A stretch of DNA of 64,000 nt from Hyphomicrobium facile (GTDB taxonomy: Bacteria; Pseudomonadota; Alphaproteobacteria; Rhizobiales; Hyphomicrobiaceae), in the NCBI RefSeq assembly GCF_900116175.1, contig NZ_FPCH01000004.1:124001-188000 (forward strand), in the 5' to 3' direction. Made by a program: the position numbers and the translations under genes. The notes below the pieces were generated by a model, which had not been told where the DNA came from, did no database searches, and saw nothing but the letters and a program-made list of their open reading frames with translations. Shown piece after piece: positions 1 through 64,000 of the stretch (positions within the stretch are counted from its first letter, which is position 1; each line of letters begins with the position of its first letter).

Positions 1-1089
1 ATCGCGAATACCGGGATTTCGATCACCTATGACCTTGATCTTTTCGGGAGGATCCGTCGCGGCATCGAATCCGCGACATCGGCGGACGAGGCAGCTGTCG
101 CCGCGCGCGATCTCGTGCGAGTGAACGTCGCGGCCGACACAACCCGCGCTTATGCCGATATCTGCAATAGTGGCAACGAACTGAATTCCGCCCGTCGCAC
201 AGTGCGTGTGCAGAAGCAGGCGATCGCCTTCACGGGCACGCTGGTCAGCAGTGGGCGCGCGGCCCGATTCGATATCGATCGGCAGCAAGGCCTATATGCA
301 GAATTGCAGTCACGAATTCCTCTCCTTGAAGCCCGTCAACGTAACGCCGCTTATCGGCTGATGACGCTAGTCGGCGAGCCGCCCGAAAAATTGGACCGCG
401 CGCTTCTCTCCTGCAAATCCCCGCTGGAGCTTTCCTCACCGATTGCTGTCGGCGATGCTCGCGCGCTGCTCAGACGCCGTCCCGATGTTCGAGCAGCCGA
501 GCGACGGCTCGCCGCAGCCACCGCAATTATCGGCGTCGAAACCGCCGATCTCTACCCCGATGTGAAAATTGGCGCGTCTATAGGAACACAAGGTGCAGCT
601 CCGGATTTGTTTGGAGCGCTGACCAATCGGTTCGGCGTCGGCCCGACCATAAGTTGGAATATCAATCAAAACGTGGCCCGCGCGCGCATTGCGGCAGCGC
701 AAGCGCAAAGCCGCGCGGACCTGGCGAGCTTCGATAGAGCTGTGCTGACGGCCTTGCGCGAAATCGAAAGCTCACTTACGAGCTACGCATTCAGCCTCGA
801 TCGCCTTAAAAATCTCAAAGACGCGCGCGACCGCGCTGCCAAAGTGGCAAAGGATGCGCGCGAGTTGTGGCAAGGGGGCAGCACCGATGCGCTTACATCG
901 CTCGAGGCTGATCGAAGCCTCGCGGCGGCCGAACAGGCCTACGCTGCGGGTCAGACTGACGTCAATCTCAATCAGATCGCGATTTTCCTAGCTCTCGGCG
1001 GTGGATGGGAGGCACCCTCACAGATTGACGCGGCCGAGGGACTGGCTGGGAAAGGGGAAACGAAAGACACGCACAGCCACGCCGGCTAA
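1..1089 (+). CDS. RND-type efflux outer membrane factor (NodT/OprM family), 5' partial
   Basis: The reading frame is open from the first base of the window, so the N-terminus with signal peptide and lipobox lies upstream. About 362 codons are present. The text matches the outer-membrane-factor fold: the YDLDLFGRIRRG segment near the visible start, a LLRRRPDVRAAERRLAAA block typical of the second repeat, and long alanine-rich helices that would form the periplasmic tunnel. Such proteins are the outer-membrane exit duct of tripartite efflux pumps. The membrane-fusion and RND pump genes are expected upstream, outside the window. Family is confident; substrate is unknown. Confidence 0.88.
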   Translation: MANTGISITYDLDLFGRIRRGIESATSADEAAVAARDLVRVNVAADTTRAYADICNSGNELNSARRTVRVQKQAIAFTGTLVSSGRAARFDIDRQQGLYAELQSRIPLLEARQRNAAYRLMTLVGEPPEKLDRALLSCKSPLELSSPIAVGDARALLRRRPDVRAAERRLAAATAIIGVETADLYPDVKIGASIGTQGAAPDLFGALTNRFGVGPTISWNINQNVARARIAAAQAQSRADLASFDRAVLTALREIESSLTSYAFSLDRLKNLKDARDRAAKVAKDARELWQGGSTDALTSLEADRSLAAAEQAYAAGQTDVNLNQIAIFLALGGGWEAPSQIDAAEGLAGKGETKDTHSHAG

Positions 1090-1160
1090 TAGTAAAGACT
1101 AAAAAAAACAGCTTCGCGAGGCATCGTTCAGAGTACCCCCAGCAGCATTTAACGGCAGTC

Positions 1161-2012
1161 ATGGACATAACTTCGGCACGAACTTTTTTGGAAGTCGTCA
1201 AGACAGGAAGCTTTGCGGCGGCGGCTGCCAATTTGCATGTAACCCAAACCGCCATCGGCGCAAGGATACGCGTGCTCGAGCAGGAACTTGGCCGCCCCCT
1301 CTTCGTGCGAAACAAGCTAGGCACTCAGCTCACGGCCGCGGGCCAAAAATTTCATTGCTTCGCGATAAGTCTTGTCAGACTTTCTGAGCAAGCGGTTCGT
1401 TCGATCGCGCTACCCCATGAGCAAGAAGCTGTCATCTCAATTGGCACGGAACTCAGCATTTCGGATCCTCTTGTCCCCTTATGGCTTGTATGGATGCGTC
1501 GGACGTATCCACAATTTGCGCTTTCGGTCCGCGTGGATACGGCAGAGCGCTTGATCGATCAGGTTCAAGAAGGCTTGCTTGATGCGGCTATCCTCTACGG
1601 CGCTCCGCGTAAGATCGGCTTAATCGCCGAGCTTATCTTTGAAGAAAAACTCGTCTTGGCAGAGGCCAAGGGCAGCACACAATCGGCGGCATCGCACGAG
1701 ACCGTTCGGATAGATTGGGGCGAAGAATTCTCCGATGCCTTTCACGCCGCTTTTCCCGCAGCTCCGCCTTCGTCCGTAGCCGTTAGCTACGGGCCGCTCG
1801 CGCTCGAATACATTCTCGCGGTAGGCGGGCGGGGTTATTTCCGGCGCGGTTTCATCAAGCCATATCTCAAAGACGGCCTTTTGACCCTGGTACCCAATTC
1901 GCCAGAATTTTCTTATTCTGCTTACGTTATTCATTCCGCGCGAGCCGATGAAAACATTATCGTTCATGTTCGCGAAGGACTTCGCGCGTCCTCTGCTGGA
2001 ATGGCCGATTGA
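1161..2012 (+). CDS. LysR-family transcriptional regulator
   Basis: A 283-residue protein with an N-terminal winged helix-turn-helix (residues about 2-60, FLEVVKTGSFAAAAANLHVT followed by IGARIRVLEQELGRPLFVR), which is the standard LysR signature. A substrate-binding-like effector domain follows. Total length is slightly below the usual 290-310. It lies 71 bp after the efflux gene on the same strand, so it may control that pump, but LysR genes usually regulate a divergent neighbour and none is present. A terminator-like hairpin follows the stop. Confidence 0.85.
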   Translation: MDITSARTFLEVVKTGSFAAAAANLHVTQTAIGARIRVLEQELGRPLFVRNKLGTQLTAAGQKFHCFAISLVRLSEQAVRSIALPHEQEAVISIGTELSISDPLVPLWLVWMRRTYPQFALSVRVDTAERLIDQVQEGLLDAAILYGAPRKIGLIAELIFEEKLVLAEAKGSTQSAASHETVRIDWGEEFSDAFHAAFPAAPPSSVAVSYGPLALEYILAVGGRGYFRRGFIKPYLKDGLLTLVPNSPEFSYSAYVIHSARADENIIVHVREGLRASSAGMAD

Positions 2013-2030
2013 AGCCCCTTTGGCAGACAA

Positions 2031-2056
2031 AATAATTGCGGTTTTTCCGCATTATT
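2031..2056 (+). terminator. Hairpin after the LysR gene, terminator-like
   Basis: An inverted repeat with arms AATAATTGCGG and CCGCATTATT around a T5 loop starts 18 bases after the LysR stop and is followed by a short T-rich stretch (GCTTTTG). One unpaired T is needed. It probably ends LysR transcription. Confidence 0.45.
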
Positions 2057-2442
2057 ATGCTTTTGTGAAACATCTGTGTCGGTGCCATCTATTCATTCAC
2101 GGACCAAATCCCATGAGAGTCGCCGAGATTGAATGAGACAAGAACCGGCGCCAGTCGATGTCCGTGAATTGAGGAAAGAATGGCCGAATATCCACGCGAC
2201 ATCGCAGCCCGCAATCCCCTCACAAGCGGGATACCATCACGAACGGCGCGAAATTCAGCTCGCCATGCCGAAAATAAAAATCGGCCGAACTGAATAGAGC
2301 CATTCACGGCGCAGAGCGCCAGCTGGAATAGCGGCAAGAAAATCATTTGAAACAGGAGTTCCCGCTTTCGGGCTGCAGCCGCAGCTCTCGAAGTGCTTCG
2401 TCTTGGGTTTTTTCCCGAAATAAAAGCTGAAAGGAGACTAAC
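2057..2442. other. Intergenic stretch without a supported gene
   Basis: I see no convincing gene on either strand. A minus-strand frame (2089-2346) has no start context and no recognisable domain. The last 30 bases carry the ribosome-binding site of the next gene. Confidence 0.4.
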
Positions 2443-2742
2443 ATGATCAAAGTTCTACCGGCTGTACTGGCGGTTGCATTTCTTTATCTCGCTCCTGTTC
2501 CGGCCGCCCATGCTCAGCCGGCATGTGATGGCGACTTCGCAAAAATCGGCGGACAATGGATTGCCACCCCGCAATGCCAACTCGCCGAAGCGCGATCCGC
2601 TGCTCATGTTCACAGTAGCGCCTCAAGAGCCAAAAGTGGCTCAGCACCCAAAGTTGATGATAACTTATCGCCCGAAGACATCTGTCGTCGGACGGCAGGC
2701 GATATCCGCAGCGCGACCTTTTGTTCGGCGTACAATGACTAG
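2443..2742 (+). CDS. Small secreted hypothetical protein (99 aa)
   Basis: The ATG is preceded by AAAGGAG at good spacing. Residues 1-24 form a clear Sec signal peptide (MIKVLPAVLAVAFLYLAPVP then AAHA), with predicted cleavage after AHA. The mature part of about 75 residues has four cysteines (PACDGD, PQCQL, EDICRR, ATFCSAY), suggesting two disulfides in the periplasm. I do not recognise the family. It stands alone between the LysR gene and the porin remnant. Confidence 0.6.
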   Translation: MIKVLPAVLAVAFLYLAPVPAAHAQPACDGDFAKIGGQWIATPQCQLAEARSAAHVHSSASRAKSGSAPKVDDNLSPEDICRRTAGDIRSATFCSAYND

Positions 2743-2933
2743 GGTCTTTTGCCCACGGCCGAGGCGAAGAACAAATTGCGGCGACCCAAGCCGTGAGGAC
2801 TTGCCTCGGCCGTCAAATGCCAGCATGACCCCGGGATCAGCACTACCTCCCAATCGCGGTTGAACAACAATGCGGGAGCGGAGGAAGACTCTCTTGTTCG
2901 CAAGCGGCGCGCACGCAACCGCTATTCGCACGA

Positions 2934-3194
2934 TCATGCGCAGGCGAGAGCGGAGGGTCTAACCGATCCGCGGACAGCATCCCACCAGGTCAGCTCCTGG
3001 CCGACGTAACCGGCTATCGCCAGAAAGACCTTGCGATTGCCTTTGCGTGCGGTCGTCGCTTCAAGTTCAGCAACACGCTCTTCAAGGAAGCTGCAGCAAT
3101 AGCCACCAAGATCAGCAGCAAGCGACGCACTGGACAAGCTAACAAATGCACCAAACGCCAACTTGAGACGCAAATATTTGATTACTCGTTTCAA
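2934..3194 (-). pseudogene. Remnant of a general porin (N-terminal 86 codons only)
   Basis: The frame encodes a signal-peptide-like start, ASLAADLGGYCC, then ERVAELEATTARKGNRKV and AGYVGQELTWWD. This is the hallmark N-terminus of alphaproteobacterial general porins: a mature start in AADLGG, a short coiled coil, then the first beta strand. A complete porin has about 400-500 residues. Here it ends after roughly the first strand and no other frame continues it. It starts with TTG three bases after the nasA stop. I read it as a truncated relic. Confidence 0.6.
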
Positions 3195-3197
3195 CGG

Positions 3198-5857
3198 TCA
3201 CTCCGCTGCTTCGAGGTTCTGTGCATCGAGGATGGCTCGGATTTCGGCGCGGCAAGAGCCGCAGCTCATGCCGGCTTGCAATGTTTCTCCAATCGCCGCG
3301 ACGGTGCCGCAGCCTCGACGTGCGGCCGTCGCGATCTCATTGGCGCCGACACCAAAGCAAGAGCAGACGGTCGCGCCTTTGTCCGTGGCGCCGGCGCCCG
3401 GACGTCCGGCAATGAGCCTGAAGCGCACAGCCGCCCGGGCATGCGGCGCAGTGAGTTGCCCCACAGCCCAATCCCGTGAAACAGCCACGGGGTCCGGCGC
3501 GAGAAATAGCGCGCCCAATAACGCTTCATCGCGATAACAGGCGAAGCGATAGCGGCCGCTCTGGCGATCGTGGAACGCGATTGTCTCGGCATTCGGTGGC
3601 TCGCCGAAAAGTTCGGCGGCGAGCGTTGACCAATTTCCACGAGACGTGGCGAAGCCAAGCTCGACGCGCCAGCCTCCATTACACTTCGCAAGTGCCCAAT
3701 ATTCAGCGTCGATGCGCTTGGGCTTCTGAGAAAGAACCGCAAAGCCGAACGCCTCCGCGACGAAGCGTTCAACGCGAACGGCGATGTTCTTCGAAGCGGG
3801 TTGCCCGGAAACAGGATCCACAATTGCGGGCACAAGCGTATCGACGCGAGCCTTCGATGCGAACTGATCGGTCCAGTGCATCGGAACAAAAATCGAGCCT
3901 AGTCGTTGGCGCGCCGAGACAAGCGCGCGCACGATGATGAAAGCGGACCCGGTCGAAACCCGAACGAGATCGGCATCCTTGATGTTGTGGCGCGCGGCAT
4001 CCTCAGGGTGAATTTCCGCAAATGGCTCACCGTAATGCTGTGAGAGCCGCTGGCTTTTTCCGGTCCGCGTCAACGTATGCCAGTGATCACGAATGCGCCC
4101 GGAATTGAGTGTCATCGGGAAGGCATTGGTTATCCGCGGAACGTCCTCAGCGCCGGTTGTGAGGAAGAGAGCCTTTTTGTCAGACGTGAAGAATCTGCCG
4201 TCGCCGAACATCCGAGGAGATGAAACAGAGCCCGCACGGCGGGGCCATTGAAATGGCTCAAGGCGATCGAAAGCTTCTTCCGAGATATTTTCGAATTCGC
4301 CGATATCGAAGTCGCGAGTGCCATTGTTCTCAAAAGCGGAAAGCGCTGCGTGCTCCGCAAAAATTTCTGACGGCGATTTAAAATCGAAAGCGTCACCGAA
4401 GCCCATGCGCTTCGCCACGTCGCAAATGATCTTCCAGTCCGGCTGTGCTTCACCAGGAAGCGGAAGGAAGCTTCGCTGCCGCGATATCCTCCGCTCAGAG
4501 TTGGTCACCGTACCGCTCTTCTCGCCCCATGCTGCCGCAGGCAATCGAACATGCGCATGGCGTATGGTGTCGGTGTTCGCGCTGACATCAGAGACAACCA
4601 CGAACGGGCAATTGCGAAGAGCCACCTCGACATTGCCCGCATCGGGCATCGAGACCACCGGATTTGTCGCAACAATCCAAAGCGCCTTGATGCGGCCGTC
4701 GGAGACAGCACGAAACATATCGACTGCCTTGAGGCCGGTGCTCGTGGCCACTGTGGGCGATTGCCAGAAGCGCTGCACACGCTCGCGGTCCGCAGGCTTC
4801 CCGATGTCCATGTGCGCCGCAAGCATGTTTGCGAGGCCGCCGACTTCCCGCCCGCCCATCGCATTCGGTTGACCGGTGACGGAAAACGGCGAAGCTCCAG
4901 GCTTCCAATGCGCCCTGTCGCGAGATGACAATTGATGATCGCGTTGACCTTGTCGCTCCCGCATGAGGACTGGTTGACGCCCTGGCTGAAGACCGTGACC
5001 GTCTTTTCTGTCTGCACGAAGAGATCGAAAAAGCATTGAACCATCGCGTGGCTGAGGCCCGTTCGTTCGGCAATCGTCGGACCATCCAGTACTTCCGCAG
5101 CACTTAGCGCTTCTGCGTATCCCGAAGTGTGAGTCGCGACAAAATCCCGATCGATGGAATTCGTCTCGAGCAGATACTTGAGGAGCCCGACCAAAAGCGC
5201 AACGTCGCCATCAGGTTTGATCGGTAGGTGCAGGTCGGCGATGTCTACTGTCGCTGTGCGGCGCGGATCGATCACCACGATCTTCATGTGCGGCCGCTTT
5301 TCTTTCGCGGCGACGATGCGCTGATAAAGAACCGGATGGCACCAGGCTAAGTTAGAGCCGACGAGCACGATGAGATCGGCGATTTCCAGATCCTCGTAGC
5401 ATCCCGGCACCGTATCGGAACCGAACGCACGCTTGTGCCCCGCAACAGACGATGCCATGCATAGCCGCGAATTGGTGTCGATGTTCGCGGAGCCGATGAA
5501 GCCCTTCATCAGCTTGTTGGCGACGTAATAATCTTCCGTCAGAAGCTGGCCCGAAACATAGAGTGCGACTGCATCCGGACCATATTCGGAGATCGTCTTC
5601 GAGAAGCGCGACGCGACAAGATCGAGCGCCGCGTCCCAAGTTGTGCGCCGTCCGCCGACCTCCGGGTAGAGCAACCGGCCATCGAGGTCGACGGTCTCGC
5701 CAAGCGCAGACCCCTTTGAGCAGAGTCGGCCGAAGTTCGCCGGATGATTGGTGTCCCCGCGCACGGTGACCTTACCGCTGGCAGCGACCTCCGCCACGAT
5801 GCCACAACCGACGCCGCAGTATGGGCAGGTCGTTTTGGTCGGCTGCTGCGCTGTCAT
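3198..5857 (-). pseudogene. nasA: Assimilatory nitrate reductase, catalytic subunit, interrupted by a frameshift
   Basis: This is a molybdopterin oxidoreductase of the NasA/NarB type. The N-terminus carries the [4Fe-4S] motif CPYCGVGCGI and CSKG; the MGD-binding domains follow, and the C-terminus has a BFD-like [2Fe-2S] domain (CSCFG, then CGSCRAEI). It would reduce nitrate to nitrite in the cytoplasm. Two overlapping frames encode it: codons from 5857 run to about 4904 (ending CHLATGRIG) and the rest continues in another frame from KPGASPFSVTGQ to 3198. One base appears missing at 4902-4906. Repaired length is about 887 aa, normal for the family. It is last in the transporter-nirB-nirD-nasA run. 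It is either a true mutation or a sequencing error. Confidence 0.88.
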
Positions 5858-5870
5858 GAGAGTTTCTGCC

Positions 5871-6200
5871 TCAGGCTGCCCGATCGGCCGAGACGGCCAG
5901 ACCGAGGAAGAGCATTTCGCCTTCGACTTTGATTGGGATCGCCCGCACGCTGCCTTCGTCGGCGCCGAGGGCCTTTCCAGTTTCGAGCGAGATGACCCAG
6001 TTGTGCAGAGGGCACGTGACGGCGGTGCCGTGGACGATGCCCTGGCTCAGCGGGCCGCCTTTATGCGGACAGTGGTCTTCGATCGCGAAGACGCGATCTT
6101 CGGCCGTGCGGAACACCGCGATTTTGCCTAGCGGTGTTTCGACACAACGCGCGCCTCGTCGCGGAATGTCGGTAATGCTGCCGATTGATACCCAGCTCAT
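5871..6200 (-). CDS. nirD: Nitrite reductase (NADH) small subunit
   Basis: A 109-residue Rieske-like protein starting MSWVSIG. It retains both cluster ligand pairs, CPHKGG near residue 44 and CPLHNW near residue 64, so it should bind a [2Fe-2S] cluster. It partners NirB in cytoplasmic reduction of nitrite to ammonium. The ATG at 6200 is four bases after the nirB stop, and nasA starts 13 bases after its own stop, so the three are translated as one operon. An in-frame extension upstream exists but would overlap nirB and is unlikely. Confidence 0.93.
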   Translation of the reverse strand: MSWVSIGSITDIPRRGARCVETPLGKIAVFRTAEDRVFAIEDHCPHKGGPLSQGIVHGTAVTCPLHNWVISLETGKALGADEGSVRAIPIKVEGEMLFLGLAVSADRAA

Positions 6201-6204
6201 GTCG

Positions 6205-8652
6205 TCACTCCGCCGCATCAGCCGTGCCGATCGTCGCCATCGGCCTGAATTCATGCTTGTGAAGGCCGGAAACGCGCTCGGACCAGGGATCGACCTGCGC
6301 GAATTTCTGCGAATAGACGAAGCGGTCGTAGTAACCGTTACGCTTGTCGAGATCGTCGAGAATCTGGCGGCGGACTTCATCGATCGTCACGCGCTTCGCC
6401 CATTTGTAGATGCGTTCCAAATAGCGCGCTTGCTCGCGATACATCTGGACGAGCGCGACGATGACTTCGAGTGCTTCATCCTCTGTCTTGACGAGGCCGA
6501 GCACCTCGGTGCCCTTGATGTCGAGACCGGCGGCGCCCGCAAAATGAATCTCGTAGCCGGAATCAACGCAAATGACGCCGACATCCTTACATGTGGCTTC
6601 GGCACAGTTTCGCGGACATCCTGAGACCGCCATCTTGACCTTGGCGGGCGTCCATGAGCCCCACATGAACTTCTCGATACGAATTCCGAGACCCGTCGAG
6701 TCCTGCGTGCCGAAGCGACACCAATCGGTTCCGACGCACGTTTTCACGGTGCGCAGCCCCTTGGCGTAAGCATGACCGGAGACGAAGCCGGCTTTGCCGA
6801 GATCGGCCCAGACAGCGGGCAAATCTTCCTTCCTGATGCCGAGCATGTCGATGCGCTGGCCACCCGTCACCTTCACGGTTGGAATGTTGAATTTGTCGAC
6901 CACATCGGCGATGGCGCGCAGCTCTTTGGCGCTCGTCACGCCACCCCACATACGCGGTACAACGGAATAGGTGCCGTCCTTCTGGATGTTCGCGTGAACG
7001 CGCTCGTTGATGAAGCGCGATTGATAATCGTCGGCATATTCGCCGGGCCAATCACAAATGAGATAGTAATTCAATGCCGGACGGCACTTCGCGCACCCAC
7101 ACGAGGTGGTCCATTCAAGCTCCTGCATGACGGCGTAGATGTTCTTGAGGCTTTTGGCTTTGATCAAGCGACGCACGTCATCATGGCCAAACGTCGTGCA
7201 TCCACACATCGGCTGGACGGCTGCCGGGTTGTAGGCATCTCCGAGCGTTATAGACATCAGCTGTTCGACAAGGCCCGTGCACGATCCGCAAGACGCAGAG
7301 GCCTTCGTGTGTGCCCGAACGTCGTCCAGGGACGTCAGGTTTTTCTCTTGGATGGCGCCGACGATCTTCCCCTTGCAAACGCCGTTGCAGCCGCAGATCT
7401 CTGCGTCATCGGGCAAGGCTGCAACGGCCGCCATAGGGTCTAGGGGAGCACCTCCCTGATAGGCTTGACCGAAGATCAGGGTGTCGCGCATGTCGGTGAT
7501 ATCGACCTGCCTTTTCTTCAGGTCATTGAACCACGCTCCATCGGCTGTTTCCCCGTAGAGGACCGTACCGATGATGCGGTTATCTTTCAGAACAACGCGC
7601 TTGTAGATGCCCGCCGAAGCGTCGCGAAGAACGATCTCGTGGCGATCTTCGCCGTCTGCGAAGTCGCCGAGGGAAAAGAGCTCGATGCCGGTGACCTTCA
7701 GTTTCGTCGGCGTGTCGCTATGCACGAAAGCTGCTGTGCTTGCCTCATCGACAAGATGCTCCGCCGCGACGCGCGCCATTTCGTAAAGCGGCGCGACGAG
7801 ACCGTAGACATGCCCACCGACTTCCGCGCACTCGCCAAGTGCGTAAATATCCGGATCCGAGGTATGCATCCCGTTATCTACGACGATGCCCCTGTTCGTC
7901 GCCAGCCCCGCTTCTTTTGCCAAGCCCGCATTCGGCTTAATGCCGGCCGCCATGACGACGAGCGTCGCGGGAATGATCCGGCCGTCGCCAAGCTCGACGC
8001 CTTCGACCTTCTTTTCTCCTAATATTGCCTTCGTGTTGGCTTTGCAGATGACTTTGATGCCGCGATCTTCGATGGCCCGTTGCAGCAAATATCCGGCGGC
8101 AGGGTCGAGTTGCCGCTCCATCAACGTCGGCATCAAATGCAGGACGGTGACGTCCATGCCCTGGGCTTCGAGACCAGCGGCAGCTTCGAGCCCAAGCAGA
8201 CCGCCACCGATGACAACGGCTTTGGCACGGGATTGCGCCGCAAGCAGCATCGCGTTGACGTCGTCTAGATCACGGTAGCTCAGGACCCCGGCGAGAGTGT
8301 TGCCCGGCACCGGCAGAATGAACGGCACCGAACCCGTGGCGATAACGAGCTTGTCGTAGGGCTGGACGACGCCGTGATCGGACGTCACGGTCTTCGCCTC
8401 GCGATCGATCGCGACGATCTTATGCCCCTTGTAGAGCGTGATGCCGTTCTTGATGTACCAGCCGTCGCCGTGAATGATGATCTGTTCGTAGTTTTTCTCG
8501 CCCGACAGAACGGGAGAGAGCATGATGCGATCGTAATTGACGCGCGGCTCAGCGTTGAAAATCGTAACGTCGTAGCGGCCTGGTGCGCTTTCAAGCAGAT
8601 GCTCGAGCATGCGGCCCGGCGCCATGCCGTTGCCGATGATGACAAGTTTCAT
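6205..8652 (-). CDS. nirB: Nitrite reductase (NADH) large subunit
   Basis: An 815-residue protein of normal family length. Domains in order: FAD/NAD-binding disulfide-reductase fold (start KLVIIGNGMAPGRMLEHLL, second GGGLLGLEAAAGLEAQGM), two BFD-like Fe-S segments (CGCNGVCKGK with CGSCTG; MCGCTTFGHDD with CGCAKCRP), then the siroheme/[4Fe-4S] nitrite reductase halves with TCVGTDWCRFG and GCPRNCAEATCKD holding the cluster cysteines. It reduces nitrite to ammonium with NADH. Its ATG overlaps the transporter stop by four bases, indicating translational coupling. Confidence 0.96.
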   Translation of the reverse strand: MKLVIIGNGMAPGRMLEHLLESAPGRYDVTIFNAEPRVNYDRIMLSPVLSGEKNYEQIIIHGDGWYIKNGITLYKGHKIVAIDREAKTVTSDHGVVQPYDKLVIATGSVPFILPVPGNTLAGVLSYRDLDDVNAMLLAAQSRAKAVVIGGGLLGLEAAAGLEAQGMDVTVLHLMPTLMERQLDPAAGYLLQRAIEDRGIKVICKANTKAILGEKKVEGVELGDGRIIPATLVVMAAGIKPNAGLAKEAGLATNRGIVVDNGMHTSDPDIYALGECAEVGGHVYGLVAPLYEMARVAAEHLVDEASTAAFVHSDTPTKLKVTGIELFSLGDFADGEDRHEIVLRDASAGIYKRVVLKDNRIIGTVLYGETADGAWFNDLKKRQVDITDMRDTLIFGQAYQGGAPLDPMAAVAALPDDAEICGCNGVCKGKIVGAIQEKNLTSLDDVRAHTKASASCGSCTGLVEQLMSITLGDAYNPAAVQPMCGCTTFGHDDVRRLIKAKSLKNIYAVMQELEWTTSCGCAKCRPALNYYLICDWPGEYADDYQSRFINERVHANIQKDGTYSVVPRMWGGVTSAKELRAIADVVDKFNIPTVKVTGGQRIDMLGIRKEDLPAVWADLGKAGFVSGHAYAKGLRTVKTCVGTDWCRFGTQDSTGLGIRIEKFMWGSWTPAKVKMAVSGCPRNCAEATCKDVGVICVDSGYEIHFAGAAGLDIKGTEVLGLVKTEDEALEVIVALVQMYREQARYLERIYKWAKRVTIDEVRRQILDDLDKRNGYYDRFVYSQKFAQVDPWSERVSGLHKHEFRPMATIGTADAAE

Positions 8653-9962
8653 GCCTGACCTCCCATCGGGATGAGAGATTTGCGAGCGGCAGATGATTTC
8701 GCAGAACTTTTCTCCATCCGCCGGATGGAAAGGTGCATCCAGACGAGAAGCGTCATGACAATCGCGAACAGCAGCATGAAGCAGCTCGTCCAGAGTCCCG
8801 TCACCTGATTGAGGAAGCCGAACGCGATCGGCAGGACAAAGCCGCCTAGACCGCCGATCATGCCGACGAGACCGCCGACGGAACCGACGTTGTCCGGGCA
8901 ATACGTCGCGACATGCTTATAGACGGCGGCTTTGCCGATGCTCATGAAAAAGCCGAGCACAAATGCGATGCCGACGAACACCAGCGGACTGATCTCGAAA
9001 TGCCTGGCGATCGGGCCATTCGTTCCGTGCATCACGTAGTCGGTTGGTGGCAACGACAGGGCGAGCGTCGCGATGGCCGAGACACCGAAGCACCAATACA
9101 TGACGGCGCGCGCACCGATCCGATCCGACAGAACGCCTCCATAAGCGCGGAAAATGCTCGCCGGGATCGAATAGGCCGCAGCAATCATGCCGGCTGTTTC
9201 GATGTCGAAACCGTAGACGCCGATCAGATAACGCGGCAGCCACAGCGCAAGCGCGACGAAGGCGCCGAACGTGAAGAAATAATAGAAAGAAAAGCGCCAG
9301 ACGCGAATGTCCTTCAGCGGCGCAAGTTCCATCGCGTAGGCCTTGGGCGCATCGCCTGTGCGGCGCCGCTCTGCCGTGATAGGATCGTCGGTCGTCGTGA
9401 ACCAGAAGACGATCGCCATGACCGCCAACACGGCGGCCCAGATGAGCGCGACGGCGTGCCATCCCCATGCGACCAGCACGAACGGCGCGAGAAATTTCGT
9501 GACGGCAGAACCGACATTCCCTGCACCGAAGATGCCGAGTACGGTGCCTTGCTGTCCTTTCTGATAGAACCGCGAGACATAGGCAATGCCGACGGCGAAA
9601 GAGCCGCCGGCCAATCCGACGCCCAGCGCCGCCAACAGCATTTCAGGATAGGTCTGGGCAAAGACGAGAAGGGCCGTTGCAACGCTCGCCGCCAACATGT
9701 TGAGTGTGAAGATCAGACGGCCGCCGTAGCGATCCGTCCAGATGCCAAGAAAAACGCGGGCGAGAGAGCCTGTCAAAATCGGCGTTCCCGCAAGCAGTCC
9801 GAATTCGGTTTCGCTCAAACCGAGCTGCGCCTTGATGCGAATGCCGATGATTGCAAAGATCGTCCAAACCGCGAAACAGATCGTGAAGGCGATGGTCGAC
9901 ACCCAAAGGACTCGCCCTTCGGCAGTGGAAACCGTCAAGACGGAGTTTTCCTGTGCGCGCAT
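8649..9962 (-). CDS. Nitrate/nitrite transporter, major facilitator superfamily (NarK/NasA type)
   Basis: A 437-residue protein with about 12 membrane segments. It matches nitrate/nitrite porters of the MFS: GIWTDRYGGRLIFTLNM in the 2-3 loop, GAGNVGSAVTKF, and glycine-rich nitrate-signature-like segments GGSFAVGIAYVSRFY and VGGLVGMIGGLGGF. It imports nitrate or exports nitrite for the reductases encoded just downstream. The ATG at 9962 has GGGAG upstream. It is the first structural gene after the terminator-bearing leader, so it and the genes after it should be under NasT antitermination control. Confidence 0.93.
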   Translation of the reverse strand: MRAQENSVLTVSTAEGRVLWVSTIAFTICFAVWTIFAIIGIRIKAQLGLSETEFGLLAGTPILTGSLARVFLGIWTDRYGGRLIFTLNMLAASVATALLVFAQTYPEMLLAALGVGLAGGSFAVGIAYVSRFYQKGQQGTVLGIFGAGNVGSAVTKFLAPFVLVAWGWHAVALIWAAVLAVMAIVFWFTTTDDPITAERRRTGDAPKAYAMELAPLKDIRVWRFSFYYFFTFGAFVALALWLPRYLIGVYGFDIETAGMIAAAYSIPASIFRAYGGVLSDRIGARAVMYWCFGVSAIATLALSLPPTDYVMHGTNGPIARHFEISPLVFVGIAFVLGFFMSIGKAAVYKHVATYCPDNVGSVGGLVGMIGGLGGFVLPIAFGFLNQVTGLWTSCFMLLFAIVMTLLVWMHLSIRRMEKSSAKSSAARKSLIPMGGQA

Positions 9963-9991
9963 GAATTGCTCCCGGTCGTAGCGCGGAAAAC

Positions 9992-10057
9992 AAAAAAGCT
10001 GCCGGCCAAGCGCTCGCACCCGTCGAAACTGGGTGAGAATGCTTGATCGGCAGCTTT
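9992..10057 (-). terminator. Rho-independent terminator in the nitrate operon leader
   Basis: Reading the minus strand, AAAGCTGCCG (10057-10048) pairs perfectly with CGGCAGCTTT (10004-9995), and the run continues to six Ts. The 43-base loop contains a further CACCC/GGGTG stem. It sits 30 bases before the transporter start codon, so it would stop transcription unless antitermination occurs. Confidence 0.8.
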
Positions 10058-10063
10058 GCCTGG

Positions 10064-10140
10064 AGCGTCCGCCATTGGACGCTGATGAATCCTTAACAGC
10101 GGAAATCCCGCTGTTAAGGCGAGTTGAAACCTTCAACTCG
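10064..10140 (-). promoter_or_regulatory. Structured leader RNA, probable NasT (ANTAR) target
   Basis: Three hairpins precede the terminator on the minus strand. Hairpin one (10140-10120) has a 9-bp stem. Hairpin two (10119-10091) has a 12-bp stem around a 5-base loop. Hairpin three (10083-10064) has a 7-bp stem, AGCGTCC/GGACGCT, with the hexaloop AATGGC. A hexaloop with A at position 1 and G at position 4 is the hallmark of RNAs bound by ANTAR antiterminators. Only hairpin three shows it cleanly; the loops of the other two have odd sizes, so the partner hairpin is uncertain. The nasT gene lies immediately upstream, which supports the role. Confidence 0.68.
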
Positions 10141-10258
10141 GTTCATGCAACAAGGGATAATGGCGTCCTGCGATGCTTCGCAAGTCCAAACATTCAGCAC
10201 CTTAGCGCCTCGTCCGCGCAAAATTTGTGCAGTGCACTTCTGACGCAGATCGCTTCTT

Positions 10259-11482
10259 TTACTGCTTCTGGCTCGCGATGTAGGCGTCGAGCTTGTCGGG
10301 ATCGAACAGGCCGCCATCGAAAAATCCGTCGGGTCCAAGCACGAGACTTGCCCCGGATGAGCCAACCGGAGTCGCAGCGGTTAAGGCGCCCTCGACCTTG
10401 GCATTCGCAACGGGAAGCGCGATGCCTAAGGGCTTCAACGCCGCCCGATAGAGATCCGGCCGATATGTCTCGCGCGCGACTTGCGCGTTTTTGGCGGTGT
10501 GCTGCACTTGGCCCCAACGGACCATCTGCGAATAGAACCAAAGCGCGTGGCTCTTCCAGGGGAAGGTCGCGGCCTTTGCGAACGTCACGAAGAAATCAGA
10601 AACATCTGCCGTGCGCTCCTTGCCGATCGGCAACTGGCTGCGAAGCGCTGGCAACATCCATCCTACAGGCTGCGCGACATACAGCTTCTCCGCCAGAATC
10701 CGCGCGAGGTCGTCGTGATTGTGCGAATCTCCACACCATTTCGCGGCGTTGCCAAGGGCCCGCAACAATGCGGTTAGCGCTTCCGGATTTTCCTCTGCCC
10801 AGTGCGCATCCGCACCGAGAACCTTCTCAGGGCTCGATCGCCATATAGCGGCTTTCACAGTCGCGATGTGGCCGCGGCCAAGAAGAGCTGCGGCGGTGTT
10901 CCACGGCTCGCCAACGCAATAGCCATCGATGGTTCCACTCGCCAATGCGTCGACCATCAGCGGCGGCGGAACGATGACGATCTCGATATCGCGCAACGGA
11001 TCGATCCCGCAGGCCGCCAGCCAATAGCGAAGCTCGTAGTTGTGGCCCGAGTACGGATGAACAACTGCGAATCGCAACTGCGGCTTGATCCCCACGACGC
11101 GTTCGAGAACGACCTTTTTCAGAGCTTGTCCCGCCGTTGCGGGATCGAAGTTCGCTTCTGCTCCGTGCGCCGACATGGCGTCCCAGACGGCATTCGAAAC
11201 GGTGACCGCATTTCCGCCCAGGCCGAGCGCCATCGGAACGATCGTCGGAACGGCAAGTGGCGTCAGGCCGAGATTGCAGGCAATCGGCATGGGCGCCAGC
11301 ATGTGCGCGACCTGGAAGTGTCCAACGGCAAGGCGATCACGGATGTTGGCCCATGACATCTCGCGTACCAACATGAGGTCGATGCCCTCAGCCTCGGCGA
11401 ACCCCATTTCTTTCGCCGTGACGAGCACCGCACTATCGAGAAGAGGCATGAAGCCCGCAGTGATCTGGTGCGATATAGCCAT
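10259..11482 (-). CDS. nasS: Nitrate/nitrite sensor protein NasS
   Basis: A 407-residue protein related to the nitrate-binding NrtA/CmpA proteins but with no signal peptide, as expected for the cytoplasmic sensor NasS. Family blocks include AGFMPLLDSAVLVTAKEMGF at the start, GTIDGYCVGEPWN in the middle and the WGQVQ region near the end. In studied bacteria NasS holds NasT inactive until nitrate or nitrite binds. The ATG at 11482 has GAGGAGGAG upstream; a GTG at 11488 overlaps the nasT stop and is less likely. It is cotranscribed with nasT and ends about 120 bases before the leader hairpins. Confidence 0.92.
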   Translation of the reverse strand: MAISHQITAGFMPLLDSAVLVTAKEMGFAEAEGIDLMLVREMSWANIRDRLAVGHFQVAHMLAPMPIACNLGLTPLAVPTIVPMALGLGGNAVTVSNAVWDAMSAHGAEANFDPATAGQALKKVVLERVVGIKPQLRFAVVHPYSGHNYELRYWLAACGIDPLRDIEIVIVPPPLMVDALASGTIDGYCVGEPWNTAAALLGRGHIATVKAAIWRSSPEKVLGADAHWAEENPEALTALLRALGNAAKWCGDSHNHDDLARILAEKLYVAQPVGWMLPALRSQLPIGKERTADVSDFFVTFAKAATFPWKSHALWFYSQMVRWGQVQHTAKNAQVARETYRPDLYRAALKPLGIALPVANAKVEGALTAATPVGSSGASLVLGPDGFFDGGLFDPDKLDAYIASQKQ

Positions 11483-11484
11483 AT

Positions 11485-12108
11485 TCACTCCTCCTCGTTG
11501 GGTGGTGCGAGGAGCCCGGCTGCTGTGATCAGGCTTTCGGCAATTTCCGAGATCTTCCGGTTCTGGCTCATGGCCGTCTTGCGCAACAGCACGTACGCCT
11601 GCTGCTCCGACAAGCCGCGCGTCGACATCAAAATGCCTTTGGCACGTTCCACGAGCTTGCGCTTTTCGAGTTCGGAGCGCGCCTCATCGAGCTCTCGCGA
11701 CATGCGCGAGAAAGCGTTGAAACGGCTGATCGCCATGTCGAGGACAGGCTTGACGCGCTCTCGTTTTAGGCCGTCGACGACATAGGCCGAGACGCCGGCT
11801 TCAACCGCCGCCTCGATCGAAGCGCTGTCCGACCGGTCGACGAACATCGCGATCGGGCGCTTAACGGCGCGCGAAAGCTGGAACATGTGCTCGAGCATGT
11901 CCCGGTTCGGGTTTTCGAGATTGATCATGATGACGTCCGGCTGAATCTCCTCGATGCGCCGGGCAATACCGATGACATCGTGGACAATCGTCAGGTCGTC
12001 GTCGCCAGCTTCGCGCAGCCCCGCTTCAATTACGGAAGCACGGAGCTGGTTCTCGTCGATGACCAGAATGGAAAGTGGCTTCTGCCCCGCTGGCATATCT
12101 TCATCCAT
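11485..12108 (-). CDS. nasT: ANTAR-domain response regulator, transcription antiterminator NasT
   Basis: About 207 residues from the ATG at 12108. The N-terminal pseudo-receiver domain (ILVIDENQLRASVIEAGLRE) is followed by a coiled coil (RMSRELDEARSELEKRKLVE) and a C-terminal ANTAR domain (RAKGILMSTRGLSEQQAYVL), which binds hairpin RNA. NasT prevents termination in the nitrate operon leader when released by NasS. The stop is three bases before the nasS ATG. Other possible starts are a TTG at 12150 and an ATG at 12096. Confidence 0.93.
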   Translation of the reverse strand: MDEDMPAGQKPLSILVIDENQLRASVIEAGLREAGDDDLTIVHDVIGIARRIEEIQPDVIMINLENPNRDMLEHMFQLSRAVKRPIAMFVDRSDSASIEAAVEAGVSAYVVDGLKRERVKPVLDMAISRFNAFSRMSRELDEARSELEKRKLVERAKGILMSTRGLSEQQAYVLLRKTAMSQNRKISEIAESLITAAGLLAPPNEEE

Positions 12109-12188
12109 GTGCGAGACTAATCCGCCTACATGATTTATGCGCCCGGTCAACTATGCAAAGAAGCATGGGCCGGATGGCGCCCGCATCG

Positions 12189-12680
12189 TTACGACCCGTG
12201 CTCGCGTTCGAACTGCTCGAGTAATTTGCGCAGAGTAGGACGTATGCCTTTCAATTCTTCAAGGTGATTGACGGAAAGCGCGGCCAACGTTTCTTCGCCC
12301 TCTTTCGTGATGTGAACCTGTATCCGGCGCCCGTCGGCTGGATCGGTTTTCCTGACCACGAGTCCGAGGCTCACCAGCCGGTCGACGAGCCCGACCGCCG
12401 TATGATGACGAACGAGCAAGCGCTCCGCAATTTGGCTGATGCTAAGCCAGTCCTTCTCGGGAGCGCCTTTGATCGAGAGAAGCGCTTGATGCTGTTGCGG
12501 CGTGATGCCTGATCGAGCCGCCGCTTCCTCGCTGAAAGCTTGAAACTTGCGAAGCGCATAGCGGAATTCCGCAAGCGCCTCGTAGTTTGCCTTTGTGACC
12601 GCGCTGCGCTTCGCCGCACCTCTACGGGTCGGAGAAGGACGAGCCTCTGGGTGGCGCTTGTCCACTGCCACTCCCTTCAT
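12189..12680 (-). CDS. MarR-family transcriptional regulator
   Basis: A 163-residue protein with a basic N-terminal tail and a winged helix-turn-helix (SISQIAERLLVRHHTAVGLV then DRLVSLGLVVRKTDPADGRR), the diagnostic MarR wing. The ITPQQHQALLSIKG segment before it is also typical. It lies 80 bp upstream of nasT on the same strand, with the ClC channel gene divergent on the other side. Its target is not visible from sequence. No cysteine or clear ligand site stands out. Confidence 0.88.
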   Translation of the reverse strand: MKGVAVDKRHPEARPSPTRRGAAKRSAVTKANYEALAEFRYALRKFQAFSEEAAARSGITPQQHQALLSIKGAPEKDWLSISQIAERLLVRHHTAVGLVDRLVSLGLVVRKTDPADGRRIQVHITKEGEETLAALSVNHLEELKGIRPTLRKLLEQFEREHGS

Positions 12681-12872
12681 TCACATTCTGACGCTTCGCG
12701 CGGACAATAGATCGCACATCTCATTGGTCAACGGCGCGAACGAGAAGTCTTGAGCACCGCAGCCGCGTCGTTCGTCGCGGCCCCATGGCCTGCTTGCATT
12801 TATATCGCAATACGATATTTAGGTCGCCGTTGAGCTTCCAGCAGTTGCATCAGCCGCCAAAGCAGGGACGGA

Positions 12873-14675
12873 ATGAAGCCCGTAGAGATCGATCGCACCC
12901 TCGGCGATTTTACCACGAACCCGCGCGTGCTTTTCGTCGCGTTCATCGCCGTCTTCATCGCGTCGGTCAGCGTTGCCGCTGGTGTCGCCTTACTCGCCCT
13001 CATTCGCCTATGCACGAACATCGCCTATTTCGGCGAATGGTCCTTTACGCCCCATACGATCGGTCAGATTCCGCTTGGTTGGGGCTCGATCTTGATCCCT
13101 ATGGCGGGCGCGCTGATCATCGGCTTCATGGCGCGCTATGGCAGCGAGAAAATTCGCGGCCACGGAATTCCGGAGGCGTTGGAAGCCATCCTTTTGGGCC
13201 GCTCACGCGTCAGTCCGAAGGTTGCTGTCCTGAAGCCTATTTCGTCGGCGATCTCGATTGGTACTGGCGGCCCTTTCGGCGCCGAAGGACCGATCATTAT
13301 GACGGGCGGCGCGCTTGGCTCGCTCATCGCTCAGATGCTCCCTGTCAGCGACAACGAACGAAAGACGCTCCTGGTCGCGGGTGCGGCTGCCGGGATGACA
13401 ACGGTCTTCGGTACTCCCATTGCCGCGGTGATGCTGGCCGTCGAACTTCTGCTTTTTGAGTGGGCGCCGCGAAGCTTCATTCCTGTGGCCGTGGCCGCAG
13501 CGGTGGCCGCGGTCGAGCGAACGTATCTTCACATGCCGTCGACCTTGTTTCCCTTTTGGGCTGATGTGCAGATTTCGATCACGGGACTGTTGGGCTGGGT
13601 AACAGCAGGAGTGATCGCGGGTCTGCTCTCGGGGTGCCTCACGAAGCTCGTCTACACGACAGAGGATCTATTTTCCAAGCTACCAATCCACTGGATGTGG
13701 TGGCCGATGATCGGCGGGGCATTTGTCGGCCTCGGAGGCATGATTGACCCGCGCGCCCTAAGCGTCGGCTACGACAATATCGAGCATCTTCTCAGAGGCG
13801 ATCTCTCCACCGGGAGTGCCTTATCTCTGATGCTCGTCAAAATGACGATCTGGGGAATCGCTCTCGGCTCGGGCACATCCGGAGGCGTCCTCGCCCCTCT
13901 CCTCATTATCGGTGGCGCTACAGGTATGGTTCTAACAGCCATAATGCCAACAGTGAGCGCGGGGTTCTGGCCGTTTCTGGTCATGGCCGCGATGATGAGC
14001 GGGACGATGCGCGTCCCGCTCACTGCAACATTCTTTGCAGTCGAACTGACTGGCGCAATGAACTGCTTCCTGCCCGCGATGGTGGCTTGCGTTACGGCCT
14101 ATTGCGTCGCGATCCTCACAACGCGCCGCTCCATCTTGACGGAACGGCTGGCGCGGCGGGGACACCATATTGTCTGCGAATATCATGTTAGCCCGTTTGC
14201 CATGACTCGCGTCGCGGATGTGATGACGCAAAGCGTTCAGATGGTGCCGGGCTCAATGACCTTGCGCGAGGCGGCGGCACTCCTCGTCGATCCGTCAACG
14301 ACGCATCCTACGTTTCCAGTTGTCGACAGACAAACACGTGTTCTCGGGATAATCGATCCCCCCGCAATCATCCGTTGGCGCCGTGAAAGACATTCACGTA
14401 CGGCCACACTCGCTCAGCTTCTCGATGGAACCAAGCCAACAATCGCCTATCCTGACGACCATCTCGACGCTGTCGTCGAGCGAATGAACTCCGCGAACGT
14501 CGCCCATATGTCGGTTGTTGACAAACAAAATGGTCATCTTGTCGGGTACGTTTCCTGGAAGGACTTGATCGGCTCTCAAGCAAGTACACACGGCGAACGC
14601 CGAACGGCCTTCTTTGGAGACAAACGTGGTTCGCGCGAAGAAGAATTGCGGGCTAACGCCACCAGGACCTTTTGA
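12873..14675 (+). CDS. ClC-family chloride channel/antiporter with C-terminal CBS domains
   Basis: A 600-residue inner-membrane protein. ClC signatures are in order: RGHGIPEALEAI near 95, GTGGPFGAEGPIIMTGG near 130 (E138 is the equivalent of the gating glutamate), and GSGTSGGVLAPLLIIGG near 330. Residues about 440-570 hold a CBS pair (RVADVMTQSVQMVPGSMTL and the MSVVDKQNGHLVGYVSWKDL region), which usually binds adenine nucleotides. Family knowledge predicts chloride or other anion movement, possibly coupled to protons. Placement next to nitrate genes makes nitrate a possible substrate, but nothing in the sequence proves it. Confidence 0.93.
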   Translation: MKPVEIDRTLGDFTTNPRVLFVAFIAVFIASVSVAAGVALLALIRLCTNIAYFGEWSFTPHTIGQIPLGWGSILIPMAGALIIGFMARYGSEKIRGHGIPEALEAILLGRSRVSPKVAVLKPISSAISIGTGGPFGAEGPIIMTGGALGSLIAQMLPVSDNERKTLLVAGAAAGMTTVFGTPIAAVMLAVELLLFEWAPRSFIPVAVAAAVAAVERTYLHMPSTLFPFWADVQISITGLLGWVTAGVIAGLLSGCLTKLVYTTEDLFSKLPIHWMWWPMIGGAFVGLGGMIDPRALSVGYDNIEHLLRGDLSTGSALSLMLVKMTIWGIALGSGTSGGVLAPLLIIGGATGMVLTAIMPTVSAGFWPFLVMAAMMSGTMRVPLTATFFAVELTGAMNCFLPAMVACVTAYCVAILTTRRSILTERLARRGHHIVCEYHVSPFAMTRVADVMTQSVQMVPGSMTLREAAALLVDPSTTHPTFPVVDRQTRVLGIIDPPAIIRWRRERHSRTATLAQLLDGTKPTIAYPDDHLDAVVERMNSANVAHMSVVDKQNGHLVGYVSWKDLIGSQASTHGERRTAFFGDKRGSREEELRANATRTF

Positions 14676-14754
14676 TACGGCGGAGCCCTTTTTTGCGGTT
14701 TGAATTTAGCTCCTCTCCGAATGGCATATCCTCCATGAATCATCCGTCACTTTC

Positions 14755-15183
14755 CTAACCGCCTGGCCTGGGAGGGAAATCCCGTGGCTTAAGTGCTATA
14801 TCGGCGAGAGTATAACGATCCAGCGTGGCGAGAAATCCGGCTCGGGCCTCGTTGAGCACGCCACGCAATTTACAGCGTGGTGTAATCGCGCAATGATTTT
14901 CGGCGCCGAAGCATTCAACCAGCGCGAAATCGGGTTCGGTTGCGCGAATGACGTCTCCAAGACGGATTTTTTCCGGCGGCTTGGCCAGAACGACACCACC
15001 CAAACGGCCGCGGACAGAGGTGAGAAAGCCACTACTCGTGAGTTGGTTTACGACCTTCATCAAGTGGGCGCGAGAAATACCATAGATGCCGGCGGTCTCT
15101 TCAATGGTAATCCGGCGGTCGCCTTGGCTCGCTGCATAAAGAAGAACGCGCAGGCTGTAATCGGTAAAGTCCGTCAACTGCAT
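14755..15183 (-). CDS. nsrR: Rrf2-family nitric-oxide-sensing repressor NsrR
   Basis: A 142-residue Rrf2 protein: winged helix-turn-helix (TIEETAGIYGISRAHLMKVV), the VRGRLGGVVLA wing, and three cysteines in the spacing expected for the [Fe-S] cluster (VECFGAENHCAITPRCKLRG). NsrR represses nitric oxide detoxification genes until NO attacks the cluster. It is divergent from hmp, and an NsrR-like palindrome sits in the shared promoter region, so the assignment is strongly supported by context. Confidence 0.92.
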   Translation of the reverse strand: MQLTDFTDYSLRVLLYAASQGDRRITIEETAGIYGISRAHLMKVVNQLTSSGFLTSVRGRLGGVVLAKPPEKIRLGDVIRATEPDFALVECFGAENHCAITPRCKLRGVLNEARAGFLATLDRYTLADIALKPRDFPPRPGG

Positions 15184-15364
15184 CGCTACACCCGAGCCTC
15201 GCGCGAATATTAAAGTACCTCGAAGCTATATTTTGTCGATCCGCTTCGCAACTTGCGTAGGCGCGTCGCACAACGGCCGACCACGTCACGCTGGCGCTTC
15301 CCTGGCGGTTCAAACAGCCTATCGCATGCGCGGCAATTTGGCCGTTCCAGCTCCCTTGACCTAA

Positions 15365-15387
15365 AAGATATATAAAAAATATATCTT
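15365..15387 (+). promoter_or_regulatory. Probable NsrR operator upstream of hmp
   Basis: A 23-bp inverted repeat of 11-1-11 form, with arms AAGATATATAA and AAATATATCTT (10 of 11 positions symmetrical). It resembles the known NsrR site, whose arms read approximately AAGATGCATTT. A wider 11-5-11 perfect repeat spans 15363-15389. It ends about 60 bases before the hmp ATG, where a repressor could block the promoter. Confidence 0.7.
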
Positions 15388-15446
15388 TTGCCGTTGAACT
15401 TGGCACCAGGAAAAATTCTTGGCCGCACGCATCGGAGGGAAGCACC

Positions 15447-16679
15447 ATGCTAAGTCAGAAGACCATCCAAATCGTCAAGGCAACTGCTCCTGTTCTTCAA
15501 GAGCACGGCAATACGTTGACGCGACACTTCTACAACCGCATGTTTTCCCACAATCCGGAGGTGCTTCCCTATTTCAACCGTACGAACCAGACGGCAGGTA
15601 AGCAGCAAGCCGCGTTGGCATCTGCGATTTGCGCGTATGCAGCAAACATCGACAATCTCGGCCAGCTAAAAGAGGCGGTGGAGCTTATCGCGCAGAAGCA
15701 TGCGTCGTTGCAGATCAAGCCCGAGCACTATCCCATTGTCGGCGAGAATCTCTTGGCTTCAATTCGCGAAGTACTGGGCAGCGCCGCGACTGAGGAAATC
15801 GTCGCCGCGTGGGGCGAAGCTTACGGGTTTTTGGCCGATATTCTCATCAACCGCGAGGCCCAAATATATAGCGAGGCCGCATCGGTTCCGGGAGGCTGGC
15901 AAGGGTTCCGCCGCTTCATCGTATCGAAGAAAGAGCAGGAAAGCAGCATCGTAACATCGTTCTATCTGACTCCCGAAGACAAAGGTCCGCTGCCAACCTT
16001 CAAGCCCGGCCAATATATCACCATTCGCGTGCATACCGCTGACTGGCAGACGACTATGCGTCAGTATAGCCTCTCCGCCAAACCTAATTCGGATTGGCTG
16101 CGCATCAGCGTGAAGCGAGAAGACGGCGTCGGCGGAACAGCACCGGCAGGCTATGTCTCGAATCTATTGCACGACTCTCTGGCTGTCGGCGCGATATTGG
16201 AAGTGGCTCCTCCGTGCGGCGAATTCTTTCTGCATCAGGACGATGAGAACGAGCGGCCGTTGGTCCTCATCGCAGGAGGTATCGGAATTACGCCGTTGAT
16301 GAGCATGCTGCAAACTGCTCTGGATAGGTTTCCGAAGCGCGAAGTTGCCTTTATTCACGGTTGCCAGAACGAAGAAGTGCAGGCTTTCAAAGCGACCGTC
16401 GAAGAACTCAAGGCACAGCACAACAACTTGCATGCGCACTTTCGCTATCTCGATCCGCAAAGGCCCCTCGGCAGCGATGGCATTGCAACCAGCAAAGGCT
16501 TCATCGATGCAAAGCTGATCGAGACGATGATCAGCAATCGCGACGCAGAGTATTATTATTGCGGCCCGACGCCTTTCCTCGCCAAAATGCATCGCCTTCT
16601 GAACGCGTGGAATGTGCCGCACGCGCAGCAACATTTCGAATTCTTTGGGCCAAAGGCTGAGCTCGCAGCATTTGCGTGA
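15447..16679 (+). CDS. hmp: Flavohemoglobin, nitric oxide dioxygenase
   Basis: A 410-residue protein of normal length. The N-terminal globin domain (residues 1-140) contains the proximal heme region KHASLQIKPEHYPIVGENLL. The FAD domain has MRQYSLSAKP and the NAD domain has PLVLIAGGIGITPLMSML and YYYCGPTPFLAKM. It oxidises NO to nitrate with O2 and NAD(P)H in the cytoplasm. It is divergent from nsrR and preceded by an NsrR-type palindrome, with a GGAGG ribosome site. Protection from NO made during nitrate/nitrite metabolism fits the neighbourhood. Confidence 0.96.
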   Translation: MLSQKTIQIVKATAPVLQEHGNTLTRHFYNRMFSHNPEVLPYFNRTNQTAGKQQAALASAICAYAANIDNLGQLKEAVELIAQKHASLQIKPEHYPIVGENLLASIREVLGSAATEEIVAAWGEAYGFLADILINREAQIYSEAASVPGGWQGFRRFIVSKKEQESSIVTSFYLTPEDKGPLPTFKPGQYITIRVHTADWQTTMRQYSLSAKPNSDWLRISVKREDGVGGTAPAGYVSNLLHDSLAVGAILEVAPPCGEFFLHQDDENERPLVLIAGGIGITPLMSMLQTALDRFPKREVAFIHGCQNEEVQAFKATVEELKAQHNNLHAHFRYLDPQRPLGSDGIATSKGFIDAKLIETMISNRDAEYYYCGPTPFLAKMHRLLNAWNVPHAQQHFEFFGPKAELAAFA

Positions 16680-16680
16680 A

Positions 16681-16908
16681 ATTGCTCAGGACCATCACGG
16701 GCGGGCTTCTGATAAGGCCACTTCCCAAACGACAGAGCCTTTTCGTAGGTTCGCCCCCCGTGATGACGCCATCCACGCTTGACATGAATTTCTGGAAGCC
16801 GTGGTCCTCGCCTTCGGTTGGAAGGCCTTCCAGCCAGTCAATGTCGCCACCGAGACGCGCAATGAACCCGCCGAGACTGCTCGCAATGAAGACGTGGCCT
16901 GTGGTCAT
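16681..16908 (-). pseudogene. Remnant of a dihydrofolate-reductase-like (RibD C-terminal) protein
   Basis: From the ATG at 16908 the minus strand reads MTTGHVFIASSLGGFIARLG, then DIDWLEGLPTEGEDHGF and MSSVDGVI, the characteristic N-terminus of small DHFR-like/RibD-C reductases. After DGVITGG the frame is lost. In the next frame the family pattern continues as RTYEKALSFGKWPYQKP, and a second shift restores VMVLS. The remaining ~100 residues are missing because the sequence runs into the 3' end of hmp. Two frameshifts plus truncation make this a clear relic. Confidence 0.72.
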
Positions 16909-17338
16909 AGCGAAAGAATAGCCCCGCGCTGCTATCACGCGAGGTAGCATGTCGACAAGTGACCCGGAGCGGTCGAAATCGCCTTGTACGCTAAATGGTG
17001 AGCGACGCACCCGATCGACGCATAAACCACACGTCCCATCTGTCGGCGAGCGTCTGTTTTCCGGCAATGCCTGGACAGCCGTTGGGTCGCTGTATCCCAA
17101 AAGCAGACCTCGGACGATGATCGTTCCGATCAGTCGATAGTTGTGCGCGGAATGTCCGCATTGAGGTGGCGAGCTGTCATCATAGAAGCGACGGCGATAG
17201 CCGCAACTGACCCAAAGCGGACTCCGATCGTCAAAGTGCTTCCGGCGCGCGGGTACGCTATCTACGCCGGCCCAGGCAAACATGTGTCGCCAATTCAAGT
17301 GTGGAGGGCAGTCAGATCGATCCGAGTTTTCCTCTCGG
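16909..17338. other. Intergenic relic region with copies of a dispersed repeat
   Basis: No gene is supported. Two short blocks, 17081-17110 (TATCCCAAAAGCAGACC) and 17201-17225 (ACTGACCCAAAGCGGACT), look like degenerate copies of one repeat unit that recurs, partly inverted, near 29014-29075 and 42676-42702. A long minus-strand open frame crosses the region but outside the DHFR-like relic has no recognisable content. Confidence 0.4.
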
Positions 17339-18769
17339 TCACGCTGAACCGTAACCGATGACGGCTTTCACTTCCAGAAAGTCGTGGATTCCCCATTCAC
17401 CGCATTCCCGCCCGTTCCCCGATTGCTTGAACCCACCAAAAGGCGCGGACATATCCGACGATGGATAATTGATCTTCACGTTCCCCGCACGGATCCGACG
17501 GGCAACTCTGCGAGCACGCTCCAGATCCGCAGATTGGACGTTGGCGGAGAGGCCGTAGGGCGTATCGTTCGCGATCTCTATGGCCTGTTCCTCACTGTCA
17601 TAAGGCATGATGGACAGCACCGGACCGAAGATCTCCTCGCGCGCGATCGTCATGTCCGGACGCACGTTACCGAACACGGTGGGGCGCACGTAGTAGCCGC
17701 GGTTCAGGCCTTGCGGGCGTCCGGGGCCACCGGCGACGAGCGTCGCACCTTCTTGGATGCCGCTTTCGATAAGCCGCTGAATCTTTTCGAACTGAATCTT
17801 GCTCGAGACAGGGCCCAGGTCGATCCCATTGGACTTCGGATCGCCGACCTCGATGCTGTCGGCCGTCCCCTTCGCCACGGACAACGCCTCAGCGTGCAAT
17901 TCGCGCGGTACCAGCATGCGAGTCGGCGCGTTGCAGGATTGGCCGGAATTACCGAAGCAGCTTTGCACGCCTTTCTTGACCGCAAACGCAAGATCGGCAT
18001 CCGGCAGAATAATGTTGGGAGACTTTCCCCCAAGCTCCAGTGCAACCCGCTTCACTGTGTCGGCCGCCAACTTGGTCACCAGAACTCCAGCGCGGGTCGA
18101 ACCCGTGAAAGAGATCATGTCTATGCCTAAATGGGTGGACATGGCTTGCCCGACCGTCAGCCCATCTCCATTGATCATATTATAGACGCCGCCCGGTACG
18201 CCCGCTGCGTGCATCACCTCTGAAAAGAGGATTGCACTCACCGGCGCAATCTCGCTTGGCTTGAGCACCATCGTACAGCCCGCGGCGATTGCCGGACCGA
18301 CTTTGCAGGCGATCTGGTTCATCGGCCAGTTCCAAGGCGTGATTAGTCCAGCCACGCCGACGCCCTCGAACACGATGCGTGTGTTGCCGCGCTGCTCCTC
18401 AAACTCATAGCTTTCAAGCGCGGTGAGCGTCGACACGAGTTGAGCGAGGCCGGCCGCCGCCTGGCTGTCGCGCGCCATGCCGATTGGTGCTCCCATCTCG
18501 TCGGAGATTGCGCGAGCAATATCATCGAGACGGTCGCTATAAGCTTTGATGATCCGCCTCAGGAGAGCCACGCGATCGCCCTTGCTCGTCTGCGAGAACG
18601 CGGAGAACGACCTACGAGCCGCCGCGACTGCGCGGTCAACATCCGCGGCCGAGCCGAGCGAGATCTTCGTGAATGGGTCTTCAGTCGCGGGGTTTATGAC
18701 GTCCAGAGTGCGAGGCGCGACCGGATCGACCCAAACCCCGTCGATGTAGAACTTCAGATGATTGTTCAT
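17339..18769 (-). CDS. NAD(P)-dependent aldehyde dehydrogenase
   Basis: A 476-residue member of the ALDH superfamily starting MNNHLKFYIDGVWVDP. Catalytic features are present: TPWNWPMNQ, the Rossmann region FTGSTRAGVLV, the general-base glutamate in ALELGGKSPN, the nucleophile in GNSGQSCNAPTR, and EEIFGPVLSI. The closest pattern is the betaine-aldehyde/aminoaldehyde group. It lies about 205 bases downstream of the betaine-type binding protein on the same strand, so it probably oxidises the aldehyde made by amine oxidation or demethylation of the imported substrate. The exact substrate is unknown. A longer in-frame start near 18817 is less likely. Confidence 0.93.
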   Translation of the reverse strand: MNNHLKFYIDGVWVDPVAPRTLDVINPATEDPFTKISLGSAADVDRAVAAARRSFSAFSQTSKGDRVALLRRIIKAYSDRLDDIARAISDEMGAPIGMARDSQAAAGLAQLVSTLTALESYEFEEQRGNTRIVFEGVGVAGLITPWNWPMNQIACKVGPAIAAGCTMVLKPSEIAPVSAILFSEVMHAAGVPGGVYNMINGDGLTVGQAMSTHLGIDMISFTGSTRAGVLVTKLAADTVKRVALELGGKSPNIILPDADLAFAVKKGVQSCFGNSGQSCNAPTRMLVPRELHAEALSVAKGTADSIEVGDPKSNGIDLGPVSSKIQFEKIQRLIESGIQEGATLVAGGPGRPQGLNRGYYVRPTVFGNVRPDMTIAREEIFGPVLSIMPYDSEEQAIEIANDTPYGLSANVQSADLERARRVARRIRAGNVKINYPSSDMSAPFGGFKQSGNGRECGEWGIHDFLEVKAVIGYGSA

Positions 18770-18974
18770 AGATTCGTTCCAAAACTCGTGACAGTGCACG
18801 CGACTTAGGATGGGCATTAGTCTGAGGATTGCCGGCGAGGATCAAGCGGCCGTCGCACACATTCACCACACGACGGCAGTGAACCGGGGGCGTTCAGCGA
18901 TACAAACAATCGGCGGCGTAGACGTTACACGCTGATGAAAAGTTGGCGGCGAGCCATGCCCGCCGCCTCACACC

Positions 18975-19919
18975 TTACTTCCAGCCTTCCCAGACCGGTT
19001 TGTTTGCGTCAATCCATTCGTTGGCAACGGCTTTAGCGTCCTGCCCTTCAACGTCGATCTTAGCGATTAGGTGGCCATACGACTTCTCGTCGAACTTCAT
19101 GTTCTGGAGCAGCGTGTAGGCTCCTGGCCATTTGTCCTTGCCGCCGATCCATGCAGCTTTTGCCACATCGCCGCGTGGTTTGCCGCAATCGTATTTGGCG
19201 TCCGGGTTGGGGCCCACTTTAGGGTCATTGTAGCATTCTTCACTGTAGGCCGGGAATTCCACGAACTCCCCTTCATATTTCGTGGGCCACCAATGCGGCG
19301 ACCAGCCCCAGATCATGACCGGCGCCTTGCGTTTGTATGCAGAGTCGACCTCGGCCCAGAGGGCTACATCGCTGCCCGCGTGAATCACTTTCCACGGCAG
19401 GCCGAGTGCGGCGACCCGATCCTCGTCATGTCCTTCCCAATCGGCCGGCCCACCGAGATAGCGGCCGAGATCTCCGGTCTGCGCAGTCGCGAAGGCCTTG
19501 GCACAATCCTTCTCCAACAGCGCATGCCAATCGGGAAGCGTCGGACAGAACTTTTTCACGTAGGTCGGATACCACCACTCTTCCTGGGCGCGAATACCAA
19601 GCTTGCCCATGTTGATAAGGCCGCCCTTCTTCAATCCCTCCTCAAAGCGGACGCCCTGCGTCGTCGGCCAGATCTCGGTTTGGAAGGTGATGTCCCCAGT
19701 CTCCAATCCGGCGAACTGTGCCATGGCATCCGCCTGCACATAGTTCACCTTGTAGCCCTCGCGCTCAAGGATGCCGCCCAGAATATATGAGCTGACGTTT
19801 TGACTGCTCCAGTTGTTCAGAGCGATCGATATCGGATCGGATGAATCCGACCGTGCAGTCGTGGTGCCTGTGAACAGACCAATGAACCCAACAGAGAGCA
19901 GTAAATTGCGCGAGAGCAT
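18975..19919 (-). CDS. Glycine betaine/proline-type ABC transporter substrate-binding protein
   Basis: A 314-residue OpuAC/ProX-type protein. The ATG at 19919 has AAAGGAG upstream and gives a good signal peptide (MLSRNLLLSVGFIGLFTG, then TTTARS). The mature protein has SIALNNWSSQNVSSYILGGI, typical of quaternary-amine binding proteins, and many tryptophans (EIWPTTQG, EEWWYPTY, IWGWSPHWWP) that could form an aromatic box. It acts in the periplasm and should feed the ATPase and permease encoded at 25992-28989. A double operator lies between it and the divergent kinase gene. Confidence 0.9.
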   Translation of the reverse strand: MLSRNLLLSVGFIGLFTGTTTARSDSSDPISIALNNWSSQNVSSYILGGILEREGYKVNYVQADAMAQFAGLETGDITFQTEIWPTTQGVRFEEGLKKGGLINMGKLGIRAQEEWWYPTYVKKFCPTLPDWHALLEKDCAKAFATAQTGDLGRYLGGPADWEGHDEDRVAALGLPWKVIHAGSDVALWAEVDSAYKRKAPVMIWGWSPHWWPTKYEGEFVEFPAYSEECYNDPKVGPNPDAKYDCGKPRGDVAKAAWIGGKDKWPGAYTLLQNMKFDEKSYGHLIAKIDVEGQDAKAVANEWIDANKPVWEGWK

Positions 19920-19987
19920 CTTTGGGACTCCTTTCGCTCCTGAACCCACAGTCATGAAGTCAGACGTTGCCAACCGGCATCGCGCCG

Positions 19988-20012
19988 TGGTATAGACCAA
20001 TGGTATAGACCA
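19988..20012 (+). promoter_or_regulatory. Two tandem copies of the operator TGGTATAGACCA
   Basis: The 12-bp near-palindrome TGGTATAGACCA occurs at 19988-19999 and again at 20001-20012, centres 13 bp apart, between the divergent binding-protein and kinase genes. A third identical copy lies at 23486-23497. The form resembles GntR/HutC-family sites (GGT-N4-5-ACC symmetry), and a GntR/UTRA gene is in the cluster. Confidence 0.8.
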
Positions 20013-20073
20013 TGGGCCGGCGTCGGGCAAGCGAATTAGCGCGTCGATAACAACAAGGGGGGTGAACGTGGAG

Positions 20074-21081
20074 ATGGGAATCGGTACTCACGCGAGACAT
20101 TCCGATGTCGAGAGCATTAGCCGCGATTGGTCACGAGAACAGTGCGAAGCCTACATCGCATCTCTGCCAATCTGGAGCGCGCCAGTTAAGCCGATGCTTG
20201 AGTGGCTTGTCGGAGGTCTCATCAACCGCAATTGGATCGTCCACGACGGGGCTTCGAAGTATGTGGCTCGCGTCTTTTTTGACGCTGGTGTTCAAGGCAT
20301 CAGCGAACAATCTGTTCTCGCAAGCACCCGGGCCGCCGCCGAGATCGGCGTGACGCCTAAGGTGAGGTATTCCGAGCCTCACCTTACCGTCGTCGACTTC
20401 ATCGACGGACGAAACCTCACGGAGCAGGAGCTGACCGACAAGACGATTGTCGGACGCTGCATGGAAAAGCTTGGCATCCTGCACGCTGGTACCACCGCCA
20501 TTCGGTCACCCATCAACTATCACTGGCGCCCGCTCGTGATCCGTAATCTCATCCGATGGAACGTCGAGAACAACAGCCCCCACGCCTCTGCGGTAACTGA
20601 AGTGTTGCCGCTGGTCGAAAAGCTCGAGCGCAAAATACGCCCGTTCACGCCTTGCTTCACCCACAATGATCTCGCCCACGTCAACGTGATGTTGGATCGG
20701 AACGACGAGATGTGGCTGATCGACTGGGATTTTGGCGCCGTCGGCCATCCAATGTCGGACATTTCAGATTTCCTGTCGTACGGCCCGCCGACGCATGAGA
20801 TCGAGCACCACGCCATCAAAACCTATCTCGGGGCCCAAGCATCGTCTGCCGAGTTCGAGCGTGCCATGCAGGACTACCGGATCTCCCTGCTCCTCACTTA
20901 TTGTTTCCAGTTTACCTGGGCCGGAGCCGTCGACCATTCCACGCATAAAACCGCGGAGGATATTCGCGAGAGCATGCAGACGATCTTGCCCGACCAAGAA
21001 GCCTCCTACAGAGGCTTTATGAATATGGCACGGGAACGCCTCGAAGCATCGCTCGTGCGCTTCAAGAACTTCCTCGACTAG
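20074..21081 (+). CDS. Choline-kinase/aminoglycoside-phosphotransferase-like kinase
   Basis: About 335 residues. The catalytic loop is CFTHNDLAHVNVML and the metal-binding motif follows in LIDWDFGAVGHPMSD, both standard for the APH/choline kinase fold. The N-lobe has GLINRNWIVHDGASKYVARV. It would phosphorylate a small hydroxylated amine in the cytoplasm. Within a betaine-type uptake locus, choline, ethanolamine or a hydroxy-amino acid are candidates; this is inference. Start chosen at the ATG after AAGGGGGG; an upstream GTG at 20062 is possible. The double operator is immediately upstream. Confidence 0.85.
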   Translation: MGIGTHARHSDVESISRDWSREQCEAYIASLPIWSAPVKPMLEWLVGGLINRNWIVHDGASKYVARVFFDAGVQGISEQSVLASTRAAAEIGVTPKVRYSEPHLTVVDFIDGRNLTEQELTDKTIVGRCMEKLGILHAGTTAIRSPINYHWRPLVIRNLIRWNVENNSPHASAVTEVLPLVEKLERKIRPFTPCFTHNDLAHVNVMLDRNDEMWLIDWDFGAVGHPMSDISDFLSYGPPTHEIEHHAIKTYLGAQASSAEFERAMQDYRISLLLTYCFQFTWAGAVDHSTHKTAEDIRESMQTILPDQEASYRGFMNMARERLEASLVRFKNFLD

Positions 21082-21133
21082 TAACGGCACTGTTCGCAGT
21101 TGCCTCCCGTTTCGCGAAAGATTTTCTTCAAAC

Positions 21134-22486
21134 ATGCATTTTTCCAACACAGCGATGAAACCGTACTGGTGGGATGCAGTGGCGCTGGACCGCGGCAGGT
21201 CCGGCGTCGAGATCCCTCGCGAAACGGATGTCCTCATTATCGGTAGTGGATATACGGGGGCCTCTGCCGCTCTGACGTTGGTCCAGACGGGAGCCAAGGT
21301 GATCGTCGTTGATGCACTCCGCATCGGCGAGGGCGCGAGCACCCGGAACGGCGGCCAGGTACTTGCAGGCGTCAAGCGACCGCGTGACGAGCTTGCCGGC
21401 GATCTTGGGAATGTGCTCGCGGACAAGATCGTAGCCGAGACAGAAGCCGCCTTTGATTTCTTCGAGGAGCGCCTCAACACGATCGGCAACACCGCCCATT
21501 ACGTCAGATCTGGCGCATTCATCGGGGCTCACACGCGATCGGTCTTCGAGACCATGAAACGCCGTGCGCCAGGCCTGCGGGAAGCGACCGTCGTCGCGCG
21601 CTCGCAAGTCGAAAGTGAAGTTGGCACCAGCACCTTTTTTGGTGGGATGATAAGGGCGCGGGGCGGTCAGGTCCATCCTGGGCTTTACCATCAAGCACTC
21701 GTCGACGCTGGCCTCAGGAATGACGTGCAATACTTCGAATATAGCCGCGTCGTCGCCGTGCGGAGAGCTGCGGATGGCTTCGAGACCGAGATCGAAACGA
21801 TCGCGCCGCAGACCGGCAAATCGGAAGTTCGACTTGTGAGATCAAAAGAGGTCCTACAGGCGACAAACGGATATACGCCGCAATCCATGAAGTGGTTCGC
21901 TTCGCGCGTCGTTCCGGTATCCAGCCATATCATCGCGACCGAACCGCTCGATCCCGTACTGGCCAAAAAACTGATTCCACGCATGCGCGCCATTTCCGAT
22001 ACCCGGCGAATGCTCAGCTATTTTCGCATGTCTCCCGATGGACAGCGTCTTATCTTCGGTGGGCGCGCCAGTCTCCTAGAGATCGACGCACTGAGCGGCG
22101 GCAAACGTCTTCACCGCATGATGTGCAGCTTCTTCCCAGAACTGCGCGGCGTGCGGATTTCACACTCCTGGTTCGGAAAGGTCGCGTTCGCTGAGGATCA
22201 ACTGCCGCACTTCGGCGTCAGCCCGGACGGCGTCTACTACTCGGGGCCTTGCAATGGGCGTGGTGTGGCCCTCGGCACGTATCTCGGTCACCGGACGGCT
22301 CTCAGAATGCTTGGCCAATCGCAGCCGGGAAATTCCCTAGATTATCTCAACCACCGCGTCATCCATCCAGGGTATAGCGGAAATCCTTGGTTTTTGCCCG
22401 TCGTCGGTCTGTGGTATCGGCTTCAGGACACGGCCGATATCTGGCGTAGCGCGGTCTCCGACCGATTGAAGAACCGCACGGATTGA
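21134..22486 (+). CDS. FAD-dependent amine oxidoreductase (DAO fold, PuuB-like)
   Basis: A 450-residue protein with an N-terminal dinucleotide-binding site (DVLIIGSGYTGASAALTLVQ), then the family motif GEGASTRNGGQVLAG, and a C-terminal FAD site (GPCNGRGVALGTYLGHRTA). This arrangement is typical of gamma-glutamylputrescine oxidase and related secondary-amine oxidases. It probably oxidises an N-substituted amine or amino acid derived from the imported substrate, releasing an aldehyde that the cluster's aldehyde dehydrogenase could take. It is 52 bases after the kinase gene on the same strand, so likely the same operon. Confidence 0.88.
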   Translation: MHFSNTAMKPYWWDAVALDRGRSGVEIPRETDVLIIGSGYTGASAALTLVQTGAKVIVVDALRIGEGASTRNGGQVLAGVKRPRDELAGDLGNVLADKIVAETEAAFDFFEERLNTIGNTAHYVRSGAFIGAHTRSVFETMKRRAPGLREATVVARSQVESEVGTSTFFGGMIRARGGQVHPGLYHQALVDAGLRNDVQYFEYSRVVAVRRAADGFETEIETIAPQTGKSEVRLVRSKEVLQATNGYTPQSMKWFASRVVPVSSHIIATEPLDPVLAKKLIPRMRAISDTRRMLSYFRMSPDGQRLIFGGRASLLEIDALSGGKRLHRMMCSFFPELRGVRISHSWFGKVAFAEDQLPHFGVSPDGVYYSGPCNGRGVALGTYLGHRTALRMLGQSQPGNSLDYLNHRVIHPGYSGNPWFLPVVGLWYRLQDTADIWRSAVSDRLKNRTD

Positions 22487-22525
22487 GGCGAGGCTAAACG
22501 AAAATTGCGACGCCCTGAGTGCCGA

Positions 22526-23278
22526 CTATTCGTAGTTTACCGTCAGGCTGAAGTTGGCAAAATCACCGCGCCACGCATTAAAACCCATCGCGATGGGCTC
22601 CGATCTCTTATCGTAATAAACGTGCGAGATACCAACACCGCAACTCCCTTCCGACACGCCGAGCAGTTTCGCTTCGGCTGCACTAAAGTTTTGGAGGTTC
22701 AAGTTGATCTCGGAACGGGCGATCTTCACGTTGTAGCGAAACGCCCAGAGACGAGAGATCGATTTCTCGAGTTCGTTGTCGAGCAGCGCCGGAAATCGCT
22801 TGGCTGATGCGTACAGAGCCTCGATCATCACCGGAACGTCCCCTATTCGCATCAATCGGCGGACTAGGTAGACTTCCGCACCAAGTGGGACACGGAGTTT
22901 TTCTCTCACCCGGGCGTCTGGGCGGATGACCTTCGCTTCAAGAACCTCAACGCTCGGTCGCCCGCCGCGCGCCTCGATTTTGTGCAAGAAGCTGGCGGAT
23001 CGACCGAGCGCATACTCGAGCCGAGTTGGTGCCACGAACCATCCTTGGCGGACTGTCCGATAGATGAGGCCGCCTTCCTCGAGAGACTTATAGATTTGAC
23101 GGGCGGTCATCCGGCTGATGCCGAGTTCCTCGCTGAGGTCGCGCTCCGACGGGAGCTGCGTATCGGGAGGCAACTCGCCACTGGCGATCCTCGCCGCGAA
23201 GTTATCTCGTCCGCGGATGTAGATGGGCTTGTCGGAATCGTCCCGAGGGGACGCCGTCTTGCCTAGGCGCTTTCTCAC
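22526..23278 (-). CDS. GntR-family (HutC/UTRA) transcriptional regulator
   Basis: A 250-residue protein. The winged helix-turn-helix is at about residues 30-85 (QLPSERDLSEELGISRMTAR, then SLEEGGLIYRTVRQGWFV). The C-terminal UTRA effector domain includes EVYLVRRLMRIGDVPVMIEA and ISHVYYDKRSEPIAMG. It starts at a GTG preceded by GAGGAA. It is convergent with the FAD oxidoreductase and divergent from the dehydrogenase gene; the operator copy at 23486 lies in that divergent gap. It is the obvious candidate to bind the three TGGTATAGACCA sites and respond to the substrate or an intermediate. Confidence 0.92.
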   Translation of the reverse strand: MRKRLGKTASPRDDSDKPIYIRGRDNFAARIASGELPPDTQLPSERDLSEELGISRMTARQIYKSLEEGGLIYRTVRQGWFVAPTRLEYALGRSASFLHKIEARGGRPSVEVLEAKVIRPDARVREKLRVPLGAEVYLVRRLMRIGDVPVMIEALYASAKRFPALLDNELEKSISRLWAFRYNVKIARSEINLNLQNFSAAEAKLLGVSEGSCGVGISHVYYDKRSEPIAMGFNAWRGDFANFSLTVNYE

Positions 23279-23485
23279 AATCGTTCCTCAATGGTGGCCG
23301 GTTAGGACGCGAATCCCGTTCTAAGATCATTCGCTCGACGACATGTCTAGCATATTACCTTCTGCACTCCGATTTGCGCGCACCCTCCCATACGAGAATT
23401 CACAACGGACGTATTGCAGGGGCTCGCCCTGACCAGTTCCAAAATCGATTTGCCCGCAACTACGCTCTAGACGGATTGCCCTGAT

Positions 23486-23497
23486 TGGTATAGACCA
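23486..23497 (+). promoter_or_regulatory. Third copy of the operator TGGTATAGACCA
   Basis: Identical 12-mer to the two copies at 19988-20012. It sits 23 bases before the dimethylglycine dehydrogenase-like gene and about 208 bases before the divergent GntR gene, a good position for repression of the former. Confidence 0.8.
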
Positions 23498-23519
23498 GAA
23501 TGCATGATCACGGCGTCTC

Positions 23520-25922
23520 ATGGAGCGGTCATTGAGCAAGATTTATGCGGATGTTCTAATCGTCGGTGGCGGGATCATCGGATGTTCCATCGCATATCAC
23601 TTGGCCAAGTCTGGCGCCAAAAACGTGATGCTGATCGAAAAGAATGGCCTGACCCATGGATCGACTTGGCATGCGGCGGGCGTTGTAGGCCAATTGAGAA
23701 GCGCGCGCGCGCTCAGCGCAATGGTCCAGACGAGCATCAAGCTCTACGCGGAACTCGAAGAGATCACGGGCCAGGCTACAGGCTGGCGCCAGACGGGAAG
23801 CCTCCGCTTGGCATCCCGCGCCGCGCGGATGAATGAGTACAGGCGTGCCGCGACATTCGCGAAAGGCCTAGGCGTTCAGGCCGAGCTGATCACTCCCGAG
23901 GCCGCCAGAGACCTTCTACCAATCCTCAACATCGACGACCTCGAGGGCGCTCTCTATGTCCCCTCGGACGGTGTTGCCGATCCCTCCATGGTCACGAATG
24001 CGCTGGCCACTGGCGCTCGGAAGAACGGTGTCCAGATTCGCGAAGGCGTTTGCGTACTCGGCATCAACCGAAGCGGCAGAACAATAACTTCGGTGAAGAC
24101 AAATATCGGCGAGATCGAGTGCGGGGTTCTCGTCAACGTAACCGGAATGTGGGCTCGTGAGTTCGGTCAGCTGATGGGCGTTGAGCTTCCATGCTGTGCT
24201 ATCGAGCACCAATACATCATAACGCAAGCTGTTCCCGGAGTGACGGCCAATATGCCGTCGGCGCGGGATCCCGATTTGCGCATCTACTACAAGCCAGAAT
24301 CCAACGGCTTGATTGTCGGTGCGTGGGAGCCCGATCCCGTCAGCTTCGACGAGAGCGGCATCCGCCCGTCCTTCGGGCAGGAGCTGTTGCCGCCGGATCT
24401 TGATAGAATTGCCCCTTACATCGAGAACGCAGCCAAACGGACCCCCATCATCGAGAACCTCGGCATCCGGGAGGTTGTCAATGGGCCGATACCGTTCTCG
24501 GCAGACGGAGACGCCATCGTCGGGCGCATTCCAGATTTGGACAACGCCTTCGTGGCCGCCGGCTGTTGCATCGGGATCGCGCTCGGAGGTGGCCTGGGCC
24601 AAGCGATGGCCCAATGGATCACTAGCGGCTCCCCTTCCCTCGATCTCTGGCCGATCGACATACGTCGTTATGGACCGATGCAGGGCAGCCGCTCTTACAT
24701 GTATCCGAGAGCACACGAGATCTACCACAACCACTATGGGATCGGATATCAGTGGGTGAGCTGTCGAACGATGCGCACGAGCCCGCTGTATCGCACACTG
24801 AAAGATCGGGGAGCTCGATTTGACGTAACCGCGGGATGGGAACACGCTTCGTGGTTCGCGCAGAACAGCGACGGATCGGTCGAGACGGCCGTTGGAGAGG
24901 AAACCTATGCCAACGCCCTGCAGCAAGAGCATCGGGCCGCGCGCGATGCCGTCGGGCTGTTTGACCTTACGCATCTCGCCAAGTTTGAGGTTATGGGTAA
25001 AGACGCTTTAACAGCGCTTCAGCGGCTCTCAACGGCGAACGTGGACGTCGCCCACGGCGCTACTGTCCAAACTTTGTTTTGCAACGAGAACGGCGGCATC
25101 GAAGCCAACGTGGCAATCACGAGGCTGAATGACGATCGCTTCTATGTTGTAACTCAGGCCGTCAGTGGAGTGCGCGATCGCGATTGGATCGTTCGCCATA
25201 CACTGGATCTCTCACATGTGCATCTGATCGACGTAACCTCCGCCTGGGCCGTTCTGCTTCTGACTGGTGCATGCGCACAAAACTTCGTCGACACGCTGCT
25301 TGATCGCGAGTTTCGATTGCCGAAAGGAACTCACGCTCAAGGCTGCGAGCACATTTTGGCCAGCGCCCCGGTTCGGATTATCCCAAGCTCTTATCAGCCG
25401 TCCGAGGCCATTGAGCTGCACGTGCCTACCGAGTTCGCAAATCACGTCTACTCAGTGGTCCAAACAACCGGCGCGTCGTTCAATCTACGCGATTGTGGAT
25501 TGCACGCACTCGATATCCTGCGGATCGAACGTGGCACGCTAGTCTGGGGAACCGACATCACCTCAGATACCACGCCGCACGAAGCAGGCCTCGGCAATTG
25601 CATCGCCGGAGAGAAGGCAGCATGCATCGGACGTGAAAATATCCTCGCCGAAGCGGCGCGAGGTTCGGGGCGAAAACTTTGGGCCTTTGTTGCGGACGGC
25701 CCTCTTCCATTGCGCGGAGGAGAGCTGGTCAAGTGGAATGGCGGGAACTCCCTCACCACCAGCGGCTGCTTTTCATACGATTTCAAACTTCCAATCGCGT
25801 TCGCATACCTCCCAATCGAAGCCGAGGCCGCAGAGCGCTTCGAGATCGAGGCGTACGGAGAAACCACCGGCGCGAGGAAGATCGATCTCGACGAACTTCG
25901 ACGACGGTCTCCCTTGCTCTGA
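23520..25922 (+). CDS. Dimethylglycine/sarcosine dehydrogenase-like FAD protein with GcvT domain
   Basis: An 800-residue two-part enzyme. Residues 1-380 form a DAO-type FAD domain (DVLIVGGGIIGCSIAYHLAK). The motif THGSTWHAAGVVGQ includes the histidine that carries covalent FAD in dimethylglycine and sarcosine dehydrogenases. Residues about 430-800 form a GcvT-like folate-binding domain (DAVGLFDLTHLAKFEVMG; GLHALDILRIERG). Relatives remove N-methyl groups and pass formaldehyde to tetrahydrofolate. This argues that the cluster degrades an N-methylated amine or betaine. It is the first gene of an operon with the ABC ATPase and permease, behind an operator copy. Confidence 0.92.
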   Translation: MERSLSKIYADVLIVGGGIIGCSIAYHLAKSGAKNVMLIEKNGLTHGSTWHAAGVVGQLRSARALSAMVQTSIKLYAELEEITGQATGWRQTGSLRLASRAARMNEYRRAATFAKGLGVQAELITPEAARDLLPILNIDDLEGALYVPSDGVADPSMVTNALATGARKNGVQIREGVCVLGINRSGRTITSVKTNIGEIECGVLVNVTGMWAREFGQLMGVELPCCAIEHQYIITQAVPGVTANMPSARDPDLRIYYKPESNGLIVGAWEPDPVSFDESGIRPSFGQELLPPDLDRIAPYIENAAKRTPIIENLGIREVVNGPIPFSADGDAIVGRIPDLDNAFVAAGCCIGIALGGGLGQAMAQWITSGSPSLDLWPIDIRRYGPMQGSRSYMYPRAHEIYHNHYGIGYQWVSCRTMRTSPLYRTLKDRGARFDVTAGWEHASWFAQNSDGSVETAVGEETYANALQQEHRAARDAVGLFDLTHLAKFEVMGKDALTALQRLSTANVDVAHGATVQTLFCNENGGIEANVAITRLNDDRFYVVTQAVSGVRDRDWIVRHTLDLSHVHLIDVTSAWAVLLLTGACAQNFVDTLLDREFRLPKGTHAQGCEHILASAPVRIIPSSYQPSEAIELHVPTEFANHVYSVVQTTGASFNLRDCGLHALDILRIERGTLVWGTDITSDTTPHEAGLGNCIAGEKAACIGRENILAEAARGSGRKLWAFVADGPLPLRGGELVKWNGGNSLTTSGCFSYDFKLPIAFAYLPIEAEAAERFEIEAYGETTGARKIDLDELRRRSPLL

Positions 25923-25991
25923 GATCGACCGAACCTCGGCGCGCATCGCTCGGCTCACGCAATATTTTGAACGGGAATCAAAGGCTTGTCC

Positions 25992-27044
25992 GTGGCAACA
26001 TCAGATCACCAAACCATGGCCAAGCTATCCTGCCGCAACTTGTGGAAGATCTATGGCGTCCCACCAGGGGTGACGCTTGCCCAACCGCCGACCGAGAAGG
26101 AGATGGCGCTTCAACACTGGGTGCCGGCGCTCCAGGATATCTCTCTCGATATCATGCCAGGTGAGGTCTTTGTCGTGATGGGCCTGTCGGGCTCCGGCAA
26201 GTCGACGCTGCTTAGATGCTTGAGCCGCCTAGTCGAGCCAACAATCGGGCAGCTCTTGTTCGAGGGAAACGACCTTCGGGCCCTCAATGAGCGCGAGCTC
26301 GCGGAGCTTCGGCGGGACAAGATGGGCATGGTGTTCCAGAACTTTGCCCTGTTTCCGCATCTCACCGTGCTCGAGAACGTCATGTTCCCGATGAAGATCC
26401 TACACGTACCTCTTGACGCGCGCCGCAAGCACGCACGGGAACTCATCACACAGGTTGGGCTTTCAAATCGCGAGAGCAGCTATCCGCGGGAACTTTCCGG
26501 CGGTCAACAGCAGCGTGTCGGCATTGCCCGTTCGCTCGCTGGCAATCCCGAGGTTTGGCTTCTGGACGAACCTTTCTCCGCTCTCGATCCGTTGATACGA
26601 CGGGAGATGCAGGACGAGGTTCTGAAGCTTCAGGCTATACTCAAGAAGACCGTCGTTTTCATCACGCACGATTTCGCCGAGGCGGTCCGCGTTAGCGACA
26701 GAATGGCCATCCTGCGCGACGGCAAGGTCATTCAGACGGGAACTCCGGAGGAACTGGTTCTCAACCCTGCAACGGAATATGTCGCAAAGTTCACGAGCGA
26801 CGTTGCAAGGCACGCGGTGATCTCGGTCGGCGCGATCATGGGCCCGGCAGATCCCGCGACCGCAGGCGCGGCACCGGTTCCAGCTTCGTCAAAAATAGGC
26901 TCCGTAGCCGAACGCCTTTTCGCATCCGGCAGCCCCATCCCAGTTGTAGACGAACAAGGCAAGATTGTCGGATCCATCGGTCCCGCCGCTCTGTCCAAGG
27001 CGCTGTTCCCTAGAGTTCCCGAGATTGCGCATGCTTCGAACTAG
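25992..27044 (+). CDS. Glycine betaine/proline-type ABC transporter ATP-binding protein
   Basis: About 350 residues. Walker A is GLSGSGKSTLLRCLSRLVEP, the Q-loop is in VFQNFALFPHLTV, the signature is ELSGGQQQRVGIARSLAG, and Walker B is EVWLLDEPFSALDP. The N-terminal LWKIYGVPPG and the length match ProV/OpuA ATPases, with a shortened C-terminal CBS-like tail (IPVVDEQGKIVGSIG). GTG start at 25992 after AAAGG; an ATG at 26016 is possible. Its end overlaps the permease start by 14 bases. It energises uptake with the binding protein encoded at 18975-19919. Confidence 0.93.
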   Translation: MATSDHQTMAKLSCRNLWKIYGVPPGVTLAQPPTEKEMALQHWVPALQDISLDIMPGEVFVVMGLSGSGKSTLLRCLSRLVEPTIGQLLFEGNDLRALNERELAELRRDKMGMVFQNFALFPHLTVLENVMFPMKILHVPLDARRKHARELITQVGLSNRESSYPRELSGGQQQRVGIARSLAGNPEVWLLDEPFSALDPLIRREMQDEVLKLQAILKKTVVFITHDFAEAVRVSDRMAILRDGKVIQTGTPEELVLNPATEYVAKFTSDVARHAVISVGAIMGPADPATAGAAPVPASSKIGSVAERLFASGSPIPVVDEQGKIVGSIGPAALSKALFPRVPEIAHASN

Positions 27045-28989
27045 CAGCTTCCACATCGGAAAGCTTGGCGCGCTGCCGATCGTACCCATCGCTCTGCTCA
27101 CGGTTTGCGCGATCGTTGCTGCGTTTCTTCCGGTGGCCTCGATCTATCCTCAATCGGCAGTCGTGCCGATCAGCCGATGGGTCGGCGCTTTCATGGACTG
27201 GCTTGTCCACGATCTCGATTTCGGACTTTTCACCTTTCGCGAGATGACACGATGGTTCGCCGCGATCGCGAACTGGCCGATGGCCATGCTCAACATGGCG
27301 CTCTGGAAGGGGTTCCAGGGGATCGCCGCGGTCTCCTGGGTCGGCGTAATCGTCGCCGTGACATGTCTTGGCTACTGGGTCGGACGATGGCGTCTCGCAC
27401 TCCTCGCTTTGATTAGCTTTGGATACTTTGCGGTATTTGGGTTCTGGGAGTCAGCCATGATGACTCTGAGCTCGATCATTATGGCCGTACCCTTGAGCTG
27501 CATTCTCGGTGTTGCCGCTGGAGCTCTCTGCGCCAGAACTCCGCGGGTCGAGGTCGCAGTCACGGTTGCGTTGGACTTCATGCAGACAGTTCCGGTGTTC
27601 GCCTACCTGCTTCCGGTTCTCTTTCTGTTCGGGTTTTCGCCGGTCTCGGCGGCATTGGCGACGGCGATCTATGCCGTACCTGCAATGGCTAGAGCGACGA
27701 TCCTGGGGATGAAATCCGTTCCAACGGAGATCTCCGAATACGGACTGATCGCAGGTCTCACGCGCCAGCAACTCGTCTGGGCCGTTCTCATCCCGGCATC
27801 GAGAGACTCGCTGATGCTCGGCTTGAATCAGGTCATCGTTTTATCCCTCAACGCGGTAATCATCGCGTCGCTGATCGGAGCCGGTGGGCTGGGGTTCGAC
27901 GTGCTGAGCGCGCTTCGCAGCCTGCGCATAGGCAAGGGCCTCGAGGCCGGCATAGCAATCGTTCTCCTGGCAATATTCTTGGATCGGATTTCTGCTGAGA
28001 TTGCTGAGGTGAGCACTAGAGCGCCTCAGCGCGGAGCGGGTGAGGCCCAGCTGGGCCGCAGTTTGCTGATCGTCGGCGCGACCATGCTTATGCTTACGAC
28101 CGTGCTCGCGAATTGGGTCGGCTGGCTAGCGGCCTATCCCCGTGCGTTCGTTCTCACCACGGGCCCGTACATCACCCAGGCCGTCGATTACATCAACGTG
28201 AACTATTTCTCTGTTATCGATAGCGTGGCGTCGTTCCTCTATCTCTCGGTTCTCAACCCCGTGCGCGATGCTTTCACGGGCCTTCCCTGGCTAGTCGGAG
28301 TGGCCGCAATATTCGCGGTGGGATACCAGGTTCGGTCGGTCCTCTTCGGCGCGCAGATGGCGGCACTTTCTATGTTTCTTGTGGTGACTGGCCTCTGGCA
28401 TGCTGCGATGATCACCTGCTATCTGATCAGCATATCCGTCATCCTCGCGCTTCTGATAGGTTTTCCGCTCGGAATTCTGGGAGGATTGAACGCGATCTTC
28501 TCCCGGCCGCTCCAAATTCTGTGTGACATCCTTCAGACGCTGCCTTCTTTCATCTACCTGATCCCCGTCATCATGCTCTTTCGCGTGGGCGACATACCGG
28601 CAATCCTGGCCGTCGTGTGCTATTCGATTGCGCCGATCATCCGATACACAGACGCCGGACTACGGGGCGTTGATCCGTCGCTCATCGAAGCCTCCAAGGC
28701 CATGGGATGTAGCCGTATACAAAGCCTCTCGTTTCTCAGACTGCCGTTAGCCGTTCCTACGATCCTGCTCGGGCTCAATCAGACAGTTATGCTCGCGATC
28801 TCTATGCTGGTCCTTACTGCACTCGTCGGAACGGAGGATCTCGGCCGCGACGTCTATGTTGCGCTGAGCCACGCTGACAGCGGTGCCGGTCTCGTCGCCG
28901 GCTGCGGCATCGCATTCATCTCCATTATCGCGGACCGGGTTATCCGGGCGACCGCAGATAACAGACGGAAAGCTCTAGGATTCAACTAG
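27031..28989 (+). CDS. Fused double permease of the glycine betaine-type ABC transporter
   Basis: A 652-residue membrane protein holding two ProW-like permease halves. The first (residues about 130-330) has MQTVPVFAYLLPVLFLFGFS and the EAA-like loop GLTRQQLVWAVLIPASRDSL. The second (about 440-650) has LQTLPSFIYLIPVIMLFRVG and AMGCSRIQSLSFLRLPLAVP. Family permeases usually have one such domain and form homodimers; here both are on one chain. It starts at an ATG inside the end of the ATPase gene, indicating coupling. Confidence 0.92.
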   Translation: MLRTSSFHIGKLGALPIVPIALLTVCAIVAAFLPVASIYPQSAVVPISRWVGAFMDWLVHDLDFGLFTFREMTRWFAAIANWPMAMLNMALWKGFQGIAAVSWVGVIVAVTCLGYWVGRWRLALLALISFGYFAVFGFWESAMMTLSSIIMAVPLSCILGVAAGALCARTPRVEVAVTVALDFMQTVPVFAYLLPVLFLFGFSPVSAALATAIYAVPAMARATILGMKSVPTEISEYGLIAGLTRQQLVWAVLIPASRDSLMLGLNQVIVLSLNAVIIASLIGAGGLGFDVLSALRSLRIGKGLEAGIAIVLLAIFLDRISAEIAEVSTRAPQRGAGEAQLGRSLLIVGATMLMLTTVLANWVGWLAAYPRAFVLTTGPYITQAVDYINVNYFSVIDSVASFLYLSVLNPVRDAFTGLPWLVGVAAIFAVGYQVRSVLFGAQMAALSMFLVVTGLWHAAMITCYLISISVILALLIGFPLGILGGLNAIFSRPLQILCDILQTLPSFIYLIPVIMLFRVGDIPAILAVVCYSIAPIIRYTDAGLRGVDPSLIEASKAMGCSRIQSLSFLRLPLAVPTILLGLNQTVMLAISMLVLTALVGTEDLGRDVYVALSHADSGAGLVAGCGIAFISIIADRVIRATADNRRKALGFN

Positions 28990-29721
28990 GTCAACTGCGG
29001 TTCTGGCTAACAACGTCCGCTCCTGGCCCATAGCGTCATTTGGAGGCCGTCTGCTTTGGATGGCGATACAGACGTAATCGCGACGCACATAACGTGGGGT
29101 GACGGCGAATGAAGATAGGTCCGCTTTCTCGGCTCTGCAGACATTGCCGCCTACACGCGATAGCGATGCGCTGAAGATGGGCATTGTAGGCTTTCCGGAA
29201 TGCAAAACCGTGCGCGATTTTTTGCTCGCAGCGTACACATCCTCTAATCCGGAATCCACTTCCCGCCCTCGGGAACTTTCATTGCTTGGTATCGAAGTTG
29301 ATCATGGGAACTGAAGCCGAGTCGTCGAATCTGGAAGTTCTAGTGCGGCTCAGAAAGACCATCGCATTTTAGCCGCTGCGTGCTGAGAAAGGCGGTCTCG
29401 AAGCGTTCAGATCATCGGCGGTAAGGGCAGCTTCCAAAGCAAAAGCAGACTTCGGCCGACCAAGACGAGCCGTTCGGACGGACCATTTCGTGCTCGTCGT
29501 CGGGGAACTCTGTGCGGTATTCTTCTAGATATCCCTCAGCCCCCCAGAGTTGTGGCAGGCTGGGCACGACACCTCTCGTGAATTATAGCGCAGTCAAGCT
29601 TCGTTATTGCAAATATCCACAGCAGCAATTAGTCTTCACAGAGACTAACTGAACGACTCTAATTCGATATTTCATATTTTGGGGCTGAGGTGCGCGTTCT
29701 GCGCCTTGGGGGGCCTAGTAC
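28990..29721. other. Intergenic region with degenerate repeats
   Basis: About 730 bases without a supported gene. Copies of a dispersed repeat are visible at 29014-29040 (GTCCGCTCCTGGCCCATAG) and 29048-29075 (GTCTGCTTTGGATGG then CAGACG). Composition from 29580 to 29690 is AT-richer than its surroundings, suitable for the promoter of the following four-gene set, but I could not assign -35/-10 boxes. Short frames here have no ribosome sites. Confidence 0.4.
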
Positions 29722-31149
29722 ATGCGTATTTTGGCCGTGGTGCTAGCCGCGCTTAGTGTTTGCGCGTGCTCAATGTTGAATTCTTCCCTGCTTCCACAAG
29801 GACCCGACAGCCTCGGCGCGGACGGCCGCCCGGCCTGCGAGAGCACGACCGGTTCCTACAATTTGTCGAAGACCTATCTTCGCGTCAAAGTCGACCTGAA
29901 GGGTACAACCGCCCAGGACCACGACAAGAGACTTGAACTTGCCGGCGTCGACATACTGCACCGCCCGGATCGCGACAAAGGCTATTGCCTCGATTACGCG
30001 GCAAGCCCGACGGCGCACGACATGGTCAAGATCTTCAAAGTCAGAGAAGGCCGCGTACTTACAAAACCCACAACCGCAAACGCGACACCAGAGCCCGTCC
30101 AAGATGCCGAACTCGCGGCGAGCGGCAGCGGGCTTCTGCACGCCATCTCGACAGATGCCATCGACGAATCGGCATACATCCTGAAAACCATTATCCGAAC
30201 GATCTTCATCGGCATCTCCGGCAATCCGAATTTCGCCGAGACCTCTGCGGTCCAAGGGCGGTCGGTCAATGGCGCAGCCGTCAACGACCGCGTTGTCGAT
30301 GTCGAGTACGATCCTTTCGATCTCGCACAGAGTGCACTCGTAAACAGCACGCTCAGCCAGCTTGGCTTCTGCATCATCCTCCAGGGCGTGACGGTGCCGC
30401 GCGACCACGGCACCATCGCCACATACTGCGATGATCCGCGCCGGGCCGTCGAAAAAAACATTCGCATGGTCAACGCTCTGCGCCTCGCGGAAGACCCGCC
30501 CGAGACGCTATCGTCCCGCGGCGTGTTCTACCGGCCACGCATCCCCTTCACCGTTCTGCTGTTCCTCAACGCGAACAGAGGCTCGGCGCAGGCGAAGGCA
30601 AAATGGGAATTGCGTGGCAGCGAGGTCGTCGAACTCGAGAACGTATCGCCGATCCTCGCCATTGACGTCGAGAGGGCCTTCTTCGCCGAGCGCAAGACGA
30701 CGGTCATGTTCGACCAGGGCGCACTGACCAACGTCTGCGTGTTCAAGACGAGTGAACTTGTACAATTCGTCGACGTGCCGCTCGAAATCGCCAAAAGCAT
30801 GGTCGCGCTTCCCGCCAACATCATACAGGTCCAGATTGATCAAACGGCCGGCCAGAGAAATCTCTTGGCGGCCCAGAACCAGCTGATGCAGGCCGAAGTT
30901 CGTAGGTTGCAGGCCGAACAGGCCCTGACGACGACGGCGCTCGGCCAGGCGCTCAGCAAAGATGAATCAAGCAAAGTCGCAGCTGACGCCGCAAAGAGCC
31001 AAGCCAACCAACTAATCGGGGATCTGCTGGAGGACCAACTCGCTGCCCAGGAGAAGGACGCCAACAGCGGCATTCACGAGCTGAATGGCGACTTCGAGAC
31101 CACCTGCCCGCAAGCAAATGTCAAGGAAATTACGGCGGGAGCTCTGTGA
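29722..31149 (+). CDS. Putative lipoprotein, paralogue of the next gene; family unknown
   Basis: A 475-residue exported protein. The N-terminus MRILAVVLAALSVCAC ends in a plausible lipobox (VCAC) followed by SMLNSSLLPQG. The body shares block by block similarity with the next protein: SYNLSKTYLRVKVDL, DKGYCLDYAASPT, SGNPNFAE, EYDPFDLAQSALVN, FYRPRIPF, VERAFFAERKTTVMFDQGAL and LPANIIQVQID. The C-terminal ~90 residues are a predicted coiled coil rich in Ala, Gln and Leu. No enzyme motif was seen. Together with the following lipoprotein, protease and caspase-like genes it forms a co-directional set. Confidence 0.75.
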   Translation: MRILAVVLAALSVCACSMLNSSLLPQGPDSLGADGRPACESTTGSYNLSKTYLRVKVDLKGTTAQDHDKRLELAGVDILHRPDRDKGYCLDYAASPTAHDMVKIFKVREGRVLTKPTTANATPEPVQDAELAASGSGLLHAISTDAIDESAYILKTIIRTIFIGISGNPNFAETSAVQGRSVNGAAVNDRVVDVEYDPFDLAQSALVNSTLSQLGFCIILQGVTVPRDHGTIATYCDDPRRAVEKNIRMVNALRLAEDPPETLSSRGVFYRPRIPFTVLLFLNANRGSAQAKAKWELRGSEVVELENVSPILAIDVERAFFAERKTTVMFDQGALTNVCVFKTSELVQFVDVPLEIAKSMVALPANIIQVQIDQTAGQRNLLAAQNQLMQAEVRRLQAEQALTTTALGQALSKDESSKVAADAAKSQANQLIGDLLEDQLAAQEKDANSGIHELNGDFETTCPQANVKEITAGAL

Positions 31150-31186
31150 TCTCTAGGAATGCGCGAGTAAATCAGAGAGTGCTCAA

Positions 31187-32524
31187 ATGCATAAGATTGC
31201 GGTCCTGCTCGTCGTTCTGATCCTCACGGGCTGCGCCATGGCGAATTCCACGCTGCTGCCCAAGCCGAGCGGATTGGGAGGCTGCCATAGCGATGCCGGC
31301 GCTTATTCGCTCTCAAAGACCTACGTTGCGGTCGAAATCGCCAAGAGCGATTCCCCCGATCTCGGCGAGGAATTCCGGTTGAACAGCGTCCGCCTGGTAC
31401 GCCACCCCGACAAAGGCAAGACCTATTGCCTCGACTACCTCGGTTCGCCGACATCCAACGAGACGTTCACGGTGCAGAAGGATGCAAGCGGGCTGCTCAT
31501 GAGAGTCTCGGCCAACTCCAAGGATCAATCGGCGGCAATCGCTAAAAAGGTCGCCGATACCATTTTCACTGTCGTATCGGGCAACCCGAATTTCGATCCC
31601 AATGAGCAGGCGGCCGGTCGTAGCAGCCTCGACAACGCGCCGGCAACGCTGACGAGCCCTTACCGCGCCGAGTTCGACCCTTTCAACTCCGGCCAAGCGG
31701 CTGTCGTCAACGATTCCATGCGCAAATTCGGTTTCTGCATGATGATCGAAAACCAGGGCCTGGCGCCGGGACAGCGCGACGCCGACTCTTATTGCGAGCA
31801 CCCCCTCGGAGGCGTCTCGCTCGAGCGCGCATTGGCCGATGGCTATGATGCGGACTACCAAGCTTCCCCTATTCCCGAAATGCGAGGAATTTTGTACCGG
31901 CCGCGGGTGCCGTACGTGATGTACCTGTTCGTCAAAAGGGATCTAAAGGCCAAGGGCGGATGGCTCCTCAAGGCCAGCGAAGCCGTGCATCTCGAAAACA
32001 AATCTCCGGTCCTAGGCGTGGGCATCGACCGAGCCTTTTTCACCGACCGCAAAACGACGCTGACGTTCGATCAAGGCGCGCTCGTCGATATCGATATCAA
32101 CAAGAAGAGCGAGCTTGCCGGGTTCGTCGAAATTCCGCTCTACATTGCCCAAGGCATCGCCGCGCTCCCGACAAACATCATTCAGGTTAAGATCAACGAA
32201 ACGAACAACAACACCGCCCTGATCAATGCCCAGCAGCAGCTGATCGATTCCCAAAAATCATATCAATCCACGCTCTCCCAGCTTGCTAAGCTCCAAGCCA
32301 ACCCGGCAACGACAACCCAGCCCGATGCATCCAACGTGCCGGCGACCTCGGGTCGTTCGACGTCGCTATCGCCCGAGGAAAAGAACCAATGCATTGCTCG
32401 CAACGCGTCCCAGTGGGGCCAGGTGGAGGCCCAGCGCTATTGCAATTGCGCCTTTGACCAATGCTCCGCTGCCGGTTTGAGCGGTCAGGCGTGCGAGAAT
32501 TATTGCTCGGGGGGATCGGGCTAG
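31187..32524 (+). CDS. Putative lipoprotein, paralogue of the previous gene; family unknown
   Basis: A 445-residue lipoprotein with a clear signal and lipobox (MHKIAVLLVVLILTGC). Shared blocks with the previous gene include YSLSKTYVAVEIAK, DKGKTYCLDYLGSPTS, SGNPNFDP, EFDPFNSGQAAVVN, LYRPRVPYVMYLF, IDRAFFTDRKTTLTFDQGAL and LPTNIIQVKIN. The C-terminus differs: a Gln/Ser helix, a Thr/Pro-rich linker, then a cysteine-rich tail (RYCNCAFDQCS, CENYC). The paralogues probably arose by tandem duplication. They could form a hetero-complex at the membrane; function is unknown. Confidence 0.78.
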   Translation: MHKIAVLLVVLILTGCAMANSTLLPKPSGLGGCHSDAGAYSLSKTYVAVEIAKSDSPDLGEEFRLNSVRLVRHPDKGKTYCLDYLGSPTSNETFTVQKDASGLLMRVSANSKDQSAAIAKKVADTIFTVVSGNPNFDPNEQAAGRSSLDNAPATLTSPYRAEFDPFNSGQAAVVNDSMRKFGFCMMIENQGLAPGQRDADSYCEHPLGGVSLERALADGYDADYQASPIPEMRGILYRPRVPYVMYLFVKRDLKAKGGWLLKASEAVHLENKSPVLGVGIDRAFFTDRKTTLTFDQGALVDIDINKKSELAGFVEIPLYIAQGIAALPTNIIQVKINETNNNTALINAQQQLIDSQKSYQSTLSQLAKLQANPATTTQPDASNVPATSGRSTSLSPEEKNQCIARNASQWGQVEAQRYCNCAFDQCSAAGLSGQACENYCSGGSG

Positions 32525-32557
32525 CCCTAAAGATTGCGAAGGGAGGACGCAACAGAG

Positions 32558-33730
32558 ATGGGCTGCCCGCGCATTTATTCGGAACGCAGGTTTTCGCTAC
32601 TGCGGTGGCTGGCGCCGCTCCTTGCTGCTCTTGCCATCGGCACAGCGGGGTCGGCCGCTCAGACGGTCGCGGACGTACATGGTATAACGCATTGCGACAA
32701 GACGGAAATCGTGTGCCGGCGGGGTCTGGTTGACCGGCTGGTTGCGTTTGCGGCAACGCGGGCCGGCGGCGACGAGAACATGCGTGCATCGTGCCTGAGG
32801 GAAGGTCTCGACCAGCTTCAGTCGAATCTCAACGAATTCACTTCGCTCGATCTGTCGCAGATTCGTTGCCTTCCTCAGCCGCAGGATGCGAGCTTGCAGT
32901 ATCGGAACGGCCTCCAAGAGCTTCTCGAAGAGGCCAAAAGCCAAATCAGCGTCAGCTCCGAAGCACGGATAACCTTCGGCGTGCCGACCACGGAATGCGA
33001 CTTCCCCCATACGGTCGTCATAACCCGCAATCTCGGCGAATTGTGCACGGGCACCCTCGTCGACAGCAAGACGGTCCTGACCGCGGCCCACTGCGTCTGT
33101 GATCTCCGGATCGAGGCGAATCCGACGGCCATACGCGTCAAGGCCACGCACGACGCCCGCGACGGCAAGCCGGGAGTCGGACTGAGGGAGATAAAGCCCA
33201 GCGCTACATTCAGCGGCTGGAACTGTCAAAACCGGTTCTCGCCCCCAGATTGGGGACGCGATCTCGCTTTGCTGTTCCTAGAACAGGATATGCCGCCGCC
33301 TTCGGTGAACGCTTGCGCCCGACCCTCCCCCGCCAAGATCGCCTCGACCGGGATGTACCTCAACCCGGTCGTGAGCGTTGTGACAATCGTCGGCTTCGGC
33401 CGCGACGAGCGGGCCCAACTTGGGCGCAAGAAGTGGGCCAATCTTCCTATCGTATCGAAGATTTGCGGGGACGATATTTCTCACGCCAAGTTCAAATGCA
33501 TGCCCGGCCGGGAGGCCGTACTGGCAGACCCACAGCTTCTCCGGGATACCTGCGGCGGCGACAGCGGCGGCCCGGTCTTTTTGAAGTCGGACGCGAATTT
33601 TTTCATAACTGCCGTCACGTCGCGCGAAGTGAGAGGAGGCGCTTGCGGTCCCGGCGGAATTTATACCTTGATCACGCCTGCGGTCGTGAAGTGGATGAAG
33701 AGGCTCGGCGTCAATGCAAGCTCCGAATAA
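32558..33730 (+). CDS. Secreted trypsin-like serine protease (S1 family)
   Basis: About 390 residues from the ATG after GGGAGG. A signal peptide covers RRFSLLRWLAPLLAALAIGT and the following residues, with cleavage near GSAAQ. A 120-residue cysteine-containing prodomain follows, then a chymotrypsin-fold domain with an intact triad: His in LTAAHCVC (about 178), Asp in GRDLALLF (about 235), Ser in CGGDSGGPVF (about 336). It should act in the periplasm or outside the cell. Its 3' end overlaps the caspase-like gene by 17 bases, so the two proteases are translationally linked. Confidence 0.9.
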   Translation: MGCPRIYSERRFSLLRWLAPLLAALAIGTAGSAAQTVADVHGITHCDKTEIVCRRGLVDRLVAFAATRAGGDENMRASCLREGLDQLQSNLNEFTSLDLSQIRCLPQPQDASLQYRNGLQELLEEAKSQISVSSEARITFGVPTTECDFPHTVVITRNLGELCTGTLVDSKTVLTAAHCVCDLRIEANPTAIRVKATHDARDGKPGVGLREIKPSATFSGWNCQNRFSPPDWGRDLALLFLEQDMPPPSVNACARPSPAKIASTGMYLNPVVSVVTIVGFGRDERAQLGRKKWANLPIVSKICGDDISHAKFKCMPGREAVLADPQLLRDTCGGDSGGPVFLKSDANFFITAVTSREVRGGACGPGGIYTLITPAVVKWMKRLGVNASSE

Positions 33731-35633
33731 TCAAAATGCTCTTCTTCCGGTGTTCGCACTGCTAGGGCTTGCGCTTTTCACCCAAATTGCGCGTGCCGAC
33801 TGTCCCGAGCTACCGCCCACGGACAATGTCTGCATCAACCTCGAAACGACGGCGGACTGCGGCGCAAACTGCTGCACATTCAACAAGGACAACCGGCGTA
33901 CGGCGCTCATCATCGGCAACAACGACTATTCCGGCAAGCTCGGCAATCTGTGCAACGCCGGTTTTGATGCGCGCGCCCTGGCGCTCAAGCTTAAGGGCGA
34001 AGACTTCAATGTTTGCTGCCTATTGAACGCCAAGCACCGCAACATCGAAGGCGCCCGGATCGCCGCTACGAAATACATGCGGGACGTCGAGGCGATCAAA
34101 GATGCCGACGGCAATCCGCGATATTTGCCGCGCGATACGCGCTTTCTCACTTATTTCGCCGGCCACGGAAGCTTCAGCACTGGGCAAGACGACAACGGCG
34201 TTCCGAACCAAACCTTGATTTTCGGCACCGGGAAATATGAAACCGACGAGGATCTGCTGGATAATGCAACGTCCATAACAACCTTGCGCGACGACTGGGG
34301 AAGCTTCCAATCCGTCCACCCGATTATCGTCGTCGACGCGTGCCGTACCCCTATTACTTTTCCGGCGGACCTCACTTCATTTGAGCCGCGCGAGTCAGTG
34401 ACAAGCCGAACATTCAGTATGGCCGCTCGGTCGTTCAAAATTCCGCTGACGCTCAAAGCCCGAGGCGGCGGCTATGTGGTCCTCTACTCGACAAAAGCTG
34501 GAACGATCGCCTCGGATGTCTTTTCGGGAGGGGCTGGTAGTGTCCAAAGCGGCCGGTTCATGAGGTATTTCTCCGACGAGATAGACGCCTGGGGAAGAAA
34601 GCTCGACCGTATCTTTGATGTGGTCAATGTCGCCGTCAAAAAAGACTCCGAGGCAGCAAGGCCTCCGGATGGCCAAGCACCCACCGAAGATGATAATTCG
34701 CCGCTGTTTAACGCGTGGCCTTGGCGTATTTCCTCGGATGCGTGCTCTGCGGCGATGAACGAGCTGGGTAACGCGGTCGAGTCCGACGGCGCTGGAGGGA
34801 GCCGCTGCCCCGATAAGCCCTTTTCGGAATGTCTGGCGTTGGGAGAACCTTCGCCGGTGCAATGCGCCACTTATAACATCCAGCTTGCCAGCGTGAAATC
34901 TGACGCGGCATGTGCGGCAAAAGTCGACCATGCTTTCAGCGCGTTTTTTGGAGCAAACGGCGATCGCTGCCGGAACGTGTCCGCCGAACCGGAATTTGTC
35001 GCCACAAACTTCACGCGCGATATGACGGTAGCCGATGCCCGGCTGGACCAAGCACTTACGGCTCCAACTACGCGAGGAAGCATTCTGACAGAGGGTGCTC
35101 CGGAAATTCCGCAAATCGAAAAATCTGTCGAAGTTAGGACAGGGACAGAGCTCAGGTCGCCGGACCGCCAAAGGTCGGCGGTCGAATACGCCCAAAAGGG
35201 TACGAAACTCCAAATCGATTGTCTTAGCCCTGGCTCAAGCTGCTCGCGCGATTGGATTGGCGTGCGCTCTTCCAGTGGACAGCTCTCGTATGTGCGTCGC
35301 TCCGCGGTCAGGGCTGTATCGTCGGCAAAGGCTACCGTCGATCTCTTATTCGACAAGGCTACCGGACTTCCGACGATATCGTCGCTTGAGGCGCTGGAAA
35401 AAGAGGCTGGTCAATTTATTGACAAGCCGGAGACGACTGTTCGCATTACTGCCGAAGTTTCAAATGGTGCAGATCCGATGGCGATGGCCGAGGCCGAACG
35501 CCAGGCCAGCCAGCTCGAAGCGCTCATTCAGGCGGGTGGCTTCAAAGGTCAAAAGTTTGTTAGAGACTATGTGGTTCTCGCCAAGGACATCGAGCCAAGC
35601 CAGATTCATCTTGAATTTGTAGCGGGCCAATGA
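33714..35633 (+). CDS. Exported caspase-like (peptidase C14, metacaspase-type) protease
   Basis: A 639-residue protein. Residues 8-28 (NALLPVFALLGLALFTQIAR) form a signal peptide, so the protease is exported. The caspase domain (about 60-300) starts RRTALIIGNNDYSGKLGNL and has the catalytic His in TYFAGHGSF (His151) and Cys in IIVVDACR (Cys210). A middle cysteine-rich region follows, then an SH3-like segment (about 475-530) and a C-terminal helical part (MAEAERQASQLEALIQAGGF) resembling OmpA-like or Sel-type ends. Caspase-fold enzymes often act in regulated proteolysis; pairing with a secreted trypsin-like protease suggests an activation cascade, which is inference. Confidence 0.88.
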   Translation: MQAPNNQNALLPVFALLGLALFTQIARADCPELPPTDNVCINLETTADCGANCCTFNKDNRRTALIIGNNDYSGKLGNLCNAGFDARALALKLKGEDFNVCCLLNAKHRNIEGARIAATKYMRDVEAIKDADGNPRYLPRDTRFLTYFAGHGSFSTGQDDNGVPNQTLIFGTGKYETDEDLLDNATSITTLRDDWGSFQSVHPIIVVDACRTPITFPADLTSFEPRESVTSRTFSMAARSFKIPLTLKARGGGYVVLYSTKAGTIASDVFSGGAGSVQSGRFMRYFSDEIDAWGRKLDRIFDVVNVAVKKDSEAARPPDGQAPTEDDNSPLFNAWPWRISSDACSAAMNELGNAVESDGAGGSRCPDKPFSECLALGEPSPVQCATYNIQLASVKSDAACAAKVDHAFSAFFGANGDRCRNVSAEPEFVATNFTRDMTVADARLDQALTAPTTRGSILTEGAPEIPQIEKSVEVRTGTELRSPDRQRSAVEYAQKGTKLQIDCLSPGSSCSRDWIGVRSSSGQLSYVRRSAVRAVSSAKATVDLLFDKATGLPTISSLEALEKEAGQFIDKPETTVRITAEVSNGADPMAMAEAERQASQLEALIQAGGFKGQKFVRDYVVLAKDIEPSQIHLEFVAGQ

Positions 35634-35811
35634 GGGCCTGGGTTGCAGATGTTGCTCTGCGGATAACGCTCCTCTGTCGCCTTGCGGTCCGATTGCGTAC
35701 AAAGTTCCAATTGACGCAATCGGCGCTCAGCGCCGGTGAATGAATATCCCGCTTTCTCTGCTTTTCAGACATTGGTATTCACGCTGCCTTGTCTTGCATC
35801 CTGAATACAGA

Positions 35812-35826
35812 TTGGTGGAGACGGAG
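35812..35826 (+). repeat. Att-core copy A of the tRNA-Tyr integration site
   Basis: TTGGTGGAGACGGAG matches the tRNA-Tyr 3'-end sequence at 44284 (TTGGTGGAGAGGGCT) with one mismatch in the first 13 bases. It is the leftmost of three copies and probably the outer boundary of an older integration. Confidence 0.6.
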
Positions 35827-35877
35827 TCCGCCTAAACCCAAGCTCTTCGTTGAGTAAATTCGTCATTACCAAATGGC

Positions 35878-35980
35878 GTCCACGAATTCGTCCACAAATG
35901 CGCGCTCGATGGTAAGCGATTTGCCCCGATGCCAATAGACGTCAGTCTGGGAATTTCACTGACTTTATTAAGTAGATCGA
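35878..35980 (+). repeat. Remnant of an integrase upstream region (copy of 44138-44245)
   Basis: This stretch aligns along about 100 bases with the region just upstream of the integrase gene. Shared pieces include CGTCCAC-AATTCGTCCACAAATG versus the same pattern at 44149, CAATAGACGTCAG in both, and CTGA(C/T)TTTATTA in both. I estimate about three quarters identity by eye. No integrase frame follows on its left, so the gene that it once served has been deleted. Confidence 0.7.
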
Positions 35981-35989
35981 CTTGGCAGA

Positions 35990-36004
35990 TTGGTGGAGAG
36001 GGAG
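35990..36004 (+). repeat. Att-core copy B, likely left end of the present island
   Basis: TTGGTGGAGAGGGAG is identical to the tRNA-Tyr copy at 44284 over the first 13 bases. With that copy it would bound an 8.3-kb element. Confidence 0.7.
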
Positions 36005-36997
36005 GGAGAGCATGAAGATCCTATTTGATTGATTGCTCAGAGATATCTGGCACCTACTTGCTTCAATGTCCCACTTTATGTCCCAGTCCGTGGCCGAGAT
36101 GGGCGGCAATCAAAAGTAGCTACGAGGGTCAAAGCGATGACGCAGACGCGATCGCGCCTTCAGTTGGTTGCGGGGGCCCGCTACAGCCGATGCAGTCAGC
36201 CTCGGATCCTTCCTTTCAGCTTGTCGGCTTAGTTATGAAAAGAAGGGTGAATGCCATTCGCTTCTTCACAAGATCGCGAGGTTTGAAGCGCCTTTCGGCT
36301 TTGGCGGCCAACCGCGGGTGGTGGATTTAGTGCCTTCGGACGCCCCATGTGAAAACTTGCGAGGATTGATTTGATGGAAAACAATACTGCGCAACTATAC
36401 GGAATTTTCGAAGAAGAATTCGAACTCGATAGGGGAGTGGCGCGGCTTCGTAAGGGGAGCTTGCTACCTCTCGCAAACACCGTCGAAATGTTTGCGGCTG
36501 CACTCACATCCGCCCCATCCGCTGGTCGGAAGCAGAAAGGTTCGCAGTCGTAGTCGCGGCTGAAGGCTACGGTATCGATCCTGTGCTTGAACTGCTACGG
36601 AATGCGGCAATGCGCGCGCTTACTCCGTTGCTGGCCAATCTCCCCAGACGATGACTGAGATGTCGGTCGCTCTTCGGGAACCCACCTCCACGCCGTCGCA
36701 AGCCTTGGCAGCAGCCCGCATCATCCAAATTTTTGGCGCCGAATTCAGCGTTCATTGAAAATACGATTCTTGGGCATGCCGTTCGCGGAGGATCCACGAA
36801 GGCGGAGACAACTACGGCGACCATCCCCGTTTAGGACCTGATCATGGACGCACTGGCCGGTGGTCATAACGCGCGGCGCAAATAATCGATTCCTCCGTCG
36901 TGCGCGTGCACCAGCCCCGATCACAGCACGTCGAGGGGGGGCCGCTATGAAAGGCGGCCCTTACTTACTATGGGCCGCCGCGCACGAGGAAATCAGA
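36005..36997. other. Left part of the island without a confident gene
   Basis: About 1 kb containing only short frames. One at 36374-36553 (+) encodes 59 residues (MENNTAQLYGIFEEEFELDR at the start) without a clear ribosome site; it may be a decayed gene end. No family could be recognised on either strand. The helicase gene stop is at the right edge. Confidence 0.4.
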
Positions 36998-39769
36998 CTA
37001 CCAGCCCTTCGACATCGCTTGATAGATATCCCTCCGGGCCAGTACCGTCTCACAGGTTTCCCAGGCTTTGCCAGTGAGATAAACGTCCCCCCCGTACAGC
37101 ACGTCGAAAGCGTTCTGCGCCGCCGCCTTCCTGTTAGTGTAATCGCGCAAATTCTCCGCGAGCGTGTGGACATCTTCGATCCATTCGTCCTCAATCGTAT
37201 CGGGGAGAGAGCCAAAGATATCGTAGACGTTTTCCATTCTGCCCGACAACGCATTGTAGATATCCTCATCCCGCGTGCCCTGATAGACGAGATTGAGCAT
37301 CGATACGCGTTCGCGGAGCTGCCCGAAACGCTTGATCCACCCAAGTCGCTGCTCCAGGCGAGAGGGGTTCCACGGAAGGTCCATGTTGATGAGCGTACCA
37401 AGTGTTTGGAGGTTCAACCCTTCGCAGGCCGCATCTGTCGCCACAACTAGGCGCAACCTGCGCTGTTTCACTTGTTCCTTGATCGTCTCCCGCTCAGCAG
37501 AAGCAAAATCGCCCGCGAGCCAGATCCCGGATTTGCCCAAACCGGCGTATACCGCCACGGGCTCGGCCGGGAGTTCCGATGAAAGCCCACGGGCAACCCA
37601 ATCTGAAGTATCGAAATACTGGCTAAAGACGATGCATCCGCGGTCCAGCCACCCGTGTTCCAGTAGAAATCGCTTTGCGACTTCAAGCTTGGGGTCGGAT
37701 TTCATTGGCTCCAGCAGTTCGATGATCCGTTTAAGAAACGACGCCTCATCACGCTCGATGGTGGGGGGCGCATCTTCCCGCAGTAAATCATCAGCGTCGC
37801 TTTCGGCCTCAATCTGTCGTTTCGCGAGCAGCGCCTTCGCGGTTGAAAGACCGCTTGCAAAGCTCGAACAGATGCGTTGTTGCATCAGCTTTTCGGTGAT
37901 ACCGGCTGAACGGTCCCTTTTGCGCAAGGCTGCGCCAAAGGCCGTCGCGCACTCGTAGGCTTCGTCGAAGGCAGACGATGTCACGAGCGCGCGACCGGCA
38001 AATCCGGGCTGTGAGCACTGCGCCGAGGGGAAAACGTCTACCGCAATCCGCTTCAAGAGTCCCATTTCCTCCAGAGTACGCCGTTTGCGCAATACGACGT
38101 GACGGACGATCGGATTGTGTCGTTGAAAGAAGGCGAGGCCAGAAGCTTTCGAAGCAAGCGCGTCGCGAAGGTCGGCGCGGACGTCCTCGCTCAGGTCGAC
38201 GTGCGATCGGTCTGCTCGAAACTCACGTGGGGACACGCTAAGCTCACTCCGGCAATGGTCGAAAAGCGTGTCCTCGCGACCCGGCGGAAGCGGATTCCTG
38301 ATGAGTGCCCAACCTCCCGCTTCATCAGTAATCTGACGCGCGCCGGTGATCAGATCTCTCGCTACTTCGGGTCGCGCCCAATCCGTTACCGTTGGGCCGC
38401 CAAGCACATGAGAAGCACCAGAGTTGAGAACGCCCATGAGGTCCCACAGCTCGGCTACATGAGTCTGGATCGGCGTCCCCGTGCCGAGCAGGACGTGCCG
38501 CGCGCGACGCGCGATCGCCATCATGAAGGATAGAAGGTTGTTCGGTTCACCATCCGGATCGTTGAGCCCCCGAGTGCGCCGCGCTTTGTGCGCCTCGTCT
38601 AGGATCACCATGCCGAACTTCATCTTCAGAAGTTCGGCGCATTCCCGGTCGTGAACGTGGACGCCTTGTTGGAAGACGAGGCCTGTTGAGACAATGCCGA
38701 TCCAATAGGGGCAGCGGACGACGTCCTTTGGTCCGTTTGCCTTGATGACGTTATCGCTCGGATCGAGCCATGCTTTCCGATTGGAAAGCCAGACTGCAGA
38801 CGGAATGCCGAGCTTGTCTTTCAGCTCGACCTGCCACTGCCGTGTCAGGGTCGAAGGGCAGAGGATAAGAACGGGGCCGTCTCCCAAGAGTGCGGAAACG
38901 AGCGCGGACGTCGCAAGCGACAGCGTTTTGCCGACTCCCACTTCGTCCGCGAGCAAAAGCCGCGCGCCATTTTCGCCGTACGTCTCGCGATGTTGCAGGA
39001 ACATTGAGACGAAGCTGCGCTGCCAGGGCTGCAATCCATCGTCTCGACTAAATATCGGGGCCTCGACCAGCGCAGCGGGCGCCACCTCTTCCGGATCGAG
39101 TGCGCCGATCTCCACTTCTCTGCGAAGCGCGGTGCGGCCAATCTCCTCGATCACCGCTTCAGGTAACGGCCTGCCGCGTGCCCACAGCCACTCGAACTCA
39201 GAGTGCACCCAAGCGACGCCTTCCGGTGACGCGTCTTCCCAGACAATCTCATAATGGCGGGACCAGCCCTCCCGCGTTTCGTTCAGCGAGCCAATGAAGG
39301 CGATCTTCGACCCGTCGTGCGCTTCAATCACGCCGGCCTTGCCATGAAGGAAGGGCGCATCGTCGCCGGCGACGACGCGAACGGCGACTTTTTTGCTCTT
39401 GAGAAGATTATACAGGCGGCGGTAGCGCTCGCGCTTCATAAGCCGTTCGAGAGTATCGACGCCATCACTCAGCTGTTCTTTCAAGCCGACTTCGAGCGCC
39501 TTGGCGGTCTGCACGTCGCGCGGATCGAGATCCCCGTTACAGACGATGCGGATGTCGTCGACGCCTTCGAGGTCTTCGCCAACCAGCTCGAAAATGGAGG
39601 AGCGAAAATAACCCGCGATGCGCCGATAGCTCTTTGCTCCCTTAAGACGCTCCGAGAGCAGAGCGTGATCGAGCCGTCCGGTGCGCGAGGAAAAGCGGCG
39701 GATTTTGGCGTCAGTCCACTCCGTCACACACGTCCCCTTCGCACTTTCAGCCCAGACGTTGATTTTCAA
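36998..39769 (-). CDS. PLD-domain SNF2-family helicase, anti-phage type
   Basis: A 923-residue, apparently intact protein. Residues about 30-200 form a phospholipase-D-like domain with H-x-K in FLHGKAGVIEAHDGSKIAFI followed by GSLNE; the usual HKD aspartate position is Glu. Residues about 245-800 form an SNF2-like helicase: LLADEVGVGKTLS (Walker A), VILDEAHKARRTRG (DEAH box), LGTGTPIQ, and VATDAACEGLNLQ and EQRLGWIKRFGQ (motifs V and VI). This architecture is known beside DUF1156 methyltransferases in anti-phage loci. Its start overlaps the methyltransferase end by about 23 bases. The ATPase and other partners usual in such loci are missing here. Confidence 0.88.
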   Translation of the reverse strand: MKINVWAESAKGTCVTEWTDAKIRRFSSRTGRLDHALLSERLKGAKSYRRIAGYFRSSIFELVGEDLEGVDDIRIVCNGDLDPRDVQTAKALEVGLKEQLSDGVDTLERLMKRERYRRLYNLLKSKKVAVRVVAGDDAPFLHGKAGVIEAHDGSKIAFIGSLNETREGWSRHYEIVWEDASPEGVAWVHSEFEWLWARGRPLPEAVIEEIGRTALRREVEIGALDPEEVAPAALVEAPIFSRDDGLQPWQRSFVSMFLQHRETYGENGARLLLADEVGVGKTLSLATSALVSALLGDGPVLILCPSTLTRQWQVELKDKLGIPSAVWLSNRKAWLDPSDNVIKANGPKDVVRCPYWIGIVSTGLVFQQGVHVHDRECAELLKMKFGMVILDEAHKARRTRGLNDPDGEPNNLLSFMMAIARRARHVLLGTGTPIQTHVAELWDLMGVLNSGASHVLGGPTVTDWARPEVARDLITGARQITDEAGGWALIRNPLPPGREDTLFDHCRSELSVSPREFRADRSHVDLSEDVRADLRDALASKASGLAFFQRHNPIVRHVVLRKRRTLEEMGLLKRIAVDVFPSAQCSQPGFAGRALVTSSAFDEAYECATAFGAALRKRDRSAGITEKLMQQRICSSFASGLSTAKALLAKRQIEAESDADDLLREDAPPTIERDEASFLKRIIELLEPMKSDPKLEVAKRFLLEHGWLDRGCIVFSQYFDTSDWVARGLSSELPAEPVAVYAGLGKSGIWLAGDFASAERETIKEQVKQRRLRLVVATDAACEGLNLQTLGTLINMDLPWNPSRLEQRLGWIKRFGQLRERVSMLNLVYQGTRDEDIYNALSGRMENVYDIFGSLPDTIEDEWIEDVHTLAENLRDYTNRKAAAQNAFDVLYGGDVYLTGKAWETCETVLARRDIYQAMSKGW

Positions 39770-41901
39770 TCAGATCAGCGAGCACGAGTGCAGCCGCGCC
39801 ATCGACATCGGTGCGCTTCTCGCCGATAAAAAGAGCGATGGCGATGATGTGTTCGCGTCGTTCATAATAGCGGGGCGTGGTACGCAGCTCTTCGAGGATG
39901 GTTCTGGCATTCGGATCTTCCGCCTGGAGCTTTAGGATTGCCCATAGAATGCGCCGCGTGGGAGTTTCGCCAAAGCCCTCGCCGAACTGCGCGCGGCCGA
40001 ACCCGGCAGCGGACTTCAGGCGCGCGGCGTTGGGCTGCACGCTGGCCATCAGCGGCTGCCAGTCAGCGCGAAAGCGCTTTGGCGAAGTTCTGGTAGTTGT
40101 CGAGCTTCTTGAGGCCCGCGGCATCGAGATCGAGCATCTTCAGATAGAAGCGCTCTTCGGCCGTCAGTTGGCCCCACACCTCTCGGGTTAGGCCGGAGGG
40201 CACGAGGTGCGAGTTAGCGGTTTCGGTGGCAAAGTCGATGATCTCCTTCACCGTATCAGGACGGCCCCGCACCCGCGGGCGAGAGGCGTACGCCGCCATA
40301 TCCTCGCCGTCGATGCGGGCGTAGCGGGTGAGCACGCGCAGCGCGGCAGCATATCCCGCCATCTGCAGGTCCGCGTCCTCGAATAGGTTTTCGCTGCGGC
40401 CGTGGGCAACGGCGCGATCATTGAGGCCGGTTAGGCTTTCAATTTGCCGTGCGACCTCAAAGCCGATCTCTTGGGTGATCTCGTCGCGGTAGCCGGCCTC
40501 GCCGTCTTGGCGCTTACGCAGGACAAGTATCACCGTGCCCTGCACGTAGCCGCCTTTCTTCAGCTCGGACGTCGTTTCGGTCGCGACGTACCAGGCCGCG
40601 GTTACCTGTAGCCCTGCGCCCCACATGATGGCGGCCATGTCCGCCCAGACTTCGGCGTCCTGATGCGTGAACATCACGATCTGAAGGCCGCTGTCCGGCA
40701 TGTGATTAGCGAGATTGCGGTAAGCCGCGATCATCTCGGCCTTGAAATCCTCGCCCGAGCCCTTGATGGCGAGCGCACGCCTGCTGTCCCACACCCAATC
40801 CTTGAACGGTTCCGGTGGGTTCTTGCGGAGCCAAGCAATGAAAAATTCGGTTATCTCCTCATAACGAACGGCATCTGCGTAGGGAGGATCCGTGATCCAC
40901 ACGTCAGATGTCAGACCTGAAGTAGCGGCGGAAACGGCCGACACTACAGAAACCCCCATGACGCCGTTCTCTGCTCCAATTCCAGTGGGGTCGATGTCGT
41001 CGAGCAGAGCGCCAACCGATCTCCCTGCGTAATTGACGAAGGTGTTTAACGCTTGATTGTAGAAGACGTGGTTTGGGATGTCTCTGGCGCCCGCTAGCTG
41101 CTGGCCAGTTTGCTTGTCGACACGCGGCATCGAAGTGAGCCACTGACACATTTTGCTCGCGTGGTTAATCGCTCTCGGCCAGAGGGCATACAGCCCTGCG
41201 TTCGATATTTGCGACTTCATCGTCGCTAGCACGAGCAGGTCGCGCGGCGTGAATAGGTGGTGCCAGTATGTCCAGCCGCGTTCGAAAATGGGCTGACGGG
41301 TGTTGAGTCCGGGCTCTATAGGCATGTCGGGCACGAGGCCGCGTGCCTGCCAATCGGCGAGGCTCGCGCGTACAATGTCTTCGAGCTTTCTCTCTCTCGC
41401 TTCGTCGTCGGGAGAGACCTCAGCGAAATAAGTGTCTTGGCGCGAGGCGCCAAGCGTCTCTTTCGTGATCCATTGGATCGCATAGAGGCGCTCTTGATAG
41501 ATATCGTCCGGTCTCGGGATAAAGTCCTGCTTTTCCCAGCGACGGAGATTGTTCACCGTCGCGCCTTCGGGTCCGCGCCGGTCTCCTCGCAATGTCCGGA
41601 TTGGCGTGCGGTGTGTGGTGCCGTCGAGCGTGACCACGAGGTCCCCGTTGTCGACCGTTCCAGTCTCCGCGGCCAGCATCTCTGCATCAGACACATCAGA
41701 TCGCACGCGGATGTGGAACCGCTTCACTATGCCATTGGGCTCGAGGACTGCAATCGTCCGTCGCGAACGGCTGATGATCCTGGTCGGCAACATCGGTACC
41801 ATGTAGCCAGTCTCGGGACGGATCATCCCGGGTTTGAAGACGCGCCCGCTTGGAGGTTCATCCGAAATTCCGGCGTCGTGTTGAACAACTCGGCGAGCCA
41901 C
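39747..41901 (-). pseudogene. DUF1156-type DNA adenine methyltransferase, truncated and frameshifted
   Basis: The frame at 40063-41901 (612 codons) contains the methyltransferase motif WITDPPYADAV (DPPY at about 338-341). It ends LDNYQNFAKALSR. The family C-terminus continues in another frame as FRADWQPLMASVQPNAARLK down to IENQRLG at 39747, so one extra base lies in AAAGCGCTTT at 40071-40080. Full-length relatives have about 900-1000 residues and an N-terminal HLWWARRP motif, absent here; the coding start at 41901 follows a junction with unrelated sequence. The gene is therefore probably non-functional. It should have modified host DNA alongside the helicase. Confidence 0.78.
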
Positions 41902-41965
41902 AAAGCAGCATCGGCCATCAACGGCGCGGTTACATGAGGCCGGCTACTTCCCGCGCTCACACTAA

Positions 41966-42481
41966 CTGGCGTTGGCGCTTTTTGCGTGGAACATGTTCTC
42001 GCGCAATGACACCACGCAGATCGCGACCGCCCCTCAAGAAACACAATCAAGTAACGGTACCGGTACCGGCACATCAGGCGTCGATATGACGCCCGCGCCA
42101 TCGGCGGCGTTCAACCGGCAACCTTCCAGGCGCTCGAGAATCTGCATGGCATCAAGGTCGGTGACGTCGATCTGGGTACGCAAACGACGAGCACCGTAAA
42201 CGGGCTTCGTGGATCACTGGAGACCATATCCGACGAGACTTCGGCCCGAGCGGCTCTGGTACCGCTAAATAATTCTGAAGAGGAATTCGACAATGTCAGC
42301 GGGCTGGCAAATCAGCTCTCGCCGGATAGTAGAAAAGCACTCGCAAGCGCTATCATGAGCGTACGACCCATGCTGGATCAACTTTTAGATAAGGCGCTTC
42401 AGATCCCCGGCGCGAGCGCACTCATCAAAACCCACGGTCGACGGTATCCGCGCTAAACTCGATACCATGGACACGGCCTGA
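41966..42481 (+). pseudogene. Frameshifted fragment of a membrane-anchored hypothetical protein
   Basis: Three successive frames give one coherent protein. ALFAWNMFSRNDTTQIATAP and a Thr/Ser-rich linker end near 42105. Then QPATFQALENLHGIKVGDVD continues through SGLANQLSPDSRKALASAIM and LDKALQIPGASALIK. A last shift near 42430 gives PTVDGIRAKLDTMDTA and a stop. A stop codon at 41963 cuts the 5' end. The pattern (membrane anchor, low-complexity linker, helical tail with IPG and IKP-type motifs) resembles a common small alphaproteobacterial protein of unknown function. Two shifts and truncation show decay. Confidence 0.6.
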
Positions 42482-42827
42482 TGCGATTGCCACTCATTCA
42501 TTGAAGCCGAGGAGGCGTATTAGCCCGCTCGTTAACAGAAATGGCGACGGAGAGAAAGTTCGCGGCGCACAAGCCGGCGACCGCGCAAGGCTTTGGGCGA
42601 TCCGATGCACTGATTCCCACCATGGAGAGCGCAAGGCAAGGCGCGAACTAAGTGCCTTGGGGCGGCCGCAGCGCATTTCCGCTTCTGGCCCACAACTGAC
42701 ATCCACGGCGGCGTAGTTGATCCCGTCCGATTCAGCTGAAGAGCTAACATCTCGTGATCGAAAATTTTGATAGTCAGCTGCAAATATAAAACTGACCGCA
42801 AAAAACTTCTTCGGATTTTCTTGCATT
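42482..42827. other. Non-coding part of the island with one dispersed-repeat copy
   Basis: No gene is supported. A copy of the dispersed repeat lies at 42676-42702 (TTTCCGCTTCTGGCCCAC). The right end runs into the tRNA-Lys fragment. Confidence 0.4.
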
Positions 42828-42880
42828 TGGTGGGTGATTCACGGGCTCGAACCGTGGCCCCGCTGATTAAGAGTCAGCTG
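42828..42880 (-). tRNA. 3' fragment of a tRNA-Lys (CTT), partial, probable att scar
   Basis: On the minus strand the sequence reads the end of the D arm, the anticodon stem-loop GCTGA-CTCTTAA-TCAGC (anticodon CTT), a T arm CACGG-TTCGAGC-CCGTG, then AATCACCC and ACCA. The 5' acceptor strand and D arm are absent, and one extra A lies between T stem and acceptor. It is therefore not a functional tRNA but the portion that site-specific integrases commonly duplicate. The integrase stop codon lies inside it. Confidence 0.72.
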
Positions 42881-44136
42881 CCCCGTGGTTCCTTCCGAAG
42901 ATAAAAATTGGGCGCCGCTCCGAAGTTCTGATCCGCCTTGCGGATAGTTTTTGCGCAGTATCTGTCCCACTCCCCCATTAACACTCGGCGCTTTTCAGAC
43001 AGATCACCCCGTCGATATGCGGCTTCAACGCCGTCGCTGATCGCATGCGCTAACGCCATTTCGACGACAAAGTTTGGGAAGTTTGTCGTTTCCGCTGCCC
43101 AATCTCGGAACGTCGATCGAAAGCCATGAACAGTAAGATCGCTTCGCTTCATCCGCCTCAGCAACATCAACATGCTCATGTTGCTGAGGTGCCGGCCAGG
43201 CTTTTCTCCAGGGAAGACGAACTCATTCTGCTTGACTGTTTCCAGCTCTTTGACGATCTCGACGGAACGTGGCGATAGCGGCACCCGATGCTCCTTGCCG
43301 CTCTTCATCCGCGCGCCAGGCACCGTCCAGAGCTTCTTACCGAGGTCAAACTCGGTCCAGCGCGCGCCCAGCGCTTCCGTGGTCCGAGCAGCTGTGAGAA
43401 TGGTGAACTCTAGCGCGCGAGATGTCAGTCCCGCTGTCGCTCGCAGCTCCGACACGAACGCCGGCAGATCGTCGAACGGCATCGCCGCGTGATGCTCGAC
43501 CTTGGCAACCTTCGATGGCTTCGGCAGCAGGTTTGCTAGGTGACCGCGCCACCGGGCTGGATTTTCCCCTGAGAAAGCGCCACGCGCCTTTGCCCAATCG
43601 ATCACAACCTCGATCCGTCCGCGTACCCGAGACGCTGTCTCGGGCATCGAATGCCAAATGGGTTGTATGGCATCAAGCACAATCACCGTCGTGACGGACG
43701 AGACCGCAATGCCACCGAACTTCGGATAGAGATAGCGTCGGAGGGTGCTGTGCCACTGCTCGCAGTGCTTCGCGTTCTTCCAGCTCGGCTCGTGCGCGGC
43801 CATGTAGGCTTCGGCGCATTCCTTAAATGTCATCGAGCGAGCCTTGTCAGCAGCAACTTCCTTTTCCGCCAGCCGCTTCGCCTCAATCGGATCCTGACCG
43901 AGGTCAAGCTGGCGGCGCGCATCGCTGGCCAACGAGCGCGCGGTTGCAAGACTAACCGAAGCCGCCGAACCCAGCCCAAGGTACCTCGGCTTGCGTTCGC
44001 GCATGTACCGGAAGACCCAGGATCTAGAGCCACACTTGTCTACCTTGAGGTAGAGGCCGGCGCCGTCTGGATGCATGCCGACGGCCTTCGTGTTTGCAGC
44101 CTTAATCGCAGTCAGTCGGTGGGTGGCTTTGGGCAT
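42874..44136 (-). CDS. Tyrosine recombinase/integrase of the P4-like (DUF4102) type
   Basis: A 420-residue protein. The N-terminal DUF4102 arm-binding domain (residues 5-90, GLYLKVDKCGSRSWVFRYMR) is followed by a core-binding domain and the catalytic domain. Catalytic residues are visible: Arg in ILTAARTTEALGARW, His-x-x-Arg in VHGFRSTFRDWA, and the nucleophile Tyr in GVEAAYRRGDLSEKR. Such enzymes integrate islands into tRNA 3' ends. Its 5' end faces tRNA-Tyr across a 150-bp attachment region, and its last codons lie in the tRNA-Lys fragment. It appears intact. Confidence 0.92.
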   Translation of the reverse strand: MPKATHRLTAIKAANTKAVGMHPDGAGLYLKVDKCGSRSWVFRYMRERKPRYLGLGSAASVSLATARSLASDARRQLDLGQDPIEAKRLAEKEVAADKARSMTFKECAEAYMAAHEPSWKNAKHCEQWHSTLRRYLYPKFGGIAVSSVTTVIVLDAIQPIWHSMPETASRVRGRIEVVIDWAKARGAFSGENPARWRGHLANLLPKPSKVAKVEHHAAMPFDDLPAFVSELRATAGLTSRALEFTILTAARTTEALGARWTEFDLGKKLWTVPGARMKSGKEHRVPLSPRSVEIVKELETVKQNEFVFPGEKPGRHLSNMSMLMLLRRMKRSDLTVHGFRSTFRDWAAETTNFPNFVVEMALAHAISDGVEAAYRRGDLSEKRRVLMGEWDRYCAKTIRKADQNFGAAPNFYLRKEPRGS

Positions 44137-44137
44137 A

Positions 44138-44283
44138 GCTCGTCCACAAACTCGTCCACAAATGGATGGCCCGATGCTAGGCGATTTGGCCCGGCGTCAA
44201 TAGACGTCAGCTCAGGATTTTAACTGATTTTATTAGATTATTTTCTCGTCGACCGACGTCAATCGACACTGCCATACGGGGTC
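44138..44283. promoter_or_regulatory. Integrase upstream/attachment region
   Basis: The 150 bases between the integrase ATG and tRNA-Tyr hold the integrase promoter and probable arm sites. Short direct repeats occur (CTCGTCCACAAA twice at 44142-44162; GACGTCA at 44206 and 44255). A diverged copy of this region lies at 35878-35980. Confidence 0.55.
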
Positions 44284-44298
44284 TTGGTGGAGAGGGCT
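44284..44298 (+). repeat. Att-core copy C within tRNA-Tyr 3' end
   Basis: TTGGTGGAGAGGGCT, where bases 44285-44298 are the CCA end and acceptor of tRNA-Tyr. Copies at 35990 and 35812 mark the left ends of integrated DNA. Confidence 0.7.
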
Positions 44299-44369
44299 GG
44301 ATTCGAACCAGCGTAGGCGAAGCCAACGGATTTACAGTCCGTCCCCTTTAGCCACTCGGGCACCTCTCC
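44285..44369 (-). tRNA. tRNA-Tyr (GTA)
   Basis: An 85-nt class II tRNA including an encoded CCA. The acceptor pairs GGAGAGG with CCTCTCC, the anticodon loop gives GTA within GACTGTAAATC, there is a long variable arm, and the T arm is CTGGTTCGAATCCAG. Its 3' end is the integration target of the island to its left. Confidence 0.96.
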
Positions 44370-44396
44370 CCAGGCCGCTGTTCCGCGGCCGTAGAA

Positions 44397-45425
44397 ATGA
44401 AAGCGCCCTGCCAACCGGGCAGGGCCTTCGCCCGCGTTATCTTCACGGGGGCCTTTCATGTCAATCGGAAAAGCGGCAATGTGCGCATCGGCCCCCATCC
44501 CGTTGCCGAACAGGGTATCCCGAGCGGGCCGATAGCGATTAATTTTTCGAGGCAAGCCCTGCAGAAACCACGATTCAACAAGCCGTGGCGCGATAAGAAG
44601 CGCTCGAGCGACTTTTCATCTCGCCCCGGCGGACGGCCCGGAAACGACCGAGCAAACGACCGAGCAAACGACCGAGGGCACGCCCGCGGCCACTCTGAGA
44701 ACGAGGACGGCCCGATTCGGCTGTTCGGGCTCCACGCGGTCGAAGCCGCTCTGAAGAACCCAGCGCGTAAGGCTCTGCGCGCTCTTTTGACCGAAAACGC
44801 CGAGCGCCGCCTCCTGGAGGCCGTCGGCAAGATCGAACTGCCGATCGAGCGTGTCTCGCCGCGTGACCTCGATAAGCTTCTGGGCGCCGATACGGTCCAC
44901 CAGGGAGCCGCCCTCGACGTCGAGCCGCTGCCCGAACCCGATTGGCATGATCTCGCCGAAGCCGCAGGCGGACGCCCCCTCATCGTTCTCGATCAGGTGA
45001 CGGACCCGCACAACGTCGGCGCAATCCTGAGGTCGTCGGCCGTCTTCGGCGCCAGTGGCCTCGTCATGACGCGCCGGCACAGCCCTCCCCTCAACGGCGT
45101 TCTCGCCAAGTCCGCGTCCGGCGCCCTCGAACTCGTCCCCGTCGCCCTCGTCGCCAATCTCTCGCAGGCTCTCGCCGAGCTGAAGGAGGCCGGCTTCGCC
45201 GTCATTGGGCTCGACAGCGGCGGCGAGCAAAGCATCGAAACCCTCGACTGGTCACGGCCGACGGCGCTGGTGATGGGGTCTGAAGGCAAGGGGCTCCGCG
45301 AGCTGACCCGCAAGACCTGCGACAGCCTCGCCCACATCACGACCGATGACACGCTCGCCAGCCTCAACGTCTCGAACGCGGCGGCGATCGCACTTCACAC
45401 GGCGCTACTCGCCCGGAAGAAGTAA
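44397..45425 (+). CDS. rlmB: 23S rRNA (guanosine-2'-O-)-methyltransferase RlmB, TrmH/SpoU family
   Basis: The conserved protein begins at about residue 105 with RLFGLHAVEAALKNPARKAL, the substrate-binding domain. The knotted SpoU domain follows with LIVLDQVTDPHNVGAILRSS (motif 1), ALVMGSEGKGLRELTRKTCD (motif 2) and ASLNVSNAAAIALHTALL (motif 3). It methylates G2251 of 23S rRNA. The N-terminal ~100 residues are basic and low-complexity, including a tandem NDRANDRAND repeat, and overlap a GC-rich hairpin at 44404-44425. The true start is uncertain: the ATG at 44397, a GTG at 44481 or a later codon. Confidence 0.9.
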   Translation: MKAPCQPGRAFARVIFTGAFHVNRKSGNVRIGPHPVAEQGIPSGPIAINFSRQALQKPRFNKPWRDKKRSSDFSSRPGGRPGNDRANDRANDRGHARGHSENEDGPIRLFGLHAVEAALKNPARKALRALLTENAERRLLEAVGKIELPIERVSPRDLDKLLGADTVHQGAALDVEPLPEPDWHDLAEAAGGRPLIVLDQVTDPHNVGAILRSSAVFGASGLVMTRRHSPPLNGVLAKSASGALELVPVALVANLSQALAELKEAGFAVIGLDSGGEQSIETLDWSRPTALVMGSEGKGLRELTRKTCDSLAHITTDDTLASLNVSNAAAIALHTALLARKK

Positions 45426-45452
45426 AAGCGGAAAAATGTAAGCGCAAAAATG

Positions 45453-45490
45453 AAAACGGCCGGCGCGTTCCCGCGCGCCAGCCGGATTTT
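45453..45490. terminator. Bidirectional terminator between rlmB and the next gene
   Basis: A strong GC-rich hairpin (CGGC-C-GGCGCG, loop TTCC, CGCGC-GCC-A-GCCG) is flanked by AAAA on the left and TTTT on the right. It lies between two convergent genes and can serve both strands. Confidence 0.65.
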
Positions 45491-45509
45491 CAGTATCGGA
45501 CGGTACCGA

Positions 45510-45842
45510 TTAATCGCAGATCAGTGGACGCTCGCAGACATACCGTCCGCCGCGGCAGACCGTGTCGCCGAATTCATTTTCAAAGCACCGGCGTCCGGAC
45601 CAACGGCACTCTTCGCGGCCACGGAAGCAGCGGCCGTCGTCATAGCGGGAATAGTAGCGCGGGCGGTCGTAGTCGCGGGCAGCAGCCGCACCAAGTATGC
45701 CAAGGCCGATGATGCCCGCGGCAACACCGACACCAACGCCGACACCACGGCCGTGCCGAGCCTGCGCCTCTGGAGCGACGGCCAGCATCATTGAAAACGC
45801 AACCGCGAGCGCCATCATCGCGTTGCCAAATCGCTTCATCAT
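45510..45842 (-). CDS. Small exported protein, cysteine-containing (110 aa)
   Basis: MMKRFGNAMMALAVAFSMML and the following AVAPEAQA form a signal peptide. A glycine/valine-rich hydrophobic stretch (GVGVGVGVAAGIIGLGILGA) follows, then an Arg/Tyr-rich tail with six cysteines (RCFRGREECRW, RCFENEFGDTVC, YVCERPLIC). Similar short proteins are frequent in Hyphomicrobiales and have no known function. It may be anchored in or attached to the inner membrane. Confidence 0.7.
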   Translation of the reverse strand: MMKRFGNAMMALAVAFSMMLAVAPEAQARHGRGVGVGVGVAAGIIGLGILGAAAARDYDRPRYYSRYDDGRCFRGREECRWSGRRCFENEFGDTVCRGGRYVCERPLICD

Positions 45843-46035
45843 GGGTTGTATCCCCTCACCAAATTACTCGAACGCCTGCATGTCCCGCTAGCGATGGGAT
45901 ATTCTCAAAAAACCTATGAACATGTCCTGAACAGCCGAAGCGGATGCTCGACACGAGCATCGCTCCTGGCATTCGCGGTAAATCAAAGGGCGCGTAACGT
46001 CACAAAATAAGAATCCGGATACGCGCAAACAGGAA

Positions 46036-46061
46036 CGCCCGGTCCGAGCCTGGACCGGGCG
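46036..46061. terminator. Hairpin downstream of the 46092 gene
   Basis: A perfect 10-bp inverted repeat, CGCCCGGTCC and GGACCGGGCG, around the loop GAGCCT. It lies 31 bases after the stop of the minus-strand gene at 46092. There is no good T-run, so it is only a terminator-like hairpin. Confidence 0.45.
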
Positions 46062-46091
46062 CTGCAAGATCAAAAAATTATATGAGCCGGA

Positions 46092-46424
46092 TCACCAGTC
46101 GCCGCGACGGTGGCCGCGGTAATGCAGCCGGTGCCATTCGACGTGATGATATCGCCGGTTCGGCGCGCCCCAAGAGGCGTAATAGGGCGGAAGAGGCCCC
46201 TTGTAGCGGCTGATGATGGGAGGCCCCCACTCGCCGGAGTTGTAATAGGGATAGTAGCCACGCGGGTCGTAATAATATGAGTAATAGTTCTCGAGCGCCG
46301 GATTGGGCTGGTAGACGCGGGGCCGAAGATCAGGGCGATCCAATCCCCACGCCGCCACCTCGCCGCTCGGCACTGCAGAAGCCGCGACGAGCGCGGCGAG
46401 CGCCATCAAGGATTTAAAGCGCAT
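46092..46424 (-). CDS. Small secreted tyrosine-rich protein (110 aa)
   Basis: The ATG at 46424 follows GGGGGAG. A signal peptide covers MRFKSLMALAALVAASAVPS and ends near EVAAWG. The mature part is rich in Tyr, Pro, Arg and Gly (YYSYYYDPRGYYPYYNSGEW, then RRYHHVEWHRLHYRGHRRG). It probably sits in the periplasm or cell envelope. The family is not recognised beyond resemblance to short repetitive envelope proteins. Confidence 0.65.
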   Translation of the reverse strand: MRFKSLMALAALVAASAVPSGEVAAWGLDRPDLRPRVYQPNPALENYYSYYYDPRGYYPYYNSGEWGPPIISRYKGPLPPYYASWGAPNRRYHHVEWHRLHYRGHRRGDW

Positions 46425-46589
46425 TGGGTGAACTCCCCCTGTGGGTTCCAGCTGCCTTCGCGGAACATTACGCAAAAGGTCCGAGAATCGTTGCCCAGAG
46501 TACCTTAAGATCGGTTGAAGACCATCCGGCGAAGTCTGCGACAATGCAGAATCCGCCGCCCCCGTTACATCTCTGCAAAAGCCCCGAAA

Positions 46590-47993
46590 CTACCGCGCGT
46601 TGCGTTTGGCCTTGGGCGAAATCACCGTGAGCAAGAGAATGTAGAGATCGAAACCGACCGAGCAATTGTCGATGTAATAGAGATCGTGGTCGACGCGCTT
46701 CCGCATCGCCTCCTCCGTGCGGGTCTCGCCGCGGAAGCCATTGACCTGCGCCCATCCCGTGATGCCGGGCTTCACGTTCAACCGCCGGGGATAGCGCTCG
46801 ATATGTCTCTCGAAATAGCGGTCATGTGCGACGGCATGCGGGCGGGGACCGACGAGCGACATTTCGCCCTTGAGAACATTGATGAGCTGAGGAAGCTCGT
46901 CGAGCGACGTCCGCCTCAAGATGTTCCCGAGAGCCGTTACGCGACCATCGTTCTCCGTCGCCTGGACGATCACGTCGCCATCGTCGAGTGACGTCATCGT
47001 GCGAAACTTCCAGATCTGAAATTCCGCGGTGTTGTATCCACGCCGCCGCTGCTTGAAGAACACCGGTCCGCGGCTATCCAACTTTATCAGGACCGCGATC
47101 ACCGCGAACAGCGGGCTGAGAAGAGTGAGCGCGACACCCGCAGCCACCAAATCGAACCAGCGCTTCGTCGCGGCTTCCAACGGCCCAAGCGGTGGCCTCG
47201 TCAAAGAGATGGTCGTGGTTTCGCCGAAGCGCGCGATGCGTGCGTCCTTGAACCCCCGCACAAAGCCGCTCGTGCTCAAGTGGAGAGCGACGGGCAGAAC
47301 ACTGAAAGCATTGACGGCCCGCTCCAGGAACTGGCTGCGCACGAGCTCGTGCGAAATGATGACGTCTTCGACGCCGAGCATCCGCGCCTTTGCGATTGCT
47401 GCATCGAGAACGGCGTCGATCTGATTGGGCTCTTGCGCAAGATTGGGAACCGTCGTTCGAGCGATGATCCAGAACCCGGCCGCGGCGCCGTTGATCTCTT
47501 CTTCGAGCGCGGAGACATCCCCGTCCGTCGCAACGATCATCACCTTGCGCCAGCGAATCCAGCCGCGCGACATGATGTGAACCGCGGCGCGGCTGAGCGT
47601 CGAATTGAACAACAGCACACTGGCAAGCCCCGACACGAAAAACACGGCCAGCCACCCTTGCGAAAACGCATCCGTGCTGTTCGTCAGAAAACCGATGACC
47701 GCGAGGCCAATGAACACGAGGCTCCACGTCAGAAAAACGCGCCCAGGGCTGCGTCGTCCCTCCAACAGCACCTCGATGGCGTATTCATCGCGAATGAGAA
47801 ACGCCAGACTATAGCCGAGCCCCGCGAGGATGCCGGCCGCCGCGTAAGTTTGGTCGAAGCCGGCTTCGCCATTGACCACGCAGTCGTAGAACACGCCGGT
47901 CGCGATCGCGATCAGCACGATGCCGGCAAGCTCGGCTAAAAAAGCTGCCGCACGGAAACTCGATTGGGTCAGAGCAAATCGCGAGAACCTCAT
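46590..47993 (-). CDS. Exopolysaccharide sugar-1-phosphate transferase (polyprenyl glycosylphosphotransferase)
   Basis: A 467-residue membrane protein. The N-terminal half has four to five membrane segments and a CoA-binding-like cytosolic domain. The C-terminal half is the bacterial sugar transferase: KRWFDLVAAGVALTLLSPLF, then FFKQRRRGYN, WKFRTM, RRTSLDELPQLINVLKGEMS and LVGPRPHAVAHD. It transfers a sugar-1-phosphate to undecaprenyl phosphate to start repeat-unit synthesis. A WecG/TagA-type glycosyltransferase gene is divergent next to it, so the two likely act in the same polysaccharide pathway. Confidence 0.93.
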   Translation of the reverse strand: MRFSRFALTQSSFRAAAFLAELAGIVLIAIATGVFYDCVVNGEAGFDQTYAAAGILAGLGYSLAFLIRDEYAIEVLLEGRRSPGRVFLTWSLVFIGLAVIGFLTNSTDAFSQGWLAVFFVSGLASVLLFNSTLSRAAVHIMSRGWIRWRKVMIVATDGDVSALEEEINGAAAGFWIIARTTVPNLAQEPNQIDAVLDAAIAKARMLGVEDVIISHELVRSQFLERAVNAFSVLPVALHLSTSGFVRGFKDARIARFGETTTISLTRPPLGPLEAATKRWFDLVAAGVALTLLSPLFAVIAVLIKLDSRGPVFFKQRRRGYNTAEFQIWKFRTMTSLDDGDVIVQATENDGRVTALGNILRRTSLDELPQLINVLKGEMSLVGPRPHAVAHDRYFERHIERYPRRLNVKPGITGWAQVNGFRGETRTEEAMRKRVDHDLYYIDNCSVGFDLYILLLTVISPKAKRNAR

Positions 47994-48473
47994 GAGGTTC
48001 GGCGAAGCAAGTTGTCGAACAGTTCCAAGCACCGATAAGCGTCCTGTCACACCGGCGGGCAAAGCCAAACGTCCCGCCGCACGATGACAGTGCATTTGCC
48101 GGGCCGTTGCGGCGCGGCATGCCGTTTCCCTTCGAGCAATGCCCGACGGAAACAGCACCAGGACGCAGGTTGCATCGGCACCCACATCCCAAAAACTCTC
48201 GTAAAACCCGCGTGTTACGCGAGAATTCAGCGGCTCTTAACCGAATTGCTCGGGCGTTCCGAAATATATCGCGGCACTCGGCTCTCTCAACGATCGATCC
48301 TTGGGCGGAGCGTTTCGAAGAACGCCGCGCGCGCCATCCATATCGGGACGAACGGCCACAAAATGGGACAGATCGGCCACCCGATCTCCGCCGCCCGCCC
48401 CCGTTAACGCGAGGCACGGGAATTGCTCCGGCACTCCCCCTCAGGGACATGACAGCCGGATCAGAGATACAAA
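47994..48473. other. Divergent promoter region between two glycosyltransferase genes
   Basis: About 480 bases. Frames present on both strands are basic and compositionally unlike genes. No operator or hairpin of note was found. Confidence 0.35.
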
Positions 48474-49319
48474 GTGCAACAGAAGAATACTGCCGCACGC
48501 GCATTGGCGGATCTGCAATCAGAGAGCATCGCAAAACCGCCGAGCGCGCCCCTCGCACACGTGGGCGGCTGGCCGATCAACACGCCGGACATGGATACGG
48601 CGATCGCCTCGGTCATCAATCGAGCGGGAGCAAGAGAAGCGTTCACCGTCTTCACCTTGAATCTCGATCACCTCGTGAAGCTTCGCAGCGACGAGCGATT
48701 TCGCCTGGCCTATCGCGAAGCCGACATCGTCACGGCGGACGGAGCGCCGGTCGCTTGGCTCGCGCGCTTGCAAGACCGCAGCATCGTTCGCGCCACCGGC
48801 TCCGACATGCTGTTGCCGTTGCTTGATGCGGCCGCAGACGCACGTCTCCCCGTATTTCTTTTCGGTTCCACCGAGGATGTCCTGGCAAAGGCCGCGCACG
48901 AAATCGCCGACCACACCGACGGCCTTCTGAAGATCGCGGGAATGCTCTCTCCCTCTCGCGCATTCGATCCGGAGGGCGCAGAGGCCGACCGTGCGATCGA
49001 AACCATCAGAAGGTCGGGAGCCCGCATCTGCATTGTCGCCCTCGGCGCGCCGAAGCAGGAAATCTTTGCCGAGCGCGCTCGTGCCAAAGGATTGGCATGC
49101 GGCATGGTCTGCGCGGGAGCGTCCCTCGACTTCGTTGCCCGCGCTCAAGTACGGGCGCCAAAACTTTTCCGCAAACTCGGCTTCGAATGGATGTGGAGAC
49201 TGGCGACAAACCCGCGCCGCCTTGCGAAGCGATACGTCCAATGCGCAATCGTGCTCGGCCACCTCGTCATCGCGGAATTCGCCGAACGGCGCCCTGCCCA
49301 GCCGGGACCCCGCGTGTAA
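48474..49319 (+). CDS. WecG/TagA/CpsF-family glycosyltransferase
   Basis: A 281-residue protein from a GTG. Family motifs are TLNLDHLVKLRSDERFRLAY, then ADIVTADGAPVAWLARL, GSDMLLPLLDAAAD, LFGSTEDVL, IVALGAPKQEIFAE and the C-terminal WMWRLATNPRRLAKRY. Members add ManNAcA or ManNAc to lipid-linked intermediates of polysaccharides or teichoic acid. It is probably peripheral at the inner membrane and works after the divergent sugar-phosphate transferase. The start codon is not certain. Confidence 0.9.
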   Translation: MQQKNTAARALADLQSESIAKPPSAPLAHVGGWPINTPDMDTAIASVINRAGAREAFTVFTLNLDHLVKLRSDERFRLAYREADIVTADGAPVAWLARLQDRSIVRATGSDMLLPLLDAAADARLPVFLFGSTEDVLAKAAHEIADHTDGLLKIAGMLSPSRAFDPEGAEADRAIETIRRSGARICIVALGAPKQEIFAERARAKGLACGMVCAGASLDFVARAQVRAPKLFRKLGFEWMWRLATNPRRLAKRYVQCAIVLGHLVIAEFAERRPAQPGPRV

Positions 49320-49345
49320 TGTGCGCGAGCGTGATCTGATCTAAA

Positions 49346-49534
49346 TCAGTTCGGCGAAAGAGCCGGAAGCGGCGGATGACGATTGTCCCCACGGCGGTTT
49401 CGTGGCCGAACATACATGATGGTCGCCGCTGGACACTTGGCCTTCAGTTTGAGCGCGGCCACCAGGGCATCGTCGCCATCGATGAGAACATGCCCGAGCT
49501 TTCCGTCCGACTTGAAACCCACGGTGAACTGCAT
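49346..49534 (-). CDS. Small conserved hypothetical protein (62 aa)
   Basis: The ATG at 49534 is preceded by GAGGAGG at good spacing, which makes translation likely. The protein begins MQFTVGFKSDGKLGHVLIDG and has an alpha/beta pattern with KAKCPAATIMYVRPRNRRGD at the end. No known domain. It is convergent with the WecG-type gene. Confidence 0.6.
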   Translation of the reverse strand: MQFTVGFKSDGKLGHVLIDGDDALVAALKLKAKCPAATIMYVRPRNRRGDNRHPPLPALSPN

Positions 49535-50022
49535 GCCGGGACCTCCTCTCGTCGGTGTGATTGTACCACGTCTCGAGGAGGCTTCGCACTGCCGGTCTGC
49601 ACAAGAAGCGAAGCATCGAACAACAGCTTGATTTTCTTCGGCAAGCCGGCCCTGCGCAATCGCAGCACGCCCCGCCTTGCCGCTCTAAAAGCGCGGCTTT
49701 GCCGATTTAGCCGAACTGATCGAGCTTGCTTCTCGACGAAATTCTTCTTCGGTTGCGAGCCCGTCGCGCGCGACTTCAGCGAAGCAGCCCTCTCGCCCAG
49801 CACCGCCCAAGCTTGAACGTCAGCCTCACTCTGACGACGTCGAGACATAAACCCCACATCCCCAGAGCATGTTTCGCCGCGAGGCAGAGCTAGAGCGATT
49901 CTGGAATAAGTTGATGTTCCGCGCACGTATCCCGTATGGCGTCGGTCAGGTTCGTAGCGGAACCAAAGAGAACCTCGCGCGTTGAGGCAGGTTCGCTTAT
50001 TTGGAAATCGGGAGAAACAACT
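49535..50022. other. Intergenic stretch, gene doubtful
   Basis: A minus-strand frame from MSRRRQSEADVQAWAVLGER (start near 49848) runs to 49444. It is rich in Arg and Ser, overlaps the 62-aa gene and has no ribosome site, so I do not call it. The right end holds the GGGAGAAA ribosome site of the next gene. Confidence 0.35.
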
Positions 50023-50316
50023 TTGGGTATCAAAAGCATCGCGTTGTGTGCTGTGGCTGCGTCGATCCTTTCGGCGACATCTGCTTCGGCGATCACAGTA
50101 GGCCCGCCTGCACCTGTCGCAGCGTCAACTGCGATCCAGCAAGTCGACTACAGGAACGATCACAGAAACAATTACAGAAACAATCACAAGAGGAAGTACT
50201 ACCACAAGCGGCACGACAGGCATCCGCCCAAGGGCTGGCACCGCTACCACAAGCGGCCTGGCGACTGGAGCCGTCGTGGTTGCATGGCAATCGGACCGGT
50301 CTGGTGGTGCCCGTAA
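50023..50316 (+). CDS. Small secreted Asn/His/Lys/Arg-rich protein
   Basis: Taking the TTG at 50023, placed after GGGAGAAA, gives 97 residues beginning with a clean signal peptide (GIKSIALCAVAASILSATSA then SA). The mature part has a repetitive basic region (DYRNDHRNNYRNNHKRKYYH then KRHDRHPPKGWHRYH) and ends GCMAIGPVWWCP. An ATG at 49936 would add 29 residues ahead of the signal. A textbook terminator follows at 50343. Function unknown; metal or polyanion binding in the periplasm is possible. Confidence 0.6.
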   Translation: MGIKSIALCAVAASILSATSASAITVGPPAPVAASTAIQQVDYRNDHRNNYRNNHKRKYYHKRHDRHPPKGWHRYHKRPGDWSRRGCMAIGPVWWCP

Positions 50317-50342
50317 GGGCTCGCTTCTAACGGGAAGCAGAG

Positions 50343-50373
50343 GAAGCAGAGAGCAATCTCTGCTTCTTTTTTT
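50343..50373 (+). terminator. Strong Rho-independent terminator
   Basis: GAAGCAGAGA, loop GCAA, TCTCTGCTTC, then seven Ts. It lies 27 bases after the stop of the small secreted protein gene. Confidence 0.92.
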
Positions 50374-50524
50374 GTCCGATCGGCCCGCGTCACCGGAGAT
50401 GCGGCAGGGCGCTTGCACTCCACCCGCCCCGTCGAGTATCAAGCGCCTGCGCGAAGTCAGGTCCACCTGACACGTCGCAGCCAAAATGACGCGCCCCGCA
50501 CGGGCGACGCCGAAACAACGGCAA

Positions 50525-50599
50525 GCCGGCTTAGCACAGTGGTAGTGCACCTGATTTGTAATCAGGGGGTCGTAGGTTCAAATCCTACAGCCGGCACCA
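50525..50599 (+). tRNA. tRNA-Thr (TGT)
   Basis: A 75-nt tRNA including encoded CCA. The acceptor pairs GCCGGCT with AGCCGGC, the anticodon loop TTTGTAA gives TGT, and the T arm is GTAGG-TTCAAAT-CCTAC. No disruption or att-like duplication was seen near it. Confidence 0.96.
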
Positions 50600-50703
50600 A
50601 TCTTACCAACGCCTTGGTACGCCCAGATCGTCCTTGTGGCTGACGTTGAAGAGACGGCGGATCGCTTTGACGTTGCCGGTTTGAGAATAGAGGTTGCACA
50701 TCG

Positions 50704-50913
50704 CTACCGGTCTCGAAGGTCAAGCACCAAGCCGACCACTGCACCAAGCACAACTCCAATGGGTCCCGTGATGAATATACCCAGCAGCGGCCCTTGGTTG
50801 GCTTCAGGGGTAAAGACGATCGGACCGATGAAGCCGCCGAAGAACCCCACGATCCCTAGAATGAGAGCCCAGCGGGCCACTGAAGCGAGCATCGCTTTGC
50901 TGATCCCTGTCAC
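50704..50913 (-). CDS. Small membrane protein (69 aa)
   Basis: From a GTG at 50913 the protein reads MTGISKAMLASVARWALILG, with two glycine-rich membrane segments (WALILGIVGFFGGFIGPIVF and GIFITGPIGVVLGAVVGLVL) joined by a short TPEANQGPL loop. It probably sits in the inner membrane. Its function is unknown. Confidence 0.6.
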   Translation of the reverse strand: MTGISKAMLASVARWALILGIVGFFGGFIGPIVFTPEANQGPLLGIFITGPIGVVLGAVVGLVLDLRDR

Positions 50914-51194
50914 TGGGCTTCAGATTAAGAGCCTCGGCGGGTGTGTCGAGACGCGTTCAAAGGCGGCATAACGATTTGTGACTTGAAGCGACGATTAAGT
51001 CCGCACCGGGAGAATGGGACGGCCAACTCATATGAGACTGGCTCCATGAAAATCTATCTCGACAAAACCAGCGCGCCGAGGTTTTCCCTCAGAAGGCGTT
51101 GCGAACTTTCGTTCAGCTCCTTTGCAACAGTTGACTTGTCCCGCCGTCGGCTCAACGAGCACCGGTCCCTGCCCTTTCCAGAAACCGCTGACCC

Positions 51195-51383
51195 TCAGTT
51201 CTTTGCAGGAAGCTTGGCGTACTCGTCGGGTGTTCTCGCGTCCCAACTCGCGTTACGCTTGAATTGCTCGTCAATCGAAGGGTCGCAGTGGTGCTTGACG
51301 CATCCGGGATCAGGCGATGCAGCGCAGCCGGTGAGGGCTATGAGCAGTGCTAGCTGGAAGATCAGTCGAACAAACATCGTCAT
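51195..51383 (-). CDS. Small lipoprotein (62 aa)
   Basis: MTMFVRLIFQLALLIALTGC is a lipoprotein signal with lipobox LTGC, followed by AASPDPGCVKHHCDPSIDEQ and a short hydrophilic tail. Two further cysteines may form a disulfide. It is expected at the periplasmic face of a membrane. Function unknown. Confidence 0.68.
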   Translation of the reverse strand: MTMFVRLIFQLALLIALTGCAASPDPGCVKHHCDPSIDEQFKRNASWDARTPDEYAKLPAKN

Positions 51384-51835
51384 TGTTTATTCCACATTCC
51401 CAGCTGCAGAATCCTGTCCATATTTGCATCGAGGCCCGGAAATGTCGACCCTAGCGGCTAGCGCACGCGCATAAATTGAGCGTTGGTTTTTGCTCTCTGC
51501 GTCACTGGCCGAGAACATGATTTCGATCTGACGTCCAAGTCGTCCGTCAGCGGGGCGCGATTCGATGATTGACGGTAGGAAGCTAGAAGGCTCGAGCCCT
51601 TGTCGAGTATCGTCGTGCCTTCAATGTCGAAACCGCGTGAACGCAGCACGCCCCTCTGGAATGGCCGCACGGAGTCTTCGCCAGCCCATAATGGAATTCT
51701 CTCCGCGTGCGACGCATCATCGCCGCGAGGTCGCCTGTCGCAAAAGCTATAAAGAAATGTCGTTTGCTGTGCGCGGAGGGATATTTCGGGGGGACGAATA
51801 TTTGGTGCTAAATTGAATAAAAGGTAGTCCAATTA
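51384..51835. other. Intergenic stretch, no supported gene
   Basis: About 450 bases. A minus-strand frame (51458-51832) has neither ribosome site nor recognisable content. The last 60 bases are AT-rich and likely hold the promoter of the next gene. Confidence 0.35.
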
Positions 51836-52093
51836 ATGTCACTTTCCACCCGCTCCGTAATTATCGTGTCTACGCCTGGCTGCGTTCCCCACCACGTCAG
51901 AAACGCGCTCCTCAATACCGGAGCCACAACACACGTTTTCAATAGCTATGCCGCTGCATTGACTCTGCTGCGACGGAAGAAAATCGACACCGTCGTGATT
52001 CAATTCGCGCGCGACACGGCCACCGTCAATTTTTGTGAAGCCGTACGGTCTCTGAATGTACCGGTGGTCTACGCTTCACCATCCACGAACTGA
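51836..52093 (+). CDS. Small receiver-like protein (85 aa)
   Basis: The protein, starting MSLSTRSVIIVSTPGCVPHH, has an alternating strand/helix pattern like the first two-thirds of a response-regulator receiver: RSVIIVSTPG, then HHVRNALLNTGATTHVFNSY, then KKIDTVVIQFARDTATVNFC. The acidic pocket and phosphoryl Asp are not evident, so phosphorylation is unlikely. Similar stand-alone short receiver-like proteins occur in Hyphomicrobiales. Function unknown. Confidence 0.6.
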   Translation: MSLSTRSVIIVSTPGCVPHHVRNALLNTGATTHVFNSYAAALTLLRRKKIDTVVIQFARDTATVNFCEAVRSLNVPVVYASPSTN

Positions 52094-52387
52094 GACATCA
52101 AGGTCCAAACTCCCGATAGCGGCCGGATTTTATCTCAGAGCCCGGTATCGTGATCAGGAGCAAAACCACCGGTTGCTCGGCGCGCGTCGCACTATCTAGT
52201 CGGCGTCGCCGCTGAGTGGAACTTTTTCAATTGCGATGCGGTTGGTGCGCCTTAACGGCATCAGGAATCGAAGTCGGAAAAGTTATCCACAGAACTTGAC
52301 AGTTTGTCAGTTGAATTTGACAGCGCAAGGGAGGAAAACAATCAGCATACTGTATTGATATTTCAGCACGTGTCCATATTTCAGACA

Positions 52388-52415
52388 GGGGGTATCTTTT
52401 TAGATATCCCCTTTT
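52388..52415. terminator. Terminator in the 52094-52525 intergenic region
   Basis: GGGGGTATCT pairs with AGATATCCCC (one G-T pair) around TTTT and is followed by TTTT. It can end the small receiver-like gene. The rest of 52094-52525 contains no supported gene. Confidence 0.75.
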
Positions 52416-52525
52416 GGCTGGCCTGAACGATCCAGCCAAATCACCTGCCACGCTGGCAGATTCCCTATTCTAAATTCTTCACAGCCAATCCCGTCCCGCT
52501 CGCACTCCAACCGTGCAGTTGATGA

Positions 52526-53017
52526 TCAATCACGATCGCCCCGATGATCGCCTCTGTTACGGGGATCGTCGTTGGGATCCAAATATTCTAGACCCAGCGG
52601 ACCTATCGCCGTCACCTGAGTGACGTATTCGCCGGATTTTGCCCAATGAAAGTGAGACGTGTCGCCGGGTAGAACAATGACGCTTCCGGGCGGATAGGCT
52701 TGCAACTTGCCGCCGTCAAATTGGTCGCCGAGGCCTATGTAAAAAATTCCGGAGATGACCGTGTAGACTCGGTCCTCCGGGTGACTGTGCGGCATCAGCT
52801 TTACGCCGGAGGGAACCTTCACCCTGATCACATAGGGCGCAGCCTCCGCGGGCTGCCCGACAACGACGGCAAGCCGGACCGATGACGGAAACGCGGGGAA
52901 AGGCTTCCAGTCGATATTTTCAGGCAGCGTCGCTTTGAATTCGCTCTGTCCTGGCTGGTGGGTCCGGCCCATTGCAGCCTCCGGCGTTTGTACTGTTCCC
53001 GCACTATCGCTCTTCAC
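52526..53017 (-). CDS. Cupin-domain protein
   Basis: A 163-residue protein with one cupin barrel: motif 1 is LMPHSHPEDRVYTVISGIFY and motif 2 is PPGSVIVLPGDTSHFHWAKS, with His and Glu/Asp positions fit to bind a metal. There is no signal peptide. Members range from enzymes to sensors, so no reaction is proposed. The C-terminus is Arg/Asp-rich and low-complexity. The gene stands alone behind the terminator region. Confidence 0.82.
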   Translation of the reverse strand: MKSDSAGTVQTPEAAMGRTHQPGQSEFKATLPENIDWKPFPAFPSSVRLAVVVGQPAEAAPYVIRVKVPSGVKLMPHSHPEDRVYTVISGIFYIGLGDQFDGGKLQAYPPGSVIVLPGDTSHFHWAKSGEYVTQVTAIGPLGLEYLDPNDDPRNRGDHRGDRD

Positions 53018-53183
53018 AGAAGAAAGACAGGCGGTGATAAAGAGACTCTAAAAACGGGCTTTCGCTATTGACGCAGCCATTGGAGCGCGCGTCCCGCGTG
53101 CCCCAGGGAGGAAAACGCGGGCCGAGCGGCGTTGGGTCGCTGCCGTCTCGGATCGCCGAATGTCAACGTGAGGATCGACGAGC

Positions 53184-54125
53184 GTGACCGAAATAGCCTT
53201 GGGAATAGTCGGCGCATTCTATGCGTTCGCCGGGTGGTTGGCGACGCGGGCAGCTCTGACGTCCCTCTTCATGGACCTGGCCATAGCCGGCATCTCCGGA
53301 CAGAAACCGAAAGCGGCCGAGACCGCGCAAAGCTACTGGCTCCTCGCCGCTGCAAATCTCATTCTCGCTGGTGGCGTCGCCCTCGTCATCCGCGCGGACT
53401 TTGCAATGTGGCTGTTCCTCCTCTCCGCATTTGGGCAGGCATTCTATTTGTATTACCTCGCCCCGCAGATCTTCGACCACGAAGAGCCGCCTGACGCCAC
53501 GGGTCGCGCACAGACGCGCAATGCCTTCGTGCTCTATCTGGCGGCCACCGCGTTTGTCGTTTGGGCGGCGAGCCGGGACGCGCTGATGAGCTGGCAAGAA
53601 GTGCCAGGCCCACTCCTCGCTGCCGCCGTCGCAGCCGTTGTCGCGCATTTTGGCTATGTCCTCTGGATGGTCGTCGGCCCCGGCAGCATGCGCGCATCGG
53701 CGAGCGCCTCCCCGCTCGCGTGGTCCGACGAAGCCGCGTGGCCTGACGACGAGAACCCGTCGGCCCTCGAGAGCGATCCTTCGCAATCCCGGTCGATCAA
53801 GCTGATGGCCGACTTCCACACCTACCCGCTCTGGGCGATGGACGAACACCTTTACGGAGATTTCCCCCCCGAGAAGCTGGGGCTCTCACAAGAGCTTTCG
53901 GCCGACCTCAACGCCTGGGCGGATGCTTTCACGTCGTCACTGAACAGCGATGATCCAGCCAACAGTCTCTGGTCGGATGAGCAGCATAGAGCCCATCAGG
54001 CCGAGGCGCGGCCGCTCGCTCTTCGCATCGCGAAGGAGCGCCCCGATCTCAAGATTTACATCGCGGTCGGCGCAGGCAATGCTGTCGAGGTCGAGACTGG
54101 GCCGATAGAAGAGCCCGAGCGATAA
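53184..54125 (+). CDS. Membrane protein with a soluble C-terminal domain, function unknown
   Basis: 313 residues from a GTG. Four predicted membrane segments lie in the first 165 residues (IALGIVGAFYAFAGWLATRA; SYWLLAAANLILAGGVALVI; AFVLYLAATAFVVWAA; AAAVAAVVAHFGYVLWMVVG). A soluble acidic domain of about 140 residues follows, with FHTYPLWAMDEHLYGDFPPE and a C-terminal EVETGPIEEPER. I do not recognise the family. It lies convergent to the DUF1810 gene. Confidence 0.7.
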   Translation: MTEIALGIVGAFYAFAGWLATRAALTSLFMDLAIAGISGQKPKAAETAQSYWLLAAANLILAGGVALVIRADFAMWLFLLSAFGQAFYLYYLAPQIFDHEEPPDATGRAQTRNAFVLYLAATAFVVWAASRDALMSWQEVPGPLLAAAVAAVVAHFGYVLWMVVGPGSMRASASASPLAWSDEAAWPDDENPSALESDPSQSRSIKLMADFHTYPLWAMDEHLYGDFPPEKLGLSQELSADLNAWADAFTSSLNSDDPANSLWSDEQHRAHQAEARPLALRIAKERPDLKIYIAVGAGNAVEVETGPIEEPER

Positions 54126-54149
54126 CGCACTGCACCCCGCGGCCGATCG

Positions 54150-54596
54150 TTATGCGTCTTTGTTGATTTTACCCAGAAGCGCGAGCGTCTTTCGGTCGGG
54201 GCCGTTGCAGAAGGTATAGAGCGCGCGAGCGTAGATGCTTTCGTGACCCGTCACCGATGCGAACAGCGTCATCGACGAGTGGAATTTCAGGTTGTCGGGC
54301 GTGCCCAGTATATCGATCAGGGATTTGTCTCTGTGATCGAGCATGAGGGCCGTCACCTGAGCAAGGCGGGGTCCGAGGACCGGATGCCCAATATAGGCCA
54401 GAGCCTCCTCATAGCTCCCGATGCCGAATTTCTCCGACATGGCGCTTGAGCCGAGACCGCGCAGCTGCGGAAAAACGTACCACATCCAGTGCGACAACTT
54501 TTTGCCGGCTGCGAGTTCCCTCGCCGCACGCACGAAGCTGTCCGCCTGAGCATTGACGAACCGTTCGAGGTCGAAGGGATCGGCGCGATCTGGCAT
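54150..54596 (-). CDS. DUF1810-family protein
   Basis: 148 residues starting MPDRADPFDLERFVNAQADS. The family pattern is clear: HWMWYVFPQLRGLGSSAMSE, then SYEEALAYIGHPVLGPRLAQ, and DNLKFHSSMTLFASV. Length is typical. DUF1810 proteins (YciI-neighbour calpastatin-like family) are small and cytoplasmic without assigned function. A longer in-frame start upstream is unlikely because the divergent MFS gene promoter lies there. Confidence 0.85.
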   Translation of the reverse strand: MPDRADPFDLERFVNAQADSFVRAARELAAGKKLSHWMWYVFPQLRGLGSSAMSEKFGIGSYEEALAYIGHPVLGPRLAQVTALMLDHRDKSLIDILGTPDNLKFHSSMTLFASVTGHESIYARALYTFCNGPDRKTLALLGKINKDA

Positions 54597-54735
54597 GTAC
54601 GTCCTCTTGAAACAACATCGGCAAAGTTCGGCTTGCCAAGCCCAAAGAGAGATTGTGGGACCAATGCTAAAGCTATTGGAACAATTCACCGAACCACAAA
54701 CTTCTCCACTACGCTGACTATCTGTGGAGAGACGC

Positions 54736-55974
54736 ATGGCCGGACCCGAGTTGGCCTCAGACGCAATTCATAAGGCCAAGACGCGACGCGCCCCGTGGTC
54801 GCTCCTAACTCTCAACTTTTTCATGGCCGATTTTCAAGCCGGAATCGGACCGTTTCTCGGCGTCTTTCTATTGGCGCACGGCTGGAAAAGCGGATTGATT
54901 GGTACCGTCATGACGTTCGGAGGCGTCGCAGGCATGCTGATGAGTATGCCGGCCGGAGCACTGATCGATCAAACGCGATACAAGCGGGCCTGCGTTATCA
55001 TAGCGTGTTTCTTCACGATCGCGGCGTCGACAATCGTTCTTCTGTCTCAAGAGTTCTGGGTCGTCGCAGGCTCTCAGATGGCAACTGCCATAGCGGGCGC
55101 AGCGATCGTCCCCGCCGTGAACGGCATAACGCTCGGAATCGTAAGACAAGCCGGCTTCAATAACCAGAACGGACGAAACCAAGCCTTCAATCACGCAGGC
55201 AACATGGTGGGCTCCGCGCTATCCGGCTATGCCGGCTGGAAGTTCGGATATTCCGCTGTTTTCGTAATTGCCGCGGTGTTCGGCATCCTCGCTATTCTGT
55301 CTGTAACTTTGATCCCTGCCGCCAGCATAGACTACGCAGCCGCACGCGGACTCAAGGAAGATGGACAAGATGCTAAGGCAAGCGGCTTCACGGCTCTCAT
55401 GGAATGCAAGCCACTCCTGATCCTCGCAGTCGCTCTCGCTGCTTTCCACCTCGGCAACGGGGCCATGTTGCCGCTTTACGGAATGGGCGTGGTGACAGAA
55501 GCCCGCAGCAACGGCCCGAGCTTCGTCGCGATGACCATCGTCGTCGCGCAAGCGACAATGATCCTGGCATCCCTTGTGGCAATGCGAATGAACGAAACGC
55601 GAGGCTATTGGCTCGTGCTGCTTATCTCGTTCATCGCGCTTCCGGTCAGAGGCTTGCTCGCCGCCTATTTGATCGTCCCGTGGGGCGTTTACCCGGTGCA
55701 GATACTCGATGGAGTGGGTGCCGGCTTACAAAGCGTCGCCGTTCCAGGTCTTGTCGCGCGAATTCTGAATGGCACCGGCCGCGTCAATGTTGGTCAGGGC
55801 GCAGTGATGGGAGCCCAAGGCCTCGGCGCTGCGTTGAGTCCACTTGTCGGCGGCGGGCTCGCCCAGGAGTTTGGCTATCCAACAGCGTTCGTCTGTCTCG
55901 GCCTTTTTGCGCTCATTTCGATCGGCCTTTGGCTGACGTCTCGCAACGGAGCTTCCCGCACTCAGATATCCTGA
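54736..55974 (+). CDS. Major facilitator superfamily transporter
   Basis: About 412 residues, 12 predicted membrane segments, starting at the ATG after GGAGAG. MFS features include AGALIDQTRYKRACVIIACF in the 2-3 loop and QNGRNQAFNHAGNMVGSALS in segment 5. The N-terminal FMADFQAGIGPFLGVFLLAH and the C-terminal GQGAVMGAQGLGAALSPLVG resemble the drug/sugar efflux group. Substrate cannot be inferred; the gene stands alone. Confidence 0.88.
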   Translation: MAGPELASDAIHKAKTRRAPWSLLTLNFFMADFQAGIGPFLGVFLLAHGWKSGLIGTVMTFGGVAGMLMSMPAGALIDQTRYKRACVIIACFFTIAASTIVLLSQEFWVVAGSQMATAIAGAAIVPAVNGITLGIVRQAGFNNQNGRNQAFNHAGNMVGSALSGYAGWKFGYSAVFVIAAVFGILAILSVTLIPAASIDYAAARGLKEDGQDAKASGFTALMECKPLLILAVALAAFHLGNGAMLPLYGMGVVTEARSNGPSFVAMTIVVAQATMILASLVAMRMNETRGYWLVLLISFIALPVRGLLAAYLIVPWGVYPVQILDGVGAGLQSVAVPGLVARILNGTGRVNVGQGAVMGAQGLGAALSPLVGGGLAQEFGYPTAFVCLGLFALISIGLWLTSRNGASRTQIS

Positions 55975-56018
55975 AGCGGTTTCCGCGCATGCAACCACGC
56001 TTGTCTCCGAACACTCGC

Positions 56019-56915
56019 CTAAGCCGCCCTGCCCCGCACTTTCTCGATGTTCATTCTATGAACGGCCTCGTAAGGCTCGAAATAGCTGATCGCACCATCC
56101 GCCAATGGCTCGGCGAGAAAAGCTTTTAGAGGTAGCCCCGCGAGATGGTCATCTTGCGCGACCCCGATCAGACGTTCGACATAAATACGCGTCGCATCGA
56201 TCAAACCGGCATCGTAGCCTGGCCCCGCTATGCGCTCGGGTGCGCCGTGGTTCGGAAGAATGCGCGAAAAATCCCAAGTCGCCAGCTTTGCTAGCCCGTC
56301 AAGATGCTGCGCCAGACGGTCAGGCTCGTCGACATATGTAACCGTATCTTCGAGCGTGTCCCCCGCGAGCAATGTTCCGTCTCCCGGCAGGTACATCGCG
56401 ACGCCGTCGCGACTGTGAATATCAAGCGGCCGCAATTCGATTCCAACATCGCCACAGCTCAAATCAAATCCCTCCGAGAACGTCGTCGTCGGCAGAACGA
56501 GCGGCGAAATTCCGGGCAATCCATCGAGCGTTCCGGCCTCGATCGCTTTCTTCTTATCGATAAGCAAACGCGCGGTCTCCTCGCCCGCGATAATTTCGCA
56601 ATCATCGAAAACCGCGTTGCCCGCGACGTGATCCAGATGCCAATGGCTCAGCACAACGCGGATATCACGAACACCCCGCGCTTCGAGCGCCCGCCTGATG
56701 GCCCGCGCGTGCGCGAGAGACAAATGCGTGTCGTAAACAACCGCCGAGGCACCATAGACAACCGCATAGCTGCAAATGCCAAGCGCATAACCGCCGTCAT
56801 CAAGCCAATTCGGCTCGGACGAATGATAGCGCTTGCCGGGCACACGCCCGTCATAGAAGCCGATCAGATTTTTTCCGAGTTGCAGCACCCTCATCGTCTC
56901 AGGCACTGTCTCCAT
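56019..56915 (-). CDS. Metallo-beta-lactamase-fold hydrolase
   Basis: 298 residues from the ATG at 56915, which has GGAGAGGG upstream; a further ATG at 56933 lacks a site. The zinc motif is VVLSHWHLDHVAGN, followed by the later ligands in LLAGDTLEDT and ILPNHGAPER. The substrate may be a glyoxalase-II-type thioester, a lactone or similar. It is 48 bases from the TetR gene on the same strand, so it may share its regulation. Confidence 0.88.
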   Translation of the reverse strand: METVPETMRVLQLGKNLIGFYDGRVPGKRYHSSEPNWLDDGGYALGICSYAVVYGASAVVYDTHLSLAHARAIRRALEARGVRDIRVVLSHWHLDHVAGNAVFDDCEIIAGEETARLLIDKKKAIEAGTLDGLPGISPLVLPTTTFSEGFDLSCGDVGIELRPLDIHSRDGVAMYLPGDGTLLAGDTLEDTVTYVDEPDRLAQHLDGLAKLATWDFSRILPNHGAPERIAGPGYDAGLIDATRIYVERLIGVAQDDHLAGLPLKAFLAEPLADGAISYFEPYEAVHRMNIEKVRGRAA

Positions 56916-56962
56916 CGGGCCCTCTCCATTCATGCAACACCGACCACCGATCCGCGGCGCGC

Positions 56963-57655
56963 TCACTTCTTCCGCTTCAAATGCGTATTCAGGAAAGACC
57001 GGAGTTCTCCGATCGCGACGATCGGATCGAAATCCTTCAATATCATCGCACGCGCACACACGCCGTCGAGAAAAGTCGAGATGAAGTTCGCCGTCTCCTC
57101 GACATCGACATTGCGGAAATCACCCCGCGCGACGCCCGAAGCAAGCGCCGCCTTCAACACATCCCTTTCGTCAAGATAGAACCGCCTGATCGCTTCGTCG
57201 ATGCGCACGTTGCGTTTCGATGTCTTGGCATAGTCGATAGCGATCATGATGAGCTTCGATATCGTTCTGTACTCTTTCACGTGAATGTCGAGCCACCCGT
57301 AGATGATGTCGCGAGGATGCTCCAAGCCCTCGCGCGCCAAACGAAACTGCTCGAACGCCCGCTCCACAGCAAGAGTAACGGCACGCCGGAATAGCTCATC
57401 CTTGCTCCCGAAATAATAATAGATCAGCGCGGGATTGAAGCCGGTCGCATCTGCGATGTCCTTCGTCGTGACCGATGAAAACCCGCGATCGGCAAAGAGA
57501 TCGAGCGCAACCGCACAGATCTTCATCTCCGTATCGGGTGAAGCGACATCGAGCCTCGGACGTCCGGCGCGCACAACGCGCCTTTGGCTCCGCCGTTTTG
57601 CCGCCTGCTTCCGGCGTTTCCGCGCGGCGACCGGCGAACTGCTCTCAGCGCTCAA
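56963..57655 (-). CDS. TetR-family transcriptional regulator
   Basis: Taking the TTG after GAGGGAG gives 230 residues. A basic tail (ARKRRKQAAKRRSQRRVVRA) is followed by the TetR helix-turn-helix: ICAVALDLFADRGFSSVTTK, then DIADATGFNPALIYYYFGSK. The C-terminal ligand domain is helical. It is divergent from the ABC transporter operon, with a 14-bp palindrome in between, and cotranscribed with the hydrolase gene. A longer frame to 57760 exists without a good start. Confidence 0.88.
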   Translation of the reverse strand: MSAESSSPVAARKRRKQAAKRRSQRRVVRAGRPRLDVASPDTEMKICAVALDLFADRGFSSVTTKDIADATGFNPALIYYYFGSKDELFRRAVTLAVERAFEQFRLAREGLEHPRDIIYGWLDIHVKEYRTISKLIMIAIDYAKTSKRNVRIDEAIRRFYLDERDVLKAALASGVARGDFRNVDVEETANFISTFLDGVCARAMILKDFDPIVAIGELRSFLNTHLKRKK

Positions 57656-57805
57656 CGTCGTGTCTCCCTCGATCTCAACTATTCCGACGTTCCTATCAAA
57701 CCCGACGCCCTGTGTCAGCCGTGCCTGAAGAATGTGCGCGTTGGTGCAAAGATTGTTCAAAAACGCTGCACTTTACGGGCCAGAATCGCTTGCCCGCGAA
57801 TATTG

Positions 57806-57819
57806 ATTAAGCGCTTAAT
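57806..57819 (+). promoter_or_regulatory. Palindrome ATTAAGCGCTTAAT, candidate TetR operator
   Basis: A perfect 14-bp inverted repeat in the gap between the divergent TetR gene and the ABC transporter operon. TetR proteins commonly bind 14-20 bp palindromes in such positions. The AT-rich surroundings fit a promoter. Confidence 0.6.
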
Positions 57820-57877
57820 TAGGGAGCTCAAGTGCAACTTTGGCAGCAGACAAGCCAATTCCTCTTGAGCCCGATTG

Positions 57878-58762
57878 ATGAGCGTTTCAACCACACGGGC
57901 AATTTGGATGGATGCTTCGCCTCTAAAACTTGATGGCCCGCAGGCAACCAAGGCTGCAAGAGAACAGTCCAGAGCAAAGCGTCAGTGGAGACTGCGCGGC
58001 ACACTGACGAGCCGCCAATATGCGCTTTACGCCTTCCTCGGCGTCGCCACACCGATCCTCTTATGGGCCTTCGTCAACGAGGCCGGCATCGTGCCGAAAA
58101 TGTTCATGCCGGGGCCGCTCGACGTACTGAAGCGCTTCTGGTCGTGGATTGCGAATGAAGGATTCGCCGGCGATCTCACAATCAGTGTTCAGCGCGTTTC
58201 ACTCGGCTTTCTCGCGTCCCTCATTATAGCGCTTCCGCTCGGACTTGTTGCCGGCACGTTCAAACCTGCCGAAGCCTTCCTCGAACCGGCCATGGATTTC
58301 ATCCGTTACATGCCGGCCGTCGCCTTCGTTCCGCTGATGATGCTGTGGTGCGGCGTCGGCGAAAATTCGAAAATCGCAATCATCTTCGTCGGCACGTTCT
58401 TTCAGATGGTGCTGATGTTCGCCGATGACGTTCGCAAAGTGCCGATGCAGCAGATAGAGGCGGCACAGACCATGGGCGGCACGCGGCGGGAAATTCTCTA
58501 CAAGGTCATCTTTCCCTCGGCCGCGCCTGCGCTTCTGACCACCTGCCGCATCACCCTTGGATGGGCGTGGACGTACCTGGTCGTTGCTGAAATCGTCGCT
58601 GCCAACTCCGGCCTCGGCTACTCGGTGCTCAAAGCCCAACGCTTCCTGCAAACGGACAAGATCTTCGCAGGCCTGATCGTTATCGGTTTCCTCGGCCTGA
58701 TCCAGGATCAGCTCCTCCGCGCCCTCCACCACGCTCTCTTCCCTTACCTGCGGAGGCAATAG
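57878..58762 (+). CDS. ABC transporter permease (SsuC/TauC/NrtB type)
   Basis: About 294 residues (start ATG 57878 or 57908; neither has a strong ribosome site). Six membrane segments and the BPD_transp_1 domain are evident, with the EAA loop QTMGGTRREILYKVIFPSAA and upstream MDFIRYMPAVAFVPLMMLWC. This subfamily imports nitrate, sulfonates, taurine, pyrimidine precursors and related compounds. It is first in an operon with its ATPase (three bases on), binding protein, glnT and a creatininase-like gene. Confidence 0.92.
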   Translation: MSVSTTRAIWMDASPLKLDGPQATKAAREQSRAKRQWRLRGTLTSRQYALYAFLGVATPILLWAFVNEAGIVPKMFMPGPLDVLKRFWSWIANEGFAGDLTISVQRVSLGFLASLIIALPLGLVAGTFKPAEAFLEPAMDFIRYMPAVAFVPLMMLWCGVGENSKIAIIFVGTFFQMVLMFADDVRKVPMQQIEAAQTMGGTRREILYKVIFPSAAPALLTTCRITLGWAWTYLVVAEIVAANSGLGYSVLKAQRFLQTDKIFAGLIVIGFLGLIQDQLLRALHHALFPYLRRQ

Positions 58763-58765
58763 GCA

Positions 58766-59596
58766 ATGACCAACGCCATCGAGATCAAGGGCGTCTTCAA
58801 AAGCTTCGACGGAAAGCGCGGCCGCAATCTCGTCCTCGACGACGTGAGCCTTTCGATCGCAGCCGGAACGTTCGTCACGATCGTCGGCGCGTCGGGCTGC
58901 GGAAAATCAACGTTGCTGAGGATCGTTGCAGGCCTCGAGTCCGCCGATGGCGGCATCGTTCTCGTCGGCGGCAAAGAGATTGCAGGCCCAGGCGTCGATC
59001 GCGCGATGGTGTTTCAGGACTACAGCCTCTTCCCGTGGCTGACGGTCGCGCAGAATGTCCTCTTCAGCCGCCGTCTCAGCGCCAACAAATACGACAATCT
59101 CGCGCTCGAACGCGACGCCGAAGAAAAACGTGCGGCGTCGCTGATCTCGCTCGTCGGCCTATCCGCATCGCAGGATCTTTATCCCTCGCAACTTTCGGGC
59201 GGCATGCGCCAGCGCATCGCGATCGCGCGCGCACTGATGTCGAAGCCGTCGATCATTCTGATGGACGAACCGTTCGGCGCGCTCGATGCGCAAACGCGCG
59301 AGGTCATGCAGGATCTCGTACTGGACGTCGTCGAGCAGGAAGGCACGACGATCATGTTCGTGACACACGACGTCGAGGAAGCTCTCTATCTCGGCACGCA
59401 AGTCGTCCTCATGTCACCGCATCCAGGCCGGATCGACACGATCTATGACGTGCCGCTTCCGAAAAAGCGCGATGAGCAGATGCGCATCGACCCTCAGTTT
59501 CTACAGCTCAAGCGGACCGTGATGGAACGTATCCGCGATACGGTTGGCCTGTCCCTCGACAGGTCTGCAGTGGGAAGCATCGAAGCCGGTGCATGA
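58766..59596 (+). CDS. ABC transporter ATP-binding protein (SsuB/TauB/NrtD type)
   Basis: A 276-residue ATPase: Walker A GASGCGKSTLLRIVAG, Q-loop VFQDYSLFPWLTVAQNV, signature LSGGMRQRIAIARALM, Walker B IILMDEPFGALDAQTREV and the switch histidine in MFVTHDVEEALYLG. It powers the permease encoded directly upstream. The binding-protein frame opens within its last codons. Confidence 0.94.
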   Translation: MTNAIEIKGVFKSFDGKRGRNLVLDDVSLSIAAGTFVTIVGASGCGKSTLLRIVAGLESADGGIVLVGGKEIAGPGVDRAMVFQDYSLFPWLTVAQNVLFSRRLSANKYDNLALERDAEEKRAASLISLVGLSASQDLYPSQLSGGMRQRIAIARALMSKPSIILMDEPFGALDAQTREVMQDLVLDVVEQEGTTIMFVTHDVEEALYLGTQVVLMSPHPGRIDTIYDVPLPKKRDEQMRIDPQFLQLKRTVMERIRDTVGLSLDRSAVGSIEAGA

Positions 59597-59631
59597 CGCC
59601 CGGTACCTTTAACGGAGGAGTATCAGAGACC

Positions 59632-60642
59632 ATGCGTAGACTTTTGTCACGTATACGGACTGTAGGAATAGGCGGCGCATTCGCATTGGCCGGACTGGCG
59701 TCGATACACGCAAGCTCCGCCCGCGCCGAAGAGGTCAACCTCGCGACGGTCGCATGGATCGGTTACGCGCCGTTCTACGTCGCCGTCGAAAAAAACATGT
59801 TCGATAAGTACGGCGTCAAAGTCGCTCTTAAAGATTTCGCCGACCCGGCCCTTATTCCGGCCGCCCTTCAGAGCGGCGGAATTCAGGGCGCGATGTACAC
59901 CTACGATCAGGTGATCAACCTCGTCGCCAACGGCAACAACTATCGCGTCGTGATGCCGATCGATTATTCCAACGGCGCCGATGCAATCCTCGCCCAGAAG
60001 TCGATCAAGTCGTTGGCCGACCTCAAGGGCAAGAAAGTCGCCTACCCGTTCGCAACGTGCGACAACCTTCTCGTCGCCTATGCGCTGCAGCAGGCCGGTT
60101 TGACCGAAGCCGATGTCGAAGGCCTCGACGCAACGCCCGAGAGCGTTGCCGCGGCTTTGCTGGGCGGCGCTGTTGCCGGCGCCACCTACGAACCCAACGT
60201 CAGCAAAATCCTGAAGCTCGACGCCAACGGCGGCTACCACGCCCTCTACACATCGGCGTCGGCCCCCGGTCTGATCACCGACGTCCTCTACTTCTCGGCC
60301 GACTACATCGAGAAAAATCCCAAGACTGTCGAAGCCGTGATCAAGGGCTACATCGACGGCATGGCGTTCCTGAAGGAGAATCCCGACGAAGCCTACGCGA
60401 TCGTTGCGAAATACTTCTCGACGTCGGTTGACGATGTGAAGGAACAGGCGAAGGGCGCTTACAATATTCCGGTCGCCGAAATGGCCGGATATTTCGCTCC
60501 GCGCGACGATGCAAAATCGCTCTTCACGTCGGGCAAGTTGATCGCGGACGTGCTCATCAAGCGCGACCAGATCAAGGCAGCGCCGAAGATCGAGGACACC
60601 TTCGACGCGAAGTTCGTCAGCTCCCTCGTTGCCGCGAAATAA
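59632..60642 (+). CDS. ABC transporter substrate-binding protein (NMT1/SsuA-like)
   Basis: 336 residues from the ATG at 59632, with an 11-base gap after GGAGGAG. A signal peptide is visible (GIGGAFALAGLASIHASSAR then AEEVNL). The mature protein matches NMT1/THI5-like solute binders: VAWIGYAPFYVAVEKNMFDK, LADLKGKKVAYPFATCDNLL and a C-terminal hinge. It delivers the substrate to the permease in the periplasm. The substrate is unknown; context points to an organic nitrogen compound. An in-frame ATG at 59593 would spoil the signal peptide. Confidence 0.9.
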   Translation: MRRLLSRIRTVGIGGAFALAGLASIHASSARAEEVNLATVAWIGYAPFYVAVEKNMFDKYGVKVALKDFADPALIPAALQSGGIQGAMYTYDQVINLVANGNNYRVVMPIDYSNGADAILAQKSIKSLADLKGKKVAYPFATCDNLLVAYALQQAGLTEADVEGLDATPESVAAALLGGAVAGATYEPNVSKILKLDANGGYHALYTSASAPGLITDVLYFSADYIEKNPKTVEAVIKGYIDGMAFLKENPDEAYAIVAKYFSTSVDDVKEQAKGAYNIPVAEMAGYFAPRDDAKSLFTSGKLIADVLIKRDQIKAAPKIEDTFDAKFVSSLVAAK

Positions 60643-60750
60643 CGACCGAACAAACGAACGAACCGGCGCGGCTTGAGTACCGCCATCGGCCTTGCCGCGC
60701 CGGCTCGACACCCCCTCAAAGCCAAAACGAACATCGGAGACGATAAGAAA

Positions 60751-62112
60751 ATGGACGCCGTCGTCAACAAACCGCGCTCAGAACTCGAAGATCAGCTCGT
60801 ATCGAAAGGCGTGAAATATCTGCTCGCCAGCTACGTCGACATGCATGGCGTGTCGAAGGGCAAGGCTGTGCCGGTATCGCACCTCGACCGCATGCTCGGC
60901 GGATCGGAACTCTGCACGGGTGCGGCGCTCGACGGAGTTCCGCAGGATGTGAGCGAAGAAGAAGTGGCAGCTCACCCCGACGCCGCCTCGTGCACCGTTC
61001 TTCCCTGGAAGGACGACATTGCCTGGTTCGCAAGCGATCTCTGGTGCAGGGGCAAACCCTTCGAAGCCTGCAGCCGTAACATCCTGAAGCGCACGCTCGC
61101 AAAAGCCGATGCCATGGGATACGGCCTCAACCTCGGCATGGAAGCCGAATTCTTCGTGCTGAAAGACGACCCAGCACTCGGCTTCAAGCCGCTGTCGGAT
61201 CGCAAGCATCTCGAAAAGCCTGCCTACGACGTCACGCGCACGCTCGACAACATGGGTTGGATCGGCGAACTCGTCGACGCCATGAACGGCCTCGGCTGGG
61301 ACGTCTACAGCTTCGACCACGAAGACGGCATCGGACAGTTCGAAATCGACTTCCGCTATTTCGACGCCCTCTCCATGGCGGACAAGTTCGTGTTCTTCCG
61401 TCTCATGGCCCACGAGATCGCCCGCAAGCATGGCGGCTTCGCAACCTTTATGCCGAAGCCCTACGCCGACCGCGCAGGCAGCGGCGCGCATTTCAACATG
61501 TCGCTTTCGGATAAGAAGACGGGCAAGAACCTGTTCGCCGATCCGGCCGATCCGCGTGGCTGCGGCCTTTCCAAGCTCGGCTATCAGTTCCTCGCCGGCG
61601 TCATGAAGCATCTTCCCGCGATCTGCGCCGTGGTCGCACCGACCGTGAACAGCTACAAGCGCCTCGTCTTGAAGGGTTCGATGTCGGGCTTCACCTGGGC
61701 GCCTGTTTGGGCCTGCTACGGCAACAACAACCGCACCAACACACTGCGCATTCCGCAAGGCGGCGGCCGCATCGAGTTGCGGGCCGCAGACAGCGCCTGC
61801 AATCCCTATCTCGGTGCAGCGCTCGTCCTGGCCGCCGGTCTCGAAGGCATTACCAACGAACTCGATCCGGGTGATCCCCACACCGAGAACATGTATCTGA
61901 AGAGCGAAGCCGAACTCAAAGCCATGGGCGTCTATCATCTTCCGCGCACGCTCGACGAAGCGGTCTCCGCTTTCGACGCCGATCCTTTGAGCGAAGAAAC
62001 GTTCGGGCAAGCGATGAAGAAGACCTGGGTCGACTACAAGCGTGACGAGTGGCTGAGCTACCTCAATCACGTCTCCGACTGGGAACGCGCCCGCTACCTG
62101 AAGTTCTACTGA
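60751..62112 (+). CDS. glnT: Glutamine synthetase-family ligase, GlnT (type III of rhizobia)
   Basis: A 453-residue enzyme beginning MDAVVNKPRSELEDQ, ATG after GGAG. Glutamine synthetase features are intact: GMEAEFFVL (metal Glu), the FDHEDGIGQFEIDF block, GSGAHFNMSLSDK, SYKRLVLKGSMSGF and RIELRAADSACNPYLGAALV. GlnT-type enzymes join glutamate to ammonia or, in methylotroph relatives, to methylamine, using ATP. Coupling to an importer and a creatininase-like amidohydrolase suggests assimilation of nitrogen freed from the imported compound. Whether the amine is ammonia or methylamine cannot be read from sequence alone. Confidence 0.92.
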   Translation: MDAVVNKPRSELEDQLVSKGVKYLLASYVDMHGVSKGKAVPVSHLDRMLGGSELCTGAALDGVPQDVSEEEVAAHPDAASCTVLPWKDDIAWFASDLWCRGKPFEACSRNILKRTLAKADAMGYGLNLGMEAEFFVLKDDPALGFKPLSDRKHLEKPAYDVTRTLDNMGWIGELVDAMNGLGWDVYSFDHEDGIGQFEIDFRYFDALSMADKFVFFRLMAHEIARKHGGFATFMPKPYADRAGSGAHFNMSLSDKKTGKNLFADPADPRGCGLSKLGYQFLAGVMKHLPAICAVVAPTVNSYKRLVLKGSMSGFTWAPVWACYGNNNRTNTLRIPQGGGRIELRAADSACNPYLGAALVLAAGLEGITNELDPGDPHTENMYLKSEAELKAMGVYHLPRTLDEAVSAFDADPLSEETFGQAMKKTWVDYKRDEWLSYLNHVSDWERARYLKFY

Positions 62113-62122
62113 AGGCGCGCCG

Positions 62123-62878
62123 ATGAATTGGGCGGAAAGAACATGGAGCGAATTGCCGGGCGACTTGGCGAATGCCAGCCACTCGGCAATTCTACCCGTA
62201 GGCGCGACCGAGCAGCACGGACCGCATCTCGGCACAGGCATGGACTACGTTTTGGCGGATCGCCTCTGCCGGAAAGTTGCAGAGCGGACGAGCGTTCCGA
62301 TGCTCCCCGTTCTGCCCTACGGGTGCTCGATCGGTCATAGTCGCCGCTGGCCCGGCACGATTGCACTTCAGCCGATAACGCTGATCAATGTCGTGAAGGA
62401 AATCGGCGACTGGGCCTATCACAGCGGCGTGCGGCGGCTCTTCATCGTCAACAGTCACGTGACGAACTACGCGCCACTCCGATGCGCTCTCGAAATGCTT
62501 CGAGCCGAGCACGACGACATGATGGTCGCGCTCATCAACACGGCGACGGTCAGCGACCGGGTGCGCGCCGCGCATTTTGCCGACGGTGACGACTGGCACG
62601 CGAACGCCGCCGAGACGTCGCTCATGCTCGCGGCAGCTCCCGAAATCGCGAGGCCAGATTTGATCGCAAGCTCGGATGACCCGGATCGCACAGGCGGTCT
62701 CGTCTTTTCACACCCCGTGAACAGAACGAGTCTCAACGGGGTTACGGGAAAGCCGAGCCTCGCGAACGTCGACCAGGGACTCGAGCTTTTCAACTGGATG
62801 GTCGAGGACCTTGCCGCAATCATAGAACGAGGCAAATCCGAACGGCCGCCAATTGATCAGTCCTATTTCGGCGGCTGA
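62123..62878 (+). CDS. Creatininase-family amidohydrolase
   Basis: A 251-residue protein, ten bases after glnT. The creatininase fold is recognised by LPVGATEQHGPHLGTGMDY (metal Glu/His), PVLPYGCSIGHSRRWPGTIA, LFIVNSHVTNYAPLRCALEM in place of the usual NGHGGN, and DDWHANAAETSLML (metal His, Glu). It probably hydrolyses a cyclic or linear amide. The altered HGGN block is unusual and may mean a substrate other than creatinine. It is the last gene of the operon. Confidence 0.88.
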   Translation: MNWAERTWSELPGDLANASHSAILPVGATEQHGPHLGTGMDYVLADRLCRKVAERTSVPMLPVLPYGCSIGHSRRWPGTIALQPITLINVVKEIGDWAYHSGVRRLFIVNSHVTNYAPLRCALEMLRAEHDDMMVALINTATVSDRVRAAHFADGDDWHANAAETSLMLAAAPEIARPDLIASSDDPDRTGGLVFSHPVNRTSLNGVTGKPSLANVDQGLELFNWMVEDLAAIIERGKSERPPIDQSYFGG

Positions 62879-63177
62879 GGCCCGATTTGATGCCACGACC
62901 CGATTTGATGACGCGAATTGATCGCGCGCAACGATTGCGAGAGTGGCGGCCAGGAGTCAGGGCCAGCAGTGGCGGCCAGGAGTTGCGGGATGAGCACCCC
63001 CTGCCGCCACATACCTCCCCGCTCCTGAAGGGGCGTGCACCCCTTTCTCCGCCATGCTAGCCTCGCGTGGGCGGCCGAGTTCTCTCGCACATGATGACAA
63101 CATCAGGCGCCTGAACGGGCCGGATTGCTTCGAAAGAACAAGCCGCTTGCTCGTCCTTTCGAAACCAGGAGGGTGGT
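62879..63177. repeat. Intergenic region with direct repeats and a terminator hairpin
   Basis: Two direct repeats are visible: CCCGATTTGATG at 62881-62892 and 62899-62910, and GTGGCGGCCAGGAGT at 62943-62957 and 62969-62983. A hairpin AAGGGG-CGTGCA-CCCCTT lies at 63028-63045, followed by a short T-rich run, and could end the glnT operon. No gene is supported. Confidence 0.6.
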
Positions 63178-63459
63178 ATGCCGAACTTTGGAATTCCTCG
63201 CCGGGTCGCGTCGGATTTCAAGGCCGAATCTGTGTCCGTCAACTGGAGACGCGGCCTGTTTCGAGTCTGGATGCTGATCTCGGCAGGCTGGATCATGGGA
63301 TGGACGATCTACCTTATACTCGAAGGCGTCCAAGGCAGCCTGAGCACGAGAGGCGATTTCATCGAGGTCCCGATATTGCTCTTCGCCCCGCCGATTGCGC
63401 TTTGGCTATTCGGCTTGGCCGCAGCCTGGGCGATCCGCGGATTCGAAGTCGAGAGATAA
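63178..63459 (+). CDS. Small membrane protein (93 aa)
   Basis: The ATG is preceded by AGGAGGG. The protein begins MPNFGIPRRVASDFKAESVS and has two membrane segments (RVWMLISAGWIMGWTIYLIL and IEVPILLFAPPIALWLFGLA) and a short basic tail. Small inner-membrane proteins of this layout are common; function unknown. Confidence 0.68.
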   Translation: MPNFGIPRRVASDFKAESVSVNWRRGLFRVWMLISAGWIMGWTIYLILEGVQGSLSTRGDFIEVPILLFAPPIALWLFGLAAAWAIRGFEVER

Positions 63460-63529
63460 AAACCGCGGCGCCAATCGGCGACGTCGCGGCTACGAACGAA
63501 TTAGGAAATCTAGTTGGCCGCCGGCGCGA

Positions 63530-63847
63530 TCACGTCGCGTCGGATTGCGCGCGTGCGTGATCGGGCGAACCCTTCGTCTTCCAGAACCGGTGAGCGCGCG
63601 CTTCCTCGTTGTCGCTTTTCGTCAGCGACAAATGTTCTGCGAGTGCTTTCGAATCCTTGATGACGTCTTCCCAGGTCAGGTCGGCAGCCTGCAACATTTC
63701 CGAAGCCTTCAAGGCCGCCGACGCTCGCTCGCCTTCATTGGGAGAGGCGAGCATCGCGCAGAGCTTCATGAAGCGGGAAATGTCGAGAGCAACGGGACGC
63801 CGCTCGGCCGAACCGACGGATTGAATGCGACGACGCCACTTGGCCAT
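63530..63847 (-). CDS. Small soluble hypothetical protein (105 aa)
   Basis: From the ATG at 63847, the protein starts MAKWRRRIQSVGSAERRPVA. The core ISRFMKLCAMLASPNEGERA then SEMLQAADLTWEDVIKDSK is a helical segment also seen in several small alphaproteobacterial and phage proteins of unknown function. It is basic at the N-terminus and may bind nucleic acid; this is inference. No gene lies between it and the window end. Confidence 0.6.
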   Translation of the reverse strand: MAKWRRRIQSVGSAERRPVALDISRFMKLCAMLASPNEGERASAALKASEMLQAADLTWEDVIKDSKALAEHLSLTKSDNEEARAHRFWKTKGSPDHARAQSDAT

Positions 63848-64000
63848 GTCACCCTCTGAAAGCCGTGCCCCAACTCTTGGGTGCCCCTAAGTCTTTGTAC
63901 TCTGCGTTTCAACAGCTTGGTAGTTACTTGCGCGACGCCCCGCGAAACAGCCGAGCCTCTTATACGTCTTTGATTTTATGGAGAAATTTTGGAGAAGTTG

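Follow-up and report, generated by a model that had tools for sequence, protein, structure and literature searches.

Several bacterial systems that employ trypsins or caspases in conflict are known and, in the portions of their descriptions available here, they are placed intracellularly or at the membrane. System 3 (NucA-trypsin), in the available part of its description, comprises mostly alphaproteobacterial multi-protease operons with a trypsin and sometimes an S8 protease. They are built around a core NucA endonuclease, some also containing EAD1 or STAND parts, and a proteolytic cascade was the proposed mode of action (Kaur et al., 2020; PMC7159879). In the canu and Hachiman/AVAST protease-activated nucleases, the proenzyme is an MBL-fold nuclease that is switched on by its protease partner, either a MALT1-like caspase or a trypsin, and the available text describes modular recruitment and defence islands; the terms "periplasm", "lipoprotein" and "signal peptide" have 0 occurrences in its main text (PMC12799240). 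A further group is formed by the EACC1-associated caspases (NF047832). In eukaryotes, the extracellular zymogen cascades of complement and Toll rely on an upstream protease that cuts trypsin zymogens after Arg or Lys.

The operon described here lies in a window of 64,000 nucleotides from Hyphomicrobium facile, and its analysis points to an undescribed envelope proteolytic system. Unlike System 3, the window module has export signals and paired lipoproteins, and a NucA-type endonuclease was absent among the Pfam-scanned genes of the window and the tandem loci. An MBL-fold nuclease, the partner in canu and Hachiman/AVAST, was likewise absent from the window operon and its scanned neighbours. The caspase domain is weakly similar to the EACC1-associated caspases (E 6e-4) and, judged on the caspase, the NF047832 score was 19.3 bits against a cut-off of 140. 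With PADLOC 2.0 the operon matched no known anti-phage system and the lipoproteins had no match; the trypsin gave weak domain matches to Avs1b and LmuA models, and that of the caspase was also weak. The likeness to complement and Toll is an analogy, as the sensor parts are without demonstrated homology. An exported set of this kind was not found in the literature searched, which included the available parts of PMC7159879, PMC12799240 and PMC8195603 and few subscription papers and preprints.

Layout of the operon

The first-pass annotation described four co-directional genes for exported proteins, i.e., two lipoproteins (LP1 and LP2), one trypsin (S1) and one caspase (C14), and this observation was confirmed: the positions agree, the gaps were re-measured as 37, 33 and -17 bases, both proteases retain intact catalytic residues (S1 H178/D235/S336; C14 H151/C210) and the lipoproteins are paralogues with the common blocks RKTTVMFDQGAL and RKTTLTFDQGAL, which both align. 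Its reading of these genes was supported in part. The features are collected in Table 1; export signals were judged by eye. The cluster cannot be put down to chance, given that trypsin-family genes occupy six loci of the genome and C14 a single one. In a promoter and terminator scan, sites were no more frequent than in shuffles.

Table 1. Positions of the operon genes and predicted functional sites within the window.
Feature	Position	Strand	Remarks
LP1 lipoprotein, unnamed family, 475 aa	29722..31149	+	Cys16 lipid site, Ser at +2; RKTT block at residue 324
LP2 paralogous lipoprotein, 445 aa	31187..32524	+	LTGC lipobox, Ala at +2; RKTT block at residue 288
S1 trypsin-like protease, 390 aa	32558..33730	+	PF00089, E 2.4e-22; core gene conserved among relatives
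S1 predicted zymogen activation site R137|I138	32966..32971	+	
S1 catalytic His178	33089..33091	+	
S1 catalytic Asp235	33260..33262	+	
S1 Asp330, equivalent of chymotrypsin Asp189	33545..33547	+	
S1 catalytic Ser336	33563..33565	+	
C14 caspase-fold protease, 639 aa	33714..35633	+	PF00656, E 3.9e-14
C14 catalytic His151	34164..34166	+	
C14 Asp208-Ala-Cys210	34335..34343	+	catalytic Cys with Asp at -2
Integration-site remnant 3' of caspase gene	35877..36007	.	copies of integrase-to-tRNA region and tRNA-Tyr 3' end

Conserved core and exchangeable partner

A protease neighbour was found at 20 of 32 lipoprotein loci, whereas six trypsin-family loci among an estimated 4,200 genes would lead one to expect about 0.1. 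Dropped before counting were L060, which shares its contig with L031, L062, an unrelated lipoprotein, G1101, taken to be L057 from its matching coordinates, and the Agrobacterium plasmid records H4-H6. The family is often single: 21 of the 32 loci carry one copy, 10 of which adjoin a protease, and at the other 11 a protease neighbour was not found. Lipoproteins of the family adjoin a Trypsin_2 protease in L053 and L055 and possibly a metzincin in L107, the latter match being below gathering. At all 10 readable tandem loci (11 in total; L034 ends at a contig edge and is unreadable downstream) S1 lies after the second lipoprotein, and the core is conserved in several bacterial families. Homologues that rarely neighbour each other had been named at the outset as evidence against a joint system, and this check came out in favour of the two lipoproteins and S1, which are linked and co-evolve, but not of a constant caspase. 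The partner slot of the 10 tandem loci holds a caspase in five (the window, L057, L058, L061 and L083, three of them close Rhizobium relatives), an S8 subtilase in three (L031, L081 and L105) and neither of the two in the same direction in two. At L106, S1 has no adjoining second protease, just an M50/HlyD-like protein two ORFs on. Additional proteases pile up in L083, with an S1b and a CHAT protein, and in L088. In Rhizobium leguminosarum WSM1325, a clover symbiont, the operon reads X-LP-LP-S1-C14-S1b, X being a further gene described below. The S8 partners have no signal peptide visible by eye and therefore may never meet the exported S1; the proposal of a cascade acting wholly at the surface thus does not suit all variants.

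The proposed four-gene set kept its core, but the usual set has a fifth gene, X, that encodes an exported cysteine-rich protein and lies just upstream of the tandem lipoproteins in 8 of the 10 readable loci; X is absent from the window, and the tenth locus begins at a contig edge. The cysteine spacing of X, seen by eye, resembles the SUEL-type (rhamnose/galactose-binding) lectin motif, but such a lectin had no support from Pfam to E 5 (five X proteins) or from a PDB profile search to E 10. A model of the C-terminal domain of X, built from two sequences, reached pLDDT 36.

LP-A, LP-B, S1 and X are co-inherited. Over 10 loci, LP-A, LP-B and S1 show pairwise distance-matrix correlations of 0.93-0.96, and X correlates with these three at 0.92-0.94 (8 loci). 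When Rhizobium is reduced to a single entry (6 loci), the values are 0.81 for A-B, 0.77 for B-X, 0.66 for A-X, 0.60 for A-S1, 0.59 for S1-X and 0.40 for B-S1 (p 0.08). For X-bearing loci, the clades formed by LP-A and LP-B mirror one another. The window LP2 is no orthologue of the second lipoprotein usually present, and the nearest kin of the window lipoproteins is locus L106.

The lipoprotein family

LP1 and LP2 are 36% identical across LP2 residues 98-388 (E 7e-55). By eye, both have a hydrophobic N-terminal start that ends at Cys16, within LTGC in LP2 and the less typical VCAC in LP1; this Cys is invariant in 11 relatives, and the signal peptide together with the lipobox Cys marks the proteins as lipoproteins. 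A +2 residue other than Asp directs lipoproteins to the outer membrane, and because neither protein has Asp there, outer-membrane anchoring is predicted for both. Neither had a family match in Pfam, NCBIfam, PADLOC or PHROGs; in PHROGs the L049 lipoprotein was also without match, and the L061 lipoproteins and X gave marginal matches only. One scan of viral contigs found no LP2 relatives. The structure model of LP2 (six sequences) was poor (pLDDT 57, pTM 0.42), a Foldseek search of it against the PDB gave nothing convincing (best E 0.21), and structure models thus lent no support to a contact between lipoprotein and protease. Plasmid records annotate lipoproteins of this family simply as hypothetical proteins.

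The two proteases and the predicted activation site

S1 has a signal-peptide-like start, a pro-region of about 100 residues and a catalytic domain with the His/Asp/Ser triad of PF00089 peptidases. Its ATG start is preceded by GGAGG at 32542-32546, and the open-reading-frame list extends the gene to a TTG at 32534. Asp330, at the chymotrypsin Asp189 position, presumably confers Arg/Lys specificity; this residue is missing in the S1b of L083. At the predicted activation site, P1 is Arg in 5/5 core S1 genes beside a C14 gene and Lys in 4/4 S1b genes. Where C14 is missing, the site could be assigned in eight core S1 genes, two of which have a basic P1 (p 0.016; 0.06 once Rhizobium is collapsed); this count leaves out L036, L084 and L088, in which the site is not assignable, and includes L105 and L106 as assigned by eye, the latter having Gln. 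The pattern is no more than suggestive of a caspase that triggers S1. A stricter rule, drawn from seven loci, paired Arg with C14 and Leu with S8; it was abandoned when L105, the first S8 locus added, turned out to have Lys. Plasmid pJBCL41 carries a related S1 gene that overlaps the gene of a lipoprotein without detectable similarity to LP1 or LP2.

The C14 protein, with a start that by eye resembles a signal peptide, has the His/Cys dyad in a PF00656 domain. Para- and metacaspases with Arg/Lys specificity typically have an acidic residue at -2 from the catalytic Cys; Asp occupies this position in all five lipoprotein-linked C14 proteins, the window one included, so that the latter is predicted to cut after Arg or Lys. 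In a PDB profile search with the window and two Rhizobium caspases, the nearest chains were MALT1 and the metacaspase MCA2. The C14 caspases of the same order have, like the window one, GHG and DACR motifs and many have a signal-peptide-like start, but DACR is followed by [ND]NP in 14 of the 16 other caspases whose Cys motif is readable, whereas the lipoprotein-linked five have DACRT or DACRA. The window caspase is distant from the other linked ones (best L061, E 8e-6; L057, 0.014; L083, 0.35), and the linked C14 proteins may represent two recruitments; a test of their single origin gave p-AU 0.246, which is compatible with either history, in a tree built without the fragmentary rows L020 and L021 and with a profile that missed L064. 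The C-terminal part of the caspase contains a weak SH3-like stretch (SH3_4, E 0.025, below its cut-off); an OmpA-like C-terminus, seen by eye, was unsupported by Pfam.

Mobility and genomic surroundings

The module is rare and patchy (8/297 genomes) and was found on conjugative Rhizobium plasmids; this location, an integrase that follows the operon in L061 and the integration-site remnant beside the window operon speak for horizontal movement. In the window the operon adjoins a tRNA-Tyr site with anti-phage-type genes, and the remnant beside it copies the integrase-to-tRNA region (35877-35970, 79-92%) and the tRNA-Tyr 3' end (35990-36007, two mismatches). In L082, a relative without caspase, an LmuA/MBL-like match lies about 3.3 kb beyond X. 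PADLOC found no anti-phage families on the part of the L031, L057 and L061 flanks that was scanned.

Possible modes of action

The reading that we favour, whose probability is about even, is a mobile extracytoplasmic module in which lipoproteins hold or gate a trypsin zymogen and a partner protease triggers it. The core would comprise two paralogous lipoproteins and an exported trypsin zymogen of Arg/Lys specificity, with X in most loci but not in the window, and an interchangeable slot would hold the partner protease, in the window an exported para-/metacaspase-like caspase. The lipoprotein pair would be a membrane-anchored receptor or scaffold for the S1 zymogen; an envelope signal would switch on the caspase, which would free S1 at R137|I138, and active S1 would then cleave envelope proteins of its own cell or of an intruder. 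That the lipoproteins bind S1 and that the caspase activates it is what we infer; the first-pass annotation had proposed the lipoproteins as possible sensors or substrates of the proteases. A role in defence or competition is guessed because of the mobility and the anti-phage-type neighbours at some loci. A bolder and rather unlikely version, built by analogy, is an envelope immune or conflict cascade, in which the paired, membrane-anchored lipoproteins would keep the trypsin zymogen outside the cytoplasm and an interchangeable initiator (caspase, subtilase or CHAT protein) would set it off when the cell meets a phage, conjugating cell or competitor, with the secreted X in most loci as a perhaps lectin-like recognition protein: a bacterial counterpart to complement-type cascades, spread by plasmids.

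One may ask if the lipoproteins are instead anchors and inhibitors that restrain S1 or give immunity, S1 being a secreted-protease weapon against neighbours and the caspase a payload, not a trigger. The variety of proteases that the lipoproteins adjoin (S1, Trypsin_2, possibly a metzincin), the overlap with a dissimilar lipoprotein gene on pJBCL41 and the extra proteases gathered in L083 and L088 speak for this. Immunity proteins often diversify, yet these lipoproteins evolve in step with S1 without such diversification and some single ones have no protease neighbour found, and the alternative is unlikely. Ordinary envelope or nutritional proteolysis, i.e., surface-protein processing or peptide scavenging by plasmid-borne accessory genes of soil bacteria, would suit the several other genomes of the order that have caspases with signal-peptide-like starts, the six trypsin-family loci and the lack of a match between the lipoproteins and anti-phage families; it is quite unlikely, as regulated proteolysis accounts better than digestion for the fixed gene order with co-evolution, the rarity and a protease of predicted para-/metacaspase type. 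An extracytoplasmic relative of System 3 with its nuclease replaced or undetected is very improbable, since the defining NucA-type nuclease is absent among the scanned tandem-locus genes, despite the similar protease mixture and mostly alphaproteobacterial range in the available System 3 description, the weak matches to Avs1b and LmuA, and a match of the window S1 (30%, E 3e-11) to the trypsin part of a Sinorhizobium mexicanum record annotated as DNA/RNA non-specific endonuclease, at a locus that also has a caspase.

If the favoured reading of a gated trypsin zymogen is true, proteolytic signalling of the kind used in conflict systems would move to the envelope. The constant part of the module would be a two-paralogue lipoprotein family, unnamed in the libraries searched, and the partner protease its exchangeable part; the module would thereby supply partners for lipoproteins so far annotated as hypothetical.

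A conserved lipoprotein-trypsin unit with several partner proteases

The four co-directional genes described in the first-pass annotation, i.e., two paralogous lipoproteins (LP1 and LP2), a trypsin-like protease (S1) and a caspase-fold protease (C14), are present as reported there, all on the + strand with distances of 37, 33 and -17 bases. LP1 and LP2 share 36% identity across the main match (E 7e-55) and gave no family match in Pfam, PADLOC, NCBIfam and PHROGs at the limits used, while an LP2 search of the genome returned only LP2 itself and LP1. The S1 triad (H178, D235, S336) is present, with D330 at the specificity position. H151 and C210 are present in the caspase, where D208 stands at -2 of C210. 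The best solved-structure matches of a profile built from the window caspase and two Rhizobium caspases were MALT1 paracaspase and metacaspase MCA2. The whole Hyphomicrobium facile genome (4.43 Mb) contains six trypsin-family loci and one C14.

Features of the operon and of the neighboring tRNA-Tyr region in the window
Feature	Position	Strand	Remark
LP1	29722-31149	+	lipoprotein
LP2	31187-32524	+	lipoprotein
S1 trypsin	32558-33730	+	protease
C14 caspase	33714-35633	+	protease
Repeat of integrase-to-tRNA stretch	35877-35970
tRNA 3' end copy	35990-36007		0.05 matches expected in window
Anti-phage PLD-helicase	36998-39769		full length; above NCBIfam cut-off
Anti-phage-associated DUF1156 protein	40063-41901		below cut-off; ~277 N-terminal model positions missing
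Tyrosine integrase	42874-44136		adjoins tRNA-Tyr
tRNA-Tyr	44285-44369		right of caspase

After removal of duplicates, 32 distinct lipoprotein loci were read, 11 of which carry tandem lipoproteins (the window, L031, L034, L057, L058, L061, L081, L082, L083, L105, and L106). An S1 gene follows the second lipoprotein in 10/10 tandem loci readable downstream, a count that excludes L034, as this locus ends at a contig edge. Homologues thus stay together rather than rarely neighboring each other, and the joint unit proposed earlier is real for LP-LP-S1; the caspase, also assigned to it, belongs to the set in the window but is not constant, being one partner among several. In 8 of these 10 loci the lipoproteins are immediately preceded by X, a gene whose product has a signal-peptide-like start. 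The N-terminal part of X is variable, and its C-terminal part is marked by conserved Cys and a CGxxPAP motif. X is missing from the window and likewise from L034, and L106 starts at a contig edge.

The order X-LP-LP-S1-C14-S1b, where S1b is a second trypsin, is found in R. leguminosarum pR132503, R. johnstonii pRlX4 and Rhizobium sp. R634. The same six genes occur in L083, where a CHAT-domain protein with a signal-peptide-like start, a second caspase-like protease, directly follows (1813-5070; E 8e-51). A subtilase (S8) replaces this end in L031, L081, and L105 (X-LP-LP-S1-S8), with an extra gene Y in the first two. Gene Y (L081 13517-15397; L031 6656-8377) encodes ~600 aa with no confident Pfam family and lies beside the subtilase, divergent in L031 and co-directional in L081. 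In L082, X-LP-LP-S1 stands opposite a convergent group of astacin-like, Trypsin_2, and peptidoglycan-binding proteins, and L106 has LP-LP-S1 with no adjoining protease, a protein with M50 and HlyD-like matches being encoded two ORFs on. Since no signal peptide is visible by eye in the S8 partners, these may act in the cytoplasm.

The best match of the window caspase among the order's other caspases (E 4e-12) is stronger than its matches to the lipoprotein-linked ones (L061 8e-6, L057 0.014, L058 0.075, L083 0.35). It was placed apart from the latter in a caspase tree with long branches, in which a single clade was nevertheless not rejected (p-AU 0.246). The linked caspases may have been recruited more than once, or may have diverged far.

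Single-lipoprotein loci

A protease neighbor was found in 10/21 single-lipoprotein loci: S1 in L032, L036, L059, L085, and L088; a convergent trypsin, then a WD40-caspase and a trypsin in L049; a trypsin in L084; Trypsin_2 in L053 and L055; and a metzincin match below gathering in L107. Chance would give ~0.1 trypsin neighbors over 32 loci (six trypsin-family loci per estimated 4,200 genes), a figure that covers trypsin-family loci only and would rise somewhat with other protease kinds. No protease neighbor was found in the other 11/21, of which L033, L035, L050, L054, L056, L086, and L108 had one neighbor each searched with Pfam, and L037, L051, L052, and L087 were searched only with S1, C14, S8, X, and Y profiles; an S8-like match lies two genes upstream in L087.

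The lipoprotein gene adjoins uvrB in two genomes (L035 10431-13331; L084 1024-4209, the latter also with the trypsin), perhaps a common insertion site. Pseudomonas plasmid pJBCL41 (L062 6565-8807) has a related S1 gene that overlaps the gene of a lipoprotein without detectable kinship to LP1/LP2; the pairing of lipoprotein and trypsin may reach beyond this family. No LP1/LP2-family lipoprotein was found in two further stretches, one of an R. leguminosarum OyaliB plasmid with a caspase gene then an S1 gene (L065 7824-10673), the other of a Microvirga plasmid with a subtilase related to that of L081 and then a Trypsin_2 protein (L094 8968-12075).

Distribution, co-evolution and mobility

Lipoprotein matches are rare: 8/297 genomes of the order (query LP2), 7/385 of the class (profile A1) and 4/103 of the window's family, all three figures including its own genome; 8/394 of the family and 3/148 of the genus of Rhizobium sp. 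R634, both including genome G677; and 1/4 of the family of genome G079, which is also in the order figure. Other same-genus genomes listed in the order and own-family searches had none. A single search of genome contigs gave two confirmed loci, one on the contig of L031. Of 72,556 plasmid records, six had a match; these plasmids come from Rhizobium and Agrobacterium, and every one is typed conjugative.

A maximum-likelihood tree of 43 lipoproteins gives two clades of matching topology for the eight X-bearing loci, one of first (LP-A) and one of second (LP-B) lipoproteins, each with (L081,(L031,L105)) and ((L082,L083),(three Rhizobium)). Only the branching inside the Rhizobium trio differs, and one of the matching nodes is weak in the LP-B clade (88/63). 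LP1, LP2, and both L106 lipoproteins group on the side of LP-A, which makes the window pair a derived, A-type one. Distance matrices of A, B, and S1 correlate at 0.93-0.96 (10 loci), and with X at 0.92-0.94 (8 loci), falling to 0.40-0.81 when Rhizobium is collapsed (6 loci; B-S1 weakest, p 0.08). Because lipoprotein groups cut across families, L105 of the window's family grouping with L031 of another and L081 of R634's, spread of the module by horizontal transfer is suggested.

Given the tRNA 3' end copy and the repeated integrase-to-tRNA stretch, the window operon lies directly beside a tRNA-Tyr integration site, or within an older layer of one. This hot spot (35877-44369) resembles a pair of islands that accreted, with the older of them adjoining the caspase gene. 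Neighbors of defense or mobility type occur at individual loci, and may do so around random accessory loci as well: broken HmaB/HmaC genes adjoin the operon in pRlX4, a DNA methyltransferase lies near it in L083, an integrase follows it in L061, and a weak LmuA/MBL-like match is near it in L082. PADLOC gave no match among the flanking genes scanned in L031 (1), L057 (1), and L061 (3). In pRlX4 (L058 2784-5860), HmaB is split between two frames that overlap, of which the second also has a match to a part of HmaC; these are remains of a decayed Hma defense system. In L082, MBL-like and Trypsin_2 proteins (16553-18172 and 4291-5790) flank X-LP-LP-S1, each a weak match to PADLOC LmuA models.

Relation to known systems and possible activation of S1

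In published text on conflict systems, the partners of trypsins and caspases are nucleases, ATPases or adaptor domains (PMC7159879; PMC8195603; PMC12799240). Neither PMC12799240 nor PMC8195603 uses the words "lipoprotein," "periplasm," or "signal peptide" in its main text, and the text of PMC7159879 has "lipoprotein" once and "periplasm" twice. The closest system described there, System 3 (PMC7159879), needs a NucA nuclease, and this core component was not found among the genes scanned with Pfam in the window and the tandem loci. A literature search found no paper on this exported lipoprotein-protease set.

At the predicted zymogen activation site, the residue before the new N-terminus (P1) is Arg in all five core S1 genes (as distinct from S1b) alongside C14 (R137 before I138 in the window) and Lys in the four S1b genes. 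Without C14 it is Leu (L031, L081), Thr (L082), Glu (L059, L085) or Arg (L032), and by eye Lys (L105) or Gln (L106). P1 is thus basic in 5/5 with C14 vs. 2/8 without (p 0.016; p 0.06 with Rhizobium counted once). A first version of a rule, P1 Leu in S8 loci, failed on the Lys of L105. As these core S1 genes all keep the trypsin-specificity Asp (13/13), self-activation would hardly be possible with Thr, Glu, Gln or Leu at P1, which would favor an outside activator. Activation of S1 by the partner protease, the trigger step, is only suggestive; that step aside, an envelope-anchored zymogen mechanism is the best supported reading of the module.
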